Of a stretch of 64,000 bases of DNA, positions 1 through 64,000 are shown piece after piece. The notes under the pieces were generated by a model. That model was not told the origin of the DNA. It saw only the letters and a list, made by a program, of their open reading frames with translations, and made no database searches. Source of the DNA: Arthrobacter sp. SLBN-122. Lineage in GTDB: Bacteria > Actinomycetota > Actinomycetes > Actinomycetales > Micrococcaceae. The position numbers and the translations under genes were made by a program. The first letter of the stretch is position 1. Each line of letters begins with the position of its first letter. The stretch lies in contig NZ_VFMS01000001.1 in NCBI RefSeq assembly GCF_006715165.1, positions 2,852,001 through 2,916,000 of the forward strand. Direction: 5' to 3'.

Positions 1-73
1 AATCGAACTCGCGCTCAAAATCGATGAAGGGGACGCCCTCGGGAACGCTGAGTTTCAGGGAATTGCTCATCAT
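1..73 (-). CDS. SRPBCC/AHSA1-family protein, N-terminal fragment
   Basis: Only the first 24 codons are inside the window; the gene runs off the left edge. On the minus strand an ATGATG pair at 73-68 starts a reading frame beginning MMSNSLKLSVPEGVPF. The first ATG overlaps the stop codon of the upstream ArsR gene as ATGA, so the two are translationally coupled. An ArsR repressor followed by an SRPBCC (START-like, Aha1-type) protein is a very common bacterial pair. The family call rests mostly on that context, because the fragment is too short for domain evidence. SRPBCC proteins bind hydrophobic ligands in a helix-grip cavity; the ligand here is unknown. Start at 73 or 70 is undecided. Confidence 0.55.
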   Translation of the reverse strand, partial: MMSNSLKLSVPEGVPFIDFEREFD

Positions 74-429
74 GACTCCTTGGATGATTCATCGCCGCTG
101 TCCGCGGTGTTTGATTTGAGTACGGCATCCAGGCTGCGGAACTGCCCTTCACGCACCAACCGGTAGCGGTCGATCCATGCGGTCAGCGCCTCAAGCCGCG
201 CCGGGTTCAGGTGGACGGGCCTGCGCTGCGCGTCCCTGCTTCGGGTCACCAGTTCCGCCTGCTCGAGCACCTGGATATGTTTCGAAACCGCCTGCTTGGA
301 GATTTCGAACGGTTCTGCCAATTCGTTCACTGTTGCCGGGCCCCGGCTGAGCCGTGCAATGATGCTCCTTCGCACGGGATCTGCCAAGGCCATGAAGGCC
401 GAGTCCAAGGCCGCACTTTCAGAGTTCAT
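70..429 (-). CDS. ArsR-family winged-helix repressor
   Basis: This is a 119-residue regulator with the whole ArsR/SmtB-type winged helix: ALADPVRRSIIARLSRG (helices 1-2), VNELAEPFEISKQAVSKHIQVLE (the HTH, about residues 33-55), then a wing with RRPVHLNP. It has no metal-binding cysteines, so it belongs to the metal-independent branch that usually pairs with an SRPBCC protein, as here (4-nt overlap with the downstream gene). Upstream, an AACC-TTTC-GGTT inverted repeat at 448-459 could be its autoregulatory operator, but this is a guess. It is divergent from the tautomerase gene at 583. The family is certain; the effector is unknown. Confidence 0.9.
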   Translation of the reverse strand: MNSESAALDSAFMALADPVRRSIIARLSRGPATVNELAEPFEISKQAVSKHIQVLEQAELVTRSRDAQRRPVHLNPARLEALTAWIDRYRLVREGQFRSLDAVLKSNTADSGDESSKES

Positions 430-545
430 CGTTACCCGTTTCTAGCCAACCTTTCGGTTTATCAAGCAGATGATTGTCTAAGGATAGTCCCCTCCATGTG
501 CCGCTTCAAGACCTAAAGCCCTTGTCTCGTGGATTCTCAGTTTGT

Positions 546-565
546 TAGTATGTCAGCACAAACTA
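546..565 (+). promoter_or_regulatory. IolR-like operator over the tautomerase promoter
   Basis: TAGTATGTCAGCACAAACTA is a 20-bp palindrome of the form TAGTnTGTnnnnACAnACTA. It covers the likely -10 box TAGTAT (546-551), which lies 18 nt after a -35-like TTGTCT (522-527). The same core recurs before iolC (1036-1055) and before the second permease (15879-15891). Position over the -10 implies repression. The palindrome is seen directly; assigning it to the GntR protein at 14957 is inference. Confidence 0.75.
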
Positions 566-582
566 TGTGAAGGAGAAGTTCC

Positions 583-987
583 ATGCCATTGGTTCGCATC
601 GACGTTAATGAAGGGCGCAGCGCGGAGGACCTGCAGCAGCTCAGCCGCGGAATCCACGACGCGATCCTTGCCGAGTACGGCATTCCGGAGCGGGACTACT
701 TCCACATCCTGACCGAGCACCCGCAGGGCCAGATATTCGCCCAGGATGCCGGACTGGGGTTTGAGCGCACCGGGGGAGTTGTGATGATCCAGATCTTCAC
801 CCAGGGCGGGCGTTCGCAGGAGGCCAAGCAGCGGCTCTTCGCGGCGGTGGCCGAAAAGCTTGCGGCAGTTGGCGTGGCCGGGGAGGACGTCTTCATTGGC
901 TATGTCGAAAACACGGCCGGTGACTGGTCCTTCGGCTTTGGCCGCGCGCAGTACGTAACGGGCGAATTGGCCGTTCCGAGGAAGTAG
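583..987 (+). CDS. Tautomerase-superfamily protein, MSAD-like
   Basis: This is a 134-residue member of the Tautomerase_2 group, with the catalytic Pro directly after the initiator Met (MPLVRIDVNEGRS). From memory it aligns along its length with Pseudomonas malonate-semialdehyde decarboxylase (MSAD). The shared features are Pro1, the PxxD at 34-37 that supplies MSAD Asp37, a GRS arginine at 76 matching Arg75, and the closing VENTAGDWSFGFGRAQYVTGEL. The MSAD Arg73 position is Gly or Gln here, so decarboxylase activity is not assured; it may be a plain keto-enol tautomerase. An operator identical in core to that of iolC overlaps its promoter, and iolC starts 188 nt downstream. Malonate semialdehyde is made by this same pathway. 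RBS is AAGGAGAAG at 570-578. Family is firm, substrate inferred. Confidence 0.8.
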   Translation: MPLVRIDVNEGRSAEDLQQLSRGIHDAILAEYGIPERDYFHILTEHPQGQIFAQDAGLGFERTGGVVMIQIFTQGGRSQEAKQRLFAAVAEKLAAVGVAGEDVFIGYVENTAGDWSFGFGRAQYVTGELAVPRK

Positions 988-993
988 AAGAAG

Positions 994-1017
994 CGCCCAT
1001 TCGTTGGGGGGTGGGCG
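994..1017 (+). terminator. Hairpin after the tautomerase gene
   Basis: CGCCCA (994-999) pairs with TGGGCG (1012-1017) a few nucleotides past the stop codon at 987. There is no U-tract, so termination is uncertain. It separates the tautomerase transcript from the iolC promoter just downstream. Confidence 0.4.
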
Positions 1018-1035
1018 TATCGCAAATCTCGTTGT

Positions 1036-1061
1036 AAGTATGTCAGTACAAACTTTTGACA
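1036..1061 (+). promoter_or_regulatory. IolR-like operator and -35 box of the iol operon
   Basis: AAGTATGTCAGTACAAACTT (1036-1055) is a palindrome AAGTnTGTnnnnACAnACTT, and it abuts a perfect -35 TTGACA at 1056-1061. The -10 about 17-18 nt further on is poor (CAAAGT near 1079). The operator core differs by one base from that before the tautomerase. It resembles, from memory, the TGWC...ACA layout of the Corynebacterium glutamicum IolR site. Confidence 0.7.
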
Positions 1062-1175
1062 GGACATTCGATCTAGGGCAAAGTAGTGCCTGTGGCCCAC
1101 ACCACGGCCTGCCAGTCCCGGAACTCCTGCCCCTCAAAGGATTCGAGTTCCACACCAGAAAGGTCCACGATTCAC

Positions 1176-2180
1176 GTGACCCACGAGCTTCTTACGATCG
1201 GGCGCATCAGCGTTGATATCTACCCGAACGACATCGGGGTTGGCCTGGAGGACGTTAATTCCTTCGGCAAATACCTTGGCGGTTCGCCCTCCAACGTCGC
1301 CGTTGCAGCAGCCCGCCACGGACGCCGCACCGGCGTCATCACCCGCACCGGGGATGATCCGTTCGGCACCTACCTGCACCGCGAACTGCACAAGTTCAAC
1401 GTCGATGACACCTACGTCACGCCGGTCAAGGACTGGCCCACCGCGGTGACCTTCTGCGCCATCAAGCCAGCCACGGACGAGTTTCCGCTGTACTTCTACG
1501 GCCGGTTCCCCACCGCGCCGGACCTGCAGATCGAGGCCGGGGAACTGGACCTCGACGCCATCCGCGGAGCCGGGATCTTCTGGTCCACCGTCACGGGCCT
1601 GTGCCAGGAACCCTCCCGCAGCGCCCACATCGCCGCCCACCAGGCCCGTCCCCGCACCGGCCTGGCCGAGGGGCAGTTCACTATCCTGGACCTGGACTAC
1701 CGGCCCATGTTCTGGGCATCGGAAGAGGAGGCCCGCACCGAGGTCGCCAAGATCCTGCCGCACGTTACCGTTGCCATCGGCAACGACAAGGAATGCGCCG
1801 TGGCCGTAGGCGAAGGCACCCCGGATGAGCAGGCAGACCGGCTCCTGGCAGCCGGCGTGGAAATCGCCGTCGTCAAGCTTGGCGCGGAAGGCGTGATGGC
1901 CAAGACCCGCACCGAACGCGTGGTCTCCGCTCCCGTCCCGGTGGAAACCCTGAACGGCCTGGGTGCCGGCGACTCCTTCGGCGGCGCCTTCTGCCACGGG
2001 CTGCTGTCGGGGTGGCCGCTGGCACAGGTCCTGGACTACGCCAACGCCGCCGGCGCCATTGTGGCTTCCCGCCTTTCCTGCGCCGATGCCATGCCGACGC
2101 CGGATGAGGTCACCTCGCTGCTGGCCGAACGCGGCCGCGCGGTTCCCGGCGCCTCGATTCCCGAAGGAGCAGCACTGTGA
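1176..2180 (+). CDS. iolC: 5-dehydro-2-deoxygluconokinase IolC
   Basis: This is a PfkB-family sugar kinase of 334 residues that phosphorylates 2-deoxy-5-keto-D-gluconate to its 6-phosphate. The N-terminal LTIGRISVDIYPND and FGKYLGGSPSNVAVAAARHG are the IolC-type substrate-binding start. The C-terminal LNGLGAGDSFGGAFCHGLL is the PfkB signature with the catalytic Asp of GAGD. I chose the GTG at 1176 because family members begin just before the TIGR strand and AGAAAGG precedes it; an upstream in-frame ATG at 1086 adds 30 residues unlike the family. The next gene overlaps by 4 nt (GTGA). First gene of the main inositol operon. Confidence 0.93.
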   Translation: MTHELLTIGRISVDIYPNDIGVGLEDVNSFGKYLGGSPSNVAVAAARHGRRTGVITRTGDDPFGTYLHRELHKFNVDDTYVTPVKDWPTAVTFCAIKPATDEFPLYFYGRFPTAPDLQIEAGELDLDAIRGAGIFWSTVTGLCQEPSRSAHIAAHQARPRTGLAEGQFTILDLDYRPMFWASEEEARTEVAKILPHVTVAIGNDKECAVAVGEGTPDEQADRLLAAGVEIAVVKLGAEGVMAKTRTERVVSAPVPVETLNGLGAGDSFGGAFCHGLLSGWPLAQVLDYANAAGAIVASRLSCADAMPTPDEVTSLLAERGRAVPGASIPEGAAL

Positions 2181-3115
2181 CCCTCACTCCGTTAGCGTCG
2201 AACAACGCACTGGACGACGATCCGCGCCGCTATGAGCACCTGAGCACCATCCGCCTGGAAGACCCGGATGCCGTGGCCCGTGCCGCCAAGTCCCGCAGGC
2301 GCCACCCCGGCCTGAAGTCGGGCCGGCAGAACTTCATCGTCGCCGCAGACCACCCCGCCCGCGGCGCCCTTGCCGTCGGCAGCGACCCCGTGGCCATGGC
2401 CGACCGGCGTCAGCTACTGGACCGGCTGCAAATCGCCCTGGCCAACCCCGCCGTTGACGGTGTCCTGGCGTCCCCGGACATCATGGACGACCTGCTGCTG
2501 CTGGGCGCCCTGGACGGCAAGCTGGTGTTCGGTTCGATGAACCGCGGCGGCCTGTCCGGGCTGGTCAACGAGTTCGACGACCGCTTCACCGGCCACACCG
2601 CAGCAGCGCTGGAGGCTCTGGGAGCTGACGGTGGCAAGATGCTGACCCGCATCTGCCTGGGCGACCCCGACACCGTGGCCACGCTGGAAGCGACCGCGAA
2701 GGCCATTGATTCGCTGGCGGAGCGGAAGCTGATCGCCATGGTGGAACCGTTCCTCTCTGTCCGCGAGAACGGTAAAGTCCGCAACGACCTGTCCACCAAC
2801 GCCGTGATCAAGTCCATCGCGATCGCCGAAGGCCTGGGTTCCACCAGCGCCTACACCTGGATGAAGCTTCCCGTGGTAGCCGAAATGGAACGCGTCATGG
2901 CCGCCACCACCATGCCCACCGTCCTGCTGGGCGGGGACCCGGACGGCACCCAGGACGAGGTCTTCGCGTCCTGGCAGGCCGCACTGGCTCTGCCCGGCGT
3001 CCAGGGCCTCACGGTTGGCCGGACGCTGCTTTACCCGGCAGACGGGGATGTCGCGGGCGCCGTCGCCAGCGCCGCCTCGCTGCTGCACCACACCACTGAA
3101 ATCCCGGAGAACTAG
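2177..3115 (+). CDS. Cgl0159-family aldolase (probable IolJ role)
   Basis: This is a 312-residue (beta/alpha)8 protein of the Cgl0159 type, the aldolase-like gene found beside iolC in actinobacterial inositol clusters. It should split 2-deoxy-5-keto-gluconate 6-phosphate into dihydroxyacetone phosphate and malonate semialdehyde. Sequence features include VAADHPARG near the N-terminus, DGVLASPDIMDDLLLLG, and YTWMKLPVV, whose lysine (about residue 232) is a candidate Schiff-base residue. It is not similar to class II IolJ of Bacillus, so the role comes from family context and from the absence of any other aldolase in the cluster. The start GTG overlaps the iolC stop. Likely co-translated with IolC, whose product it would use. 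Confidence 0.75.
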   Translation: MTLTPLASNNALDDDPRRYEHLSTIRLEDPDAVARAAKSRRRHPGLKSGRQNFIVAADHPARGALAVGSDPVAMADRRQLLDRLQIALANPAVDGVLASPDIMDDLLLLGALDGKLVFGSMNRGGLSGLVNEFDDRFTGHTAAALEALGADGGKMLTRICLGDPDTVATLEATAKAIDSLAERKLIAMVEPFLSVRENGKVRNDLSTNAVIKSIAIAEGLGSTSAYTWMKLPVVAEMERVMAATTMPTVLLGGDPDGTQDEVFASWQAALALPGVQGLTVGRTLLYPADGDVAGAVASAASLLHHTTEIPEN

Positions 3116-3117
3116 CC

Positions 3118-5097
3118 ATGGGCACAACAACAGGAACGCGCAGGATGACGGTGGCGCAGGCCGTCGTCGAATACCTTTCCAAGCAGTACACGGTTGACTC
3201 GGTCAACGGCGTTGAGTACCGCGAACGGCTCATTCCGGGCACGTTCGGTATTTTCGGGCACGGCAACGTGGCCGGTGTGGGCCAGGCCCTGAAGCAGTAC
3301 CAACAGCTGGACCCGGCCATCATGCCGTACTACCAGGGCCGGAACGAGCAGGCCCAGGTCCACCAGGCCGTCGGGTACGCCCGGCACACCCGCCGCCGCC
3401 AGACGTTCGCGGTCAGCACCTCGATCGGCCCGGGCTCCTCGAACCTGCTGACCGGTGCCGCGCTGGCCACGACCAACCGGCTTCCGGTGCTGCTGCTGCC
3501 GAGTGACACGTTCGCCACCCGAGCTGCAGACCCCGTGCTGCAGCAGCTGGAACAGCCCTACGCCTACGACCTCACGGTCAACGACGCGTTCCGGCCGCTG
3601 TCCAAGTTCTTCGACCGCGTCACCCGCCCCGAGCAGCTGTTCTCCGCGTTCCACCACGGCCTGCGGGTCCTCACCGACCCTGCCGAGACCGGTGCCGTGA
3701 CCATCTCGCTGCCGCAGGACGTCCAGGCCGAGGCCTTCGACGTCCCGGCGGAATTCCTGGCCGAGCGCGAGTGGCGGATCCGCCGCCCGGAGGCTGACGA
3801 TGACGACATTGCCCGCGCCGCGGCCGCTATCCGGGCTGCCAAGCGCCCGCTGATCATCGCCGGCGGCGGCGTCCTTTACGCCTATGCCAATGACGAACTC
3901 GCGAAGTTCGTGGAGCTGACCGGCATCCCGGTGGGCAACACCCAGGCCGGCGTCGGCGTCCTGCCCTGGGACCACCAGCACTCACTGGGTGCCATCGGCT
4001 CCACAGGCACGACGGCGGCCAACGCCATCGCAGCTGAGGCGGACCTGATCATCGGCATCGGCACGCGCTACGAGGACTTCACCACCGCGTCCCGGACCGC
4101 CTTCCAGAACCCTGACGTGCGCTTCATTAACGTCAACGTGGCCCCGATCGATGCCTACAAGCACGGCACCACGCTCCCGATCGTGGCCGATGCCCGCAAG
4201 GCACTGGTGAAGCTCAACGCAGCACTGGGCGGCTACCGGGTAGGCGCCGACCTGGAACAGAAGGTCGCGGCCGAGAAGAAGCGCTGGAACGACACGGTGG
4301 ACGAGGCGTTCGACACCCGCTACACCCCGCTGCCCGCCCAGAATGAGATCATCGGCGCCACCAACCGGGCCATGGACCCGCGCGACGTTGTCATCTGCGC
4401 GGCCGGGTCCCTGCCCGGGGACCTGCACAAGATGTGGCGCGTCCGGGACCCGTTCGGCTACCACGTCGAATACGCCTACTCCTGCATGGGCTACGAGATC
4501 CCCGGCGGCCTGGGCGTCAAGCGTGCAGCGCTTGCAGAAGCGGCGGAAAGTACGACGGCGGGCGGCGAGGGCCGCGCTGACGTCCGTGACGTCGTCGTCA
4601 TGGTGGGGGACGGCTCCTATCTGATGATGCACACCGAACTGGTCACCGCCGTCGCCGAACGCATCAAGCTGATCGTGGTCCTGATCCAGAACCACGGCTA
4701 CGCCTCCATCGGCTCCCTCTCCGAATCCCTCGGCTCACAGCGGTTCGGCACCCAGTACCGGGCATTGAACGAGGAACAGCACAGCTTCGACGAAGGCGAG
4801 ACCCTGCCCGTGGACCTGGCCCTGAACGCCGAGTCCCTGGGCGTGAAGGTCATCCGGATCGAGCCGGGGGAGAAGGTCATCGCCGAACTTGAGCAGGCCA
4901 TCCGCGATGCCAAGGCCGCTCCCGAGCGCAGCGGACCCATCCTGATCCACGTCGAATCCGACCCGCTGCTGGACGCACCGTCCTCCGAGTCCTGGTGGGA
5001 CGTCCCCGTCTCCCAGGTCTCCGAACTCGACTCCACCAAGCAGGCCTTCCAGACCTACGTCGACCACAAGTCACGCCAGCGCAAACTGCTCGGCTGA
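3118..5097 (+). CDS. iolD: 3D-(3,5/4)-trihydroxycyclohexane-1,2-dione hydrolase IolD
   Basis: This is a 659-residue thiamine-diphosphate enzyme that opens the ring of the cyclic dione to 5-deoxy-D-glucuronate. The three-domain acetohydroxyacid-synthase fold is visible. The N-terminal PYR domain has GTFGIFGHGNVAGVG and the glutamate-containing YYQGRNEQAQVH. The middle Rossmann domain has PLIIAGGGVLYAYA. The C-terminal PP domain has VVMVGDGSYLMMHTELVTA and ends the diphosphate motif in NHGYASIGSL. The length and the QGRNEQ segment distinguish IolD from acetolactate synthase. ATG at 3118 follows the previous stop by 2 nt. It acts after IolE and before IolB, which in this genome lies in a separate operon at 14046. 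Confidence 0.95.
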   Translation: MGTTTGTRRMTVAQAVVEYLSKQYTVDSVNGVEYRERLIPGTFGIFGHGNVAGVGQALKQYQQLDPAIMPYYQGRNEQAQVHQAVGYARHTRRRQTFAVSTSIGPGSSNLLTGAALATTNRLPVLLLPSDTFATRAADPVLQQLEQPYAYDLTVNDAFRPLSKFFDRVTRPEQLFSAFHHGLRVLTDPAETGAVTISLPQDVQAEAFDVPAEFLAEREWRIRRPEADDDDIARAAAAIRAAKRPLIIAGGGVLYAYANDELAKFVELTGIPVGNTQAGVGVLPWDHQHSLGAIGSTGTTAANAIAAEADLIIGIGTRYEDFTTASRTAFQNPDVRFINVNVAPIDAYKHGTTLPIVADARKALVKLNAALGGYRVGADLEQKVAAEKKRWNDTVDEAFDTRYTPLPAQNEIIGATNRAMDPRDVVICAAGSLPGDLHKMWRVRDPFGYHVEYAYSCMGYEIPGGLGVKRAALAEAAESTTAGGEGRADVRDVVVMVGDGSYLMMHTELVTAVAERIKLIVVLIQNHGYASIGSLSESLGSQRFGTQYRALNEEQHSFDEGETLPVDLALNAESLGVKVIRIEPGEKVIAELEQAIRDAKAAPERSGPILIHVESDPLLDAPSSESWWDVPVSQVSELDSTKQAFQTYVDHKSRQRKLLG

Positions 5098-5138
5098 CGC
5101 CTGCTCCCTCCAAGACCCACCACTCAAGGAAGAGTCCC

Positions 5139-6650
5139 ATGACTGCCACCACCACTGAAACTGTCATCAACCACTTCATCAACGGCGCGGAGACCGCCGG
5201 CGAGGGTGAGCGCACCACCCCCGTATACAACCCCGCCACCGGTGCCGTGTCCGCCACGCTGCGCCTGGCCAACCGTGCCGACCTTGAGGCCACTGTCGCG
5301 GCCGCCCGCAAGGCCGCCGATACTTGGGGGGACATCTCCCTGGCCAAGCGCACCGCGGTGCTGTTCAAATTCCGCGAACTGGTCGCCTCCCACGTCGAGG
5401 AGCTGGCGCAGCTGGTCACGGCCGAGCATGGCAAGGTCATCTCCGACGCCAAGGGCGAAATCGGCCGTGGCCTGGAAGTCATCGAGTACGCCTGCGGCAT
5501 CCCCACGCTGCTCAAGGGCGACTACTCGGACCAGGTCTCCACCGGCATCGATGTGTTCAACTTCCGCGAACCCCTCGGTGTGGTGGCCGGCATCACCCCG
5601 TTCAATTTCCCGGTGATGGTGCCGCTGTGGATGGCGCCGATGGCGATCGCCACCGGCAACGCGTTCATCCTCAAGCCCTCCGAACGCGACCCCTCAGCCT
5701 CGCTGCTGCTGGCCAAGCTCTGGAAGGAAGCCGGCCTGCCCGATGGCGTGTTCCAGGTCCTGCACGGCGACAAGGAAACCGTGGACGGCCTGCTGACCCA
5801 CCCGGATGTGGACGGCATCTCCTTCGTCGGGTCCACCCCGATCGCCCAGTACGTCCACGAGACCGCCACCAAGCACGGCAAGCGGGTCCAGGCCCTGGGC
5901 GGGGCGAAGAACCACGCCATCGTGATGCCCGACGCCGACCTGGACAACACCGCCGACCACCTCGCCGCCGCCGCCTTCGGTTCCGCCGGTGAACGCTGCA
6001 TGGCGATCTCCGTCGCCGTGGCCGTCGGGGACGCAGCCGACCTCATCGTCAAGAAGGTCGAAGAGCGCGCCCTGGCCGTCAAGGTCAAGAACGGTACCGA
6101 ACCCGACGCCGAAATGGGTCCGGTCATCACCCCGGCCTCCAAGGAACGAATCGTACGGATCGTCACCGAAGCCGAAGCTGCCGGCGCCGCCATGGTGGTG
6201 GACGGCCGCGACCTGGTGGTCCCTGGCCACGAAGACGGCTTCTGGGTAGGCCCCACCGTGATCGACCACGTCAAGACCGAAATGACGGCCTACACCGAAG
6301 AAATCTTCGGGCCGGTCCTCGTTGTGGTCCGCGTTGACACCCTCGAAGACGGCATCAGGCTGATCAACGCCAACCCCTACGGCAACGGCACCGCCATCTT
6401 TACCTCCTCCGGTGCCGCCGCGCGCAAGTTCCAGCGCTCCGTGACCGTCGGCATGATCGGCATCAACGTGCCCCTGCCCGTCCCGGTGGCCTACCACTCC
6501 TTCGGCGGCTGGAAGGCATCCCTCTTCGGTGACAAGCACATCTATGGCCCCGAAGGCGTATCCTTCTACACCCGCGGCAAGGTGGTCACCTCCCGCTGGC
6601 CCGAAACCCACCACGCCTCCGGCGCCTCCTACAACTTCCCCTCCAACTGA
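5139..6650 (+). CDS. iolA: Methylmalonate-semialdehyde dehydrogenase (acylating) IolA
   Basis: This is a 503-residue aldehyde dehydrogenase that converts (methyl)malonate semialdehyde, CoA and NAD+ to acetyl-CoA or propionyl-CoA with loss of CO2. MMSDH hallmarks are present: GITPFNFPVMVPLWM, FVGSTPIAQYVHETA, the catalytic cysteine in FGSAGERCMAISVAV (about 288), and EEIFGPVL. The start at 5139 has AAGGAAGAG 5 nt upstream and gives the family N-terminus; the open frame extends back to 4995 inside iolD but has no comparable signal. It drains the toxic semialdehyde made by the aldolase at 2177. A compound inverted repeat starts 16 nt after its stop and precedes iolE. Confidence 0.95.
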   Translation: MTATTTETVINHFINGAETAGEGERTTPVYNPATGAVSATLRLANRADLEATVAAARKAADTWGDISLAKRTAVLFKFRELVASHVEELAQLVTAEHGKVISDAKGEIGRGLEVIEYACGIPTLLKGDYSDQVSTGIDVFNFREPLGVVAGITPFNFPVMVPLWMAPMAIATGNAFILKPSERDPSASLLLAKLWKEAGLPDGVFQVLHGDKETVDGLLTHPDVDGISFVGSTPIAQYVHETATKHGKRVQALGGAKNHAIVMPDADLDNTADHLAAAAFGSAGERCMAISVAVAVGDAADLIVKKVEERALAVKVKNGTEPDAEMGPVITPASKERIVRIVTEAEAAGAAMVVDGRDLVVPGHEDGFWVGPTVIDHVKTEMTAYTEEIFGPVLVVVRVDTLEDGIRLINANPYGNGTAIFTSSGAAARKFQRSVTVGMIGINVPLPVPVAYHSFGGWKASLFGDKHIYGPEGVSFYTRGKVVTSRWPETHHASGASYNFPSN

Positions 6651-6666
6651 TCCCCACTACCACCAC

Positions 6667-6728
6667 CATCGATTGCTCCGTACATGTCGTTTTGAACGAC
6701 CAAAACGACACCTGCGGAGCAATCGATG
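6667..6728 (+). repeat. Compound inverted repeat, copy 1 (iolA-iolE gap)
   Basis: The outer arms CATCGATTGCTCCG (6667-6680) and CGGAGCAATCGATG (6715-6728) are perfect complements. Nested inside, TGTCGTTTTG (6685-6694) pairs with CAAAACGACA (6701-6710) around a 6-nt loop. The inner part is shared with a second copy at 59898-59963, but the outer arms are unrelated. It lies 16 nt after the iolA stop. It could act as an mRNA hairpin that trims or attenuates the operon, or be a MITE-like unit sitting in a palindrome. It has no U-tract. Confidence 0.85.
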
Positions 6729-6742
6729 CAAAGGAACAGACA

Positions 6743-7654
6743 ATGACTGAGAACAAGCTGATCATCGGCACGGCGCCGGACTCCTGGGGCGTCTGGTTCG
6801 CAGACGATCCCAAGCAGACCCCGTGGGAACGGTTCCTCGACGAAGTGGCCGAGTCCGGCTATAAGTGGATCGAGCTGGGCCCGTACGGTTACCTTCCGAA
6901 CGATCCCACGCGCTTGGCGGAGGAACTCAAGCAGCGCGACCTCAAGGTCACCGCCGGTACCGTGTTCACTGCCTTCCACCGCGGGCTGGACCAGTGGGAA
7001 ACCGCCTGGGAGCCGGCCCGCAAGGTGGCCGAGCTCACCGCGGCCATGGGCGGCGAGCACATCGTGGTCATCCCGGCCATGTGGCGCGACGACGTCACCG
7101 GCGAAGCCGTGGAAAGCGGTACGCTGAGCGAGAAGGCCTGGAGCGACCTGTTCGCCGGCCACAACCGTCTGGGCAAGACCCTGCTGGAGGACTTCGGCCT
7201 CAAGCAGCAGTTCCACTCCCACGCCGACTCCCACGTCGGCGCGCAGCAGGACATCGAAACGCTGCTGGCCGCCACTGACCCGCAGTACCTGAACCTCTGC
7301 CTCGACACGGGGCACGCCGAGTACTGCGGCGCCTCCAGCCTGGACCTGATCAAGAACTACCCGGACCGGATCGGCTACCTGCACCTGAAGCAGATCAACC
7401 CGGACATCCTCAAGAAGGTCAACGAGGAAAACATGACCTGGGCCGCGGCCAACCTGGCCGGCGTCATGACCGAACCGCCCAACGGCCTGCCAGACCTGCG
7501 CGCGGTCATCGAAGCCGTGGAAGCCCTGAACCGGCCGATCTTCGGCATCGTGGAGCAGGACATGTATCCGGTGGCCTTCGACGTGCCGATGCCCATCGCC
7601 AAGCGCACCCGCAATTACCTGCTGTCCTGCGGCTCCCGCACAGCCGTAAGCTAA
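6743..7654 (+). CDS. iolE: Probable myo-inosose-2 dehydratase IolE
   Basis: This is a 303-residue xylose-isomerase-like TIM barrel starting IIGTAPDSWGVWFADDP. Metal-site residues typical of the fold are visible: KWIELGPYGYLP, HIVVIPAMW, QFHSHADSHVG, LCLDTGHAEYCG, GYLHLKQ and IVEQDMY. The expected reaction is dehydration of 2-keto-myo-inositol to the cyclic dione used by IolD. Two TIM-barrel proteins of this superfamily lie in the operon (this and 8771). I assign IolE here because the other has the IolH-type start MKIALDPTPFHH and no other dehydratase is present. An IolI-type isomerase is the alternative. ATG at 6743 has AAGGA 8 nt upstream. Confidence 0.75.
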   Translation: MTENKLIIGTAPDSWGVWFADDPKQTPWERFLDEVAESGYKWIELGPYGYLPNDPTRLAEELKQRDLKVTAGTVFTAFHRGLDQWETAWEPARKVAELTAAMGGEHIVVIPAMWRDDVTGEAVESGTLSEKAWSDLFAGHNRLGKTLLEDFGLKQQFHSHADSHVGAQQDIETLLAATDPQYLNLCLDTGHAEYCGASSLDLIKNYPDRIGYLHLKQINPDILKKVNEENMTWAAANLAGVMTEPPNGLPDLRAVIEAVEALNRPIFGIVEQDMYPVAFDVPMPIAKRTRNYLLSCGSRTAVS

Positions 7655-7683
7655 CCTCCGCCACACACCAAAGGACGAAAACA

Positions 7684-8697
7684 ATGACTGAAAACCTCCG
7701 CGTCGCCGTCATCGGCGCAGGCCGCATGGGTGCGGACCACATCCAGCGCCTCAACAAGCGCATCCACGGAGCTGAAGTTGCCGCCGTCGTCGACGTCGAC
7801 CTCGCCCGCGCCCAGGCCGCCATCGAAGGCATCCCCGGCGCCGTGGCCCTGGGCGACGCAGACGAAGCCCTGAAGAATGGCGACGTCAACGCGGTCCTGA
7901 TCGCCACCCCCGGCTTCCTGCACGAGGACATCCTGCTCAAGGCGATCGCCAAGGACATCCCGATCCTCTGCGAAAAGCCGCTCACCCCGGACGCCGAGTC
8001 CTCCTGGAAGATCGTCCAGGCAGAGGTGGCGCTGGGCCACAAGCGGATCCAGGTGGGCTTCATGCGCCGCTTCGACGCCGAATATGCCTCGCTGGGCAAG
8101 ATCATCCGCGACCACGAGCTGGGTGAACTGCTGATGCTGCACCACCAGCACCGCAACCCGAGCACCCCCGAGGGCTTCACGAATGAGATGCTCATCAACG
8201 ACTCCGTGGTCCACGAGTTCGACGCCATCCGGTTCTTCACCGGCGAGGAAATCACCAGCATCCAGGTCCGCCTGGGCAAGGCCACCCGGAACGCCCCGAA
8301 TGGCCAGCACGACCCCCAGCACGTCCTGCTGGAGACCGAATCGGGCGTCCTGGCCGATGTTGAAATCTACGTCAACGCCAAGTTCGGCTACGAGGTTGCC
8401 ACCCAGGCCTCCTTCGAGGACGGCATCGTCAGCATCGGCGGCGACAAGGGACCCTACACCCGCAGCGCCGGCCACTGGGGCGGCAATGTCACCCCCGGCT
8501 TCGAGGAGCGCTTTGGCGCAGCGTACGACGTCGAAATCCAGTCGTGGGTGGACGCGGCACTTAAGGGCGAAATCGGTGGCCCCTCCGCCTGGGACGGGTA
8601 CGCCACCGCAGCGTGCTGCGAAGCAGGCGTCGAAGCGCAGAAGAACGGCGAAAAGGTCGCCGTGAAGCTGGCCGCAAAACCCGACCTCTACAAGTAG
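7684..8697 (+). CDS. iolG: Gfo/Idh/MocA oxidoreductase, inositol 2-dehydrogenase IolG
   Basis: This is a 337-residue NAD-dependent dehydrogenase that oxidises myo-inositol to 2-keto-myo-inositol, the first committed step. The N-terminal Rossmann segment VAVIGAGRMGADHIQRL binds the cofactor, CEKPLTPD carries the family EKP lysine (about 99), and VGFMRRFDAEYASL and NDSVVHEFDAIRFF give the catalytic Asp/His region of inositol dehydrogenases. Length is normal for IolG. It sits between iolE and iolH and is followed by a strong hairpin, so it may end one transcript segment. Other polyols could be substrates; the location in the cluster supports inositol. Confidence 0.9.
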   Translation: MTENLRVAVIGAGRMGADHIQRLNKRIHGAEVAAVVDVDLARAQAAIEGIPGAVALGDADEALKNGDVNAVLIATPGFLHEDILLKAIAKDIPILCEKPLTPDAESSWKIVQAEVALGHKRIQVGFMRRFDAEYASLGKIIRDHELGELLMLHHQHRNPSTPEGFTNEMLINDSVVHEFDAIRFFTGEEITSIQVRLGKATRNAPNGQHDPQHVLLETESGVLADVEIYVNAKFGYEVATQASFEDGIVSIGGDKGPYTRSAGHWGGNVTPGFEERFGAAYDVEIQSWVDAALKGEIGGPSAWDGYATAACCEAGVEAQKNGEKVAVKLAAKPDLYK

Positions 8698-8705
8698 GAC
8701 AGGAG

Positions 8706-8734
8706 AAGGGGACGGAGCCATTTCCGTCCCCTTT
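8706..8734 (+). terminator. Terminator hairpin after iolG
   Basis: An 11-bp perfect stem, AAGGGGACGGA (8706-8716) with TCCGTCCCCTT (8723-8733), and a short pyrimidine run follow the iolG stop by 8 nt. It may be a partial terminator inside the operon, because iolH follows in the same direction 36 nt later. Confidence 0.75.
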
Positions 8735-8770
8735 CCATTCCCCTGACTGATCCACAATGGAGTGTTTTTC

Positions 8771-9646
8771 GTGAAAATCGCACTTGACCCCACCCCGTTC
8801 CACCACTCGCACAGCCTGCTGGAGTTCCCCAAGGCGGTGGCGGACCTTGGCTACAAGTACATGCAGATGACCCCGCACGCGGACTTCATCCCTTTCTTCA
8901 ACCACCCCAAAGCGGATGATGAACTGGTGGGCCAGCTGAAGAAGGCCTGCCGCGACGCCGGAATCGAGATCGCTTCCGTCCTGCCGGTGCTCCGCTGGTC
9001 GGGCCCCGACGAGGATGCACGCGAAGCAGCCGTCCGCTACTGGAAGCGTGCCATCCAGATCACCGTGGACCTGGGCGTCAGCACCATGAACACGGAGTTC
9101 AGCGGCCGGCCGGAAAAGGCGGAGGAGTCCGAGCGGGCGTTCTACCGTTCCATGGAGGAACTGCTGCCCATCATCGAGCGTGAGGGCATCGACCTGCTGA
9201 TCGACCCCCACCCCGACGACTTCGTGGAAGAGGGTCTTGCCGCCATCCGCGTGATCCGCGGCGTTAACTCGAAGAATGTGGGCATGGTCTACGTGGCCTC
9301 ACACAGCTTCCACATGAAGAACTCGCCGCTGGACATTATGAGGGCCGCGGGGGACAAGCTGCGCCTGGTCCACGTGGCCGACACCATGGACCACCACGCG
9401 TCCCACGGCCTGCGGTACATCACCAACCCGCCGGGCAACCCCGTCCGCGTTCACCAGCACTTGAAGATCGGCGACGGCGACGTCAACTGGGACGAGTTCT
9501 TCGGCGGCCTGAAGGAGATCGGCTTCCTGGACCGGGAGAATACTGTGACGGTCTCCAGCGTCTTTGCCGAAAACGAACATGCCGAGGAGGTCTCCCGCTA
9601 CCAACTGGAGACCATGAAGCAGTACGTCCAAAAGGTCACCGTATGA
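8771..9646 (+). CDS. iolH: IolH-like sugar-phosphate isomerase/epimerase family protein
   Basis: This is a 291-residue TIM-barrel protein of the AP-endonuclease-2 superfamily. It begins MKIALDPTPFHHSHS, the start seen in actinobacterial IolH. Candidate metal ligands are in STMNTEFSGRP, LLIDPHPDDFVEE, SHSFHM and VHVADTMDHHASHG. The precise reaction of IolH proteins is not settled; epimerisation or isomerisation of inosose-like compounds is plausible. I chose GTG at 8771, which matches the family start and has ATGGAG upstream; a GTG at 8762 would add three residues. Its stop overlaps the permease start by 4 nt (ATGA). Confidence 0.8.
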   Translation: MKIALDPTPFHHSHSLLEFPKAVADLGYKYMQMTPHADFIPFFNHPKADDELVGQLKKACRDAGIEIASVLPVLRWSGPDEDAREAAVRYWKRAIQITVDLGVSTMNTEFSGRPEKAEESERAFYRSMEELLPIIEREGIDLLIDPHPDDFVEEGLAAIRVIRGVNSKNVGMVYVASHSFHMKNSPLDIMRAAGDKLRLVHVADTMDHHASHGLRYITNPPGNPVRVHQHLKIGDGDVNWDEFFGGLKEIGFLDRENTVTVSSVFAENEHAEEVSRYQLETMKQYVQKVTV

Positions 9647-11082
9647 GTTCGCCTGTTTCCGGTGAAGCAGCCGCAAAGCAGCCCGGCAACCACCAGCGCG
9701 CGCTGCGGACCGTCACCATCATCTCCACGTTCGGCGGGCTGCTGTTCGGCTACGACACCGGCGTGATCAACGGCGCCCTGCCGTACATGCAGGAAGACCT
9801 GGGCCTCACGCCGCTGACCGAGGGCCTGGTCACCTCGTCCCTGCTGTTCGGTGCCGCCTTTGGCGCCCTATTCGGCGGACGCCTGGCGGACCGCAACGGC
9901 CGGCGCAAGATGATCATGGTGCTGGCCATCGTCTTCCTGCTGGGCACGCTGGGCTGCACGTTTGCACCCAGCACCGAAGTGATGATCGCCGCCCGGTTCG
10001 TCCTGGGGCTCGCGGTGGGCGGTGCATCTGTCACGGTTCCCGTGTACCTGGCAGAGGTATCGCCAAGCAACCGGCGCGGCCGGATCGTCACGCAGAACGA
10101 GCTCATGATCGTCACCGGTCAGCTACTCGCCTTCATCTTCAACGCCTACCTGGGCAACTCGTTCGGCGAGTCCCACGGAATCTGGCGCTGGATGCTGGTC
10201 ATCGCCACCCTGCCGGCCATCGCACTCTGGATCGGGATGAACTTCATGCCCGAGAGCCCCCGCTGGCTGGCCTCCATTGGCAGCTTCGGCGAGACCCTCA
10301 GCGTGCTGCAGCGGATCCGGTCGCAGGAGGAAGCGCGGAGGGAGTTCGAAGAAGTCAAAGCCATGGCGGTGGAGGACTACAAGTCCAAGATGGGCTCCTG
10401 GAAGGACCTGGGCATCCCATGGCTCCGCAGGATCTTCTTCGTGGGCCTGGGCCTTGCGGTGATCCAGCAGATCACCGGCGTGAACTCGATCATGTACTAC
10501 GGAACGCAGATCCTGTCGCAGTCCGGCTTCGGCCGGGAGGCGGCGTTGACCGCCAACATCGCCAACGGCGCCATCTCGGTCCTGGCCACGTTCGTCGGGA
10601 TCTGGCTGCTGGGCAAGGTGGGCCGGCGCAGGATGCTCATCACCGGCCAGGTGGGAACCACGACGGCGCTGCTGCTCATTGGCCTCTTCTCCCTGATCCT
10701 GCCCGAAGGGTCAGCACGAGGATTCGTCATCCTGTCGCTCACCGTGACGTTCCTGGCCTTCCAGCAGGGTGCCATCTCCCCGGTGACATGGCTGATGCTC
10801 TCGGAGATCTTCCCGTTGAAGATCCGTGGTCTGGGCATGGGCGCCTCCGCGTTCCTGCTGTGGATTGTGAACTTCCTGATCGGCTTCGGGTTCCCGCAGC
10901 TGCTGGCGGCCATCGGGATCTCCAACACGTTCTTCGTGTTCGCCGTGCTGGGTGTTGGCGCCATCGCCTTTGCCGCCAGGTACGTGCCCGAGACCAAGGA
11001 CAAGAGCCTTGAGGACCTGGAGCACTACTTCAAGAACGTGGCCGGCAGCAAAGCTGAGGCGGCCGCGGCAAAGGCTTCCTGA
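9643..11082 (+). CDS. iolT: MFS sugar-porter permease, probable inositol transporter
   Basis: This is a 479-residue, 12-helix transporter of the sugar-porter family. Signature elements are FGGLLFGYDTGVINGALPYM (helix 1), GGRLADRNGRRKM (loop 2-3), VPVYLAEVSPSNRRGRIVTQNELMIVTGQ (helices 4-5), MPESPRWL, VIQQITGVNSIMYYG (helix 7) and VPETKDKSLEDLE at the end. It should import myo-inositol by proton symport. Overlap with iolH and position as last gene of the catabolic operon support that substrate. The C-terminus is a short Ala/Lys tail. A paralogue with the same motifs lies at 15996. Confidence 0.85.
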   Translation: MSSPVSGEAAAKQPGNHQRALRTVTIISTFGGLLFGYDTGVINGALPYMQEDLGLTPLTEGLVTSSLLFGAAFGALFGGRLADRNGRRKMIMVLAIVFLLGTLGCTFAPSTEVMIAARFVLGLAVGGASVTVPVYLAEVSPSNRRGRIVTQNELMIVTGQLLAFIFNAYLGNSFGESHGIWRWMLVIATLPAIALWIGMNFMPESPRWLASIGSFGETLSVLQRIRSQEEARREFEEVKAMAVEDYKSKMGSWKDLGIPWLRRIFFVGLGLAVIQQITGVNSIMYYGTQILSQSGFGREAALTANIANGAISVLATFVGIWLLGKVGRRRMLITGQVGTTTALLLIGLFSLILPEGSARGFVILSLTVTFLAFQQGAISPVTWLMLSEIFPLKIRGLGMGASAFLLWIVNFLIGFGFPQLLAAIGISNTFFVFAVLGVGAIAFAARYVPETKDKSLEDLEHYFKNVAGSKAEAAAAKAS

Positions 11083-11102
11083 CGCACCAGAACCACCCGT
11101 TC

Positions 11103-11146
11103 AACAGCAGCGCCCCCTTGAGCATCGTCAAGGGGGCGCTGCTGTT
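11103..11146 (+). terminator. Strong terminator between the iol operon and convergent marR
   Basis: A 19-bp perfect stem, AACAGCAGCGCCCCCTTGA (11103-11121) with its complement at 11128-11146, and a 6-nt loop. It lies between two convergent genes and should stop transcription from both sides. Confidence 0.9.
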
Positions 11147-11160
11147 CCTGCACTGCTGCC

Positions 11161-11610
11161 TTACGTGCGGGCATGCAGCCGCGGCAGGGCATCCACCAGC
11201 GGTGCCAGCTCCGGAATGGCCCTGGCTTCATCGAGGGCGCGCTCCAGCGTTGCGTCGTGGACAGGCCGAGCATCCGCCAGCAGGGTGCTTCCGCTGGGCG
11301 TGAGCTCGGTGTAGATACCCCGCCGGTCGTCGTCGCACAGGATCCTGGTCAGGAGGCCGCGGTCCTCCATCCGGTTCACCAGTCGCGTGGTGGCACTGGG
11401 ACTCAGCGCAGTGGCACGCGCCAGCTGCTGCATCCGCATGTGCCAGCCGTCCTGCCGGCTGAGGGCGTCCAGCACTGTGTACTCCACCACGGAGAGCTTC
11501 GACTTTGCCTGGAGGGAGCGTTCCAGTTCGTTCTCGATCAGCCCGTGCAGGGCCGCCAGGGTGCGCCAGCCCTGGGAGCGGACCTCGACGGCGTCGTCCT
11601 TGATGCCCAT
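11161..11610 (-). CDS. MarR-family transcriptional regulator
   Basis: This is a 149-residue MarR protein. It has a dimer helix (WRTLAALHGLIENELERSLQ), then a winged helix with MRMQQLARATALSPSATTRLVNRMEDRGLLTR (recognition helix about 63-80) and the wing DDDRRGIYTELTPSG with the usual DxRxxxxxLT pattern. I placed the start at ATG 11610 (GGAG just upstream, MGIKDD); the frame is open further upstream but crosses the promoter region. It is divergent from the MFS exporter at 11781, with palindromes in the gap, so it probably represses that exporter and itself. The ligand is unknown. Confidence 0.9.
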   Translation of the reverse strand: MGIKDDAVEVRSQGWRTLAALHGLIENELERSLQAKSKLSVVEYTVLDALSRQDGWHMRMQQLARATALSPSATTRLVNRMEDRGLLTRILCDDDRRGIYTELTPSGSTLLADARPVHDATLERALDEARAIPELAPLVDALPRLHART

Positions 11611-11683
11611 GGTTTGCTCCTTACGGAATGGCCCGGCAGGAGGGCCAACGGTAGCTGCGGTCAGAGATAGTTGCTTGCGCGGC

Positions 11684-11724
11684 ATATTTGCATGTGCAAC
11701 AATAAATACCGCGCTTGCAAATAT
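11684..11724 (+). promoter_or_regulatory. MarR operators in the marR-MFS divergent region
   Basis: ATATTTGCA (11684-11692) and TGCAAATAT (11716-11724) are perfect inverted copies. Inside the first, TTGCATGTGCAA (11688-11699) is itself a palindrome of the TTGCnnnnGCAA type common for MarR proteins. The spacing fits two dimers or one looped pair. Confidence 0.6.
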
Positions 11725-11780
11725 CTTAGGCGCCTTCCCCAGAGGGAACAACCACACGTACAGCTCAAAGGAGCATTCGC

Positions 11781-12986
11781 ATGCCTGTTGGCCTGATCAC
11801 ACTCGCCCTTGGCGGGTTTGGCATAGGACTCACTGAATTCGTCATCGCGGGCCTCCTGCCGCAGGTGGCGGCCGACTTTGGCGTCACCGAAGCGGAGGCC
11901 GGCTGGTTCATTTCCGGCTACGCGCTCTCCGTGGTGGTGGGCGCGTTGGGCCTCACGGCCGCCGTGACGCGCTTCCAGCGCAAGCCGGTCCTGGCCGCCC
12001 TGTTGGTCCTGTTCATCGCCGGAAACCTGCTCTCCGCCACGGCGGACGGTTACTGGTCCATGATGCTGGGCCGGGTTGTTGCCGCCCTCTCGCACGGCGC
12101 CTTCTTCGGAATCGGAGCCGTGGTGGCTGCCGGTATGGTCCCGCCGAGCAAGAAGGCAGGAGCCATCGCGCTCATGTTCACCGGACTGACCGCAGCCAAC
12201 GTCCTGGGCGTGCCGTTCGGGACGCTGCTGGGCCAGGCCGCCGGCTGGCGTGCCACCTTCTGGGCCATCACTGTCATCGGCGTGGCCGCGCTCGCCGGGA
12301 TCCTGGCGCTCGTTCCCAAGGCGGCGGGTGAAGCGGAAGAGGCAGCCAGCCTCCGCACCGAGCTCCGCGCCTTCCGCTCCGGCCAGGTGTGGCTTTCCAT
12401 CGTGGTGACCATCCTGGGCTTCGGCGGCATGTTCGGCGCGTTCACCTACATCGCGTACGCCCTGACCGAAGTCTCCGGGTTCGCGGCGTCCACCGTGCCG
12501 TGGCTGCTCATCGTCTTCGGCGCCGGCCTCTTCGCGGGCAACACCCTGGGCGGCAAGGCCGCAGACCGCAACGTGGACCGGACGCTCCTGGTGGTGCTCG
12601 CCGCGCTGGCCGTGGTCATGGTGGCATTCGCCCTGACCGCCGCCAACCCCGTCCTGACAATCGTGTCCCTGGTCCTCATGGGAGGCTTCGGCTTCGCCAC
12701 CGTGCCGGGACTGCAGATGCGCGTGATGAAGTACGCCTCCGGGGCTCCCACCCTGGCCTCCGGCGCCAACATCGGTGCCTTCAACGTGGGCAACGCCCTG
12801 GGCGCGTGGCTGGGCGGGGTCACCATTACTGCCGGCCTCGGCTACACGTCACCCATCTGGGCCGGCGCGGTGATTACCCTTGCAGGCCTGGCGGTCATGG
12901 CGTTCGCCGCCGCAGGCGCCAGGCGGAAGGAGCAGCGCCGGGAGGGCCAGGCGCCAGCGGCCGTGGTGGAGTTGGCCAGCCGCTAG
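11781..12986 (+). CDS. MFS exporter, DHA1/AraJ-like
   Basis: This is a 401-residue, 12-helix MFS permease resembling Cmx/AraJ drug-efflux proteins. The first helix has FGIGLTEFVIAGLLPQVAADF and helix 4-5 has GRVVAALSHGAFFGIGAVVAAGMV, both typical of this subfamily. A central loop is rich in Glu/Ala, and the C-terminal tail RRKEQRREGQAP is basic. It is probably an antiporter for small hydrophobic compounds or sugars. Divergent MarR control supports a stress or drug-export role. Its stop codon overlaps that of the convergent lacI gene (CTAG at 12983-12986). Confidence 0.82.
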   Translation: MPVGLITLALGGFGIGLTEFVIAGLLPQVAADFGVTEAEAGWFISGYALSVVVGALGLTAAVTRFQRKPVLAALLVLFIAGNLLSATADGYWSMMLGRVVAALSHGAFFGIGAVVAAGMVPPSKKAGAIALMFTGLTAANVLGVPFGTLLGQAAGWRATFWAITVIGVAALAGILALVPKAAGEAEEAASLRTELRAFRSGQVWLSIVVTILGFGGMFGAFTYIAYALTEVSGFAASTVPWLLIVFGAGLFAGNTLGGKAADRNVDRTLLVVLAALAVVMVAFALTAANPVLTIVSLVLMGGFGFATVPGLQMRVMKYASGAPTLASGANIGAFNVGNALGAWLGGVTITAGLGYTSPIWAGAVITLAGLAVMAFAAAGARRKEQRREGQAPAAVVELASR

Positions 12987-13999
12987 GCAGTGGGGCCGGA
13001 GGAGCGGCGCACCATCAGGGCGGGTTCGAGTTTCCGGGTGGTGGCCGGTCCTGCCGTACCCGCGATCCTGTCCAGCATGGCTTGTGCGGCCAGGCGGCCC
13101 AGCTGGCCGGCGTGCTGGTCAATGGACGTCAGGCCAATCAGGGGGGAGGCCGCCACTTCGATGTTGTCGCAGCCGACGATTGCCACGTCGCCCGGGACGG
13201 ACAGTCCGTGCGACGCCAGGGCCTCCATGATTCCGATGGCGGTGAGGTCGTTGTGCGCAAAGACTGCCGTGGGGAGGATGCCGCCCGAGTCCAGGAACTG
13301 CTCCATCACGGCCCGGCCGCCGCGTTCGGTCATGTCGCTGTGGACCAGCTGGGGCTCCAGGCCGAACTGCCCCATGGCGTGCAGGTAGCCTTCCCGCCTG
13401 GCGGTGTAGGGGAGCCAGTCCGAGATGTCCACGTGTGCAATCCGCCGGTGCCCCAGTCCGTACAGGTGCTCCACGGCAAGTGCTCCGGAACGGAAGTCGT
13501 CCGTCAAGACGGAATCCACGCCGTCGACCTCCATCTCCCGGGTGATGACGACGGCGGGTGTTCCGCGCAGTGCCGCAGCCAGCTCTGCCGAGGTGCCCGT
13601 GTAGCCGGCCAGGAGGACACCGTCCACGCGCAGGTCCACGAAGGACCGGACGGCCTCCAGTTCCGTTCCCGGATCAGCGGAGCCGACGGCGACCATCACC
13701 TGGTTGCCGCTTCCCGCCAGGCCTTCGGTGATGCCGTCATAGATGTCCGCGAAGACCGAGTTGTGCAGGTCGAGGAAGAGGACTCCGATGGTGTTGGTCC
13801 GGTGGCTGGCCAACCGGCTGGCCAGCCTGTTGGGGGAGTAGCCCAGGGCGGCGGCTGCTTCCAGCACGGCCGTCCGCTTGGCGGGAGAAACCTTTGGGGA
13901 ATCCCGCATCACCAGGGACACCAGGGCGCGGCTCACTCCGGCGTCCCGTGCCACATCCTCCATGGTCACGGACCGCGGCGCAGGAGATGTCTGTTTCAC
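12983..13999 (-). CDS. LacI-family transcriptional regulator
   Basis: This is a 338-residue LacI/GalR repressor. The N-terminal HTH VTMEDVARDAGVSRALVSLVMRD (about 11-33) and hinge NRLASRLASHRTNTIGVL are followed by a periplasmic-binding-protein-like ligand domain with GVLLAG, AVFAHNDLTAIG, VAIVGCDN and LTSIDQ. It starts with GTG 46 nt after the iolB stop, so it is probably third in the gntR-iolB-lacI transcript. A perfect 18-bp LacI-type palindrome overlaps the promoter of the permease at 15996, and this is the only LacI protein in the window. That makes it the likely regulator; the effector is presumably inositol or a related sugar. Confidence 0.92.
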   Translation of the reverse strand: MKQTSPAPRSVTMEDVARDAGVSRALVSLVMRDSPKVSPAKRTAVLEAAAALGYSPNRLASRLASHRTNTIGVLFLDLHNSVFADIYDGITEGLAGSGNQVMVAVGSADPGTELEAVRSFVDLRVDGVLLAGYTGTSAELAAALRGTPAVVITREMEVDGVDSVLTDDFRSGALAVEHLYGLGHRRIAHVDISDWLPYTARREGYLHAMGQFGLEPQLVHSDMTERGGRAVMEQFLDSGGILPTAVFAHNDLTAIGIMEALASHGLSVPGDVAIVGCDNIEVAASPLIGLTSIDQHAGQLGRLAAQAMLDRIAGTAGPATTRKLEPALMVRRSSGPTA

Positions 14000-14045
14000 A
14001 AGACTCCACTATGCCAGCCTGCCGCCCCTTGCCGGGCGAGGTTCC

Positions 14046-14939
14046 TTACGAGCCGAACGGCAGCCGCGGGTCGATGTTCTGGCTCTCCCAGGTCTGCCGC
14101 ACCCAGCCGTGGTGCGGATCGTCGCTGATCAGCCACTCCCGCACGGGGCCGGGGCCGGCCATGACATTCAGGTAGTACATGTCGTAGCCGGGCGCGGCCA
14201 TGGCGGGACCGTGCCAGCCATAGGGAACCAGGACGACGTCGCCGGTGCGCACTTCCGCCGAAACATCGATGGGGCGCTCGTCCGAGGCGTAGACGCGCTG
14301 GTAGCCGATGGCGTCGGCGTCGGAGGGGGCGCCTGATCCTGCGGCTGCCTGCGTCTCGAAGTAGTAGATCTCTTCGAGGGAGGTCTCGCCGTCCTTCTCC
14401 TCATCATGCTTGTGCGGCGGGTAGGAGGACCAGTTCCCGGCAGGGGTGAGGACCTCGCACACAATGAAGCGGTCCGCCTCGAGTGCTGCAGGTGTACCGA
14501 AGTTGTGGACCTGGCGTGAGCAGTTGCCGGCGCCGCGCAGTTCCACCGGTGTTTCGGCCGCCGTCACGAGCCGGGTGGGGTAAGCGGCCTTGGCGGGTGC
14601 CGTGGCCACGGCGACGCGGCCGCCGTCGGCCGAGCTGATGCTCACGGCACGGCCCGTGCCTGAGTAGAGCACGTCGGAGGGCCCGGAAAACACCGAGGGC
14701 CGGCCGTTCAACGGATAGTTGGTGCCGTCAACGGTGACGGTGAAGGACCCGTTGAGGGGCACCACGATCCGTTCCTCGTCCGCGGCGGGGAGTTCGACGG
14801 CGGCGCCGGCAGGCACGCTGGCCACCTTCAGGCCGGTGTGTGCCCAGCCGTCCACGGTGAAGGAGGAATCGGAAGTTCCGATTGAGACGTCCCATTTGCT
14901 GTCGGCGGCAGTGCCCAGGGGGTAGACCCAGTTGGTCAT
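14046..14939 (-). CDS. iolB: 5-deoxy-glucuronate isomerase IolB
   Basis: This is a 297-residue bicupin isomerase converting 5-deoxy-D-glucuronate to 2-deoxy-5-keto-D-gluconate, the IolC substrate. Diagnostic features are GNCSRQVHNFGTP, the metal site SSYPPHKHDEEKDGETSLEEIYYFE (two His and Glu), and VLVPYGWHGPAMAAPGYDMYYLNVMAGP near the C-terminus. It is split from the other catabolic genes and instead follows gntR by 17 nt on the minus strand. The pathway is still complete within the window. Lower start: GGAG precedes the ATG at 14939. Confidence 0.95.
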   Translation of the reverse strand: MTNWVYPLGTAADSKWDVSIGTSDSSFTVDGWAHTGLKVASVPAGAAVELPAADEERIVVPLNGSFTVTVDGTNYPLNGRPSVFSGPSDVLYSGTGRAVSISSADGGRVAVATAPAKAAYPTRLVTAAETPVELRGAGNCSRQVHNFGTPAALEADRFIVCEVLTPAGNWSSYPPHKHDEEKDGETSLEEIYYFETQAAAGSGAPSDADAIGYQRVYASDERPIDVSAEVRTGDVVLVPYGWHGPAMAAPGYDMYYLNVMAGPGPVREWLISDDPHHGWVRQTWESQNIDPRLPFGS

Positions 14940-14956
14940 GGAGTTGGCTCCTTGGA

Positions 14957-15697
14957 TTATCGCTGTACGAGTGTCATTTCAAAGCTGTAGGAATCGGCGC
15001 GGTACACATGGTGGCCCGTTTCCACCCGGCGCCCGGTATCGTCCACGGCGGTGCGTTCCATGGTGACCAGCGCCGATCCTGCCGGGGTGTCCAGCATGGA
15101 GGCCTGGTAGTCATTGGCCGTCATGGCGCCGATGCGTTGCGTGGCCAGCCGGAAGTTCACGCCGCCGCGGCGGAGGATCGAGTACAGGCCCTCGGCACCC
15201 AGCATCGCCTCGTCCATCTCGGCGATGTCGTCGCGAACCCAGTTCTCCATCAGGGCGAGCGGTTTGCCGCCCACTTTCCGCAGTCGAGTGAAGTGGTACA
15301 CCTTGGAGCCCGCGGGAAGCTGGAGCGTGGCCAGCGTGGGGTCGTCCGCTTCCAGGTGCGAGAAGCTCAGGACTTCCGTGGTGGGTTTCTTGCCGTTGTT
15401 GGTGAGGTCGTCGTAGAGGCTGGACAGTTCGAGTGGCCGGCGCACCTGGCTGGAGACCACCTGCGTTCCCACGCCCCGTTTGCGCACCAGCAGGCCGGAG
15501 CGGACCAGCTCGTCCATGGCCTTGCGCATGGTGGGCCGGGAAAGGTTCAGCTGGGCGGCAAGGTCGATTTCGTTGTCCAGCCGGCTGCCCGGTTCAAGCA
15601 CGCCACTGTAGATCGCAGCCTCGATGCCCTGAACCACCTGATGGTACAACGGCACGGGGGAGGAGCGGTCGATGCTGAGTCCCAGGTTGTTCGCCAC
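14957..15697 (-). CDS. GntR/UTRA-family regulator, iolR-like
   Basis: This is a GntR repressor of 246 residues. The DNA-binding half has PLYHQVVQGIEAAIYSGVLEPGSRLDNEIDLAAQLNLSRPTMRKAMDELVRSGLLVRKRGVGTQV (about 16-80). The ligand half is a UTRA domain with KVYHFTRLR, LPLMENWV-like and VTMERTAVDDTGRRVE segments. I chose GTG at 15697, which has GAGGAAA 6 nt upstream; an ATG at 15712 has no visible RBS and would add five residues. It leads the gntR-iolB-lacI transcript. IolR of Corynebacterium is also GntR-type. The TGTCAGYACA palindromes near inositol genes are its likely sites. Confidence 0.88.
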   Translation of the reverse strand: MANNLGLSIDRSSPVPLYHQVVQGIEAAIYSGVLEPGSRLDNEIDLAAQLNLSRPTMRKAMDELVRSGLLVRKRGVGTQVVSSQVRRPLELSSLYDDLTNNGKKPTTEVLSFSHLEADDPTLATLQLPAGSKVYHFTRLRKVGGKPLALMENWVRDDIAEMDEAMLGAEGLYSILRRGGVNFRLATQRIGAMTANDYQASMLDTPAGSALVTMERTAVDDTGRRVETGHHVYRADSYSFEMTLVQR

Positions 15698-15775
15698 AGT
15701 GCATTTCCTCATACGTCGGTGTCAGCACCTTGATCTGCTCTCGACGCCGGCGCTGGCGGGCCTCTTCGGCACTTA

Positions 15776-15797
15776 TATGTCCGCTTGATAGGACATA
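15776..15797 (-). promoter_or_regulatory. Inverted TATGTCC repeat upstream of gntR
   Basis: TATGTCC (15776-15782) and GGACATA (15791-15797) are perfect inverted copies 8 nt apart, 79 nt upstream of the gntR start. Read on the minus strand the site begins AAAGTATGTCC, sharing AAGTATGTC with the operator before iolC. This suggests autoregulation through a variant site. Confidence 0.6.
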
Positions 15798-15878
15798 CTT
15801 TCTCCCTTGATCGTAGCAGGTGGGTCTCGCCGGTCAAGGGATTTTGGCGGCACTCGGTCGGGCGGAACCGAGAAAATC

Positions 15879-15933
15879 TTTGTGCTGACATTAGGACGTT
15901 CTATTGACGCTGGGCGTTAGAGCGCTCTAACGT
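15879..15933 (+). promoter_or_regulatory. Promoter of the second permease with IolR-like and LacI operators
   Basis: TTTGTGCTGACAT (15879-15891) is the exact reverse complement of 13 bases of the tautomerase operator. Next comes a -35 TTGACG (15904-15909) and, after 18 nt, a -10 TAACGT (15928-15933). A perfect 18-bp palindrome CGTTAGAGCGCTCTAACG (15915-15932) fills the spacer and enters the -10. Its central CG and symmetric arms are typical of LacI/GalR operators. The layout predicts dual repression. Confidence 0.75.
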
Positions 15934-15995
15934 TAGTGCCACGCATCACATTCCTGACCGGCCTTCCGGTCCCCGAGAGAATCTGAGAGGCAACA

Positions 15996-17414
15996 ATGCT
16001 GTTGCAGAAACAAACGATGGCCGCACCAGGCACCCAGCGCCGCGGCTACCTGGCCCGGCTCACCGTCATCTCCACCCTGGGCGGCCTGCTCTTCGGTTAC
16101 GACACCGGCGTCATCTCCGGCGCCCTGCTGTACATGAACGACTCCCTCAACATGACCGCCGTCGAGGAAGCAACTGTGGTGAGCGCACTGCTGTTCCCGG
16201 GTGCCGCCGTCGGCGCCCTCACCGGCGGCCGCATGGCCGACAAACTGGGCCGCCGCGGCTCCCTGCTGGTCTGCGCCCTGCTGTTCCTGCTCGGCGCCAT
16301 CGGCTGCGCCATCGCTCCCAACGTGACCTTCATGGTCGCTGCCCGCATCGTGCTGGGCCTGGGCGTCGGTGCCGCCGCCGTGACCTGCCCGCTGTACCTG
16401 GCCGAAATGGCACCGGCCCACCTCCGTGGCCGAATGGTGACTATCAATGAGCTCATGATCGTGACCGGCCAGATGCTCGCCTTCGCCATCAACGCCCTCC
16501 TGGATGCCCTGATCCACGACAACGAGGTCTGGCGCACCATGCTGGGCATCGCCTCAATCCCGGCACTCGCCCTGCTCGCCGGCATGCTGATGCTGCCTGA
16601 ATCGCCGCGCTGGTACGCCATCCGTGGCCGCCTTGAGGACAGCCGCCGCGTCCTGAACCTCAGCCGCAGCCCACAGGAAGCGGCTGCCGAATTCGAGGAG
16701 ATCGCCCGGGCGGCACGCACCGCCAAGGAAGAACGGGGCCACGCGCTGCGGGACCTGAAGAACAACCCCTGGATGCGCCGCCTGCTGTGGATCGGCATCG
16801 GGCTGGCCACCGTCCAGCAGGCCACCGGCATCAATACTGTGAACTACTACGCTCCCACCATCCTGGAAAAGAGCGGGCTGGGCGTCAGCGCTTCGCTCGT
16901 GGCCACCATCGGCGTCGGCGTCACCTCCGTGCTGATGACCATCCTGGGCATCTGGCTGCTCGGCTTCGTTGGCCGCCGCAGGATGCTGGTGATCGGCTTC
17001 TCCGGAGTGGTTGGTTCCCAGGCCCTGCTGGCCGTCGTCTTCCTCCTGCCGCAGTCGGACCTGGCCAGCTACACCGTCCTGGCGGCCATGATGCTGTTCG
17101 TCGCCTTCGTCCAGTGCTTCATCGGCACCTGCGTGTGGCTCCTGCTCTCGGAAATGTTCCCGCTGGCCATCCGCGGCTTTGCGATGGGAATCGCGGTCTT
17201 CGCCCTGTGGACCGTGAACGCCGCCATTTCGTTCCTCTTCCCCATCGTGGTCAACGCCCTGGGCTCCACTGGCACCTTCGGCCTGTTTGTCCTGGTCAAC
17301 CTCGCCTCCCTGGCGTTCGTCATCAAGTTCGTTCCGGAGACCAAGGGCCATTCGCTCGAGGACCTGGAAGCGCACTTCCGTGACGGCGCCGTGCCGGCCA
17401 GGCTCCCGGCCTAG
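15996..17414 (+). CDS. MFS sugar-porter permease, second inositol-type transporter
   Basis: This is a 472-residue, 12-helix permease paralogous to the one at 9643. It has FGYDTGVISGALLYM, GGRMADKLGRRG, CPLYLAEMAPAHLRGRMVTINELMIVTGQ, LPESPRWYAIRG, VQQATGINTVNYYAPTIL and VPETKGHSLEDLE. ATG at 15996 is preceded by GAGAGG at 6-nt spacing. Its promoter carries both an IolR-like site and a LacI palindrome, so expression should follow inositol and a second signal. It is transcribed away from the gntR-iolB-lacI unit. Substrate is inferred as myo-inositol or a related polyol. Confidence 0.85.
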   Translation: MLLQKQTMAAPGTQRRGYLARLTVISTLGGLLFGYDTGVISGALLYMNDSLNMTAVEEATVVSALLFPGAAVGALTGGRMADKLGRRGSLLVCALLFLLGAIGCAIAPNVTFMVAARIVLGLGVGAAAVTCPLYLAEMAPAHLRGRMVTINELMIVTGQMLAFAINALLDALIHDNEVWRTMLGIASIPALALLAGMLMLPESPRWYAIRGRLEDSRRVLNLSRSPQEAAAEFEEIARAARTAKEERGHALRDLKNNPWMRRLLWIGIGLATVQQATGINTVNYYAPTILEKSGLGVSASLVATIGVGVTSVLMTILGIWLLGFVGRRRMLVIGFSGVVGSQALLAVVFLLPQSDLASYTVLAAMMLFVAFVQCFIGTCVWLLLSEMFPLAIRGFAMGIAVFALWTVNAAISFLFPIVVNALGSTGTFGLFVLVNLASLAFVIKFVPETKGHSLEDLEAHFRDGAVPARLPA

Positions 17415-17522
17415 GCAGGCAGCGCTTCCCGGCAGCCGCTGACCTACGCGGGGCTGGACCCGGCAATTTTCCGTCATTGACGAAAAGGGCAGGGTCCGGT
17501 CCCGCGTTTGCTTTCGGTGGCC

Positions 17523-17564
17523 TAGGCTGGCTCCATGATGTGGACTGTGAGGCAGCAGCCGTGA
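17523..17564 (+). CDS. Leader mini-ORF (MMWTVRQQP) with leaderless promoter
   Basis: A -10-like TAGGCT at 17523-17528 lies 6 nt before ATGATG at 17535, the layout of a leaderless actinobacterial transcript. The coding part, 17535-17564, is nine codons long (MMWTVRQQP) and stops with TGA at 17562-17564. That TGA overlaps the GTG start of the LOG-like gene (GTGA at 17561-17564). Ribosomes that translate the mini-ORF would therefore reach the main start. The peptide has no recognised regulatory motif. Seen directly: the frame and the overlap. Inferred: that it is translated. Confidence 0.45.
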
Positions 17565-18694
17565 ATTACGCCGGTAGCCTTGGTCCCCGTCCCCGCACCC
17601 TCGAAGTTCAGGACCTGGCGAGCTTCGACCGCCTGGTGGCCGGGGGTGCGGTCAATCTGCACGGCTGGCATGCGCAGTCCCTGGACCTGCGGGGCCGGTC
17701 CGCCGCACTGAAAAGCGTCAGCGTCGAAGGCGCCATGTTCCTTGGCTGCCTCTTTGATGACGGCATGGAGACCAACCTGCGCAGCCGCGGTGCCCTGATC
17801 TTTCCACGGCTTGATGGCGTCCCCTTCGACCCCTACCGGGCCTCGCTGTACTCACCGGCCGAACTGTATGCCGGACTTGCCAGGTCCCCGTACGAGGAAC
17901 TGCCGGATGCCCGCATCTACCACTGGAGCATCCAGCCGGGGCAGCGGCACCGCGTGGACGCCACCCTGGCCTCTGCCCTGCACGACCATGCGATCGGGGA
18001 CGCCCTGGAGGAACTGACACGGTCAGCGGCGTGGACCCGCCGGTCCATCGTCGGCGTCATGGGTGGCCATGCGGCGCCCAGGGGAAGCCGGGAGTTTGCG
18101 GACGCGGCGCGGCTCGGAAAGCTGCTGGCCCTTGAGGGCTATTCGGTGGCCACCGGCGGCGGCCCCGGTGCCATGGAGGCGGCAAACCTGGGTGCTTACC
18201 TGTGCCAGGCGTCCGACGGCGACCTGCAGGCGGCGCTTGCCACGCTCGCGGAGGTCCCGGGGTTCCGGCCGTCCGTGTCGGCGTGGGCGCGGGCGGCGGC
18301 TGCCGTCGTCGAATGCCATCCGGACGGGACTCCGTCGCTCGGGATCCCCACTTGGTTTTACGGGCATGAGCCGCCCAACTACTTTGCCACGCACATCGCC
18401 AAATACTTCGCCAACGCCATCCGCGAAGCCATCCTGCTGGAACTGTGCCACGGCGGAATCGTCTTCCTGCCGGGGGCGGCCGGAACTGTCCAGGAGATCT
18501 TCCAGGACGCGTGCGAGAACTACTACGGCGCCCGCGAAAAGGTGGCCCCCATGGTCCTGGTGGGTCGGCACCACTGGGAGCAGGAGTACCCGGCCTGGCC
18601 CATGCTGCGCAGCCTTGCCGCCGGGCGGCCCATGGCGGACTACATCTTCCTGGTGGATACGGTGGACCAGGCCGTGGAGGTCCTCCGGGGCTGA
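17561..18694 (+). CDS. LOG-like Rossmann-fold nucleotide-binding protein
   Basis: This is a 377-residue protein. Its C-terminal half carries the LOG/lysine-decarboxylase-like signature: VATGGGPGAMEAANLGAYL (about residue 205-223) and VFLPGAAGTVQEIFQDACENYYG, corresponding to the PGGxGTxxE motif with Ala in place of the second Gly. LOG enzymes cleave ribose-5-phosphate from nucleotide 5'-monophosphates. The N-terminal 150 residues are not a domain I recognise, and the protein is about twice the length of a minimal LOG. The start at GTG 17561 is chosen because its GTGA overlaps a leader mini-ORF and GAGG lies 9 nt upstream; a TTG at 17477 is an alternative. Substrate unknown. Confidence 0.75.
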   Translation: MNYAGSLGPRPRTLEVQDLASFDRLVAGGAVNLHGWHAQSLDLRGRSAALKSVSVEGAMFLGCLFDDGMETNLRSRGALIFPRLDGVPFDPYRASLYSPAELYAGLARSPYEELPDARIYHWSIQPGQRHRVDATLASALHDHAIGDALEELTRSAAWTRRSIVGVMGGHAAPRGSREFADAARLGKLLALEGYSVATGGGPGAMEAANLGAYLCQASDGDLQAALATLAEVPGFRPSVSAWARAAAAVVECHPDGTPSLGIPTWFYGHEPPNYFATHIAKYFANAIREAILLELCHGGIVFLPGAAGTVQEIFQDACENYYGAREKVAPMVLVGRHHWEQEYPAWPMLRSLAAGRPMADYIFLVDTVDQAVEVLRG

Positions 18695-18697
18695 GCG

Positions 18698-19843
18698 TTA
18701 TCCGACTGCTGTGCCGAAGAGCAGGCCCAGCAGGTAGGTGATGGCGGCGGCGCCCAGGCCGATGGCGAGCTGCCGCAGGCCACGGGTCAACGGGGACGTG
18801 CCGGACAGCAGGCCCACGGCGGCACCGGTGGCCAGCAGGGCAACACCGACCAGGACCCCGGCCACCACCAGCGCGGCGACCCCGGTCAGGCCGAACAGGA
18901 ACGGCAGGATGGGCACGATGGCGCCGGAGGCGAAGAAGCAGAAGCTGGACAGCGCCGCGCCCCAGGCCGTCCCCACTGCCTCGTGCTGGTCCTCTTCCTC
19001 CGGCAGGTCCGGCTGCAGGGACAGGCTGGGGTCGCAGTCGCAGGACAGCAGCCCCATCCGCTCGGCCACTCTGTGTTCCGCCGCCTCACGGGACATGCCG
19101 CGGGCCAGGTACACCAGGAGGAGTTCGTTGTGTTCAAGGTCCAGCTTGGGTGCGGCGGCCAGGGTGATCTGCGTGGGTCGGGTGGCGGCCAGCAGTTCGC
19201 GCTGGGAACGGACGGAGATGAATTCGCCGGCGCCCATGGACATGGCACCCGCCAGGAGCCCGGCGATGCCGCTCAGCAGCACTACGGTGCTGGCAACACC
19301 GGACGCCGCCATGCCCATCACCAGGGAGAGGTTGCTGACCAGGCCGTCGTTAGCGCCGAAGACAGCTGCGCGGAACGTGCCGGCCAAACGGTTGCGGCCG
19401 CGGGTGGCCAGGCCCCGCACCACTTCTTCATGGATCTGCTCATCGGCAGCCATGGCCGGAGTGGCGTTGGGGTCCTTGGCGTACGGGGACCGGCCTTCGG
19501 CGCGCTGGGCGAGGGCCAGCACAAACACGGAGCCGAAGTGCCGCGCCAGGAACCCCAGGAAACGGCTTCGCGCGGAGGCTCTTTTTGGTTTGCCCGCATG
19601 GTCCCCCAGCAGGGCCAGCCAGTGGGCCTCGTGCCGGCCTTCAGCCTCCGCCAGGGCCAGGAGGATGGCCCGTTCTTCGCCCTCGCGGTTCTGGGCGAGG
19701 TCCCGGTAGACCGCGGCTTCCGCACGCTCATCGGCCAAGTACTGGCGCCACCGTTTGATGTTCGACGGCGAGGGCTGGCTTTGCGGGGTGTGGGCGGCCT
19801 CCGGCGGGGTGGCATGGGAATTGGGACGGGCGTGCTGCGACAC
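18698..19843 (-). CDS. VIT1/CCC1-family protein with N-terminal ferritin-like domain
   Basis: This 381-residue protein has a soluble ferritin-like N-half and a membrane VIT half. The first half has WRQYLADERAEAAVYRDLA, LALAEAEGRHEAHWLALLGDH and AADEQIHEEVVRGLA, with Glu and His spaced as in rubrerythrin-type iron sites. The second has FRAAVFGANDGLVSNLSLVMGMA, AGAMSMGAGEFISVRSQREL and three C-terminal hydrophobic helices. VIT proteins export Fe2+ or Mn2+ out of the cytoplasm. A CDCD segment between the halves is unusual. GTG at 19843 has CAGGAG upstream; further upstream ATGs lack an RBS. Convergent with the LOG-like gene, 3 nt apart, so the two genes share their 3' boundary. Confidence 0.88.
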   Translation of the reverse strand: MSQHARPNSHATPPEAAHTPQSQPSPSNIKRWRQYLADERAEAAVYRDLAQNREGEERAILLALAEAEGRHEAHWLALLGDHAGKPKRASARSRFLGFLARHFGSVFVLALAQRAEGRSPYAKDPNATPAMAADEQIHEEVVRGLATRGRNRLAGTFRAAVFGANDGLVSNLSLVMGMAASGVASTVVLLSGIAGLLAGAMSMGAGEFISVRSQRELLAATRPTQITLAAAPKLDLEHNELLLVYLARGMSREAAEHRVAERMGLLSCDCDPSLSLQPDLPEEEDQHEAVGTAWGAALSSFCFFASGAIVPILPFLFGLTGVAALVVAGVLVGVALLATGAAVGLLSGTSPLTRGLRQLAIGLGAAAITYLLGLLFGTAVG

Positions 19844-20110
19844 TGGTAACTCCTGGGCTGGAAAGGGCATGTTTTTCGCGCCTTTGCCCTGCCAGCGTAC
19901 TGCGAAATTCCGCGGTTTTTTGGCTGGCAAACCTCGCTGGGAAGTTTCGGTTCGCCGTAAAACTTCGGCTTACGGCGCCGTCATTCAATGCTCTTCCAGG
20001 CGCCGCGGCGTCTATTGACCCGTCCACCCGGCCGGTGTTGTGATGAAGGTGTGGCGCAGGCTGCGCCCTACCTGAAAGAGCACGTCAGGCGAATATACGG
20101 AGGTTGAATC

Positions 20111-20338
20111 ATGAGCACCACCGGACAGCACCCGGACATGCCGCACCTGGACGCCGTCGAAGCGGACCCCGCCTACGATTACGCCGAGGATGCACCGGTA
20201 GACGATGCGGACTGGGACGCGGAGGACGGGTTGATTGACGAGGAAGAACCGGTGGTCCAGCCGCAGCCGGTAGTCATCGATGCCGAGGACCGTGAGGTCC
20301 CGCTGGACGACGACGAGCCCCGCGACACAGGCGAGTAG
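20111..20338 (+). CDS. Small acidic protein of unknown function
   Basis: This is a 75-residue, strongly acidic protein (long runs of Asp/Glu, no Cys, no Lys) with a strong RBS, GGAGG, 7 nt before the ATG, and a strong terminator right after the stop. These signals make it a real gene despite its size. Low-complexity acidic sequence suggests a disordered protein, perhaps binding metal ions or basic partners. I do not recognise a family. It is alone on its transcript. Confidence 0.7.
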   Translation: MSTTGQHPDMPHLDAVEADPAYDYAEDAPVDDADWDAEDGLIDEEEPVVQPQPVVIDAEDREVPLDDDEPRDTGE

Positions 20339-20347
20339 GACTTACGG

Positions 20348-20392
20348 CGGCGGCGCCTCCTTTTCGCTTCACGGTGAAAGGAGGCGCCGCCG
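20348..20392 (+). terminator. Terminator after the small acidic gene
   Basis: A 16-bp perfect stem joins CGGCGGCGCCTCCTTT (20348-20363) with its complement at 20377-20392. It lies between the acidic gene and the convergent symporter gene, so it may serve both. Confidence 0.88.
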
Positions 20393-20431
20393 TCGTGCTT
20401 AATGCTTTTGCAGCTTTGCGCTTGTGCAGGG

Positions 20432-21952
20432 TCAGCGGCCGGCCAGGACGTCCTCGGGCGCTTCCTCCGCCTCCTGCCCGGCAACGCGCAGCTGCCAGGC
20501 GCGCATCACCGCGGGATCCGTGGGGCGGCTGAGCAGCGAGGCTGCGATGTAGACGACCGCGGAGGCGATCAGGCCGTAGTAGATGGGCTCGTTGGCGTAG
20601 ATGCCGTCCAGCGGCGCCTCGGCGTTCACTTCCAGGATGATCATGGTTCCCAGGGTCACCACTGATCCGACGGCCATGGAGGCCGCGGCCGCCACGCCGG
20701 TGCCGCGCTTCCACACCAGGCCGCCGAGGATGGCCACCAGCAGGCCGCCCACCAAGATGTCGTAGGCGATGGTCAGCGCAGCCACCACGTCCTTGGTGAT
20801 GATGGCGATGACGATGGCCACGATGCCCAGTGCCAGGACCCAGAGGCGGTTGGCCTTGACGTCATGCTCCGGGTTCTCCGTTTCGCCGGTGTTGATGTCC
20901 TTGCCGAACCAGCCGGCGACGAACGGCAGCACGTCGGCGCGGGCAACGGTGGCGGCGGCGATGAGGGCGCCGGATGCCGTGGACATCATGGCTGCCACCG
21001 CCGCGGCCAGGACCAGCCCGCCGATGCCGACGGGGAGCAGGTTCTGGGCCACTTCGGCGTAGACGTCGTCCTTGGTGGCAATCTTGACGTTGGACAGGGC
21101 CACGTTGGCCGCCATCCCGATCAGCGCGCCGGCCACACCGTAGACGATGCAGTAGATGCCGGCGGTGGCGCCGCCCCAGCGGGCCACCTTGGGCGTCTTG
21201 GCCGTGAACACCCGCTGCCAGATGTCCTGGCCGATCAGCAGGCCCAGGGTGTAGACCACGAAGTAGGTGATGATGGTCTGGACGCCGATGCCGTCCATCT
21301 GGAAGAAGCTGGCATCCACACGGCTGCGGATGCCGTCCAGGCCGCCGGCGGCGTTCAGGGTGAACGGGAGCATGAGGAAGAAGATGCCCACCGTCTTGAT
21401 GACGAACTGGACCTGGTCGGCAAGGGTGATGGACCACATGCCGCCGATGGTGGAGTACACCAGGACGATGGCGCCGCCGATGGCGATGGCCAGTGCCCGG
21501 TCCAGGCCGAACAGCACGACGAAGATGGTGGCGTAGGCGCCCGTTGAGGTGGCGCACAGCATCAGCGTGTAGGCGAGCATGACGATGCCCGAGGCTTCGG
21601 TGGCCTTGCTCCCGTAGCGGAGGGTGAGCATCTGGGACACTGTGTAGATCTTCAGCTTCTGGATGGTCCCGGCAAAGAGCAGGCTCAGCAGCAGGACGCC
21701 GGCGCCAATCGCCACCACCAGCCACATGCCGGAGATGCCGAACTTATAGCCAAGCCCCACGCCGCCCACGGTGGAAGCCCCGCCCAGGACGACGGCGGCC
21801 ATGGTGCCGGTGTAAAGGAACGGTCCCAGGCGGCGGCCGGCAACGAGGAAATCACTGTTGTTCCTGGTGCGGGATTTGCCCCACCAGCCGAAGGCCAGCA
21901 TTGCGAGCAGATACACCACCACGATGGCGATGTTGATGGAACTTGCATCCAT
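20432..21952 (-). CDS. Sodium:solute symporter (SSS family)
   Basis: This is a 506-residue, about 13-helix SSS transporter. The start MDASSINIAIVVVYLLAMLAFGWWG, FLVAGRRLGPFLYTGTMAAVVLGGASTVGGVGLGY and the Na+-site helix AAAVAAMMSTASGALIAAATVARAD are typical. I placed the start at ATG 21952 with GGAG upstream. Its promoter reads divergently from an XRE-cupin regulator whose other neighbours are an agmatinase-family enzyme and a TPP enzyme. The cargo may be agmatine, putrescine or a guanidino compound. That is inference from context; SSS sequence alone does not tell the substrate. Confidence 0.87.
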   Translation of the reverse strand: MDASSINIAIVVVYLLAMLAFGWWGKSRTRNNSDFLVAGRRLGPFLYTGTMAAVVLGGASTVGGVGLGYKFGISGMWLVVAIGAGVLLLSLLFAGTIQKLKIYTVSQMLTLRYGSKATEASGIVMLAYTLMLCATSTGAYATIFVVLFGLDRALAIAIGGAIVLVYSTIGGMWSITLADQVQFVIKTVGIFFLMLPFTLNAAGGLDGIRSRVDASFFQMDGIGVQTIITYFVVYTLGLLIGQDIWQRVFTAKTPKVARWGGATAGIYCIVYGVAGALIGMAANVALSNVKIATKDDVYAEVAQNLLPVGIGGLVLAAAVAAMMSTASGALIAAATVARADVLPFVAGWFGKDINTGETENPEHDVKANRLWVLALGIVAIVIAIITKDVVAALTIAYDILVGGLLVAILGGLVWKRGTGVAAAASMAVGSVVTLGTMIILEVNAEAPLDGIYANEPIYYGLIASAVVYIAASLLSRPTDPAVMRAWQLRVAGQEAEEAPEDVLAGR

Positions 21953-22068
21953 AGTTGGCTCCTTGGAGCTGTTGGGGGTGTGGTGCCGGGGGCGAACGGC
22001 GCCCGGCACCGCCGTGGACGAACGAAGAGGGGATTCTGCTTTTCACCTATAGGCAACAGGAGTTTCAC

Positions 22069-22098
22069 AGATTAGGGTGTGACGGCCGCAACAGTCAA
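22069..22098 (-). promoter_or_regulatory. Promoter of the SSS symporter with GTCACACC box
   Basis: On the minus strand -35 TTGACT (22098-22093), an 18-nt spacer and -10 TAATCT (22074-22069) form a good promoter. The spacer contains GTCACACC (22083-22076) preceded by TTGC. The same TTGC...GTCACACC pair occurs just after the -10 of the agmatinase gene at 23982-23993, so it may be the regulator's operator. Confidence 0.6.
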
Positions 22099-22210
22099 GG
22101 GGCGGGGATACCGGCGGCCGCTCCCGTGTGGCATGGGCGTGTCACAAAAGCGCCGCCGATTAGTATGGCTCGAGAGTGGAGCCGGACTGCCGGCCATGAA
22201 AGGTTCGTAG

Positions 22211-22786
22211 ATGAAGGCACTGCCAGTTGAGCCCAGCAACGTCCCTGTTGCCATCGGCTCCAGGATCCGGGCCGCCCGGCAGTCCCAACGGCTCACCATC
22301 GAGCAGGTTGCCGACGCCACCGGCCTGACCAAAGGCTTCCTCAGCCGGGTGGAGCGGGACCTCACCTCCCCGTCGGTCGCCTCCCTTGTAACGCTCTGCC
22401 AAGTGCTGTCCATTTCCATCGGTGATCTTTTTGCGGCGCCGGAAACCCACCTGACCAAGCGGAACGATGGCCCGCGGATTTCGCTTGGCGGCCAGGGCAT
22501 CGTGGAGCGGCTCCTGACGGCACGCTCGGAACGCCGCGTCCAGATTATCCAGGCCGTGATCGAGCCCCATGGCCGCGGCGAGTCCGAGCTCTACGCAGTG
22601 GACTGCGACGTGGATGTGCTGCATGTGATCAAGGGGTCCATCAAGCTGATCCTCACCAACGAGGAATACGAACTCAATACCGGCGACACCGTGACCTTCC
22701 CGGGCCGCGAGCCGCATACCTGGGTCAATCCCACGGACAAGCCGGCTGAGGTGCTCTGGGTCCTGGTCCCCGCCGCCAGCCGCTAA
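22211..22786 (+). CDS. XRE-cupin transcriptional regulator (PuuR-like)
   Basis: This is a 191-residue regulator with an N-terminal XRE helix-turn-helix (IGSRIRAARQSQRLTIEQVADATGLTKGFLSRVERDLTSPSVASL, about 18-62) and a C-terminal cupin (ELYAVDCDVDVLHVIKGSIKLILTNEEYELNTGDTVTFPGREPHTWVNPTDKPAEVLWVLVPA). This architecture matches PuuR and related regulators of polyamine and amine use, which agrees with the agmatinase-family gene nearby. It is divergent from the SSS symporter. GAAAGG lies 9 nt before the ATG, and a -10-like TAGTAT is at 22162-22167. Effector unknown. Confidence 0.88.
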   Translation: MKALPVEPSNVPVAIGSRIRAARQSQRLTIEQVADATGLTKGFLSRVERDLTSPSVASLVTLCQVLSISIGDLFAAPETHLTKRNDGPRISLGGQGIVERLLTARSERRVQIIQAVIEPHGRGESELYAVDCDVDVLHVIKGSIKLILTNEEYELNTGDTVTFPGREPHTWVNPTDKPAEVLWVLVPAASR

Positions 22787-22797
22787 CTGTGCATTCC

Positions 22798-22856
22798 TCC
22801 CCGGTTACTTTCCGCGGCCTGCGGCGGTCTCCGCCCTTTCCGGGGAGGTTGTCCCC
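22798..22856 (+). terminator. Possible terminator after the XRE-cupin gene
   Basis: CCTCCCCGG just after the stop codon pairs with CCGGGGAGG about 45 nt downstream, with a smaller CCGCGG/CCGCC stem between them. The long loop makes it a weak candidate. Confidence 0.4.
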
Positions 22857-22902
22857 CACGCGTGCCCAGGGGCCGGGGTAACTGGGCTGGAATGGACACC
22901 CG

Positions 22903-23730
22903 TCAGGAAGCCGGCCTGCGGCGGTCCGCCAATACTGCCCTGATGTCATCCAGCACCTGCTGTTGGTTGAACCAGATGTGCTCCGGCATATTGCGCAGGA
23001 CGGCAAAGCCCTTAACCGTTGATGAATTATTCCGGTCCCTGTCCCTGAACATGTCAGCCCTTTGTGAGTGGAATGCGAAGCCATCGATTTCGACAATGAG
23101 GAAGCCGTCCAGCAGGAAGTCCACCCTCCCAATGCCCGGCAGAAACACTTGTGCCTCGTAGGAAATCCCGTTCGTGCGGAACAGGTGCTGCGCATCGACC
23201 TCAACCATGGACTCGGCGCGCAGGTCGAGTTCCCGCAGCATCCGAAGCGCCGTGCCCGAGCGATCCGCGCGCAGTTGCTCCGCCAAAAGTTCCCGCGGCA
23301 CGCCGTGCAGACGGATGGCCGAGGTTGCCAGTGCGGTGGAGGCCGGAGGGGTAAGGCAACCCAACGCATGCAGTGCGACATCTTCGACCGCTGCTACTGG
23401 CGACCAGGCTTGCCCTTGGAACCTGACGGTGCGGTGACGGACGAAACCGGTTCCGTGGCCATGGTTGCAGGCCAGATGAAGCCGCGTTGGCGGTCTTCTT
23501 AGCCAGAGACCGTAATGGGAGGCCGCGCTCGCGCAGCTGAGCCGGCCATTGTGCTCGATTGCAGCCCGAAAGTCCTCGTCGCAGCCCGGCAGCACAAAGA
23601 GCCCGCGCTTGGGTTGGGTTGCACCGACTTCCTTGAGCCGCAACAGGTCCCGCCTGGAGAATCCGGCGTCGAGGAGTTGGGCCGACCGGGCAACCCCGCC
23701 AGCCTTGTGAAGATACTCAAGAATTTCCAC
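22903..23730 (-). CDS. DUF559-type nuclease-fold protein with AbiEi-like N-terminus
   Basis: This is a 275-residue protein. The N-terminal segment MEILEYLHKAGGVARSAQLLDAGFSRRDLLRLKEVG is winged-helix-like, as in AbiEi antitoxins. The C-terminal part GRVDFLLDGFLIVEIDGFAFHS is the DUF559/Vsr-type PD-(D/E)xK core: Asp in VDF and Glu-x-Asp in EIDG, followed by RDRDRNN and FAVLRNMPEHIWFN. Such proteins are frequent single genes in Arthrobacter relatives, and their role is not known; a defence or DNA-processing role is a guess. It starts with GTG. It interrupts the agmatinase-type cluster on the opposite strand and looks like an insertion between the regulator and its targets. Confidence 0.75.
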   Translation of the reverse strand: MEILEYLHKAGGVARSAQLLDAGFSRRDLLRLKEVGATQPKRGLFVLPGCDEDFRAAIEHNGRLSCASAASHYGLWLRRPPTRLHLACNHGHGTGFVRHRTVRFQGQAWSPVAAVEDVALHALGCLTPPASTALATSAIRLHGVPRELLAEQLRADRSGTALRMLRELDLRAESMVEVDAQHLFRTNGISYEAQVFLPGIGRVDFLLDGFLIVEIDGFAFHSQRADMFRDRDRNNSSTVKGFAVLRNMPEHIWFNQQQVLDDIRAVLADRRRPAS

Positions 23731-24026
23731 GCCGCCATTTGATCTCCCCGGTCGGCGTAGCGGAAGCCCACGGTCGCCCTAAGTGGACAAGCCCGGGGCT
23801 GTGGCGTGGGCTCCTTCCCGGTTGCCTGCCGAGCCCGCATTTCCTTGCAGCGCGAAGTCCCGGAATCGCGGGGGATAAGACGCAGACCAAGTGTGCGCAG
23901 CGGGAGTAACTGGGCAGGAATGTGCGGGCCAACGATGCTAAGTAAACACCTGGTGCCTCATAGAAAACAGGGGTGTATGATTGCAGTCACACCAGTCCCC
24001 TCAACTCCTCGAAGGAGAGGCCTCCA
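23731..24026 (+). promoter_or_regulatory. Intergenic region upstream of the agmatinase gene
   Basis: No gene is visible in these 296 bases. Near its right end are a -10-like TATGAT (23976-23981) and, just after it, TTGCAGTCACACC (23981-23993), which shares TTGC and GTCACACC with the symporter promoter. GAAGGAGAGG (24011-24020) is the RBS of the next gene. The left part shows nothing I can name. Confidence 0.5.
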
Positions 24027-25091
24027 TTGGAAGAGCTGCGCATTGAAGCCAACGGCAACCTTGGCCCCATCGATTCATCCCGGATTCCCCGTTACGCCGG
24101 GACTGCCACCTATGCCCGCCTTCCCCGCCTTGACCAGGTTGAAAAAGCCGATGTGACTGTGGTGGGCGTGCCCTTCGACTCCGGCGTTTCCTACCGGCCG
24201 GGAGCCCGCTTCGGCGCCAACCATGTTCGCGAGGCCAGCAGGCTGCTGCGCCCCTACAATCCCGCCTGGGACGTCAGCCCGTTCGAAAACATCCAGGTGG
24301 CCGACGCTGGGGACATGGCCGTCAACCCGTTCCACATCAATGAAGCCATCGAGACCATCCAGCAGAACGCGCTGGACCTCACCGCCGCCGGGAGCAAACT
24401 GCTGACCCTCGGCGGGGACCACACCATCGCGCTGCCGCTGCTTCGGGCCGCTGCCGAGCGCGCCGGCGGACCCATCGCCATGCTCCACTTCGATGCCCAC
24501 CTGGACACCTGGGACACCTACTTCGGCGCCGAATACACCCATGGCACGCCCTTTCGCCGCGCAGTGGAGGAGGGCATCCTGGACACCGAGGCCATCAGCC
24601 ACATCGGCACCCGCGGCCCGCTCTATGGCAAGAAGGATCTCGACGACGACCACCGTTTCGGCTTCGGCATCGTCACCTCCGCGGACGTCTACTACCAGGG
24701 CGTGCTGGAAACCGTAGCCAAGGTCCGCGACCGGATCGGCGACCGGCCGCTCTACATCTCGGTGGACATCGATGTCCTGGATCCGGCCCACGCACCGGGC
24801 ACCGGCACCCCGGAAGCCGGCGGCATCACCAGCCGCGAACTGCTCGAAATCATCCGGGGCTTCCGCGGGATGAACCTGGTGGGCGCCGACGTCGTCGAAG
24901 TCGCCCCCGCCTACGACCACGCCGACATGACCGGTGTCGCTGCGAGCCATGTCGCCTACGAACTGGTGACTCTCATGGCTGACAACGCGGTGCCGGGGAG
25001 CCGCTTTGGCGCCGAGACCGGCTACCAGGCACAGGCCCTTGGCCAGGAAGCCCGCCGCCCCGCAGGTTTCGCAGGCGTCACCACGGAGTAG
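24027..25091 (+). CDS. speB: Agmatinase-family ureohydrolase
   Basis: This 354-residue Mn2+ ureohydrolase carries all three metal motifs: [27 protein letters not shown] (the DAHxD motif) and [22 protein letters not shown] (the SxDxDxxDPxxxPGTGxPxxGG motif). The enzyme removes urea from agmatine to give putrescine, or acts on a relative such as 4-guanidinobutyrate. The start is the TTG at 24027, 6 nt after a strong RBS; the frame is open to 23973 but that codon overlaps the promoter box. The next gene starts 3 nt after the stop, so the two are co-translated. Substrate specificity cannot be read from the sequence. Confidence 0.88.
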
Positions 25092-25094
25092 GCG

Positions 25095-26783
25095 GTGAGC
25101 GAATTGGGCGTGCCCGCCGAAGGGCAGGGGAGCGGTGTACGTAATGGCGGGGACCTCGTCGTCGAGACCCTCGAAGCGCTGGGCGCGAAGACCGTGTTTG
25201 GCATCCCGGGCCAGCATGCCCTGGGACTGTTCGATGCGATGGGCCGGGGCAATCTGCACTTCGTCTCCTCCCGGATCGAGAACAATTCAGCCTTTGCCGC
25301 CGACGGATACTCCCGCGCCACCGGGGAAGTGGGCGTGCTGTTCCTGTCCACCGGGCCCGGCGCGCTGACCTCCCTGGCAGGCCTGCAGGAGGCGTACGCC
25401 ACGGGTGTGCCCATGGTGGTGGTGGCCAGCCAGATTCCACTGGAGGGTCTGGGTGCCCGGCGCAAGGGAATGCTGCACCAGCTTGATGACCAGAAGGCGT
25501 CTGCGGCGAACGTGACCAAGAGCCAGCGCTTGATCCAGCACGCCTCGGGCATCCCGTCCGCCATCCAGGATGCCTGGACTGAGGCTATCTCCTCACCGCA
25601 GGGTCCGGTGTGGCTGGAGATCCCGCAAAACGTGCTGCTGGACCCCATCATGGTGCCTCCGGTGGAGGATGCCTTGGCCGAGGCGGCGGACAACCCGCCC
25701 CGGATCGAACTGGTGCGGGAGGCCGTCAAGTGGCTGGAGACAGCCAAGCGCCCGGCCATCATCGCCGGCGGCGGAACCCGCCGCGGCAAGGCGGAGAAGT
25801 CCCTGCTGTCCATCGCGGAGAAACTGCGCGCCCCGGTGATCTGTACCCCGGGCGGCAATGGTGCGTTCCCCTGGAACCACGAGCTGTCGCTGCAGGCGTG
25901 GATCGAGGACCGCTACATGACCGACGTCCTGGAGGACGCCGACGTCCTGGTGGTGGTCGGCTCCTCCCTGGGCGAGGTGACCTCCAACTACTTCACCTTT
26001 GAACCGCGCGGGCGGATCATCCAGATCGACGCCGAGCCGCGGGTCCTCGAGTCCAACCGGCCCGGCCTGGGTATCCGTGCCGACGCTGGCCAGGCGCTCG
26101 CAGCCCTGGACGAGGCACTGCAGTCCGGCAGGACCACAAGTCCTGACTGGCATGGTTCCACTCCCGAAGGGCTGGTCAAGGAGTCCCTCGCCAAGGTCCG
26201 CGCCCGGCTGGAATCGCAGGACTTGGCCAAGGAGCTGAAGTTCATGGCCGACATCCGCGAGGCCGTCCCCGCGGACATGCAGACGTTCTGGGACATGACC
26301 ATCGCCGCCTACTGGGGCTGGTCCTGCTGGGACGCCCGTGAAGGTCAGTTCCACTCCGCGCAGGGCGCCGGCGGCCTGGGCTTCGCGTTTCCCGGTGCCA
26401 TCGGAGCGGCCGTGGGACTGGAAACCACGGGCAGGCCCGGACGCGTCCTGGCCGTCTCCGGCGACGGCTCGTCGATGTACTCCATTGCCGAGCTGGCCAC
26501 CGCGAAGCAGCACAACGTTCCGGTCACATGGCTGATCGTGGACGACGGCGGCTACGGCATCCTGCGCGAATACATGGTGGGTGCGTTCGGCATGGCAACG
26601 GCCACCGAACTGGCCCGCCCGGACTTCGTCAAGCTTGCCGAATCGTTCGGCGTGCCCGCCACCAGGGTTGCGCCGGAGGATGTGGGGGACGCGCTTAAGG
26701 CCGGCTTCGCTGCGGACGGGCCCAACGTCGTCGTGGTTGAAACCCTCCTGAAGATGTTCGCCCCCACCCACGTGGACGTTTGA
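25095..26783 (+). CDS. Thiamine-diphosphate-dependent enzyme, acetolactate-synthase-like
   Basis: This is a 562-residue ThDP enzyme. The PYR domain has AKTVFGIPGQHALGLFDAM with the activating Glu in SSRIENNSAFAADGYSRATG. The middle domain has PAIIAGGGTRRGKAEKSLL. The PP domain has VLAVSGDGSSMYSIAELATAKQHNVPVTWLIVDDGGYGILREYM, where DDGGYG stands in place of the usual NNxxYG. It starts with GTG 3 nt after the agmatinase gene. True acetolactate synthases are near ilvN, so another reaction is likely; candidates are decarboxylation or ligation of a keto acid with an amine-derived substrate. Pairing of a ThDP enzyme with an agmatinase-type enzyme recalls clavulanate CEAS/PAH, but that is only an analogy. 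Confidence 0.8.
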   Translation: MSELGVPAEGQGSGVRNGGDLVVETLEALGAKTVFGIPGQHALGLFDAMGRGNLHFVSSRIENNSAFAADGYSRATGEVGVLFLSTGPGALTSLAGLQEAYATGVPMVVVASQIPLEGLGARRKGMLHQLDDQKASAANVTKSQRLIQHASGIPSAIQDAWTEAISSPQGPVWLEIPQNVLLDPIMVPPVEDALAEAADNPPRIELVREAVKWLETAKRPAIIAGGGTRRGKAEKSLLSIAEKLRAPVICTPGGNGAFPWNHELSLQAWIEDRYMTDVLEDADVLVVVGSSLGEVTSNYFTFEPRGRIIQIDAEPRVLESNRPGLGIRADAGQALAALDEALQSGRTTSPDWHGSTPEGLVKESLAKVRARLESQDLAKELKFMADIREAVPADMQTFWDMTIAAYWGWSCWDAREGQFHSAQGAGGLGFAFPGAIGAAVGLETTGRPGRVLAVSGDGSSMYSIAELATAKQHNVPVTWLIVDDGGYGILREYMVGAFGMATATELARPDFVKLAESFGVPATRVAPEDVGDALKAGFAADGPNVVVVETLLKMFAPTHVDV

Positions 26784-26796
26784 ACGCACCCTCGGC

Positions 26797-26850
26797 CAGC
26801 AACGCTCCCTCACCTCCCGGTTCGCCCGGTGAAGTGGGGGAGCGCTGTTG
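26797..26850 (+). terminator. Imperfect terminator after the ThDP enzyme gene
   Basis: CAGCAACGCTCCCTCACC and GTGGGGGAGCGCTGTTG form a long, imperfect stem directly after the stop codon. It ends the two-gene transcript. Confidence 0.65.
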
Positions 26851-26902
26851 TAAAGGCACTTCCCCAACAACTTCGTTTCCCTAAGCAACCTTTTTCCGAT
26901 AC

Positions 26903-26919
26903 AGTTGCTTGCAGCAACT
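26903..26919 (+). promoter_or_regulatory. MarR operator before the marR-MFS pair
   Basis: AGTTGCTTGCAGCAACT is a perfect palindrome (7-bp arms, 3-nt centre), 17 nt before the marR start. A further half-site AAGCAACC lies at 26883-26890. This is the expected place for autorepression by the gene that follows. Confidence 0.75.
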
Positions 26920-26936
26920 AATTCTTTAGGAGGATC

Positions 26937-27431
26937 ATGTCTGTCGCACCGGCCACCGCAGCCGACCTCGTCAGCCATATCTATGACCTCCAGCGTGCAC
27001 TGCGCTGCGTCACTATGGCCAACATCAAGGGCCAGGACACCGGCATCGCCCTCCAGGGCGTGCTCAGGTTCATCGGCGAAGGGGAGACCCGGGCCGCGCA
27101 CCTGGCCGAGCGCCTTGGGGTCAGTCCTCCGGTGCTCAGCCGGCACGTGGCTGAGCTGGCGGACGCGGGCCTGGTGGTCCGCACTCCGGACCCGCACGAC
27201 GGCAGGGCGCAGCTGCTGGCACTCTCCCCGCGGGGGCAGGAAAAGCTCGCAGAGGTGGTGCAGCACCGGACGGAGACGCTCCAGGCGTACCTCGCCGACT
27301 GGAACGAGGACGACGCCGCTGCAACAGCCGCGATGTTGAGCAAGCTCACCTCATCCTTGAAGAATTCCATCCGGGCAAGGGCGGCCGGAACCATCACTGA
27401 ACACGAAAAGCAGGAGTCCATCAATGGCTAA
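26937..27431 (+). CDS. MarR-family transcriptional regulator
   Basis: This is a 164-residue MarR protein: RAAHLAERLGVSPPVLSRHVAELADAGLVVRTPDPHDGRAQLLALSPRG contains the winged helix and the DxRxxxLxLTxxG-like wing (about 50-100). A strong AGGAGG RBS precedes the ATG. It overlaps the following MFS gene by 8 nt, so it is the repressor of its own exporter operon through the palindrome at 26903. Likely to respond to an exported toxic compound. Confidence 0.92.
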   Translation: MSVAPATAADLVSHIYDLQRALRCVTMANIKGQDTGIALQGVLRFIGEGETRAAHLAERLGVSPPVLSRHVAELADAGLVVRTPDPHDGRAQLLALSPRGQEKLAEVVQHRTETLQAYLADWNEDDAAATAAMLSKLTSSLKNSIRARAAGTITEHEKQESING

Positions 27432-29685
27432 CGTCACCGCCGCCGCGGACCAGGAACAGGAGCGCCAGCGCCAGCGCAGCGCCAAACAGGAGTCGCGGCA
27501 ATCCAAGCGCCACGAACCCGGCGCAGTCATGAACCACCGGCAGATCATGGAGGCCCTCACCGGTCTTCTCGCTGCCTTCTTCACGGCCATCCTCAGCAGC
27601 ACCATCGTGGCCAACGCGCTGCCAACCATCATGTCCGAGCTCAAGGGCACCCAGACGGACTTCGCGTGGGTCATCACGGCCGCGCTGCTGGCCAACGCAG
27701 CCACCACCCCCATCTGGGGCAAGCTCGCCGACCTTTTCGACAAGAAGGTCCTGGTCCAGCTGAGCATCGTGATCTTCGTGGCCGGCTCGGTGATGGCAGG
27801 CTTCTCCGAGAATATTCCGTTCCTGCTGACCGCCCGCGTGATCCAGGGTATCGCCATGGGTGGGCTCACTGCCCTGGCGCAGGCAATCATCGGCTCCATC
27901 ATCCCGCCGCGCGAACGCGGCAAGTACTCCGGCTACATGGGCGCCGTCATGGCGGTCGGCACTGCCGGCGGTCCGCTGCTCGGCGGCTTCATTGTCGACA
28001 GCTCGCTCGGCTGGCGCTGGACGTTCTTCGTCTGCGTGCCGCTCGCCGTCGTCGCCCTCATCCTGCTCCAGGTGACGCTCAAGGTTCCGCACGTCAAGCG
28101 CCCGGCCAAGATCGACTGGCTCGGTGCCATACTGCTCACCTCAGGCGTCAGCCTGCTCCTGGTCTGGGTCTCCTTCGCCGGCAAGGCCGACTACTACGAC
28201 TGGTGGTCCTGGCAGTCCGCGGTGATGGTGGGCGGCGGCGTCCTGCTGCTCGCACTGCTGGTGCTGGTTGAATCGAAGGTGTCGCAGCCGATCATCCCGC
28301 TGAAGATCATCTCCGAGCGCACCACGGCCCTGGCCATCGTGGCTTCCGTGGCCGTCGGCGTGGCAATGTTCGGCTCCTCCACCTTCCTGGGCCAGTACTA
28401 CCAGGTGGCCCGCGGCGCCACGCCCACCGAGGCCGGCCTGCTGACCCTGCCCATGATCGCCGGCAACCTGGTGGGTTCGGTGGTGTCCGGCCAGCTGATC
28501 AGCCGCTACGGCAAGTGGAAGCGCTTCCTGATCGGCGGCACCATCCTGCTGATCGGCGGCCTGGCACTCGCCGGAACCATGGACCACACCACCGAACTCT
28601 GGCTGACCGGCCTCTACACCGGCATCTTCGGCATCGGCCTGGGCATGCTGATGCAGAACCTGGTCCTGGCCGTCCAGAACACGGTCCAGGCAAAGGACAT
28701 CGGCTCGGCCAGTGCCTCCGTTGCCTTCTTCCGCTCCGTGGGCGGCGCGATCGGCGTGTCCGTCCTGGGCGCTGTCATGGCCAACCACGTCAAGGACCTT
28801 GCCACCGACGGGCTTTCGAAGCTTGGCATCCAGGCTTCCGGCAACAGCGGTGCCACCCTGGACCTCAAGGACCTGCCCGTGCCGGTGGCGGACGTCATGC
28901 GCGCCGCCTACGGTGACGCCACAGCCGGGATCTTCATGATCTCCGCCATCGTGAGCGCGGTGGCCCTCCTCGCCGTGATCTTCATCAAGGAAGTACCGCT
29001 GCGCAAGACCGTGGACATCACCCCTGAGGCCACGCTGCAGGCGAACGCCGCCGGCGAAGCGGGAATGACCGCGATGACCGGCCAGCTGCCCATGGTCTCT
29101 CCCGGTGCGAACGGCAACGCCGCAGCCGGGAGCGCGATGCCCGCCAGGAGTGCCGCGCGTGCAGGCACTGCCGGTGCACCGGCAAAGATGTACGACGGCG
29201 GTGCTGCCGCTGCCGCCGCGGCGTCCGGCCGGGTGGCTACGGAGGACTTCGAGGAAGCCTTTGCCCAGAGCTTCCGTTCCGATGGGCTCGACCTGGGATC
29301 CGTTGACGCGGGCTCCGTTGACGCCCTCTCCGCCGGGACCGTCGACAAGGCTGCCGACGCCGTGGCCAGCGCCGCTGCCACACTCCAGAAACTGCAGGAC
29401 ACCCAGCACCTGCTGGCCCGCCAGCAGGTGGAACTGGGCGGCCTGGTGCTGGACATCCAGGAGCAGCTGCGCTCCCAGCAGGAGGTGGCAGCCCAACAGG
29501 CAGCCACGGCCGCGGAGCTGAGTAGGCTCCAGCGCAAACTGCTGAAGGAGCGGAAGGTCCAGGCGGCTGCCGCGCTGTACCTTGCAGGGCGCGGCAAGCA
29601 CAGTGCTGCAGCTCCGTCCGCTGCCGCTCCGTCTGCCAATGCCCCATCCGCGGGCGCCGGTTCGGAACAGGGCCGCGCGCAGTAG
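27424..29685 (+). CDS. DHA2-family (EmrB/QacA-type) MFS exporter with long C-terminal tail
   Basis: This 753-residue protein has an ordinary 14-helix DHA2 exporter in the first 530 residues: LSSTIVANALPTIMSEL, the ITAALLANAATTPIWGKLADLFDKK loop, RVIQGIAMGGLTALAQAIIGSIIPPRERGKYSGYMGAV (motif C region) and GGPLLGGFIVDSSLGWRWTFFV. About 220 more residues follow: an Ala/Gly-rich stretch, a putative coiled coil (ATLQKLQDTQHLLARQQVELGGLVLDIQEQL and on), and an Ala/Ser/Pro end. Family members usually stop near 500. The tail might bind the membrane, an envelope protein or a partner subunit. N-terminal 37 residues are charged and Gln/Arg-rich. It is in an operon with marR. Confidence 0.88.
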   Translation: MANVTAAADQEQERQRQRSAKQESRQSKRHEPGAVMNHRQIMEALTGLLAAFFTAILSSTIVANALPTIMSELKGTQTDFAWVITAALLANAATTPIWGKLADLFDKKVLVQLSIVIFVAGSVMAGFSENIPFLLTARVIQGIAMGGLTALAQAIIGSIIPPRERGKYSGYMGAVMAVGTAGGPLLGGFIVDSSLGWRWTFFVCVPLAVVALILLQVTLKVPHVKRPAKIDWLGAILLTSGVSLLLVWVSFAGKADYYDWWSWQSAVMVGGGVLLLALLVLVESKVSQPIIPLKIISERTTALAIVASVAVGVAMFGSSTFLGQYYQVARGATPTEAGLLTLPMIAGNLVGSVVSGQLISRYGKWKRFLIGGTILLIGGLALAGTMDHTTELWLTGLYTGIFGIGLGMLMQNLVLAVQNTVQAKDIGSASASVAFFRSVGGAIGVSVLGAVMANHVKDLATDGLSKLGIQASGNSGATLDLKDLPVPVADVMRAAYGDATAGIFMISAIVSAVALLAVIFIKEVPLRKTVDITPEATLQANAAGEAGMTAMTGQLPMVSPGANGNAAAGSAMPARSAARAGTAGAPAKMYDGGAAAAAAASGRVATEDFEEAFAQSFRSDGLDLGSVDAGSVDALSAGTVDKAADAVASAAATLQKLQDTQHLLARQQVELGGLVLDIQEQLRSQQEVAAQQAATAAELSRLQRKLLKERKVQAAAALYLAGRGKHSAAAPSAAAPSANAPSAGAGSEQGRAQ

Positions 29686-29728
29686 CCTCTCCCTGCCGGA
29701 GCCGCCTGACCCCGCGAAGGCAATACCG

Positions 29729-29780
29729 AAGCCGCAGCCCGCACCGGGAAAACACTCCCGGTGCGGGCTGCGGCTTTTAC
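29729..29780 (+). terminator. Terminator after the DHA2 exporter
   Basis: A 21-bp perfect stem (29729-29749 with 29756-29776) ends in CTTTT. This is the strongest intrinsic terminator in the window. Confidence 0.95.
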
Positions 29781-29866
29781 CGCTGCTGCCGGCCCGGGAC
29801 CCATCCGCGCAGGGGTTCCGTCCGGAAAAGTAGCATCCAAAGGGACCCAATGTCGGTGGGCGTCAC

Positions 29867-29880
29867 TAGAGTTGGGTCCA
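29867..29880 (+). promoter_or_regulatory. Leaderless-type -10 box before the ABC exporter
   Basis: TAGAGT at 29867-29872 is followed after 7 nt by the ATG at 29880. The same distance is seen before mcrB (TAAATT, 34632-34637). This supports a leaderless transcript and the downstream start. Confidence 0.5.
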
Positions 29881-31613
29881 TGCTCCTCACCCTGATACGG
29901 CGCTACTCCAAACCGTATTTTCCCTACATCCTTGCTGTGGTCATTTTCCAGCTCGCATCCACGATCGCCGCCCTCTACCTGCCCAGCCTGAACGCGCAGA
30001 TCATCGATGAAGGGGTGGCCCGCGGGGACACCGATTTCATCTGGCGCACCGGCGCTGTGATGCTCCTCGTGGCGTTCGCCCAGGTGGCTGCGGCCATCGC
30101 CGGCGTCTACTTCGGCTCCAGGACGGCGATGGCGGTGGGCCGCGACCTGCGCCGCGCTGTATTCCGGAAAGTCACCAGCTTCTCCGCCAAGGACGTCAAC
30201 GCCTTCGGGGCACCCACGCTGATAACCCGCGGCACCAATGATGTCCAGCAGGTGCAGATGCTCCTGCTGATGGGGTTGAACTTCATGGTTGCCACCCCCA
30301 TCATGTGCATCGGTGGCATCATCATGGCGCTCCGCGAGGACATCAATCTGTCCTGGCTGGTGTGGGTGTCCGTCCCGCTGCTGGCCGTGGTGGTGGGATA
30401 CCTAGTGGTCCGGCTCATGCCGCTGTTCCGTTCCATGCAGCGGAAGATCGACCGGATCAACGCCGTCCTGCGTGAACAGATCATCGGTATCCGGGTGGTC
30501 CGGGCCTTCGTCCGCGAACCGTATGAGACGGACCGGTTCGGCGGCGCCAACAAGGAGCTCACGGACGTCTCGCTGCGCATCGGCGCCCTGTTCGTCCTGA
30601 TGTTCCCGGCCATCAGCATGATCCTGCATCTGTCCACTGCCGCGGTGCTCTGGTTTGGCGGTCAGCGGGTGGACGCCGGTGCCATGCAGGTGGGGTCGTT
30701 GACCGCGTTCCTGCAGTACCTGCTGCAAATCCTGATGGCCGTCATGATGGGCACGTTCATGGCCATGATGATTCCGCGTGCCTCAGTCTGCGCGGACCGC
30801 ATCGGCGAGGTGCTCGGCGTCGAACCTTCCATCCACGACCCCCTGCGTCCGGTGGCGCCGGCCGCCCTGGAAGGTGTGGTCGAATACCGCAACGTCACCT
30901 TCGCTTACCCGGGCGCCGAGTCACCCGTGCTCAGCAACATCAGCTTCACTGCCCGCCCGGGACAAACCATCGCGATCATCGGGTCCACGGGTGCCGGCAA
31001 AACCTCCCTGCTGTCCCTCCTGCCGCGGTTGTACGACCCCGCAGAAGGCCAGGTGCTGCTGGACGGCGTCCCGGTGGACAGGCTCGACCGCGCGGAGATC
31101 ACCAAACGCGTCGCCCTGGTGCCGCAGCGTCCCTACCTGTTCTCCGGCACCATCGAGCACAACCTCCGATTCGGCAAGACCGAGGCAACGGACCAGGAAC
31201 TGTGGGATGCGCTGCGGGTAGCCCAGGGTGAATCATTTGTCCGGGAAAAGAAGAACGGGCTCGATTCCCGGATCTCCCAGGGCGGCACCAACGTTTCCGG
31301 CGGCCAGCGCCAGCGTCTGTGCATCGCCCGCGCGCTGGTGACCAAACCGCGCGTCTACCTGTTCGACGACTCCTTCTCCGCCCTGGATGTTGCCACAGAC
31401 GCCCGGCTCCGTGCCGCCCTCAAGCGCACCACCTCGGACGCCACCGTGATCATCGTGGCCCAGCGGATCTCCACCATTACAGAGGCCGACCAGATCCTGG
31501 TGCTGGACAACGGGCGGATCGTGGACCGCGGCACGCATGAGGAACTCCTGGAAACCTCGCCCACCTACCAGGAAATCGTCGAATCCCAGCTAAGCGTGGA
31601 GGAAGTGGCATGA
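29880..31613 (+). CDS. ABC exporter half-transporter, subunit with degenerate catalytic site
   Basis: This is a 577-residue type IV ABC half-transporter: six-helix membrane domain, then an ATPase with Walker A GSTGAGKTS, signature NVSGGQRQR, and Walker B VYLFDDSFSALD. The residue after the Walker B Asp is Asp instead of the catalytic Glu, the mark of the degenerate subunit in heterodimeric exporters such as TM287 or BmrC. I chose ATG 29880 (leaderless -10 upstream, and the usual MLLTLIRRY start); ATG 29850 with AAAGGGA is an alternative that adds ten residues. It overlaps the partner gene by 4 nt. Cargo is unknown, probably a drug or lipid. Confidence 0.88.
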   Translation: MLLTLIRRYSKPYFPYILAVVIFQLASTIAALYLPSLNAQIIDEGVARGDTDFIWRTGAVMLLVAFAQVAAAIAGVYFGSRTAMAVGRDLRRAVFRKVTSFSAKDVNAFGAPTLITRGTNDVQQVQMLLLMGLNFMVATPIMCIGGIIMALREDINLSWLVWVSVPLLAVVVGYLVVRLMPLFRSMQRKIDRINAVLREQIIGIRVVRAFVREPYETDRFGGANKELTDVSLRIGALFVLMFPAISMILHLSTAAVLWFGGQRVDAGAMQVGSLTAFLQYLLQILMAVMMGTFMAMMIPRASVCADRIGEVLGVEPSIHDPLRPVAPAALEGVVEYRNVTFAYPGAESPVLSNISFTARPGQTIAIIGSTGAGKTSLLSLLPRLYDPAEGQVLLDGVPVDRLDRAEITKRVALVPQRPYLFSGTIEHNLRFGKTEATDQELWDALRVAQGESFVREKKNGLDSRISQGGTNVSGGQRQRLCIARALVTKPRVYLFDDSFSALDVATDARLRAALKRTTSDATVIIVAQRISTITEADQILVLDNGRIVDRGTHEELLETSPTYQEIVESQLSVEEVA

Positions 31614-33691
31614 CCCCGCGGAAGAAAGACTCCACCCCAGTGGAAGAGATGCCACTGTCCGCCCAGGCACCTGCAGGGGAGGCGCAACCTGGTGCCGTGC
31701 AGCCGGAGGATGACGACTTCTTCGAGGAGGAGTTCACGCCCTCCGAAGCGGACGGGGACATGTTCGGCGGCATGCCTGCCAAGAAAGCCGCGCATTTCTG
31801 GCCTTCCGCCAAACGGCTCATGGGCCTGCTCAAGCCGGAAGCGGTGGGCATCTACGCCGTGGTGGGCCTGGTAGTCATTTCCGTGGTCCTGAACGTGATC
31901 GCCCCCAGGATCCTGGGCCAGGCCATGGACGTCATCTTCGCAGGGGTGGTGGGCAAACAGTTGCCCGCGGGAGCAAGCAAGGAACAGTTCGTGTCCGGCC
32001 TGCGCCAGCAGGGGCAGGACAACTTCGCGGACATGGTGTCCCGCATGGAACTGGTGCCAGGTACCGGCATCAACTTCGACAAGCTAAGCATGCTCATCGC
32101 CATCGTCCTGCTCATGTACTTCGTTTCGAACATCTTCATGTGGCTGCAAGGGTACGTGCTGAACCGGATCGTCATGAAGGTCATCCGGCGGCTGCGTGAC
32201 GATACCGAGAGCAAGCTGAACCGGCTGCCGCTGAACTACTTCGACACGCGGCAGCGCGGCGACGTGCTCTCCCGGGTGACCAACGACGTCGACAACATCC
32301 AGCAGGCGCTCCAGCAGGCCTTTGCCCAGCTGGTCAACTCTGTGCTGACAGTGGTGGGCATTGTGATCATGATGTTCATCGTCTCCTGGCAGCTGGCGCT
32401 GATTGCCCTGGTCGCCCTTCCGCTGTCCGGCGTGGCCGCGGGCCTGATCGGGGTCCGGAGCCAGAAGCTCTTCGCAGCCCAGTGGAAGAACACCGGCTCA
32501 CTGAACGGCCAGATCGAGGAGTCCTTCTCCGGGCACGACCTGGTCCGCGTCTTTGGCCGTGATGCGGACATGCTGGCCCGGTTCGAGGAACGCAACGAAG
32601 CCCTGTACAAAGCAAGCTTCGGAGCACAGTTCGTGTCCGGGATCATCTTCCCGGTCATGCAGTTCGTCTCCTACCTCAGCTACGTGGGCATCGCCGTGGT
32701 GGGTGGCCTGCGCGTGGCATCCGGTGCCATGTCCCTGGGCGATGCCACCGCCTTCATCCAGTACTCCCGGGAGTTCACCCAGCCGCTGGGCCAGATGGCG
32801 GGCATGGCCAACATGCTCCAGTCCGGTGTTGCGTCCTCCGAGCGCGTGTTCGAATTCCTGGACGCCGACGAACAGGACGCCGAAACAGCCACCGAACACT
32901 TGCCGGCCAAGACCGACGGGCACGTGGACTTCCAGAACGTCACGTTCAGCTACACGGAGGACAGGAAGCTCATCGAGAACCTGTCCTTCACGGCCGAACC
33001 GGGTAACACCGTGGCGATCGTGGGCCCCACCGGCGCCGGCAAGACCACGCTGGTAAACCTCGTCATGCGGTTCTACGAGCTCAACTCCGGCTCCATCATG
33101 CTCGATGGGGTGGACATCACCCACCTCAGCCGCTCGGAGCTGCGATCCAAGGTGGGTATGGTCCTGCAGGACGCGTGGCTGTTTGGCGGCTCCATCTACG
33201 ACAACATCCGCTACGGCAACCTCGACGCCACCCACCAACAGGTGATGGCCGCCGCGAAGGCCACCTTCGTGGACCGATTCGTCCGGGCGCTGCCCGAGGG
33301 CTACAACACCGTGATCGATGAAGAAGGCAACAACGTCAGTGCCGGGGAGAAACAGCTCATCACCATTGCCCGGGCGTTCGTGGCAAATCCCTCGCTGCTG
33401 ATCCTGGATGAAGCTACCAGCTCCGTGGATACCCGCACCGAACTCCTGGTGCAGAAGGCCATGGCGGCGCTCCGCTCGGACCGGACAAGCTTCGTGATCG
33501 CGCACCGGCTGTCAACCATCCGCGATGCCGATACCATCCTGGTCATGGAGAACGGACAAATCGTGGAACAGGGCAACCACCAGGTGCTGCTTGAAGCCGG
33601 AGGCGCTTACCACCGCCTCTACATGTCGCAGTTCGCGGGTGCGGACGCCGGGGAAGTACCCGTGGATGATTCGACGGCGGTGCACAGCTGA
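31610..33691 (+). CDS. ABC exporter half-transporter, catalytic partner
   Basis: This is a 693-residue partner of the preceding half-transporter. It has a 70-residue acidic N-terminal extension, six membrane helices, then Walker A GPTGAGKTT, signature NVSAGEKQL (a variant of LSGGQ), Walker B LLILDEATSSVD with the catalytic Glu, and an H-loop IAHRLSTI. In heterodimeric exporters one ATP site is active and one degenerate; this pair divides Asp/Glu as expected. ATGA overlap with the previous gene secures equal translation. The long acidic N-terminus is unusual and may be regulatory. Confidence 0.9.
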   Translation: MTPRKKDSTPVEEMPLSAQAPAGEAQPGAVQPEDDDFFEEEFTPSEADGDMFGGMPAKKAAHFWPSAKRLMGLLKPEAVGIYAVVGLVVISVVLNVIAPRILGQAMDVIFAGVVGKQLPAGASKEQFVSGLRQQGQDNFADMVSRMELVPGTGINFDKLSMLIAIVLLMYFVSNIFMWLQGYVLNRIVMKVIRRLRDDTESKLNRLPLNYFDTRQRGDVLSRVTNDVDNIQQALQQAFAQLVNSVLTVVGIVIMMFIVSWQLALIALVALPLSGVAAGLIGVRSQKLFAAQWKNTGSLNGQIEESFSGHDLVRVFGRDADMLARFEERNEALYKASFGAQFVSGIIFPVMQFVSYLSYVGIAVVGGLRVASGAMSLGDATAFIQYSREFTQPLGQMAGMANMLQSGVASSERVFEFLDADEQDAETATEHLPAKTDGHVDFQNVTFSYTEDRKLIENLSFTAEPGNTVAIVGPTGAGKTTLVNLVMRFYELNSGSIMLDGVDITHLSRSELRSKVGMVLQDAWLFGGSIYDNIRYGNLDATHQQVMAAAKATFVDRFVRALPEGYNTVIDEEGNNVSAGEKQLITIARAFVANPSLLILDEATSSVDTRTELLVQKAMAALRSDRTSFVIAHRLSTIRDADTILVMENGQIVEQGNHQVLLEAGGAYHRLYMSQFAGADAGEVPVDDSTAVHS

Positions 33692-34218
33692 GCGCGCAGC
33701 AGGCCCAGGCAGCCCAGCGGCTGCAGCGGCAGGACGATGGACAGGAAACCGCGGAGGGCTCCGGGCAGCATGGCGGCGGTCGGATTGAGGTCCTGGTGCC
33801 CATGCGCTGGGGCGACATGGACGCCTACGGCCATATCAACAATGTGCAGATCGTGCGGATGCTGGAGGAGGCGCGGATCGCCGCCTTCGGGCCGCCCCGG
33901 GGCGCCGGCCTCCCCGGAGTTGAGCCCCCGGTATCGCTGTTCAACGACGTTCCGGAGGGAACCCTGGCGCTGGTGGTGGACCATAAGATCCGCTACGTCC
34001 GGACGCTGGAGTACCGCAACATTCCGGCGGTGGTGCAGGTCTGGATTGGTGCCGTCAAGGGGGCCAGCTTCGACATCCACTACCTGCTCCAGGACCCGGT
34101 CACCCGGGAGGACTGTGTGAAAGCGAGCAGCCACCTGGCGTTCGTCGACGAAGCCACCGGCCGCGTGCAACGGCTCACCCAGGAACAGAAGGACCGGATG
34201 GCCCCCTACAGGCAGTAA
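33688..34218 (+). CDS. Hotdog-fold acyl-CoA thioesterase (4HBT type)
   Basis: Residues RIEVLVPMRWGDMDAYGHINNVQIVRMLEEARI form the 4-hydroxybenzoyl-CoA-thioesterase start, with the catalytic Asp in WGDMDAYGH. The central and last strands follow (IRYVRTLEYRNIPAVVQVWIG, DCVKASSHLAFVDEATG). The upstream frame is open only to 33670 and contains no ATG, GTG or TTG before GTG 33793 and ATG 33796. Those two would cut into the first strand. A CTG at 33688 overlaps the ABC stop as CTGA, so I propose it as a rare start, giving 176 residues. Only the codons from 33796 on are certain. The enzyme should hydrolyse an acyl-CoA; substrate unknown. Confidence 0.75.
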   Translation: MSAQQAQAAQRLQRQDDGQETAEGSGQHGGGRIEVLVPMRWGDMDAYGHINNVQIVRMLEEARIAAFGPPRGAGLPGVEPPVSLFNDVPEGTLALVVDHKIRYVRTLEYRNIPAVVQVWIGAVKGASFDIHYLLQDPVTREDCVKASSHLAFVDEATGRVQRLTQEQKDRMAPYRQ

Positions 34219-34250
34219 GCCTCTGGACAGGGGTGCACTGGACGCACTGG

Positions 34251-34299
34251 ACTGGAACAACCACGAACTGGAACCACCACAGAACTGGAACCACCACCC
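34251..34299 (+). repeat. Short tandem repeat, three copies of about 16 bp
   Basis: ACTGGAACAACCACGA (34251-34266) is followed by two near copies ACTGGAACCACCACAGA (34267-34283) and ACTGGAACCACCACCC (34284-34299). They lie between the thioesterase stop and the small membrane protein gene. No function is obvious. Confidence 0.85.
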
Positions 34300-34317
34300 A
34301 CTCGAAAGGAAAGCCCG

Positions 34318-34575
34318 ATGGCCAGGAACAAGATCAGTGCCGGCAGGAAGAAGAAGACCTGGAAGGAAATGTCCCCGTCCGGCAAGGCGGGAATCATCAT
34401 CACGGCGGTCGTCCAGATGTCCCTGTTGGTTGCCGCCCAGCGGGACATCTCGCGCAGGCCTGCTGAGCTGATCAACGGGCCCAAGGCCGCGTGGCGGGCA
34501 GCGTCCTTCATCAATTTCATTGGCCCCATGGGGTACTTCGTCTTCGGCAGGAAGCGAGAGGCCACGGGCCAGTAA
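34318..34575 (+). CDS. Small two-helix membrane protein, PLDc_N-like
   Basis: This is an 85-residue protein with two hydrophobic helices (IIITAVVQMSLLVAAQRDISRRP and ASFINFIGPMGYFVFGRKR). The spacing of LVAAQRDISRRP and GPMGYFVFGR matches the PLDc_N domain (phospholipase D nuclease N-terminal), found as small stand-alone membrane proteins in actinobacteria. The N-terminus is Lys-rich. A good RBS (GAAAGGAAAG) precedes the ATG, and a tandem repeat lies upstream. Function unknown. Confidence 0.75.
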   Translation: MARNKISAGRKKKTWKEMSPSGKAGIIITAVVQMSLLVAAQRDISRRPAELINGPKAAWRAASFINFIGPMGYFVFGRKREATGQ

Positions 34576-34591
34576 CCCTGGTTTGGCGTAA

Positions 34592-34618
34592 GGCGGCCGG
34601 TCGCGTGGAGCGGCCGCC
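34592..34618 (+). terminator. Hairpin after the small membrane protein gene
   Basis: GGCGGCCG (34592-34599) pairs with CGGCCGCC (34611-34618) shortly after the stop at 34575. It is an 8-bp GC-rich stem without a U-run. Confidence 0.5.
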
Positions 34619-34631
34619 CAGTTGAACCCTG

Positions 34632-34645
34632 TAAATTTGAGGGCA
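34632..34645 (+). promoter_or_regulatory. Leaderless-type -10 box before mcrB
   Basis: TAAATT at 34632-34637 lies 7 nt before the mcrB ATG. There is no RBS, so a leaderless transcript is likely. Confidence 0.6.
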
Positions 34646-36876
34646 TGACCCCCACTGCCACTGTTGCCATGACCCGCGCCCTCGGCATCTCCAAGGAGAT
34701 AGAGGATGCGGCGTGGTTTGTGCTGGGACCGGGTCTCCAGGGGAAGGCTTCACCCCTGGACGGCCGCACCAGGACATGGTCGGTTCCGGCGGCCGCGGAG
34801 TTGCTTGACCGGCTGGACCGGGGCATCGCTGACTCCAAGGCCCCCATGATGACCAACCTCCGCGAAAACCTGGAGGGCGCCACCCGCGGGGCCAAGCAGT
34901 TGGCCGTGGAACTGCTTTTCCTGCAGTCACTTCCGCTGGCCCACGAGGTGAAGTCTCTCAAGGTCAAGCGCGCCCGCGTGGCCGAGGCCGCCGGGTGGCT
35001 GGAGCCGCCGCTGGAACTTCCCGATGAGTTGTATGCGGGCATGACGGACCACGGCGTGATCCGCGACCGGACCGCTGAATTCAACTGGACCATCTGGGAC
35101 CACCTCAAGTGGCTGTGCCGGTTTGTGCAGAACGTGGCGCAGCGGCCTGCAGGCGTGGTGCAGGCCGCCATCAAGGATCCCCAGCAGTTCCACCTCCTCG
35201 CGGCCTCCACCCCGGACGACCAGCCCGCCATTCGCCGCAGCATCGAGTTCCTCGCCTGGCCCAGCTACTTCGAGCCGGTGGTGGCGGACGTGGAGCGGCA
35301 GGAAATCCGGGACGCGTTCGCCTCGCTGGTGGGCGGGGCCAAGGGCGACAGCGAAGAGGACATCACCGCGGACATCCACCGCATCCGGCTGCACTTGGAC
35401 GAGCAGGCCGGTCAGCGCATCGACTGGTACTCCCGGCAACTGGTCAGCCAGTGGCGCAAAGTGGGCGACCCCGGCCGCCGCGCCTGGCTGTTGCGGACGC
35501 ACAGCGACCACGGCGAGCTGCTCACGGCCTGGCACAGCGAGGAAAAAGTGACCCTCGACGTCGAACATCTCCGACACCTGGGTCCCGGCGTCACCGCCGG
35601 CCTGGTCCAGCACGCCGTGGACGAGGACTACAAGCACCTTGGCTACGTGGAGCGCGAGGACACCAAGACGGCGGTGTTTGCCTTCCTGACCGTCATGAAG
35701 CCCGGCGACCTGGTGCTCTACCAGCACGCCGGCAGCGTCCGGCTGGGCGGTGTGCTGGGGGAGCCCGAGTACAACGATGACAACCGCCGGCTCCGGCGCA
35801 AGGTGCGCTGGTTCGACGACGGGCACACCACCACCAGCCTTCCGCGGCACGTCCAGCGCCAGCTCGCCACCCCCGGCATCGTGGTGGACGTGACCCGCGT
35901 GGTCCAGGCGCTGCAGGCGCTGCTGCCGGCCGAGGCGGAAACCGAGCCCGACGGCGACGCTGACGCTGCCGCCGTCGTCATCCCTGTCCAGGAGGGCTTC
36001 CGCCCGCTGACGCAGGAGTTTGCGGCGTCGCTGCATATGGAGCTGGAACCGCTCCAGGAGATCGCCGACCTGCTGGAGGAGAACCGCCAGCTGGTCCTGT
36101 ACGGGCCTCCGGGGACCGGCAAGACTTACCTGGCCAAGCACCTCGCCGCGGAACTGGCGGAGGACAGCACTGACGAGCGCGTCAAGCTGGTGCAGTTCCA
36201 CCCGTCCTATGCCTATGAGGACTTTTTCGAGGGCTATCGGCCGGACAAGACGGACGAGGGCCAGGTGTCCTTCAAACTGGTGGCCGGCCCGCTGCGGCGC
36301 CTGGCGGAGGAGGCCGCCAAGCCGGGCAACGAGAAGAAGCCCTACTTCCTGATCATCGACGAGATGAACCGCGCCAACCTGGCCAAGGTGTTCGGCGAGC
36401 TGTACTTCCTGCTGGAATACCGCGACGACCGGATCTACCTGCAGTACAGCCCCAACGAACCGTTCACGCTGCCGGACAACCTTTACATCATCGGCACCAT
36501 GAACACCGCGGACCGCTCCATCGCCATGATGGATGCCGCCATCCGTCGGCGTTTCTCCTTCATCGAGCTGCACCCGCAGACTGAGCCCGTGAAAGGCTCC
36601 CTGCTCCGGTTCCTGCAGGCCAGGGAGCTGGACACCACTCCGGCGTTGCTGCTGGACGCGTTGAACGAGGCCATTGACGAGTGGGACCGCGACCTGATGA
36701 TCGGGCCGTCCTACTTCATGAAGCCGGCGGCCCAGACCACGGCCGGGCTGCGGCGGATCTGGAAGTACGAGCTGATGCCGCTGCTGGAGGAGCACTACCA
36801 CGGCCAACTCACGCGGGCGCAGCTGGAGGAGCGCTTCGGGCTGGACCAGCTGCTGGGACGCGTTGCGGCGCGCTGA
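34645..36876 (+). CDS. mcrB: McrB-type GTPase of a modification-dependent restriction system
   Basis: This is a 743-residue protein with a C-terminal AAA+ domain: Walker A LYGPPGTGKTYLAKHLA (about 480-497), FHPSYAYEDFFEGYRP, Walker B YFLIIDEMNRANLAKVFGEL, and IIGTMNTADRSIAMMDAAIRRRF. These are McrB hallmarks, including the MNTADRS element. Residues about 340-400 (KPGDLVLYQHAGSVRLGGVLGEPEYNDD...RRKVRWF) look like an EVE/PUA-type base-recognition fold. The N-terminal 330 residues are not recognised and may be another DNA reader. McrB translocates on DNA and drives McrC cleavage near modified cytosine. McrC overlaps the 3' end. Leaderless start. Confidence 0.9.
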   Translation: MTPTATVAMTRALGISKEIEDAAWFVLGPGLQGKASPLDGRTRTWSVPAAAELLDRLDRGIADSKAPMMTNLRENLEGATRGAKQLAVELLFLQSLPLAHEVKSLKVKRARVAEAAGWLEPPLELPDELYAGMTDHGVIRDRTAEFNWTIWDHLKWLCRFVQNVAQRPAGVVQAAIKDPQQFHLLAASTPDDQPAIRRSIEFLAWPSYFEPVVADVERQEIRDAFASLVGGAKGDSEEDITADIHRIRLHLDEQAGQRIDWYSRQLVSQWRKVGDPGRRAWLLRTHSDHGELLTAWHSEEKVTLDVEHLRHLGPGVTAGLVQHAVDEDYKHLGYVEREDTKTAVFAFLTVMKPGDLVLYQHAGSVRLGGVLGEPEYNDDNRRLRRKVRWFDDGHTTTSLPRHVQRQLATPGIVVDVTRVVQALQALLPAEAETEPDGDADAAAVVIPVQEGFRPLTQEFAASLHMELEPLQEIADLLEENRQLVLYGPPGTGKTYLAKHLAAELAEDSTDERVKLVQFHPSYAYEDFFEGYRPDKTDEGQVSFKLVAGPLRRLAEEAAKPGNEKKPYFLIIDEMNRANLAKVFGELYFLLEYRDDRIYLQYSPNEPFTLPDNLYIIGTMNTADRSIAMMDAAIRRRFSFIELHPQTEPVKGSLLRFLQARELDTTPALLLDALNEAIDEWDRDLMIGPSYFMKPAAQTTAGLRRIWKYELMPLLEEHYHGQLTRAQLEERFGLDQLLGRVAAR

Positions 36877-38098
36877 CCCCCGGGCGTCCGTGCGGCACCT
36901 GGTCCTGGACGAGCTCTCCGGCGGCCTGGTGGAGCGGCTGGACGCCCCGAGCGCTTCCTTCCTGAACTCCAGCGGCCTGGCCAAGGCGTCCCCCATGGGC
37001 CTGGGGCTGTACCGGATTGAACCAGTGGGCAAGGTTGGCTCCGTGCGGACACCCACAGTCCAGCTGGACGTCCGGCCCAAGGACCGGCTGGGACTCAGCC
37101 GGCTCCTGTTCCTGCTCAGCTACGCGGGGGAGCAGGGCTTCCGGCCGGACCTGGTGGCAGCTGACGAGGACCTGGACCTGTGGAGCGCCCTGGCCGAATC
37201 GCTGGCGCAGCTGGCCGAGCGGGCGCTGGGCCGCGGCGTCCTGCAGGGCTACCTCACCGTGGATGAGTCATTGAGGACGGTCAAGGGCAGGATCCGGATT
37301 TCGGACCAGATCTCCCGCCGTCCCGGGATGCTTGTCCCCTTGGAGGTCTCCTACGACGAGTTCACCGAGGACATCGCGGAAAACCGGATCCTGCGCGCCG
37401 CGCTGGAGCGGATGGGGCAGGTGCCGGGGGTCCGGCCCCAGGTGCTGGGCCGGCTGCGGCAATTGAAGGGAAAGCTCGACGCCGTTACGCGCCTTCCTGC
37501 CGGAGCGACGGTGCCGCCGTGGAAGCCCACCAGGATGAACCTGCGGTATCACGCCGTGTTGCGCCTGGCAGAGCTGATCCTGCGGAATGCATCCGCCGAA
37601 GCCGGGGAGGGTAAGCATCAGACGGCCTCGTTCGTGGTGGACATGGCCCAGGTGTTCGAGGACTTCGTGGGGACGGCCCTGCGCGCGGCGATGGCCGCCT
37701 ATCCGGGAGAACTACGTCTCCGGTACAACGCCCTCCTCAGTGAGGCGGTGCGCGATTCGGACCGCCTGTCCGTGCGGCCGGACGCGGTCCACATGCTCGG
37801 TGGCCGGCCGGTGGTGGCCTACAACGCCAAGTACCGCGCCGCCTCGGATTCCGGTGCTTCCCTCACCGCCGACCACTACCAAATGCTGGCGCACTGCACC
37901 GCGCTGGCGGTACCCACCGCCTGGCTCGTCTACGCGGGCAGGGGCGACATAAAACTCCGCCGCATCCTGAACACCGACATCGACATCGTGGAGTTCCCGC
38001 TGGATCTCAGCCAGCCGCCGTCGGCCATCCTGGCCTCCGTCCGGGAACTCGCCCGCCAGTCCTGGGGCGAAGTGGTCCGTCAAGCCCGGAAAGACTGA
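36863..38098 (+). CDS. mcrC: McrC-type nuclease subunit with altered active site
   Basis: This is a 411-residue McrC family protein: YRIEPVGKVG...LDVRPKDRLG near the start, a middle region with VPLEVSYDEFTEDIAENRIL, and the PD-(D/E)xK nuclease at the end. There the motif reads SVRPDAVHMLGGRPVVAYNAKYR. Asp307 is kept, but the position of the second acidic residue (Asp257 of E. coli McrC, in DAK) is Asn321, followed by the expected Lys323. In E. coli this Asp is needed for cleavage. The start TTG 36863 overlaps mcrB by 14 nt; GTG 36890 is an alternative. McrC stimulates McrB GTPase and cuts DNA; this copy may be cleavage-impaired. Confidence 0.87.
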   Translation: MRRADPRASVRHLVLDELSGGLVERLDAPSASFLNSSGLAKASPMGLGLYRIEPVGKVGSVRTPTVQLDVRPKDRLGLSRLLFLLSYAGEQGFRPDLVAADEDLDLWSALAESLAQLAERALGRGVLQGYLTVDESLRTVKGRIRISDQISRRPGMLVPLEVSYDEFTEDIAENRILRAALERMGQVPGVRPQVLGRLRQLKGKLDAVTRLPAGATVPPWKPTRMNLRYHAVLRLAELILRNASAEAGEGKHQTASFVVDMAQVFEDFVGTALRAAMAAYPGELRLRYNALLSEAVRDSDRLSVRPDAVHMLGGRPVVAYNAKYRAASDSGASLTADHYQMLAHCTALAVPTAWLVYAGRGDIKLRRILNTDIDIVEFPLDLSQPPSAILASVRELARQSWGEVVRQARKD

Positions 38099-38141
38099 CG
38101 CATCCGGCCGCCCGTCGCCGTCGTCCTTTCACACCGGCCTT

Positions 38142-39797
38142 TCACACCGGCACCCGGAACGTAAACGTCGTTCCTTCGCCCAGGGTACTGTCGACGCCGA
38201 TGGTGCCGCCGTGTGCCTCGACGATTGCCTTGCTGATGGGCAGGCCCAGTCCCACGCCGGGGATGGCGGTGCGGCGGACACTGCTGGTGCGGAAGAATTT
38301 GGCGAACACCTCGGAGGAGTCCTCCGGGCTCATGCCCATGCCGGTGTCGCTGACGCGGCAGGCCAGGTGCCCGTCCTCCTGGGCCAGCGACACCACCACC
38401 TCACCGCCGTCCGGTGAGTACTTGATGGCGTTGGACACCAGGTTGTCCAGGACCTGGGAGATCCGTGCGCTGTCCACGTGGGCTTCCAGGCGGTTGGGCG
38501 TTTCGGCCCGCAGTTCAACCCCGGCGACGGCTGCCCGCGGCAGGGCCGAGGACACGCTGCTGCGCACCAGTTCGGCCACATCCACGGCGTGGGGCGTGAC
38601 GACCAACTGGCCGTTCCGGCTGGACAGCAGGTCCGAAACCAGGGTCAGGAGCCGGTCGGAGTTCCGACGGATGATCTCCAGCATGTCCCGCTGGGGCCCT
38701 TCCGGGTCCTCGGCGAGCAGGATCTCCACGTACCCAAGGATGGAGGTCAACGGTGTGCGGAATTCATGGGAGACGCTCGAGACGAAGTCGTCCTTGGCGG
38801 TGAGGGCGTTCACCAGGTCCGTCACGTCGCTGAAGACGATCACGGAACCGGCGAAGTTGCCGTCGGAATCCTTCATGGCGCGCGCCGTGGTCACCAGGGC
38901 CCGCTGGTCCTTCCCCTCACCCAGCCAGACCAGGTAATCGGTGAAGGTTTCGCCCAGGACAGCCCGGCGCACCGGCCGCTCCTCCACGGGAACCAGGGTC
39001 TTCCGGTCCGGGCCATAAACCAGCAGCTGTGACTCGTTGGGGTCGGCTATATCCTTGGGCCGGGCCAGTTCGTGGTTGGCGCGCTGCTTCCGGTTCATCA
39101 GGATGTCATGGCCGTCCGCGTCAACAGCCAGCACGCCAAGGTGCACGGTTTCCAGCACGGTGTTCAGCAGTGACTCCTGGCGTTTGCTCACGCGCAGGTT
39201 GGCCCGTAGCTGCTCGTCCTTTTCCTCCAGTTGGCTCTGCTGGCGCATCATGCTCAGGGTCAGGACGCTCACGGAGACGCCGATCCCCAGCATCATGACC
39301 GGCAGCAGGAGCGACCGGGCGAAGTCCTGCGGCGTGTAGGTCCCCTTCAGGAGCAGCGGCACCCAGATGATGGCCAGGGGTCCCAGAAAGGAGAGCCACA
39401 AGGCAGCCCGCGGGTAGTAACTGGATGTGCAGAGCCATATCACCGGGAACACGGCCAGCAGGCTGATGCCCGCCAAGCTTTCCTGGCCGCCTTCCCGTCC
39501 AGCTGCGATGGAAAAGAAGTCCAGCAGCGGGATGGCCAGGAAGCTGGTGTAGGGCAGCCGCTCCCATGGGATGAGGTAGCAAAGCGCCATGAGAGCCAGC
39601 TGCGAGATGAGGAAGGTGACGAACAGCGGGTTGTCCATGGTGTCCGGGAAGAAACCCCACACCAGCAGGGCAGTCAGGATGGTGGTCACGAACAACGGCA
39701 TTTGGCTCAAGGCCACCCGGTCCGTCAATCGGTATTCATGAAAGGGGCGCTTGAAAAACCGCAGCCGTCCGGAGGACCAGGCTGTGGGGTTGCTCAT
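38142..39797 (-). CDS. Membrane sensor histidine kinase with PAS domain
   Basis: This is a 551-residue kinase. About six hydrophobic helices in the first 190 residues (from SQMPLFVTTILTALLVWGFFP to LLLPVMMLGIGVSVSVLTL) are followed by a coiled linker, a PAS domain (LLNTVLETVHLGVLAVDADGHDILMNRKQ), HisKA with the phospho-His in VSSVSHEFRTPLTSILGYVE (about 330), and HATPase with NLVSNAIKYSPDGG, DTGMGM and GVGLGLPISK. The start is ATG 39797; the frame is open further but would overlap the response regulator. Divergent with the regulator gene, so this is its partner. The signal is unknown. Confidence 0.9.
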   Translation of the reverse strand: MSNPTAWSSGRLRFFKRPFHEYRLTDRVALSQMPLFVTTILTALLVWGFFPDTMDNPLFVTFLISQLALMALCYLIPWERLPYTSFLAIPLLDFFSIAAGREGGQESLAGISLLAVFPVIWLCTSSYYPRAALWLSFLGPLAIIWVPLLLKGTYTPQDFARSLLLPVMMLGIGVSVSVLTLSMMRQQSQLEEKDEQLRANLRVSKRQESLLNTVLETVHLGVLAVDADGHDILMNRKQRANHELARPKDIADPNESQLLVYGPDRKTLVPVEERPVRRAVLGETFTDYLVWLGEGKDQRALVTTARAMKDSDGNFAGSVIVFSDVTDLVNALTAKDDFVSSVSHEFRTPLTSILGYVEILLAEDPEGPQRDMLEIIRRNSDRLLTLVSDLLSSRNGQLVVTPHAVDVAELVRSSVSSALPRAAVAGVELRAETPNRLEAHVDSARISQVLDNLVSNAIKYSPDGGEVVVSLAQEDGHLACRVSDTGMGMSPEDSSEVFAKFFRTSSVRRTAIPGVGLGLPISKAIVEAHGGTIGVDSTLGEGTTFTFRVPV

Positions 39798-39859
39798 GGC
39801 GTGGAAGACGCGGTTGTCGGGGTGTGCAAGGCCATAGCAGCAGGATATCGGCAGCCAGC

Positions 39860-39865
39860 TATACT
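39860..39865 (+). promoter_or_regulatory. -10 box TATACT of the response regulator gene
   Basis: TATACT at 39860-39865 fits an actinobacterial -10, 27 nt before the ATG at 39892. GAGGGGG (39881-39887) is the RBS. Confidence 0.55.
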
Positions 39866-39891
39866 TCTGACGTTGGCACTGAGGGGGCTCT

Positions 39892-40659
39892 ATGAGTGAG
39901 GCACGTGTGGGTCTGGTCATCGAGGATGACCACGACATTCGGGAACTGGTTCGCACTGTGCTGACCCAGGCTGGCTTTGACGTGAGTGTCGCCAGCGGCG
40001 GCGCGGAGGGCGTCCTGATGGCCAAGAGCCTGAATCCTGATGTCATCACCCTGGACCTGGGGCTGCCGGACATCGATGGTTTCGAGGTTTCGCGACAGAT
40101 CCGCGAGTTTTCCGATGCTTACATCGTGATGCTCACGGCGCGTGCCGAGGAACTGGACACGCTGATCGGGCTTGAATCGGGTGCGGATGACTACCTCACC
40201 AAACCGTTCCGGCCGCGGGAACTGCGGGCCCGGGTTGCGGCCATGATGCGGCGGCCGCGCTCCGTTCCCGACCCCGGCGAGGTTGCGGTGGACGCTTCTT
40301 CCCCGGACGGCTCTGCCCATCCCGAGCGCGGAAACTTCAGCCACAACGGCCTGGAGCTCAGCTACGCCTCCCGCACTGTGGCCGTCGACGGCCAAGAGAT
40401 GAACCTGACCCGCACGGAGTTCGAACTCCTGTACGCGCTCCTGGAAGCCGGCCGGACAGTCCGGACCAAGTCGGACCTTGTGCGGCGCCTCCGCGACGAG
40501 GATTACGACGTCGGCAGTTACATCAGCGAGGCAGACGAACGTTCCGTGGAGGTCCACATGGGAAACCTGCGCAAAAAGCTGGGCGATTCGCCGCAGCATC
40601 CGCGGTGGCTGCAGACTGTCCGTGGGGTGGGTTACCGCTTGGCGCCGGGGCAGCACTGA
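39892..40659 (+). CDS. OmpR-family response regulator
   Basis: This is a 255-residue response regulator. The receiver has VIEDDHDIRELVRTVL, the phospho-acceptor Asp in DVITLDLGLPDIDG (about 60), VMLTAR and GADDYLTKPFRPRELRARV. A 40-residue linker leads to the winged-helix domain (MNLTRTEFELLYALLEAGRTVRTKSDLVRRL...RSVEVHMGNLRKKLGD...LQTVRGVGYRLAPGQ). It is divergent from the histidine kinase at 38142, which should phosphorylate it. Its last 28 nt overlap a convergent HPt-like gene. Confidence 0.93.
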   Translation: MSEARVGLVIEDDHDIRELVRTVLTQAGFDVSVASGGAEGVLMAKSLNPDVITLDLGLPDIDGFEVSRQIREFSDAYIVMLTARAEELDTLIGLESGADDYLTKPFRPRELRARVAAMMRRPRSVPDPGEVAVDASSPDGSAHPERGNFSHNGLELSYASRTVAVDGQEMNLTRTEFELLYALLEAGRTVRTKSDLVRRLRDEDYDVGSYISEADERSVEVHMGNLRKKLGDSPQHPRWLQTVRGVGYRLAPGQH

Positions 40660-41042
40660 GCCTGCAGCCGGTGCGTGGTTTGCCTGCTGCACTGGGTGAT
40701 GGGCCGCAGGTAGGTGGCCGCCAGCCTGGGCAGTGCCATCGACATGTCAGCGTGGCGCGCCTGGGCCCGGATCTCGTTCTCCAACTCCAGGGCAAGTCCG
40801 GCAAGCCGCTCTGCTCCCACCATTTGGCTTGAGGTTTTCAAGCTGAGGACGGCGTCCATGGACCCGTCCAGGTCTCCCGTGGTCAGGGCCAGCCGCAACT
40901 TTCCCAGCCGTTGTGGCAGGTACTCGATGAAGTTCCCTACGAAGACCAGGGTGTATCCTTCTTCCTCCTCGAGTTCTTCCCGCAACCGGTCCAGGACGGA
41001 CTGGTCAACCAGCGGCTTGGGCGCATCATCTGACGTGCTCAT
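40632..41042 (-). CDS. HPt-like four-helix protein without phospho-histidine
   Basis: This is a 136-residue protein. It looks like a histidine-phosphotransfer domain: LRLALTTGDLDGSMDAVLSLKTSSQMVGAERLAGLALELEN matches helix 2 and 3 of HPt proteins, with LKTSSQMVGA aligned to the LKGSSxxxGA core. The phospho-accepting His is Leu66 here, so phosphotransfer is not possible at that site. It may act as a scaffold or antagonist of the neighbouring kinase/regulator pair. It is convergent with the regulator gene and overlaps it by 28 nt. Start ATG 41042 (MSTSDD); another ATG upstream at 41081 has no RBS. Confidence 0.65.
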   Translation of the reverse strand: MSTSDDAPKPLVDQSVLDRLREELEEEEGYTLVFVGNFIEYLPQRLGKLRLALTTGDLDGSMDAVLSLKTSSQMVGAERLAGLALELENEIRAQARHADMSMALPRLAATYLRPITQCSRQTTHRLQAQCCPGAKR

Positions 41043-41226
41043 GACACTCCTTTCTGCTGGAATTGCGGACCCGGGAAGCACGGCGGCTAGGTGGAGGTGC
41101 TTCGTCTTTTCAGGTTAGGACCGTTCCCCTGAGCCTGCAGAAGACCCGGCAAGAATTGTGGTTTTCTTGATGGGGCCAGCAGCTTCTGCCCATACAGCAG
41201 TTAGTGGCTTCCTCAGGAAGCGTGCC

Positions 41227-41670
41227 TCATCCGGCGGCTTCGAGGAAGTCCACCAACTGGGTTTCGAGGGCAGACCGGTCCTTAAGTTCGCATTCCCAAA
41301 CCGTGAGTACTTTCCAGCCGGCGTCTTCGAGCTGGCGGCGCTGGCCTTCGTCGCGCTCGCGAGTCCTGGTGCGCTTGGCGGCCCAGAAGTCGGCGTTGGC
41401 TTTCGGCGCGTGCAGTCCCACCCTGCAGTCATGGAAATGCCAGAAGCAGCCGTTCACAAAGATCACCTTGTGCCGGGCAGCAAAGACGAGGTCTGGATTG
41501 CCTGGCAGTTTTGTGCTGCCGGATTTGCCGTGCAGGCGGTAGCGATAGCCCTTGGCGTGCAGGAGGCGGCGGACCAGCAACTCAGGTTTGGTGTTCTTGC
41601 CGCGGATCCGGGACATGTTCCAGCTGCGCTGCTCTGGGGTGAGCTTGTCTGCAGTGGGCCGGTCCGCCAT
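41227..41670 (-). CDS. vsr: Very short patch repair endonuclease Vsr
   Basis: This is a 147-residue Vsr protein: SWNMSRIRGKNTKPELLVRRLLHAKGYRYRLH, LPGNPDLVFAARHKVIFVNGCFWHFHDCRVG and WKVLTVWECELKD. The Asp in NPDLVF and the His/Cys residues of the zinc site are in place. Vsr nicks 5' of T:G mismatches made by deamination of 5-methylcytosine. It usually accompanies a Dcm-type methyltransferase; no such gene is visible in the window. The nearby McrBC system, which also reads modified cytosine, sits about 3 kb to the left. A reverse-strand gene with a GTG-rich surrounding; the start ATG is at 41670. Confidence 0.93.
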   Translation of the reverse strand: MADRPTADKLTPEQRSWNMSRIRGKNTKPELLVRRLLHAKGYRYRLHGKSGSTKLPGNPDLVFAARHKVIFVNGCFWHFHDCRVGLHAPKANADFWAAKRTRTRERDEGQRRQLEDAGWKVLTVWECELKDRSALETQLVDFLEAAG

Positions 41671-41689
41671 CCTTCCAGTCTAGGAGGGC

Positions 41690-42124
41690 CTAGATCTCCC
41701 GTTCGGGCTGTTCGCCGAACACGAAGTGCCGACCGCTGACGGACTTCGGTTCTATCTCCACGTAGAAGTCCTTGAGTGTTGGAACCCAGGTCTTCAATCC
41801 GAGTTGCTCAATGGCTGCGAGCTCATCCGAATTGCTGAGGACCCGTGCTGTCCCCCTGAGGACCACGGACCAGGCCTCCTGCGACAGGATGCCGTCCGTC
41901 TCGAACAGCACCTGGGCATTGATGGTGAGCTGCGCGAGTTTGTTTCCCGGAGCCGTTCGAAGATAAAGCTTCCGGTTCGAGGTCACATAGTTCACGGGGA
42001 AGATGTCCGGTTCCCCTGCAACAGAAACCACCAGCCGCCCGTGCTGCGTTGCGGCCAACAGACGCCACGACTGCTCATCATCGAGTTCCAGGACGGGATT
42101 GCCGTCCGCGTGTTCAAACATCAT
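41690..42124 (-). CDS. Pyridoxamine 5'-phosphate oxidase-like (PPOX) protein
   Basis: This is a 144-residue PPOX-fold protein: SWRLLAATQHGRLVVSVAGEPDIFPVNYVTSNRKLYLRTAPGNKL is the flavin/F420/heme-binding start of the fold. Small actinobacterial members are often F420-dependent or heme-binding, and the family cannot be narrowed further here. Two ATGs (42124, 42121) are possible starts. It lies 19 nt from vsr, same strand. Confidence 0.8.
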   Translation of the reverse strand: MMFEHADGNPVLELDDEQSWRLLAATQHGRLVVSVAGEPDIFPVNYVTSNRKLYLRTAPGNKLAQLTINAQVLFETDGILSQEAWSVVLRGTARVLSNSDELAAIEQLGLKTWVPTLKDFYVEIEPKSVSGRHFVFGEQPEREI

Positions 42125-42310
42125 GCGGTCATTCTTCTACTAAGGGTAGAAATACGCCAGAGGCTTTGTACCCCACCTCCCGCCTCTTTGTGACAGGCCG
42201 TCAAGGCTTAACACTTCGGAAACAGGCCTGTGACCGTGCTGTCTTTCCCGCTGGATAGCGTCGCACGCAGGGCCGTGACGGCATCATGCAAACGAAAGCG
42301 AGGCACCCAA

Positions 42311-44038
42311 ATGGGCAGCGACTTGGATTCAACGCAATTACTGGAACCGGAGGCACCCGCCGGTGCCGCCGTCGTCGGACGTTCTCCGGCAAGCACGACG
42401 GCGGGCACTACCGCCGCGCTCAACGCCACCAAGGAAAGCCTGGAGGACTACACCCTGCGGTTCGCGCCGCGCTCCTACCGCAAGTGGAGCGCCGGGGTGG
42501 TGGCCACCAGTGCGCTGGGCGGCATCGCCTACCTGGCGGACTTCTCGATCGGCGCGAACATCGGCATCGCGTACGGCACGGTCAACGCAATCCTGGGAAT
42601 CCTGGTGGCCGCCGTCGTCATCTTCGCCACCGGATTTCCCCTGGCCTATTACGCCGCCCGGTACAACATCGACCTGGACCTGATTACCCGGGGATCCGGC
42701 TTCGGCTACTACGGCTCGGTGGTCACGAACGTTATTTTCGCGACCTTTACCTTCATCTTCTTTGCGCTGGAGGGCTCCATTATGGCGCAGGGGCTGGAGC
42801 TGGGGCTCGGCATCCCGCAGTGGCTGGGGTACGCAGCCTCCACAGTCATCATCATTCCGTTGGTGATTTACGGGATGAACACCCTGGCCAAGCTGCAGGT
42901 GTGGACCACCCCGCTGTGGCTGCTGCTCATGGTGGTTCCCGTGGGCTACCTGCTTGTTTCGCACCCGGAGAGCATCGACAGCTTCTTCGCGTACACGGGT
43001 GCGTCCGGCGACGGTGGGCCGAACCTGGCATCCGTCATGCTGGCCGCCGGCGTGTGCCTGTCCCTCATGGCGCAGATCGCCGAGCAGATCGACTACCTCC
43101 GGTTCATGCCGCCGCGCACCGACGCGAATAAGGGTGCCTGGTGGCGCGCAGTGATCCTCGCGGGCCCGGGCTGGGTGATTTTTGGTGCGATCAAGCAGAT
43201 TGTGGGCCTGTTTATCGCCATCTACCTGATCGCCACGCTGGATCCCGCCGCCTCAGCTACTGCCAATGAGCCCGTGCACCAGTTCCTGGGCGTCTACCAG
43301 GAGATGATGCCTGCCTGGCTGGCCATGACGCTGGCCGTGGTGCTGGTGGTCATCTCGCAGATCAAGATCAACGTCACCAACGCCTATTCGGGCTCCCTGG
43401 CGTGGACAAACTCGTTCACCCGCATCACCAAGACGTACCCGGGCCGGATGGTGTTCGTCGTAGTGAACCTGCTGATCGCGCTGGTCCTGATGGAAGCCAA
43501 CATGTTCGATTTCCTCAACACCATCCTCGGGTTTTACGCCAACTGCGCCATGGCCTGGGTAGTCACGGTGGCGTCCGACATTGCCATCAACAAGTACCTG
43601 CTCAAGATCTCGCCGAAGGTGCCGGAGTTCCGCCGCGGCATGCTGTACGCAGTGAATCCGGTTGGATTCGTGTCCATGCTGGTGTCCGCCGGGGTTTCGA
43701 TTGCCGTGTTCTTTGGGGCGTTCGGTGCCGCCATCCAGCCGTACTCGCCGATCTTCGCGGTGGGCCTGGCACTGGTGCTGCCGCCAGTGCTTGCCGTGGT
43801 AACCCGTGGCCGGTTCTACCTGCGGCGTTTTGACGACGGGATCGACCTGCCAATGTTCGACGCCGACGGGAACCCGAGCGACGCCAAGTTCCTGTGCCAC
43901 GTGACAGGGCTGGAATTTGAGCGGCCGGACATGGTGCGTTCCGCGCAGGACGGGCCCGACGGCGGCATCCAGTATGTTTCTTCGCTCGCCTTGTCTACGG
44001 ACAAGACGGGGGAGTTGGTGCTGCCGGCCCAGAAGTAG
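42311..44038 (+). CDS. NCS1-family nucleobase/cytosine permease-like transporter
   Basis: This is a 575-residue, 12-helix NCS1 transporter. After a 40-residue hydrophilic N-terminus comes SLEDYTLRFAPRSYRKWSAGVVATSALGGIAYLADFSIGANIGIAYG, with DLITRGSGFGYYGSVVTN (helix 3) and KINVTNAYSGSLAWTNSFTRI (helix 8), NCS1 hallmarks. Substrates are usually purines, pyrimidines, allantoin or thiamine-related compounds. I chose ATG 42311 with GAGG upstream; the GTG at 42230 has no RBS. It ends in a strong hairpin. No enzyme in the neighbourhood reveals the cargo. Confidence 0.85.
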   Translation: MGSDLDSTQLLEPEAPAGAAVVGRSPASTTAGTTAALNATKESLEDYTLRFAPRSYRKWSAGVVATSALGGIAYLADFSIGANIGIAYGTVNAILGILVAAVVIFATGFPLAYYAARYNIDLDLITRGSGFGYYGSVVTNVIFATFTFIFFALEGSIMAQGLELGLGIPQWLGYAASTVIIIPLVIYGMNTLAKLQVWTTPLWLLLMVVPVGYLLVSHPESIDSFFAYTGASGDGGPNLASVMLAAGVCLSLMAQIAEQIDYLRFMPPRTDANKGAWWRAVILAGPGWVIFGAIKQIVGLFIAIYLIATLDPAASATANEPVHQFLGVYQEMMPAWLAMTLAVVLVVISQIKINVTNAYSGSLAWTNSFTRITKTYPGRMVFVVVNLLIALVLMEANMFDFLNTILGFYANCAMAWVVTVASDIAINKYLLKISPKVPEFRRGMLYAVNPVGFVSMLVSAGVSIAVFFGAFGAAIQPYSPIFAVGLALVLPPVLAVVTRGRFYLRRFDDGIDLPMFDADGNPSDAKFLCHVTGLEFERPDMVRSAQDGPDGGIQYVSSLALSTDKTGELVLPAQK

Positions 44039-44069
44039 GGAGGCTGGTTCTGGGTGGTCATCTTATGAG

Positions 44070-44105
44070 GGAAGCCGGTGCCTTGGTATGCGCCGGCTTC
44101 CTTTG
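44070..44105 (+). terminator. Terminator after the NCS1 transporter
   Basis: GGAAGCCGG (44070-44078) pairs with CCGGCTTCC (44093-44101) followed by TTTG, 31 nt after the stop codon. Confidence 0.8.
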
Positions 44106-44251
44106 TGACTTCGTCTGTTGCATTTCGGGGTGGTAGAACCGGGAGCGAGTTATGCCTGTGGATAAGTTTAATCGCCGTGGTGTGACGTGGGCTACCCTTA
44201 ACTCACTGTTCGGAGCAAGCCGTCTTGAAACTACTGGGGGAATAGCGGCCC

Positions 44252-44917
44252 ATGACATCACAGAACTTCTTTTCGTCCCGCGCTGTGCGGTCTGGGGCAG
44301 CAGCGCTTGTCATTGGTTTTGCGGTGGTTTTGTCCGGCTGCAATTCCGGTGGCTCTCCCGGGGCCGGCGGCACGTCATCCCCCGTGGCGGCCGAGACGCC
44401 CACGGCCAGTGCCACACCAACCCCCACGCCCACACCCAGCGCCATCTACAAGCCCGCCGACGCGTCAGGCCCGGCCCAAAACGTGCCCGTTCCCGTGCTG
44501 CCCGAAGTGGCCAAGACGGAGACGAAGGAAGGTGCAGAGGCTTTTACGAAGTATTGGTTCTCCGTTCTCAGTTATGCATATGAAACCGGTGACCTTGGCC
44601 TATTCGAGAGTATCGCCCCAAATCCGTGCGAAGCCTGCCAGAAGGTCAGCAAAGTGATTAAAGATTGGCACTCGGAAGGTCGGTGGTTGGTCGGCGGGAC
44701 GTTATCGACACCAGTCACAAATTCAACCTTCACTAAAGGTCAGAATGCGACGTACCAAGTCGCAGTGCAGGTTCATCAAGAGCCCCTGTCGTACATGAGA
44801 GCTGACGGAACTGTGGCGCGGACAGACCCCCAAGCCCCAGATCAAGGCAACCTGCTCATCCTTACTTATGGTGAGGATGGATGGTCGGTGGTCGAGCTCG
44901 GAAGCATAGCTGGATAG
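44252..44917 (+). CDS. DUF6318-type lipoprotein
   Basis: This is a 221-residue exported lipoprotein: a signal peptide ending in VVLSGCNSGG (lipobox LSGC, lipidated Cys about 30), a Thr/Pro-rich spacer (TPTPTPTPSAIYKPADA), and a globular domain with FTKYWFSVLSYAYETGDLGLFESIAPNPCEACQKVSKVI. The CEAC pair and the NTF2-like pattern fit the DUF6318 family of Arthrobacter relatives. It is anchored to the outer face of the membrane. From about 44530 the DNA is visibly lower in GC than around it, suggesting recent transfer. The next gene starts 3 nt after the stop. Confidence 0.75.
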   Translation: MTSQNFFSSRAVRSGAAALVIGFAVVLSGCNSGGSPGAGGTSSPVAAETPTASATPTPTPTPSAIYKPADASGPAQNVPVPVLPEVAKTETKEGAEAFTKYWFSVLSYAYETGDLGLFESIAPNPCEACQKVSKVIKDWHSEGRWLVGGTLSTPVTNSTFTKGQNATYQVAVQVHQEPLSYMRADGTVARTDPQAPDQGNLLILTYGEDGWSVVELGSIAG

Positions 44918-44920
44918 CAA

Positions 44921-45850
44921 ATGTTCCTTCTGCGGCTGCTCTCTCTCCTATTCGTGGTCGTCATGACTGTTGGATCTACTGCTGGGGCAGCCCGGGCGGA
45001 GGGCGCTGACGATCCAGAATTTGGTGGTGCTTGGAGTCCCGGTCTCACTATGGGGGCTCACACTTGGGACCCCGAACGAAATGAGTTCGTCCCGGCGGAC
45101 CCGATGGTGCCCTCAAACGACCCCAACGAGTACAAGTACGAGCTCCAATGCCACCTCGGCGGAGGGGATTTCGACACTCCGTGCCTTGCCCGCCAGCTCG
45201 ACTGCAAGGACCGGGAGGACGGCGCCAAGGGCATTCCGGTCATGTGGCTGTCGCGGCCAAGAGGCGTACCAGGCGCGGTTTGGGCGCACCACTCGGGACC
45301 CACCTGCCTTTACGATCCCAAGCCCGAGGATCTCCTGCCCCGGATCGCCGCCGATATCCAGCGGCAGTTCCAGAACCTGCCGGTCAGTGCGGGGAAGGTC
45401 GTGGCGCAGCCCAGCCCCAATACCTTGAGAGGCGCTGAGACCAACTTCTACGCGGAAGCGGCGGAACAGCAGTTCGACATCACCATGTTCGGCCAACAGG
45501 TTCACGTTGTGGCAACGCCGGTCCAGTACACCTGGAATTACGGGGACGGCACGGTCTTCGGACCGCAACCGTCGATGGGTGGAGCATTGCCCCAGGACCG
45601 GTGGGGCGAGAAGACCCGGACCAGCCACGCATACGCATCCACCGGTGACTTCCAAGTGGTGCTGACGACGTCGTTCCAAGGCACCTATTCGGTGAACTCC
45701 GGCCCGCCCCTTCCAATCCCCGGCCAGGGCCAGTTCAGCGCCCCGCCGCAAGGCATCAGCGTCTGGCGGTCGCTCACCCGCAACTACGCGGACGATTGCA
45801 ACGCCAATCCCCGGGGGCAGGGGTGTCCGGGTGCCGGAGCACCGCGCTAG
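44921..45850 (+). CDS. Exported protein with PKD-like region, partner of the lipoprotein
   Basis: This is a 309-residue protein with a signal peptide (MFLLRLLSLLFVVVMTVGSTAGAARA, cut about 27). The middle has two Cys pairs (QCHLGGGDFDTPCLARQLDC). The C-terminal part YTWNYGDGTVFGPQ...RTSHAYASTGDFQVVLTTSFQGTYSV looks like a PKD fold (WNYGDG...HxYxxxGxFxV). The end is CNANPRGQGCPGAGAPR. It probably faces the envelope together with the lipoprotein encoded just upstream. Function is unknown; the pair is recurrent in related genomes as far as I recall. Confidence 0.72.
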   Translation: MFLLRLLSLLFVVVMTVGSTAGAARAEGADDPEFGGAWSPGLTMGAHTWDPERNEFVPADPMVPSNDPNEYKYELQCHLGGGDFDTPCLARQLDCKDREDGAKGIPVMWLSRPRGVPGAVWAHHSGPTCLYDPKPEDLLPRIAADIQRQFQNLPVSAGKVVAQPSPNTLRGAETNFYAEAAEQQFDITMFGQQVHVVATPVQYTWNYGDGTVFGPQPSMGGALPQDRWGEKTRTSHAYASTGDFQVVLTTSFQGTYSVNSGPPLPIPGQGQFSAPPQGISVWRSLTRNYADDCNANPRGQGCPGAGAPR

Positions 45851-45970
45851 GGCGGGAGTGAAAAGACAGCACTCTGTGATCCCCGTCGCACCAGCAAAAG
45901 TTCGGAATAGTTGCACGCGCCCCACAGTTGGCATAGGCAGTACGTCTTCAGCCTTCGAAAGGAACTGCGC

Positions 45971-47041
45971 ATGCTGTTTTCCCCTCTCACCCTCGGCGAA
46001 CTGGAACTTCCCAACCGGCTGGTGATGGCACCCCTCACCCGCCTCCGCGCTGGTGAGAAGGGCGTCCCGGGCCCGCTCGTCGTCGAGCACTACCGCCAGC
46101 GCGCGTCCCTTGGCCTCATCGTCAGCGAGGGCATTTACCCCACCCCCGTGGGCCAGGCTTACCCCGGACAGCCTGGGATCGTCACTCAGGAGCAGGTGGC
46201 CGGGTGGAAGAAGGTTACTGACGCAGTCCACGCCGAAGGCGGCCGCATGTTCGCCCAGATCATGCATGGCGGCCGGGTTTCCCACCCGGACATCATCGGT
46301 GGGCTTCCCGTCGTAGGTCCCAGCGCCGTAGCAATTGACGGTGTTGTCCGGACGCCGGCCGGCAAACAGCAGTACCCGGTGCCGCATGCACTCACCACGG
46401 ACGAGCTCCCCATGGTCATCCAGGAAATCGTCAACGCCTCCCTGAATGCCATGGAGGCAGGGTTCGACGGCGTGGAGCTGCACTCGGCCAACGGCTACCT
46501 GCTGCACGAATTCCTGGCGCCAAACTCCAACATCCGGACGGACAGCTACGGCGGATCGCCCCAGAACCGTGCCCGCTTTGTCATCGAAACCATCAATGCC
46601 GTGGTTGCAGCCCTTGGCGCGAACCGGGTGGGCCTGCGCATTTCCCCAGAGCACAACGTCCAGGGCATTGCCGAGACGGATGCCGCGGATGTTCGTGCCA
46701 CTTACGAGGTCCTCGTGGACAGCATCGCGGCGCTCAACCTGGCATACCTGAGCATCCTGCACCACGAACCTGCCGGTGAACTCGTCCAGGACCTTCGCGC
46801 ACGCTTCGGCGGCACCTTCCTGGTCAACACCGGCTTCGGCGTGATCACCACAAGGGAAGAAGCCGTGAGCCTGGTGGCCGAGGGCCACGCGGACGCTGTG
46901 GTGGTTGGCCGCCCCGCAATCGCCAACCCGGACCTCGCCCGCCGTTGGAAGGAAAGCCTTCCGCTGAACGAGCCCGACGCCTCCACGTTCTACGCAGAGG
47001 GCGCCACCGGTTACACGGATTACCCGGTGTACCAGGGCTAA
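45971..47041 (+). CDS. Old-yellow-enzyme-type ene-reductase
   Basis: This is a 356-residue FMN TIM-barrel: FSPLTLGELELPNRLVMAPLTRLRA (FMN loop with the Thr/Cys switch here as Thr), QIMHGGRVSHPD, GFDGVELHSANGYLLHEFLAPNSNIRTDSYGGS (His/Asn-equivalent HSANGYL) and NTGFGVIT...ADAVVVGRPAIANPDL. It reduces activated C=C bonds with NAD(P)H. ATG 45971 has AAAGGA upstream; the frame opens further but lacks an RBS. It ends in a long hairpin. Physiological substrate unknown. Confidence 0.9.
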   Translation: MLFSPLTLGELELPNRLVMAPLTRLRAGEKGVPGPLVVEHYRQRASLGLIVSEGIYPTPVGQAYPGQPGIVTQEQVAGWKKVTDAVHAEGGRMFAQIMHGGRVSHPDIIGGLPVVGPSAVAIDGVVRTPAGKQQYPVPHALTTDELPMVIQEIVNASLNAMEAGFDGVELHSANGYLLHEFLAPNSNIRTDSYGGSPQNRARFVIETINAVVAALGANRVGLRISPEHNVQGIAETDAADVRATYEVLVDSIAALNLAYLSILHHEPAGELVQDLRARFGGTFLVNTGFGVITTREEAVSLVAEGHADAVVVGRPAIANPDLARRWKESLPLNEPDASTFYAEGATGYTDYPVYQG

Positions 47042-47070
47042 GAGGCTGATCAGCCACTTTGAACAAAACG

Positions 47071-47105
47071 ACGACGGCGGCGCCCATCATGGGTGCCGCC
47101 GTCGT
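47071..47105 (+). terminator. Terminator after the ene-reductase gene
   Basis: A 15-bp stem, ACGACGGCGGCGCCC with GGGTGCCGCCGTCGT (one G-U pair), lies 30 nt after the stop. The following 47106-47275 has no gene, only a small GAGGCC/GGCCTC hairpin near 47143-47162. Confidence 0.8.
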
Positions 47106-47275
47106 TGGCTGTCTGGGGTGCTGGTCCCGGGCAGCGGCGCCGTGGAGGCCATCCGACGGCCTCCCGGCTGAAGACTTATGTGGCCCGCCGGACTCCATCG
47201 GATGCCGGCGGTGATCAGATGCTACTCCATCGAATGGACTCTTACCAGAGCCATTTTTGCCATGCGGAAAACGGG

Positions 47276-47572
47276 CTAAAGCACCGCTTCGCGGCCGGTG
47301 CCTTCCTTCATCACCAAGCGTCCGTCCTCGATGGACACCAGCACGCTTTTGGGCCTGCCGCTGACCTTGGTGATGGCTTTCAGGCCACGGTTGGTGACCT
47401 CGACACCAACCTGGGCACCTTTGGCCGGCAGCTCTACGGAGACCTCTGATGCGATGCCGAGAAGCGGATTCGTGGAGATGCCCAAATCCCTCCGCACTGC
47501 CTTCCCGTTCACGGTTACGGTGATGTTCGCCTCGTCGAACCCGTCCTGGAACACAACCAGCAATTCCCGCAT
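47276..47572 (-). CDS. Small protein of unknown function
   Basis: This is a 98-residue protein starting MRELLVVFQDGFDEANITVTVNGKAV and rich in beta-strand patterns (ASEVSVELPAKGAQVGVEVTNRGLKAITKVSG). It has GAGG 5 nt before the ATG at 47572 and stops with TAG at 47276. It is divergent from tex. I do not recognise a family; it may be a small beta-sandwich. The frame continues upstream but that part has no start signal. Confidence 0.6.
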   Translation of the reverse strand: MRELLVVFQDGFDEANITVTVNGKAVRRDLGISTNPLLGIASEVSVELPAKGAQVGVEVTNRGLKAITKVSGRPKSVLVSIEDGRLVMKEGTGREAVL

Positions 47573-47721
47573 GGTGGCCTCTTCCTCGAGCATGGGTGCC
47601 AGTGATGGCAAGTCCACTACAGCACTTTGCGCGCCCCAGGGGAATAGCTGCTGTTCCCGGCGGCACCTCCGCGGGCTTGGTGGCGGTGGAGCCCCGCAGG
47701 CCCGTAAGGCAAGATGTTCTG

Positions 47722-50184
<2,463 letters not shown>

Positions 50185-50230
50185 CCCTCCGGGTCCTTTG
50201 GCAGCGGCCGATTTTCTGCAAGGGTGGAGT

Positions 50231-50551
50231 ATGACCTACTTCCTGGAATACACCGTTCCTACTGCCCCCGGTGATACCGAATTCGAGTTCCCGCATGACG
50301 AGATCAACTCAGGCACCACGGTCCCGCTGACCCAGACAGGCGCCGACGTGGTGCACACTCCCGACCTCCCGGCCCGCACCGGAATTATTGGGGCCACCGT
50401 TCCGGAGGCCAAGCTTGAGGCTGAGCAGCTGATTACCCACAGCCGCGCCTCGGAAGCATCCCTGTACTTTGACCCGTCGAACTCGCTGCAGGCGGGTGTG
50501 GGCACGCTGGTGAGCACTTTCAGTGAAGGCCGCGGCTGGCAGGACGTCTAG
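50231..50551 (+). CDS. Hypothetical 106-residue protein
   Basis: This is a short soluble protein beginning MTYFLEYTVPTAPGDTEFEFPHDEINSGTTVPL, with no signal peptide or membrane segment. An AGGGTGG RBS is close to the ATG. It follows tex on the same strand by 46 nt. I recognise no domain. The frame extends back into tex, but MTYFLEY is the sensible start. Confidence 0.6.
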   Translation: MTYFLEYTVPTAPGDTEFEFPHDEINSGTTVPLTQTGADVVHTPDLPARTGIIGATVPEAKLEAEQLITHSRASEASLYFDPSNSLQAGVGTLVSTFSEGRGWQDV

Positions 50552-50580
50552 CCTCAGGCGTTCAGCCTGGATTTTGGCGT

Positions 50581-51387
50581 TCAGGCAGTGCCGCTGATCA
50601 GGCGTGGCCGCCCGAATCGCGTGCGTACTCCCGGCGAAAAGAGGACAGACTCCGGCGAACCGCTAACGGTGATGCCTGCCGCCTTGATCAACCCGTCCTT
50701 GAGCTCGTGGACCTCCGCACCGAAGAGCGGCCATGCCTGATGGCTGTTTGGTATGTAGGCGCTCCTGCCAAAGAAGCGGCCGTGCATGCCGAACCTGGCA
50801 GTCAGAAAGACGGATAGGGGATCACTTGCGGCCGTACGAAGCCTGGGAACTACCGTGAAGTCGCTTCGTGCTGCTGTGGAACCAAACCGACGCACGGAAT
50901 AGCCCACAGGGAATTCGTCCGTGATGGAAGCAGCCTCCGCCCCGCCGTTCTCATGCTGCCGGCCGCTACCGCCGGGAAAGGGCGGCCATTGCCGAATGCG
51001 CGACCATACGTAGGGAATTTCCACCGCCCGCGTAGCCAGAACGACCGGCAGCCGGTCCGCATCCAGGCTCAGGAACACCACGCCGCGGGTGCCGTTTGGT
51101 TCCCGTGAGTAAAGCCGCACGTTGACCTCGTTGAAGCTTCCCAAATAGGGAATGCCCGGGCCTCGTCCAATTCCGGCCTGCTCCATGCGAAAGCCGATCA
51201 GTCCCACCCATGAACTGCCGTCAAACACATCCGGCCGTACCCCGTCAGGCATGAAAGCCGCTGCCTCTTCCACCGGGATGCGCCAGTGGAGGAAAACGGC
51301 GTCAAGCCACCGCTGGTCGGAGAACACCGGCGCGGGAAGTTCCGGCGGCCGCGGCCACGCTGCTGCCGCATTCAAATGTTCAGTCAA
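50581..51387 (-). CDS. DUF2071 (YqjF-like) family protein
   Basis: This is a 268-residue protein of the DUF2071 family: QRWLDAVFLHWRIPVEEAAAFMPDGVRPDVFDGSSWVGLIGFRM and NEVNVRLYSREPNGTRGVVFLSLDADRLPVVLATRAV are the family core. Its biochemical role is not established. It starts with ATG overlapping the DUF222-HNH stop by 4 nt, so it is downstream in the same minus-strand transcript. Convergent with the 106-residue gene. Confidence 0.82.
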   Translation of the reverse strand: MTEHLNAAAAWPRPPELPAPVFSDQRWLDAVFLHWRIPVEEAAAFMPDGVRPDVFDGSSWVGLIGFRMEQAGIGRGPGIPYLGSFNEVNVRLYSREPNGTRGVVFLSLDADRLPVVLATRAVEIPYVWSRIRQWPPFPGGSGRQHENGGAEAASITDEFPVGYSVRRFGSTAARSDFTVVPRLRTAASDPLSVFLTARFGMHGRFFGRSAYIPNSHQAWPLFGAEVHELKDGLIKAAGITVSGSPESVLFSPGVRTRFGRPRLISGTA

Positions 51388-53399
51388 GGTCCGTCTGCTC
51401 CTTCGCTCGGCCCACCAAGCTTAACGGGCATTGCCGCCGCCAACGGCGGCTGAGCGGTACTTACTCCTTCGACGCGGCCACATGTCCCTGCCGGAGGGAC
51501 ATGTGGCGCTCTGGAGTCCTCTTCGTCGCATCGTTCATCCGCTTCCCTGGGGGTTTGCGGGTGGTGGGGGTGGTTTGAAGTAGTGGTTTTGTTGTGGTGT
51601 TTGGGTGGGGTCGATGTGGGGTGGGGGTATGAAGATGGGTGTGTGCCGTTGGTGGTGGTGATTTTCCATTGTTCTTTGTGGATGAGGTGGTGGTGGTGGC
51701 TGCAGAGCAGGACGCCGTTTCCGGTGGTGGTGGGTCCGCGGTGTGACCAGTAGGTGATGTGGTGGGCTTCGCACCAGGGTGCGGGGATGGTGCAGTTGGG
51801 GAAGGCGCAGCCTTGGTCGCGGGCGGTGAGGGCGGTTCGTTGGGCTGGGGTGAAGAGGCGGGTTTTGCGGCCGAGGTCGAGGATTTCGCCGCCGGTGCCC
51901 AGGAGTGCGGGGATGATGTCGGCGTCGCAGGCGATTTTGCGCAGGGTGGCCGCGGCGACGGGGCCGGTGAACATGAAAGTGCCTGTCCCTGTTCCCGGCC
52001 GGGTTTCTAGCTGTACCCCTGTTGTTGATTCTGTTCTTCCAGAGGTGCTGAGGGTTTCGGGGAAGAGGTCCTGGTAGTGGATGGTGGCGATGATCTGGGG
52101 GCGGTTGCCGCCGGTGGTGGGCAGGGTGTTGGTGGCGAGGGCGGTTTTGGCGGCGGTGATGATGCCGTCGAGTTGTTTTTGGGCGCGGGTGCGCCGGTCC
52201 AGGTCAATCTGGGCGGTGTGTTCGGTTGCGGTGTTCGCCGTTGGGCTGTCCCCGGTGCCCGTGCCTGTGCCTGCGGTGCTGCCGTTTCCGGTGCTGGTGT
52301 CGGGGGTGGTGGTGCGGGGGTTGGTGGCGGTGTTCATGACGGTGAGGAGGTGTTCGTATTGGTCGGTGGTGGCGAAGATTTCGACGTGGTGCAGGCCGTG
52401 GCGGGGTTTGCGGATGAAGGCGCCTTGGGTGTGGCGGAGGGCTTCTTCGGTGGGTTCGGTGCCGTCGGCGTCGATGGTGTCGGTCCAGCGTTGGGCCAGG
52501 CGGGTGAGGAAGTCGGGGTCGGTGGTGGTGGCGGCGTGGGTGAGGTGGTGTTCGATCCGGTCCAGGGTGTCCGGGTTGGTGTGGTGCTGGAGCCGGTCCA
52601 GGGTGGCGGTGATGAGGGTCGCGGCGTGCGAGGACGCCGCCGGTGCCTGGGGGTTGGCGTCCGATCGCGGGCCCGGGGTGAGGGCGGCGGCGAGGTGTGG
52701 GCGGGCTGGTGGGAGTGGTTCGCCGGTGAGGGTGGTGCCGGGGAGGACCTGCCGGGCGAGGGTGAGGCGGCGGCGGGCTTCGCGGATGGGGATCCGCAGG
52801 CGGAGGCGGAGGAACTCTGCGGTGTTCCGGCAGCCGTCGTCGGCCGGAGACGCCGCGAGGCGGCCGGGTGCAGCGGCTGGCCCGGGCCGGGAGGGCGATC
52901 CGGGCCACTCGGCGTCGGTTTCGCGCACAGCTGTTGGGCCGGTCTTCAGGGTTTCGGCACCGTTGGCGTCCCATCCGGTGATCCAGCCCCGGGCCCGGCT
53001 GCCGCGGGTCTTGGCCGTGGCGGTGTCGTTGATGGCCTGGGTGCGGGTCCGGTCCACGGCGCCGGCCGAGAGGATCTGCAGGTATTCCGCGGTGCGGACC
53101 AGCTCTTCAACCGCGTCGGCGAAGTCGGCGGCCTCGACATAGGAGGCGGCGGCCAGCACGTCGGGGGCGGCCAGGGCAGCGGCCGCAAGCCGCGCACCCA
53201 GTCCGTCCAACAAATTACGTGCAACAGGTGCCACGTCCCGTCCAACAGGTGCCGCGGCAGCCGGGAGACCATGGGATGGCCGTGCGGGCTCCTCGCCGGT
53301 GACTGCAACCTGCCGGGGGACTGCCTGAAGGTGGGCCGGGCGCGGCAGCCAACTGCCGGCGTCGTCCGCCTGCCCAAGATCTTCCCCGATGGCCTCCAT
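51384..53399 (-). CDS. DUF222/HNH endonuclease-like protein
   Basis: This is a 671-residue protein. The DUF222 region holds RNTAEFLRLRLRIPIREARRRLTLARQVLPG and RHTQGAFIRKPRHGLHHVEIFATTDQYEHLLTVMN. The C-terminal HNH nuclease has CAFPNCTIPAPWCEAHHITYWSHRGPTTTGNGVLLCSHHHHLIH, with paired Cys/His for zinc. The DUF222-HNH family is multi-copy in Arthrobacter and mycobacteria, where it resembles intron-encoded or 13E12-type repeats; function is unclear. Low-complexity Thr/Gly insert near 360 and a disordered tail are notable. The frame begins at 53399. Confidence 0.85.
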   Translation of the reverse strand: MEAIGEDLGQADDAGSWLPRPAHLQAVPRQVAVTGEEPARPSHGLPAAAAPVGRDVAPVARNLLDGLGARLAAAALAAPDVLAAASYVEAADFADAVEELVRTAEYLQILSAGAVDRTRTQAINDTATAKTRGSRARGWITGWDANGAETLKTGPTAVRETDAEWPGSPSRPGPAAAPGRLAASPADDGCRNTAEFLRLRLRIPIREARRRLTLARQVLPGTTLTGEPLPPARPHLAAALTPGPRSDANPQAPAASSHAATLITATLDRLQHHTNPDTLDRIEHHLTHAATTTDPDFLTRLAQRWTDTIDADGTEPTEEALRHTQGAFIRKPRHGLHHVEIFATTDQYEHLLTVMNTATNPRTTTPDTSTGNGSTAGTGTGTGDSPTANTATEHTAQIDLDRRTRAQKQLDGIITAAKTALATNTLPTTGGNRPQIIATIHYQDLFPETLSTSGRTESTTGVQLETRPGTGTGTFMFTGPVAAATLRKIACDADIIPALLGTGGEILDLGRKTRLFTPAQRTALTARDQGCAFPNCTIPAPWCEAHHITYWSHRGPTTTGNGVLLCSHHHHLIHKEQWKITTTNGTHPSSYPHPTSTPPKHHNKTTTSNHPHHPQTPREADERCDEEDSRAPHVPPAGTCGRVEGVSTAQPPLAAAMPVKLGGPSEGADGP

Positions 53400-53474
53400 A
53401 ACCCAACTCTGCCAGCCACCACCGACAAAGAAGAGACCCCAGAACCCCTATGTGGAAAACCCGGACAGCCGCGC

Positions 53475-53870
53475 TTATCCCCCTGGAACGGTGGCACCGG
53501 AACGGGCCGGGGCGGCCTCCTTTTGCCAAGGCCAGCGTCCCGTGATTTCAAGTTCCAGGGAGAAGCTGAGGAACGTCCTGATGAGCACGATGACGGCCAG
53601 CACCCCCACGCTGGTGAACGTGGGCGTGACGGCAACGGTGCGGATAATGTCGGCGGCGACGAGCAGTTCGAGGCCCAGCAGGATGGACCGGCCCAGCAAC
53701 TGCCGGTAGGACCGGTAGAAGCTTAACTTTTCGGCGCCTTGTGGGAGCTGCCGCGGCTGATGTCCACGGATGGCCAACGGGAGGGAAACCACAGCTCCAA
53801 TCACCATCACTGCTACTCCAGCGAAGTCGACCAGTTGCCCAACCGTCTCAATGACCTGCCGAAAATCCAT
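53475..53870 (-). CDS. DUF1622 small membrane protein
   Basis: This is a 131-residue protein with three hydrophobic stretches: LVDFAGVAVMVIGAVVSLPLAI, GRSILLGLELLVAADIIRTVAV and SVGVLAVIVLIRTFLSFSLELEITGRWPW. The LELEITGRWPW ending is the DUF1622 signature. Start ATG 53870 (MDFRQVIETVGQ). It is third on the minus strand after the MSMEG_6728 gene and the epimerase gene. Function unknown. Confidence 0.8.
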   Translation of the reverse strand: MDFRQVIETVGQLVDFAGVAVMVIGAVVSLPLAIRGHQPRQLPQGAEKLSFYRSYRQLLGRSILLGLELLVAADIIRTVAVTPTFTSVGVLAVIVLIRTFLSFSLELEITGRWPWQKEAAPARSGATVPGG

Positions 53871-53939
53871 GCCCCGCCTTACCTCGGGCCAGGCGTCCCG
53901 CCGCCAACCTGGCTGTGACCATTTGGACGGCGGCACCCG

Positions 53940-54800
53940 TTATGGATGGCGGATGCCGTTCCCCGCCATGACGTCCTTGTACCCTTCCCTGAACGTGGGA
54001 AACGTGAAGGTAAACCCCGTGCTTCGCAGCAGGTCGTTGCGGCAGCGTTTGTTGCCTCCGCGTGCGGGGCCAGCATCACCCACAGGGGGTTTCGGCAGGC
54101 CAAGGTCGGCGGCAAGGAAGCGCAATACGGATCCCAGATCGGCGGGCTCATTGTCCACTCCGACATAAGCAGGCGCGGGTGAATCTGCCATTGTGGCGAG
54201 GTGCACGATGGCCGCCGCGGCATCGTCACGATGGATCCGGTTGGTGTAGCGCACGTCTTCAGGGACGACTGCAGTGCCTGTTTTCACCTGATCGATCAAC
54301 CGCGTCCGGCCCGGCCCGTAAATTCCGCCAAGCCTGAGTGCGGTGGCGGCGGTGCCCGTTCCTGCAAGCCTGGCATGGAGCAAGTCCTCGGCTTCCACCA
54401 GCACCCTGCCCGAGAAGCCGCCCGGATCCGGCTGCGTCGATTCATCCACCCAGCCCCCATCTGCGTTGCCGTAGATGGCCGTCGAGGAAACAAAGATGAC
54501 CCGGTCGGGCCGCACGCCGTCACGCTCAAGCGCGTCCAGGACGTTTTCCACTCCGCGTACATACGCTGCGCGGTATGCCTCCTCGGAGGGGGAATCGGCA
54601 GCGACGGCAATGACGACGGCGGTGGTGTCCGCAGGGACCGGCGGCAGGTCAGGCGAGCCCAAGTCCGCCGCGGCACCTTCGATCGCTGCCGGCAGTTTTG
54701 CGGGGGACCGGCGCCATCCCACCACCCGATGCCCCAACCCGGCGAACCTGAGCCCCGCCTCCGTGCCCAGGTCCCCGCACCCCGCCATAAGAATCGTCAT
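53940..54800 (-). CDS. NAD(P)-dependent epimerase-like (YeeZ type) protein
   Basis: This is a 286-residue Rossmann protein: MTILMAGCGDLGTEAGLRFAGLGHRVVGWRR (nucleotide loop GCGDLG), VIFVSSTAIYGNADGGWVDES, LRLGGIYGPGRTRLIDQ and NRIHRDDAAAAIVHLA. It belongs to the extended SDR group close to YeeZ. The active-site Tyr of YxxxK is not conserved in the usual form (SGRVLVEAE), so the enzyme class is uncertain. It begins 3 nt after the MSMEG_6728 gene. Confidence 0.8.
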   Translation of the reverse strand: MTILMAGCGDLGTEAGLRFAGLGHRVVGWRRSPAKLPAAIEGAAADLGSPDLPPVPADTTAVVIAVAADSPSEEAYRAAYVRGVENVLDALERDGVRPDRVIFVSSTAIYGNADGGWVDESTQPDPGGFSGRVLVEAEDLLHARLAGTGTAATALRLGGIYGPGRTRLIDQVKTGTAVVPEDVRYTNRIHRDDAAAAIVHLATMADSPAPAYVGVDNEPADLGSVLRFLAADLGLPKPPVGDAGPARGGNKRCRNDLLRSTGFTFTFPTFREGYKDVMAGNGIRHP

Positions 54801-54803
54801 GGC

Positions 54804-55724
54804 CTACGGTGCCTCCACCGGGAAGAAGACACGGGGGTCCTGCAAGAGTGCGGGGTAGGCGAATGCGGAACGGTCGATGATCTCCGTGACCTCGAAGTTC
54901 CTGCCGAACCGGCCGTCGTCGAGGGTAATGGGACGCCCCACCACCTGCCCCACCGCGAACCTGGCCCCGTTCTCGAACGGAACCGCAACCGGCGTCTTCC
55001 CCGGGAGGGTCCGGAAGGCCTCCTCCTGCGCCTGGCGCTTGCGGGTGGGCTTCTTCTGCTGCGGCTTGGGCGGCGCCTTCTTCGGCGCCCGGGACGGCCG
55101 GCGTGAGCCGTCGTCCACATAGACGGGGGAGTAGTCGTCATCTCCGGCGGACATGGCGGCCGCGGCAGCAGCGCTCCTGTTCACCGGCGGAAGCGCCACT
55201 GTGCTGAGCCGCTGCGGGTCGACGTCGTCATGCGGGTCCCTGAGGATCCACAGAATGTCTCCTTCCGGCTCCTGCGGCAGGAATTCGTGCCGGGGCTCGG
55301 GCCAGACGTAGTCCATCTCCGGAACGGCGTCGGGGAAGAGGGAGGCGTAGAACTTCGGTTCCTTGTGCACCAGCTTGGAACGGTGGCTCAGGTGGAAGTC
55401 GGGGTCCCCGAGCCATGGCGGCAGGATGATCCTGTCCGCGTAGTCCGGATGGGCCGCCTGGGGTGCGAACTCGGCGATGTTGGCGCGGGTGTTGTCAGGG
55501 TGTCCACGCTCGATCCACTCGTCCGCCATGGCCAGTCCATACATGGTGAGGGCCGGCACGTGGCCCATCCACATGCGGATCGCGGGGTGGCTCTGCCAGC
55601 CGTAGTCCGGAATCACCAGCGCCCGGAGCGTTTGCAGTGCTTCGACCCGCTGCTTACCCAGCCGTGCGGTGTCAAGGGCTTTGGCGCTTTGGCGGAAGTC
55701 GGGGTAAGGGAGGAAGGTTTGCAT
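54804..55724 (-). CDS. MSMEG_6728-family protein (pyrimidine-dimer glycosylase-like)
   Basis: This is a 306-residue protein whose N-terminal 150 residues (MQTFLPYPDFRQSAKALDTARLGKQRVEALQTLRAL, HPAIRMWMGHVPALTMYGLAMADEWIERG) match the MSMEG_6728 family. That family is related to T4 endonuclease V-type DNA glycosylases; the catalytic role here is not shown. A Lys/Pro-rich linker (PKKAPPKPQQKKPTRKR) leads to a C-terminal domain with beta-strands. It may act in DNA repair. First gene of a three-gene minus-strand unit. Confidence 0.75.
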   Translation of the reverse strand: MQTFLPYPDFRQSAKALDTARLGKQRVEALQTLRALVIPDYGWQSHPAIRMWMGHVPALTMYGLAMADEWIERGHPDNTRANIAEFAPQAAHPDYADRIILPPWLGDPDFHLSHRSKLVHKEPKFYASLFPDAVPEMDYVWPEPRHEFLPQEPEGDILWILRDPHDDVDPQRLSTVALPPVNRSAAAAAAMSAGDDDYSPVYVDDGSRRPSRAPKKAPPKPQQKKPTRKRQAQEEAFRTLPGKTPVAVPFENGARFAVGQVVGRPITLDDGRFGRNFEVTEIIDRSAFAYPALLQDPRVFFPVEAP

Positions 55725-55880
55725 TCATTCAGTCTGACGGTCCCCGGCGGAAGTGCCAATTGCTGTGCCGGCTGCCACAGCATTGGGTGCGTTCTGTCCA
55801 AATAGTGGACACATGCATACGGCGTCCAGGTTGAACCACTAAGATCACCGCAACCCCAACCGCGTTTCGGAAGCTCTCTC

Positions 55881-56468
55881 ATGACATCTACACCTGACAA
55901 AGCCGTCACCCACGCCCGCACCGCCCTGCCCCGTTACGGGCAGTTGCTGGGCCCGGAAGCCCAGGGAATCCTGGTCCTCGACGAGTTCACCATCGATCCC
56001 GCCGCCGCGCGCAAGGACCAGCACCGGTTCCGCGACGGCATGGCCGCCGTCGCCAGGACGGTCCGGCGGATTGCCGCGCTTCGAGTGGTTATTGCGCTCG
56101 TGGCCATCGGCAACCTGCCGCTGTTCCTGCTGTCCAGTGGCTGGTGGATCTATGGAGTTTCGCTCACCCTTGTTGTTGCGGTCCACGCGGCGGTGACGCT
56201 GCTCAACCGGCACGAGCCGCGTCTCAAGCAGCGTTCTGCCCTGGAACTGCACATGCACCGCGAACGCAGCGCCAACTACCGCAAGATGCGCGACGCCGTG
56301 AAGTACATGATCGACACCCCCACCCGCATGAACGAACACCTCTACCTGGAGTTGCTCGCCGTCAAACGGGTCGCCCTGAACCTGGCGCACGGCACGGTTG
56401 CCCTGCTGGATACCAGCGACGACTCCGCCTGGAAGGTGCGGATCGTCCGGGAACTGCCGGCCAGCTGA
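55881..56468 (+). CDS. Hypothetical membrane-associated protein
   Basis: This is a 195-residue protein with two adjacent hydrophobic helices in the middle (LRVVIALVAIGNLPLFLLSSGWWIYGVSLTLVVAVHAAVTLL, about 75-115) between soluble ends. The C-terminal part HRERSANYRKMRDAVKYMIDTPTRMNEHLYLELLAVKRVALN is helical. No family recognised. It is on its own transcript, ending in a strong terminator shared with the Rpf-like gene. Confidence 0.6.
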   Translation: MTSTPDKAVTHARTALPRYGQLLGPEAQGILVLDEFTIDPAAARKDQHRFRDGMAAVARTVRRIAALRVVIALVAIGNLPLFLLSSGWWIYGVSLTLVVAVHAAVTLLNRHEPRLKQRSALELHMHRERSANYRKMRDAVKYMIDTPTRMNEHLYLELLAVKRVALNLAHGTVALLDTSDDSAWKVRIVRELPAS

Positions 56469-56511
56469 GCGCCTCTTCACTGCTGCTGCGGCGGCGGGCT
56501 GAGCATTAAAG

Positions 56512-56557
56512 AACGACGCCGGCACATCCCTTGTGGGGGTGTGCCGGCGTCGTTTTT
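56512..56557 (+). terminator. Bidirectional terminator between two convergent genes
   Basis: A 15-bp perfect stem, AACGACGCCGGCACA with TGTGCCGGCGTCGTT, followed by TTT, sits between the plus gene ending 56468 and the minus gene ending 56647. Confidence 0.92.
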
Positions 56558-56646
56558 GGTCAACGGAATTTGTCTATCGCCGACCTGTCTGTGTTGCCTT
56601 CAAAGAGGCGGGGCGGCCAGGGCCGCCGGTGATGCTGCCGAGGCTG

Positions 56647-57297
56647 TTACGCGGGAAGCTGGATGACCTGTCCCTCGAACACGAGGTTCGGGTCCGTGAT
56701 GGTGTCCAGGTTGGCGTCGGCAAGGTGCTGCCAGCCGCCCTGGATGCCCAGCTTCTGGGCAACAATGCTCAAGGTGTCCCCGGCCTGCAGGGTGTAGGTC
56801 TCACCGCTCAGGGCAACGGACGTTGCGTGCCGCGGTGCCTGCTGGACCGGAGCGCTTTGGACAGGTGCGCTCTGAACCTGGACGCTTTGCACCGGAGCAG
56901 CCTGGACCGGGGCGGCCTGGACTGGCGCACTCTGGACTGGAGCGCCGCCGCCACCGCTCAGGCCGAGCTGTGAGGAGCAGGACGGCCAGGCGCCCCAGCC
57001 CTGGGAGGCCTGCACCCGCTCGGCCACCGCGATCTGCTGTTCACGGCTGGCGTTCTCCGGCGAACCGGTTCCGCCGTAGGCGGCCCAGGTGCTGGGGGTG
57101 AACTGCAGGCCGCCGGAGAAGCCGTTGCCGGTGTTGATCGACCAGTTGCCGCCGCTCTCGCACTGCGCGAGTGCGTCCCAGGTGGATGTGGGGGTGGCTG
57201 CGTTGGCCGCCGTGGCTGAAAGTGCCAAACCTGCCGCGGAGACGGCGGCCAGGGTGACTCCGCGGCGTGCGGCAGTACGGAATTTGGTGTTTTTCAT
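56647..57297 (-). CDS. Resuscitation-promoting-factor-like transglycosylase with LysM
   Basis: This is a 216-residue secreted protein. The signal peptide [33 protein letters not shown] is cut before [43 protein letters not shown], the Rpf (transglycosylase) domain with the catalytic Glu in QCESGG. Next are seven [10 protein letters not shown] repeats, and a LysM domain ([30 protein letters not shown]). Rpf proteins cut peptidoglycan and wake dormant cells. Start ATG 57297. A 160-nt untranslated leader precedes it. Confidence 0.93.
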
Positions 57298-57492
57298 GAT
57301 GGTGATGCTCCTGAAGGCCACCAGCGCTGGTTCCGTCCCCGGAGATCGTCGCGCCACTGCCCGCCTCTGACGAATAGAGGTCACTGTCGGTGGCTGCCGC
57401 TGGGCAGTTCTGGTGGAGGCAGCACCGGGCAATCAAAGAGCCCGCTGAACGGGCATACATTTCACGCTAGGACATCGCGGGGGCGTTATCAA
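57298..57492 (-). promoter_or_regulatory. Promoter and long leader of the rpf-like gene
   Basis: On the minus strand, -35 TTGATA (57492-57487) and -10 TAGCGT (57469-57464) are 17 nt apart. Transcription would start near 57457 and give a leader of about 160 nt with an early GCCCG/CGGGC hairpin. This region also completes the 310-nt gap to the adenine deaminase gene. Leader function (for example a riboswitch) is possible but not shown. Confidence 0.6.
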
Positions 57493-57596
57493 ATCGAGAT
57501 TCCAGCGGGTGTGTCGGATTGTGGTCCTGGCATCCGCCGGGCCAAGCGCTGCTAAGGCCCTGAAATGCCGGGAAGGCGCGAAACCGGGAGGGGCAC

Positions 57597-57609
57597 TATT
57601 CTGACCGGA
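57597..57609 (+). promoter_or_regulatory. Leaderless-type -10 before the deaminase gene
   Basis: TATTCT at 57597-57602 lies 6 nt before the ATG at 57609, and no RBS is visible. Confidence 0.6.
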
Positions 57610-58670
57610 TGGACAACTTTGCCGGCGGCAGCATCATGCCCGAAACCGAAACGGACCCAGCGGAACCCGTAGCCCCTGCCATGCCCCTCCCTGTGGCAGA
57701 ACTGCACCTGCACATCGAAGGCACGCTGCAGCCCGAGCTCATCTTCACCTTGGCCGAACGCAACGGCATTGAGCTGCCGTACTCGGGACTGGACGAACTC
57801 CGCGATAAGTATGAGTTCACGGACCTGCAGTCCTTCCTGGACCTCTACTACGCCAATATGGCGGTGCTGCGGACCGAGCAGGACTTCGCTGACATGACTC
57901 GGGCATACCTGGAGCGGGCTGCTGCCGCCGGGGTCCGGCACGCGGAAATCATGATGGACCCGCAGGCGCACCTCTCCCGCGGCATTCCCCTGGAAGCGTG
58001 CGTCAACGGTGTCGCTTCGGTGCTGGCAACGTCGGAGGAGGAGTACGGCATCTCCACCCTCCTGATTGCGGCCTTCCTGCGCGATCTGCCGGAAGACTCG
58101 GCCCTGGAAGTACTGGACCGGCTGCTGGCCATGGAAGCACCCATCGGTGCCATTGGCCTGGACTCGGCCGAAGTGGGGAATCCTCCATCCAAGTTCGAGC
58201 GGCTGTATGCGACGGCGCGTGAAGCAGGCCTGCGGTTGACGGCGCACGCGGGGGAGGAGGGCCCGGCGTCGTACATCATCGAAGCCCTGGACCTTCTGGG
58301 CGTGGAGCGGATTGACCATGGAATCCGCTGCATGGACGATCCCGACCTTGTGGAGCGCCTCGTGGACGCCCGCATTCCCCTGACGGTCTGCCCCCTCTCC
58401 AACGTCCGGCTCCGCGCGGTGGACACCCTGGCCGACCACCCGTTGCCGGCGATGCTGGCTGCGGGGCTGAATGTTTCGGTCAACTCGGACGATCCTGCCT
58501 ACTTTGGCGGTTATGTGGACGACAACTTCGCGCAGCTGACGTCGGTGTTTGACCTCTCCGATTTCGACAAGGCCCGCCTGGCAGCGAACTCCATCCATTC
58601 CTCCTTCGCATCCGAGGAGCGGAAGGCGGAACTGCTGGCGGAATTGAACGGCAGGGAAGTGTCCGACTGA
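57609..58670 (+). CDS. Adenine deaminase-like (adenosine/adenine deaminase family)
   Basis: This is a 353-residue zinc deaminase. It has HLHIEGTLQPELIFTLAERNGI (zinc His pair and the substrate-binding Glu), HAGEEGPASYIIEALDLLGVERIDHGIRCMDD and NVSVNSDDPAYFGGYVDDN. The SDDPAYFGGY ending and the GTLQPELIF start are those of adenine deaminases (Aah1-type, EC 3.5.4.2) rather than adenosine deaminases, so I prefer adenine to hypoxanthine. It is leaderless and ends in a short CCGGGC/GCCCGG hairpin. Purine salvage is the likely role. Confidence 0.85.
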   Translation: MDNFAGGSIMPETETDPAEPVAPAMPLPVAELHLHIEGTLQPELIFTLAERNGIELPYSGLDELRDKYEFTDLQSFLDLYYANMAVLRTEQDFADMTRAYLERAAAAGVRHAEIMMDPQAHLSRGIPLEACVNGVASVLATSEEEYGISTLLIAAFLRDLPEDSALEVLDRLLAMEAPIGAIGLDSAEVGNPPSKFERLYATAREAGLRLTAHAGEEGPASYIIEALDLLGVERIDHGIRCMDDPDLVERLVDARIPLTVCPLSNVRLRAVDTLADHPLPAMLAAGLNVSVNSDDPAYFGGYVDDNFAQLTSVFDLSDFDKARLAANSIHSSFASEERKAELLAELNGREVSD

Positions 58671-58694
58671 CCGCCGCTGTGTCGGGGGCAACAG

Positions 58695-58711
58695 CCGGGC
58701 TTTCGGCCCGG
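58695..58711 (+). terminator. Short hairpin after the deaminase gene
   Basis: CCGGGC (58695-58700) pairs with GCCCGG (58706-58711), 24 nt after the stop. It is weak without a T-run; TAAACT (58712-58717) follows and may be a -10 for the leader region below. Confidence 0.5.
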
Positions 58712-58931
58712 TAAACTAAGTGCCGCAGGCGTGTCTGGGGAGTGCAAGGCAGCACCCATGTCAGCGCTTGAGGGTTATGCAGACGGCCCTTACCCGAGAC
58801 CTCCGCCTCACTTGCGGCGCTATCCGCTTCATAGTCGGTCACGACACGCAGAGTTAACCAATTAAAGTCGCGCGATTTAATGGGCTGTTGGCAAGATGCC
58901 TAAGACCGATCGCTTTTATATAAGGGGAATC
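58712..58931 (+). promoter_or_regulatory. Gene-free leader region before the winged-helix/X25 gene
   Basis: These 220 bases show no gene. They begin with TAAACT (-10-like), contain CCGC...GCGG hairpins and, at 58861-58881, ATTAAAGTCGCGCGATTTAAT, a near-palindrome with TCGCGCGA in its centre. AAGGGG before ATG 58932 is the RBS. The AT-rich palindrome is a plausible operator of the next gene. Confidence 0.4.
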
Positions 58932-59882
58932 ATGGCCAAGTCCACCGCAGAAAACACCTACCTTCGACTCAAGACCGTGCTGGATGTCCTGACCGAAGGC
59001 GTGTGGTCCGGCGATGCACTGAACGCAGGCCAGGTCCTGGCGGAAGCAACGGCCCGCGTGCCGTTCAACGAGCACGAGTCCGAACTCCTCAGCGGCGGCA
59101 TCCCGCGCGGGCACAAGACCCTCACCTCGGCCACTGCCAAGCTTGTCAAGGCAGGCTGGCTGGTCAAGGGCCGGTCCGGCTGGACCATCACCGAGGACGG
59201 CATGCGCGCCACAGTTGCTTTCCCTGATGCTGATTCCTTCGCAGCAGCGCTCGACGCCGGCACGCCCGTTCCTGCCGACACTCCCGTTCCCACGGCTCCC
59301 GAAGGTTTTGTCCGCCCGGTTTCCGCCGCCGCGGCAACGCTGCAGGTTCCGGCCAAGGAGGAGGCTCCGAAGAAGACCGCCAAGAAGGCGCCTGCGAAGA
59401 AGGCAGCGTCGGCTGTGGGCAAGGCAGCCAAGGCTATCGAAGACGCCGTCGAGCCTGTGGTGAAGGCGGTCCGCAAGGGCAAGGCCTCGGCCAAGGACAA
59501 GACTGAAGCGGCGCCCGCTGCGGCTGCCGCCGAAACCTCCGGCGCCACCGAGCCGTTCGAAGGCCCCGACGTCGAAACCCTTCCGCAGCCCGAAGCTGTG
59601 GCCGTGGCCGGTGACTTCAACACCATCCTGGGTGCGCCCGAGAACTGGGCACCGCAGTACGACGAAGCGCAGATGGAGTTCGACTTCCTGGACCAGCTGT
59701 GGAAGAAGAGTGCTGAGCTTCCCGCCGGCTTCTACACCTTCAAGATCGCCCTGAACCGGTCCTGGACGGAGAACTACGGCGCTTTCGGCGTGTTCGATGG
59801 CCCCAACCACGAACTCCACCACGGCGGCGGCACTGTGACCATCCGCTACAACCACGCCACCCGCGACATCACCATCAACTAA
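58932..59882 (+). CDS. Mrr_N-like winged-helix protein with X25 carbohydrate-binding-like domain
   Basis: This is a 316-residue protein of unusual make-up. Residues 1-95 ([23 protein letters not shown]...[30 protein letters not shown]) look like the Mrr N-terminal winged helix. Residues about 100-200 are Ala/Lys/Pro-rich, with [11 protein letters not shown] resembling histone H1-type DNA-binding tails. The C-terminal 95 residues ([22 protein letters not shown]...[24 protein letters not shown]) resemble the pullulanase X25 module. It could link a sugar ligand to DNA. I chose ATG 58932 with AAGGGG upstream; ATG 58896 adds 12 residues. Function is not known. Confidence 0.65.
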
Positions 59883-59897
59883 CGGATTGCCCTCCCG

Positions 59898-59963
59898 CCC
59901 AACTGGGTAGCAGTAAATGTCGTTTTGGAGGCTCAAAGCGACACTTGCTGCTACCCAGTTGGG
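59898..59963 (+). repeat. Compound inverted repeat, copy 2
   Basis: The outer arms CCCAACTGGGTAGCAG (59898-59913) and CTGCTACCCAGTTGGG (59948-59963) are perfect complements, extended by CCTCC/GGAGG nearby. The inner arms TGTCGTTTTG (59918-59927) and CAAAGCGACA (59934-59943) match copy 1 at 6667 apart from one base. It begins 16 nt after the stop at 59882. Confidence 0.88.
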
Positions 59964-59992
59964 AGGGGGGCGTCAGGTGCGGGAGGAGCATT

Positions 59993-60307
59993 ATGGGCAG
60001 GCATGAACGCCCTGCGCGCGATGAGCCGGGTCAGGAAGCGGTGCGGCTGGACGCCCGCGTGTCCGGGATGGTGCAGGCTGTGGGCTTCCGCTTCTGGACA
60101 GTGGGCCAGGCTGAGGAACTTGGATTGTCGGGCGAGGTGAGGAACCTCGACGACGGTTCGGTTTCGGTCGTCGCCGAGGGGCCGGAGCCGAAGGTGCGCC
60201 AACTTCTGGAGTGGCTCAACTCCGGCCGCACACCGGGCCGCGTGGACGACGTGGAAGCCTCGATGTCCGAGGCCTCAGGGACATTCCGCGGCTTCCGGGC
60301 GCACTGA
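59993..60307 (+). CDS. Acylphosphatase
   Basis: This is a 104-residue acylphosphatase: [74 protein letters not shown] holds the V-x-G-x-V-Q-x-V-x-F-R motif with the catalytic Arg in GFRF and Asn in VRNLDDGSV. It hydrolyses carboxyl-phosphate bonds. ATG 59993 has GGGAGGAG upstream. The N-terminus has about 15 extra residues. It follows a compound inverted repeat. Confidence 0.9.
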
Positions 60308-60341
60308 AACTCTGCCGGCCGTCCTGAGGCTTATTTCCCCT

Positions 60342-63300
60342 CTATTCCCGCGGACTCAATCCGATAAAGGCCCCCAATTCCTCCAAGGCGGCAGGCTTGT
60401 GTGGCATGTAGCTTGTGAGTTCGGGGGAGCGGATGATGACGGCCCGCCACTGGCCTCGGGATACCGCCACGTTGATGCGGTTCCGGTTCAGCAGGAACTC
60501 CGCACCGCGGGGAGCCTCTGATACCGCCGAACATGCCATGGAAACCAGCACCACCGCCGCTTCCTGGCCTTGGAATTTGTCCACGGTGCCCACTCGGACA
60601 TCGGACAGTCCTGCCTCTGCCAGGTACGTGCGGATCAGGTGGACCTGGGCATTATAGGCGGCCACCACCAGCAGGTCCTGTTGCTCCAGGGGGTGGGCGT
60701 CGCTGTCCGGACCACAGGTCCATTTCAAGCCCAGGTGGCGGCGGACCTGGTGAACCACTTCCCCGGCTTCTTCCTTCGATGCGGTGGTGTTGCCGCTGTG
60801 GTTGACGAAGACTGTCTCCACCCCGGGGGGAAGGACCTCCAGTTCACGGAGGGACGCGGCAGGAGCTGACTTCAGCTTTCCTTCGTAGCTGAGGTTCGAC
60901 ACCGCCCGGCACAGCTCCGGATGCATCCGCCAGGTATCGGCCAGGAAGTAGCCCAGGTTCGCGGGCAGGGTAGCGTGTCCGGCCGCGAGCCAGCCGAGGG
61001 CGGACTCATCCACCGGTTCCGGGTGCGCGCCCTGGGTGACCTGCGGGAGCTGCTGGGGGTCACCCAGCAGGAGCAGCCGGCCGCTGGCACGGCTGACCGC
61101 AAGGGTGTTGGCCAGGCAGAACTGGCCCGCCTCGTCAATGACCAGGAGATCAAGGGACCCGGCGGGGACTTCCTTGCCGGTCATGGTCCACGCTGTGCCG
61201 CCCACCAGGCATCCGCCGGGTGATGCCAGCAGGCGGGACACGTCGCCTTCGGAAGTGAGGCTCCAGGGAACCGGATGAGGAGCGGCCAGTTTCTTGCCCA
61301 CCACCTCCGGGTCCACTCCGCCGGTCTCGATGGCCCGGCAAAGCAGGTTTTCCACCACGTTGTGGGACTGGGCCACCACGCCGATCTTCCAGCCCTCAGC
61401 CACCAGCCTGCCAATGACGTGGGCCCCCACGTAGGTCTTGCCCGTCCCCGGCGGACCTTGGACGGCGAGGTAGGAATGGTCCAAATCCCGCAAGGACTGG
61501 GTAATGGCTCCGGCGTAGTCGGCGGCGCCATCGTCCCCATGCTGGACCTCTGCCGGCCCTGGCAGCGAGCGGAACCGCGGCGGCAGCTTGCGCAGGATGT
61601 CCAGGCCAGGCTGCGCCGGGAGGGACGGCACGGAGGAACCAACCGCGCAGGCTATTTCCGCGATGGCCGCTTCAATGCTGGCAGTCCCCAGAGGCTGGTC
61701 CTCCGTGAGTGCCACCGGCAGGTGCGGGTAGGCACGGACCTTTCCGGACTCCCGCTCCGCAATCGTGACGAAGTGCTCAGGGCCGTCCGGCGCCGCCTCC
61801 AGGTCACTGATCCTGGTACCGAAAGAATAGGCCCGTGTCCCGGGCGCAGCCTCCGGAGCGGTCATGCCATCAGGTCCCGGGGCGTCGTACAGCCGGCACC
61901 AGCTGGAGTCAGCCCGGAAATCGGAGCCCTCTGTCATGGTGCCCCGCAGCCTCAGGACGCGGGTTTGCATCCGTTCCCGGGGCTTGGCCAACGCCCAATC
62001 GGACACCACTTCCGCTGACGACACAACGAACACGTTCCGCTGGTCGGACCAGTTGTCCAGCGGTGCCTCGACCCGGTCGAAGTGCTGCCACCAGAACTGC
62101 TTGCGCTCACGCCGGTGGTATCCGGTGGCGGCCGCCACCATGGCGATGGCGCGCTCGTCATCAGTCCAGGGGCGGTCGTCCGGCAGGCCGGCAAGATACC
62201 CGCGGAGCCTGCTTTCCTCCGGCGTCTCCTCGGCAGGGTTTGCATCATCCGAGTCGGTTGCTGCCGGAGCCGGAACGTGGGCTGGCTGCGGAGCAGCATC
62301 ACGGGGATCTGCAGCCTCGGCTCCGCCACCCTGCCTGCCACCGGCTCCCAACTGGAGCAACCAGTCCCGCAGCCGCAGGGTGGAGAGGCAGTCGTACTGG
62401 TTGTAGTCGGAAATCGAGTTAAGGATCCTGTCGGCTTCGTCCTGACGCCCCTCGTCGCGTGCGGCGCAGTAGGAGGCATAGGCCACCACGGAAGCACCAG
62501 CATCCTTGACGTCACCGGAGCGGAGGTTGTCTCCCATGTACAGCGGTTCCAGCTTCTTGATGGAGTACGACGCTTCCGAGATCCGGAGGGAATGCCGCAC
62601 CGTTGCGTACAGGTCCACCAGCAGCCCCTGTCGGAGCCAGTCATCAACCGTGTCCTCGCCGGCCTGGTGCACGAGGGAGAGATTCCGCAGCGCCGTCTTT
62701 TCGTATGGGGCGTAGTGGTACACGTGCATGTCCGGATACCGGGCACGCCGCTTCTCCACGTAGTCCAGGAAGTCCAGGAAGGCGCGGCGTTCCCCGGAAC
62801 GGGAGTGTGCCCAGAATGGGCGGAACACCGGCTCGCTTTCCGTTCCCGCAACCGGCGCCTCGACCACGCCGAAGAGGTATTCAATGCCCCAGGCGCCTGT
62901 GGCGGGTTCCTGCCACAGCGGATCGCCCTCGAAGTCGAAGAAGATGTCCCCGGCACTGGGTGCAGGCAACGATCCGATGGTGTGGTCAGGCAGGACCGTG
63001 TAGGAGACCGTGTGCGGCAGGCCATCCTTGGTAAACGTCCGCGAGCCGGCCGGCTGCTCCAGGCCCAGCTGCATCCGTGCCTGCGCCCGGAGCCGGACCA
63101 CTGAGTTCCTGGCCTCGCCGGCCGGCATGGCCGCGAGTTCATCGATGGTGGTGATGTTTGCGTCATGGAGTTTCCGCCGCTGGACCACGGACATGCCCGC
63201 AACCATCAGCAGGTCCCGGTGGAGCTGCACCTGCTCCGCACAATAGTCGCAGCGCCCGCAATGCACGATGCCGTCCTGCTGCCACTGCACAGGGACGTCA

Positions 63301-63995
63301 GCGGCCCTGTGGCCGGCTGTGAGTTGGCGGAAGCGCCGCCGTCGCTCGCGGAAGACGGGCAGCAGGTCCGGCAGGGAATGGCTGCTCCGCAGCCAGTCGT
63401 CGCCGAGGCGGGTGCCGAGCACCAGCGTGACGACGGGCGAGGGATCCAGCCCCATCCCGAGGAGCTGGTCGCCGTAGGCCGCAAGCTGCAGTAATGCGCC
63501 TACCTTTGCGTGCCGGGCGAGCTTGGTGTCCCAAACCTCGTAACGGCCCGGACTCCCGGTACCCGCGGCCTCGTTGACCAGGAAATCGGCGTAGCCCAGG
63601 AATTCGCCGTCGAAGAAGGTGGCCTGGAATACGACGTCCGCTCCGGATCTTAGGGCGAGTTCGGTCTCTGCGTGTTTGGCCTGCAGCTCGCCACGCAGGT
63701 TGTCGCCGCGCTCCAGCGAGTAGACGCCCGACCCGCGGCTGGCATCCCATTCGCCGTACTTGGCCACCAGGCTTGCGAGCACGGTCTGCTCGTGCCGATC
63801 GCCCAGCTCACCGGCACGCCTCTGCATCTCATCAGCGGGGAACTCTGCCTTGGGAGCGCGTCCCAGCTTTTCGTCCAGGATGCGGAGCGTGCGGTATTCA
63901 CACTCGGATGCAGCAACAAGGTCGCTGGCTGAGAAGACCAGGTCCGGCGGCGCAGCGGATCCGTCATGACCAACGGCAGCGTCCAGCAGAAACAC
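60342..63995 (-). CDS. TM0106-family RecB-like nuclease fused to superfamily I helicase
   Basis: This is a 1217-residue protein. The N-terminal part (FSASDLVAASECEYRTLRILDEKLGR, YADFLVNEAA, YEVWDTKLARHAK) is a Cas4/RecB-like PD-(D/E)xK nuclease with the catalytic DTK, followed by Cys residues HCGRCDYC for an Fe-S cluster. The middle has a DFEGDP RNase H-like segment (IFFDFEGDPLW). The C-terminal helicase has Walker A QGPPGTGKTYVGAHVI, DEAG in LLVIDEAGQF, and VGTVDKFQGQEAAVVLVSM. This is a DNA2-like repair or RNA/DNA processing enzyme. The GTG at 63995 gives the family start (MFLLDAAVG), so the gene is probably complete although the window ends 5 nt later. Confidence 0.87.
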   Translation of the reverse strand: MFLLDAAVGHDGSAAPPDLVFSASDLVAASECEYRTLRILDEKLGRAPKAEFPADEMQRRAGELGDRHEQTVLASLVAKYGEWDASRGSGVYSLERGDNLRGELQAKHAETELALRSGADVVFQATFFDGEFLGYADFLVNEAAGTGSPGRYEVWDTKLARHAKVGALLQLAAYGDQLLGMGLDPSPVVTLVLGTRLGDDWLRSSHSLPDLLPVFRERRRRFRQLTAGHRAADVPVQWQQDGIVHCGRCDYCAEQVQLHRDLLMVAGMSVVQRRKLHDANITTIDELAAMPAGEARNSVVRLRAQARMQLGLEQPAGSRTFTKDGLPHTVSYTVLPDHTIGSLPAPSAGDIFFDFEGDPLWQEPATGAWGIEYLFGVVEAPVAGTESEPVFRPFWAHSRSGERRAFLDFLDYVEKRRARYPDMHVYHYAPYEKTALRNLSLVHQAGEDTVDDWLRQGLLVDLYATVRHSLRISEASYSIKKLEPLYMGDNLRSGDVKDAGASVVAYASYCAARDEGRQDEADRILNSISDYNQYDCLSTLRLRDWLLQLGAGGRQGGGAEAADPRDAAPQPAHVPAPAATDSDDANPAEETPEESRLRGYLAGLPDDRPWTDDERAIAMVAAATGYHRRERKQFWWQHFDRVEAPLDNWSDQRNVFVVSSAEVVSDWALAKPRERMQTRVLRLRGTMTEGSDFRADSSWCRLYDAPGPDGMTAPEAAPGTRAYSFGTRISDLEAAPDGPEHFVTIAERESGKVRAYPHLPVALTEDQPLGTASIEAAIAEIACAVGSSVPSLPAQPGLDILRKLPPRFRSLPGPAEVQHGDDGAADYAGAITQSLRDLDHSYLAVQGPPGTGKTYVGAHVIGRLVAEGWKIGVVAQSHNVVENLLCRAIETGGVDPEVVGKKLAAPHPVPWSLTSEGDVSRLLASPGGCLVGGTAWTMTGKEVPAGSLDLLVIDEAGQFCLANTLAVSRASGRLLLLGDPQQLPQVTQGAHPEPVDESALGWLAAGHATLPANLGYFLADTWRMHPELCRAVSNLSYEGKLKSAPAASLRELEVLPPGVETVFVNHSGNTTASKEEAGEVVHQVRRHLGLKWTCGPDSDAHPLEQQDLLVVAAYNAQVHLIRTYLAEAGLSDVRVGTVDKFQGQEAAVVLVSMACSAVSEAPRGAEFLLNRNRINVAVSRGQWRAVIIRSPELTSYMPHKPAALEELGAFIGLSPRE

Positions 63996-64000
63996 GGGGC

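Follow-up and report, generated by a model that had tools for sequence, protein, structure and literature searches.

The window analysed here is a 64,000-nucleotide stretch of the genome of Arthrobacter sp. SLBN-122, and all coordinates refer to it. It contains a cluster of inositol (iol) genes, and upstream of iolC, on the same strand, lies a gene for a homologue of the malonate semialdehyde decarboxylase (MSAD) of coryneform bacterium FG41. The genes and sites of this region are listed below, with the basis of each assignment in brackets.

70..429, minus strand: ArsR-family regulator, divergent from the MSAD gene (metalloregulator HTH subfamily, above cut-off)
522..551, plus strand: possible promoter TTGTCT-18 nt-TAGTAT, the second hexamer overlapping the operator (by eye)
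550..562, plus strand: operator core ATGTCAGCACAAA before the MSAD gene (sequence match, conservation)
583..987, plus strand: FG41-type MSAD homologue, 134 aa (Pfam, solved-structure match)
1040..1052, plus strand: operator core ATGTCAGTACAAA, one change from ATGTCAGCACAAA, before iolC (sequence match, conservation)
1176..2180, plus strand: iolC, 5-dehydro-2-deoxygluconokinase (TIGR04382 above cut-off; GTG start at 1176, open reading frame from 1173)
2177..3115, plus strand: Cgl0159-like aldolase (PF22649, 3.3e-119; the solved relative 3fok is named uncharacterized Cgl0159)
3118..5097, plus strand: iolD, THcHDO hydrolase (TIGR04377 above cut-off)
5139..6650, plus strand: iolA/mmsA, CoA-acylating (methyl)malonate-semialdehyde dehydrogenase (TIGR01722 above cut-off; solved relatives)
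6743..7654, plus strand: iolE-like inosose dehydratase (TIGR04379 at 139 bits, below the cut-off of 290; PF01261; start by eye)
7684..8697, plus strand: iolG-like inositol dehydrogenase (NF052679 at 306 bits, below the cut-off of 540; Pfam GFO_IDH_MocA)
8762..9646, plus strand: sugar isomerase/epimerase-like protein, AP_endonuc_2 (PF01261)
9643..11082, plus strand: first inositol-type sugar permease (TIGR00879 above cut-off; substrate inferred)
12983..13999: LacI-family gene
14046..14939, minus strand: iolB, 5-deoxy-glucuronate isomerase (TIGR04378 above cut-off)
14957..15712, minus strand: GntR/UTRA regulator, candidate repressor (PF00392, PF07702)
15879..15891, minus strand: third operator core, exactly ATGTCAGCACAAA, in the intergenic region of the GntR and second permease genes (sequence match)
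15996..17414, plus strand: second inositol-type sugar permease (TIGR00879 above cut-off; substrate inferred)

From its position, the Cgl0159-like aldolase is presumed to be the source of malonate semialdehyde. An ArsR-family gene is also a neighbour of the iol cluster in several relatives, whether or not these have an MSAD gene.

The product of the open reading frame at 583 begins with MPLVRID and matched the Pfam families PF14552 (Tautomerase_2, 2.5e-30) and PF01361 (Tautomerase, 2.2e-16), both well above cut-off. The nearest solved structure was FG41 MSAD (3mjz, E 2.3e-45, query residues 2 to 133 without gaps), to which the protein is 56% identical; the second solved relative was the enzyme of Pseudomonas pavonaceae, with 33% identity. 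A predicted model with a mean pLDDT of 83.7, weak beyond about residue 110, had the beta-alpha-beta tautomerase fold and lay near the solved MSADs. In the fold comparison 3mlc was the top match (TM 0.86/0.89), and 3mlc and 3mjz were the closest structures, at 56% identity. Assignment as a 4-oxalocrotonate tautomerase (2-hydroxymuconate tautomerase) was rejected, all five NCBIfam matches being under cut-off and the best reaching 36 bits against the 103 required.

Numbered without the initial Met, the active site comprises Pro1, Asp37, Thr72, Gln73, Arg76 and Tyr123. The initial annotation had pointed to Pro1, Asp37 and Arg76 as counterparts of catalytic residues. All three are present, but a catalytic part for Arg76 is doubtful, as a 2013 study of FG41 MSAD reportedly placed this residue too far away for direct action. 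It had also been stated that Arg73 is lost. The residue is indeed absent, and instead of the Arg73/Arg75 pair of the Pseudomonas (Pp) subtype the protein has Gln73 and Arg76; the interpretation as a loss did not hold, however, since Gln73 is a signature of the FG41 subtype. Thr72, Gln73 and Tyr123, which had been overlooked, stand where the Pp subtype has its arginine pair, and because the protein has these residues together with Arg76 the absent Arg73 is a mark of the FG41 subtype. The alignment further revealed a one-residue insertion before Arg76, which we take to be another trait of this subtype. The P. pavonaceae enzyme (2aag) belongs to the same family and has the DWSFG wall, Pro1 and Asp37 in common with the window protein, but differs from it by the arginine pair. 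In the available text of PMC10606566, Arg73 and Arg75 are described as the residues used by Pseudomonas MSAD, and Thr72, Gln73, Arg76 and Tyr123 as their substitutes in FG41 MSAD.

Among the 66 proteins with an aligned start and at least 60% identity to the window MSAD, Pro1, Asp37, Thr72, Gln73, Gly75, Arg76, Trp114, Phe116, Tyr123 and Leu128 were invariant (66/66). The median dN/dS of the MSAD gene was 0.083, calculated from the 225 usable of 300 sampled pairs with dS near saturation. A decarboxylase-type active site is thus supported by sequence, residues and predicted fold. No second PF01361 protein was found in the SLBN-122 genome at E 0.01. CaaD-type dehalogenases presumably belong to the PF01361 family, so the genome has no CaaD-type enzyme of that family, and a 3-chloroacrylate/dichloropropene cassette with such a dehalogenase was ruled out.

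The initial annotation had placed the gene at 583 under an operator whose core recurs before the second permease gene and, with one change, before iolC, and all three sites were confirmed at the positions listed above. The third site lies in the divergent intergenic region between the GntR and permease genes and may therefore serve either of them. With up to two mismatches the core occurred four times in the window, against a mean of 0.72 per dinucleotide shuffle (n = 100), one shuffle also reaching four. In the whole 4.47-Mb genome TGTCAGNACAAA was found exactly at three sites, all inside the iol cluster, and the backwards-pattern control at one; a longer form of the operator with one mismatch allowed gave two further sites elsewhere in the genome.

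The sites were conserved in related genomes. After duplicate loci had been merged and proteins without an aligned start excluded, the operator with at most one mismatch was found before the MSAD gene in 61 of 66 distinct loci (MSAD identity at least 60%), between positions -41 and -27 relative to the MSAD start, with one exception at -69. A second operator, again with at most one mismatch, was present in the gap between the MSAD gene and iolC in 59 of the 63 distinct loci with iolC just downstream. As a control, 2,120 single-base-shuffled upstream regions were scanned on both strands, and one of them came within one mismatch of the operator. The five misses before the MSAD gene were L061, L062, L063, L093 and L122, the last being an iolC-linked gene (genome G058). 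Close MSAD copies located away from iolC kept an operator-like site in L090 (G133; one mismatch) and L093 (G021; two mismatches), but not in L063 (G091), where the best site had three mismatches. Beyond the near family the operator stood directly before the MSAD gene in only 1 of 21 distinct loci, and MSAD may share another promoter there. At two loci the MSAD gene is gone and an operator-like site persists, at about -394 from iolC without mismatches (L089) and at about -307 with two mismatches (L092); these sites are apparent remnants of the MSAD promoter. A promoter scan before the MSAD gene of the window, with a threshold of 9 of 12 matches, found none.

The protein acting at these operators is probably the GntR/UTRA protein of the cluster, as a repressor. 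Homologues with 47 to 55% identity were present in the iol clusters of families f11, f17 and f14. In the 18-kb stretches L061 and L062 of family f1 no GntR homologue was found, and a LacI homologue was present instead. The LacI-family protein of the window is an alternative candidate regulator; the GntR protein was preferred because a separate LacI-like palindrome stands before the second permease gene. The binding motif of the GntR-type regulator IolR of Corynebacterium glutamicum, which we take to be KGWCHTRACA, agrees with the operator, read as its reverse complement, at nine of ten positions by manual count. According to the accessible part of PMC8634428, IolR keeps the inositol transporter gene iolT1 repressed, and myo-inositol relieves this repression. 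The LacI-like palindrome, CGTTAGAGCGCTCTAACG, is perfect over 18 bp and spans positions 15915 to 15932. Another inverted repeat, TATGTCC-N8-GGACATA, lies at 15776 to 15797 before the GntR gene; it is akin to the operator half-sites and is a possible autoregulatory site.

Co-occurrence of the MSAD gene with iol clusters in relatives, a check proposed along with the initial annotation, was determined in 150 genomes of the genus. An MSAD match was present in 129 of them and iolC in 134. In 126 of the 129 genomes the match, partial in a few cases, preceded iolC in the same orientation at a distance of 105 to 502 bp. Every one of the 128 genomes whose MSAD match reached 60% identity had iolC, and 16 genomes had neither gene. 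As 6 of the 134 iolC-bearing genomes have no MSAD match, the gene is dispensable. A Fisher test of the association gave p 5e-17, uncorrected for relatedness.

Across the order (396 genomes) iolC was present in 39 of the 41 genomes with an MSAD of at least 40% identity, compared with 154 of 396 overall, and in 29 of 31 such genomes when the genus itself was left out. There were 51 MSAD matches in the order, of which 29 lay in the orientation of iolC and no more than 0.6 kb from it, and 7 more within 25 kb. Twelve were far from iolC or on another contig, eight of these with less than 40% identity, and three were in genomes without iolC. Around three of the 12 distant genes (G196, G240 and G309) no iolC was found in the surrounding 18, 13.6 and 6 kb, respectively, two of these stretches being whole contigs. 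The MSAD-iolC pair was also present on a plasmid of Pseudarthrobacter psychrotolerans. Taken together, linkage and operator conservation strongly support that the MSAD gene is a member of the iol regulon, as had been proposed from the window.

The arrangement of the clusters varied. In family f11 the order was MSAD-iolC-aldolase-iolB-iolG, with iolD-iolA-iolE divergent. In genome G503 (L074) the order was iolC-aldolase-iolB-iolG-iolA-MSAD, the MSAD gene following iolA after 16 bp, and on the Clavibacter plasmid pCI3 MSAD was the last gene of the iol run and adjoined a GntR gene. In five genomes of family f14 (L140, L154, L155, L156 and L158) the iol genes all run in one direction; MSAD closes the run, and iolA is missing from the stretch between iolC and MSAD. 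The only iolA homologue found at E 1e-80 in the f14 genomes with a clustered MSAD lay on a different contig or at a large distance.

The iol aldolase yields malonate semialdehyde, which IolA converts to acetyl-CoA at the expense of NAD+ and CoA. We consider it likely that the window gene encodes an FG41-type MSAD of the inositol regulon which diverts malonate semialdehyde to acetaldehyde alongside IolA. Family, residues, linkage and operator conservation were observed directly, and from these we infer the substrate, the induction, the repressor and the purpose. A repressor, probably the GntR/UTRA protein of the cluster, would bind the TGTC-AG-NACA operator where the MSAD transcript begins, and the twin site would put the iolC operon under the same repressor. 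Inositol or a product of inositol would then free both operators. By homology, Pro1, Asp37, Thr72, Gln73 and Tyr123 of MSAD would cleave surplus malonate semialdehyde to acetaldehyde and CO2 without a cofactor. MSAD could in this way act next to IolA as an outlet for overflow or for detoxification, easing a toxic or cofactor-limited step.

The relationship between MSAD and IolA was examined in the genus. A match to iolA at E 1e-250 or better was present in 127 of the 134 iolC-bearing genomes, not in every case placed in the cluster. Of the other seven, G029, G131, G092 and G128 carry a fragmented iolA at the locus, and G017, G129 and G139 (loci L086, L099 and L100) have no iolA between iolD and iolE. 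In these last three genomes MSAD is absent, interrupted or truncated, compared with 7 of the 130 remaining iolC-bearing genomes without an intact MSAD (8 of 131 when G005, in which a contig end cuts the gene, is included). The co-loss of both genes gave p 3e-4, with relatedness not removed, and argues that in the genus MSAD goes along with IolA rather than replacing it.

These data bear on the possibility that MSAD replaces IolA at the end of the pathway, with malonate semialdehyde passing via acetaldehyde to acetate. The five f14 clusters with MSAD and without a clustered iolA would fit such a role, but the f14 genomes with a clustered MSAD retain an iolA homologue elsewhere. The cluster of the window has its own iolA, most of the iolC-bearing genomes of the genus have an iolA match, and four of the seven exceptions carry the gene in pieces. 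Because G017, G129 and G139, whose clusters have no iolA, are also without an intact MSAD, a simple substitution was rejected as the main explanation, and we regard it as highly improbable. It is also unlikely that MSAD, though co-regulated with the iol genes, acts mainly as a tautomerase or isomerase on another substrate, such as the cyclic dione or a compound of the 5-deoxyglucuronate/2-deoxy-5-keto-gluconate stage. Tautomerases with Pro1 are chemically promiscuous in general, and in most clusters MSAD is linked to iolC and not to iolA. Against this stand the full active-site set of FG41 MSAD, invariant in all 66 close relatives, and the MSAD gene of G503 that follows iolA after 16 bp. Moreover, MSADs of a different subtype are found beside iol clusters of Bacillota, which indicates a shared substrate. 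Nothing in the present data spoke for tautomerisation of a dione, the other role offered in the initial annotation.

MSAD could instead serve another source of malonate semialdehyde (catabolism of beta-alanine, uracil, propionate or 3-chloroacrylate), in which case the position next to iolC would be historical and the use of the operator incidental. MSADs do occur in many non-iol contexts, and FG41 MSAD itself is known from the 1,3-dichloropropene pathway. Such an independent role nevertheless appears improbable for the window gene, considering that its own operator was kept in 61 of 66 close loci and operator-like sites at two of the three close copies found away from iolC, that iolC accompanied MSAD beyond the genus in 29 of 31 genomes, and that its genome has no other PF01361 protein. 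Drainage of malonate semialdehyde beside IolA is therefore preferred to these alternatives.

For comparison with more distant enzymes, a Pseudomonas-like (Pp-like) set was compiled from the best 80 of at least 578 confirmed loci. In eight of the 80, all from Bacillota, a strong iol core gene was present no more than 9 kb away or before the contig end, and eight had an iolA/mmsA-like gene; three loci belonged to both groups. No Lacticaseibacillus title was among these best 80 loci. At L167, L170 and L175, Pseudomonas MSAD genes lie directly 3' of an iolA/mmsA-like gene, with no iol cluster.

The MSAD tree contained 58 hand-chosen sequences, including 27 of the best 80 Pp-like loci (all eight iol-linked ones and 19 chosen from the others). 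Proteins could be extracted from 77 of the 80 loci, and the Frigoribacterium sequence L160 was left out of the trees by the length limit. Sequences of family f14 were labelled as iol on the basis of a proximity of 10 to 22 kb. FG41 MSAD (3mjz, 3mlc, 4lho, 4lhp) shares the active-site set of the window MSAD, has the closest fold and falls into the same clade, which had a support of 100/98 and contained ten iol-linked and two non-linked sequences. Within it, FG41 MSAD paired weakly (93/59) with a non-iol sequence from a Streptomyces plasmid, and the ten iol-linked sequences formed a subclade of their own (98/86) that did not include FG41 MSAD. The MSADs beside iol clusters of Bacillota fell on the Pp-type side of the tree and not with FG41 MSAD. 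Well-supported branches forced at least seven changes of the iol label.

FG41 MSAD is an enzyme of the 1,3-dichloropropene pathway, whereas the window MSAD belongs to the iol regulon. Many actinobacterial iol pathways may have a built-in, inositol-induced MSAD branch that vents malonate semialdehyde to acetaldehyde and CO2; the iol pathway would then be the natural home of FG41-type MSAD, from which the 1,3-dichloropropene pathway recruited its enzyme, and the link to iol genes would have arisen several times with different subtypes. This wider scheme is conceivable and is put forward tentatively. As FG41 MSAD branches outside the subclade composed entirely of iol-linked sequences, an inositol origin of the dichloropropene-pathway enzyme is suggested rather than established by the tree.

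To our knowledge, the FG41 subtype is familiar only from the degradation of a man-made nematicide. The window gene offers a likely physiological role for this subtype, which is otherwise tied to nematicide breakdown, and a testable source for the last enzyme of the 1,3-dichloropropene pathway. It would also give a very common sugar-alcohol pathway an additional branch point, at one of its reactive intermediates.

It had been assumed at the outset that no tautomerase has been described as part of the iol pathway. This assumption was contradicted by IolK of Lactobacillus casei: the accessible part of PMC2530867 locates iolK in the iol operon, and that of PMC10606566 lists IolK among the MSADs, so an MSAD of the tautomerase superfamily encoded in an inositol operon was already known. 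IolK of L. casei BL23 resembles the window protein, by description only, in being an MSAD-family member encoded with iol genes, but its host belongs to the Bacillota, whereas the window MSAD is actinobacterial. The similar cases in Bacillota suggest that users of inositol have repeatedly had to deal with malonate semialdehyde. An actinobacterial FG41-type MSAD with an operator in an iol cluster was not described among the literature matches listed, which consisted of titles and the beginnings of abstracts and covered little of the subscription literature. A word search in the main text of an iol survey (PMC9430895) gave neither 'tautomerase' nor 'decarboxylase', and the available portions of PMC5818174 and PMC5789663 drew no link between a tautomerase and inositol. 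The widespread actinobacterial FG41-type MSAD with its own operator thus looks new. In Bacillus subtilis, the accessible text of PMC11656851 reports lowered expression of yodA, 'similar to malonate semialdehyde decarboxylase', and the iol genes were lowered too.

Related MSADs were also found outside iol clusters on plasmids of Frigoribacterium and Streptomyces. No iol genes were found near the MSAD genes of L064, L065, L067, L073, L077 and L133 to L139, of which L064, L067 and L133 end at contig ends. The MSAD-like gene of the Frigoribacterium plasmid (L160:9001-9387) has a stop 14 residues past the start of the match, and the record annotates a later start. In G091 (L063:4494-9175), an FG41-type MSAD gene follows a ROK-type regulator gene away from the iol cluster of that genome, and its neighbours were named by eye as xylose isomerase and xylulokinase.
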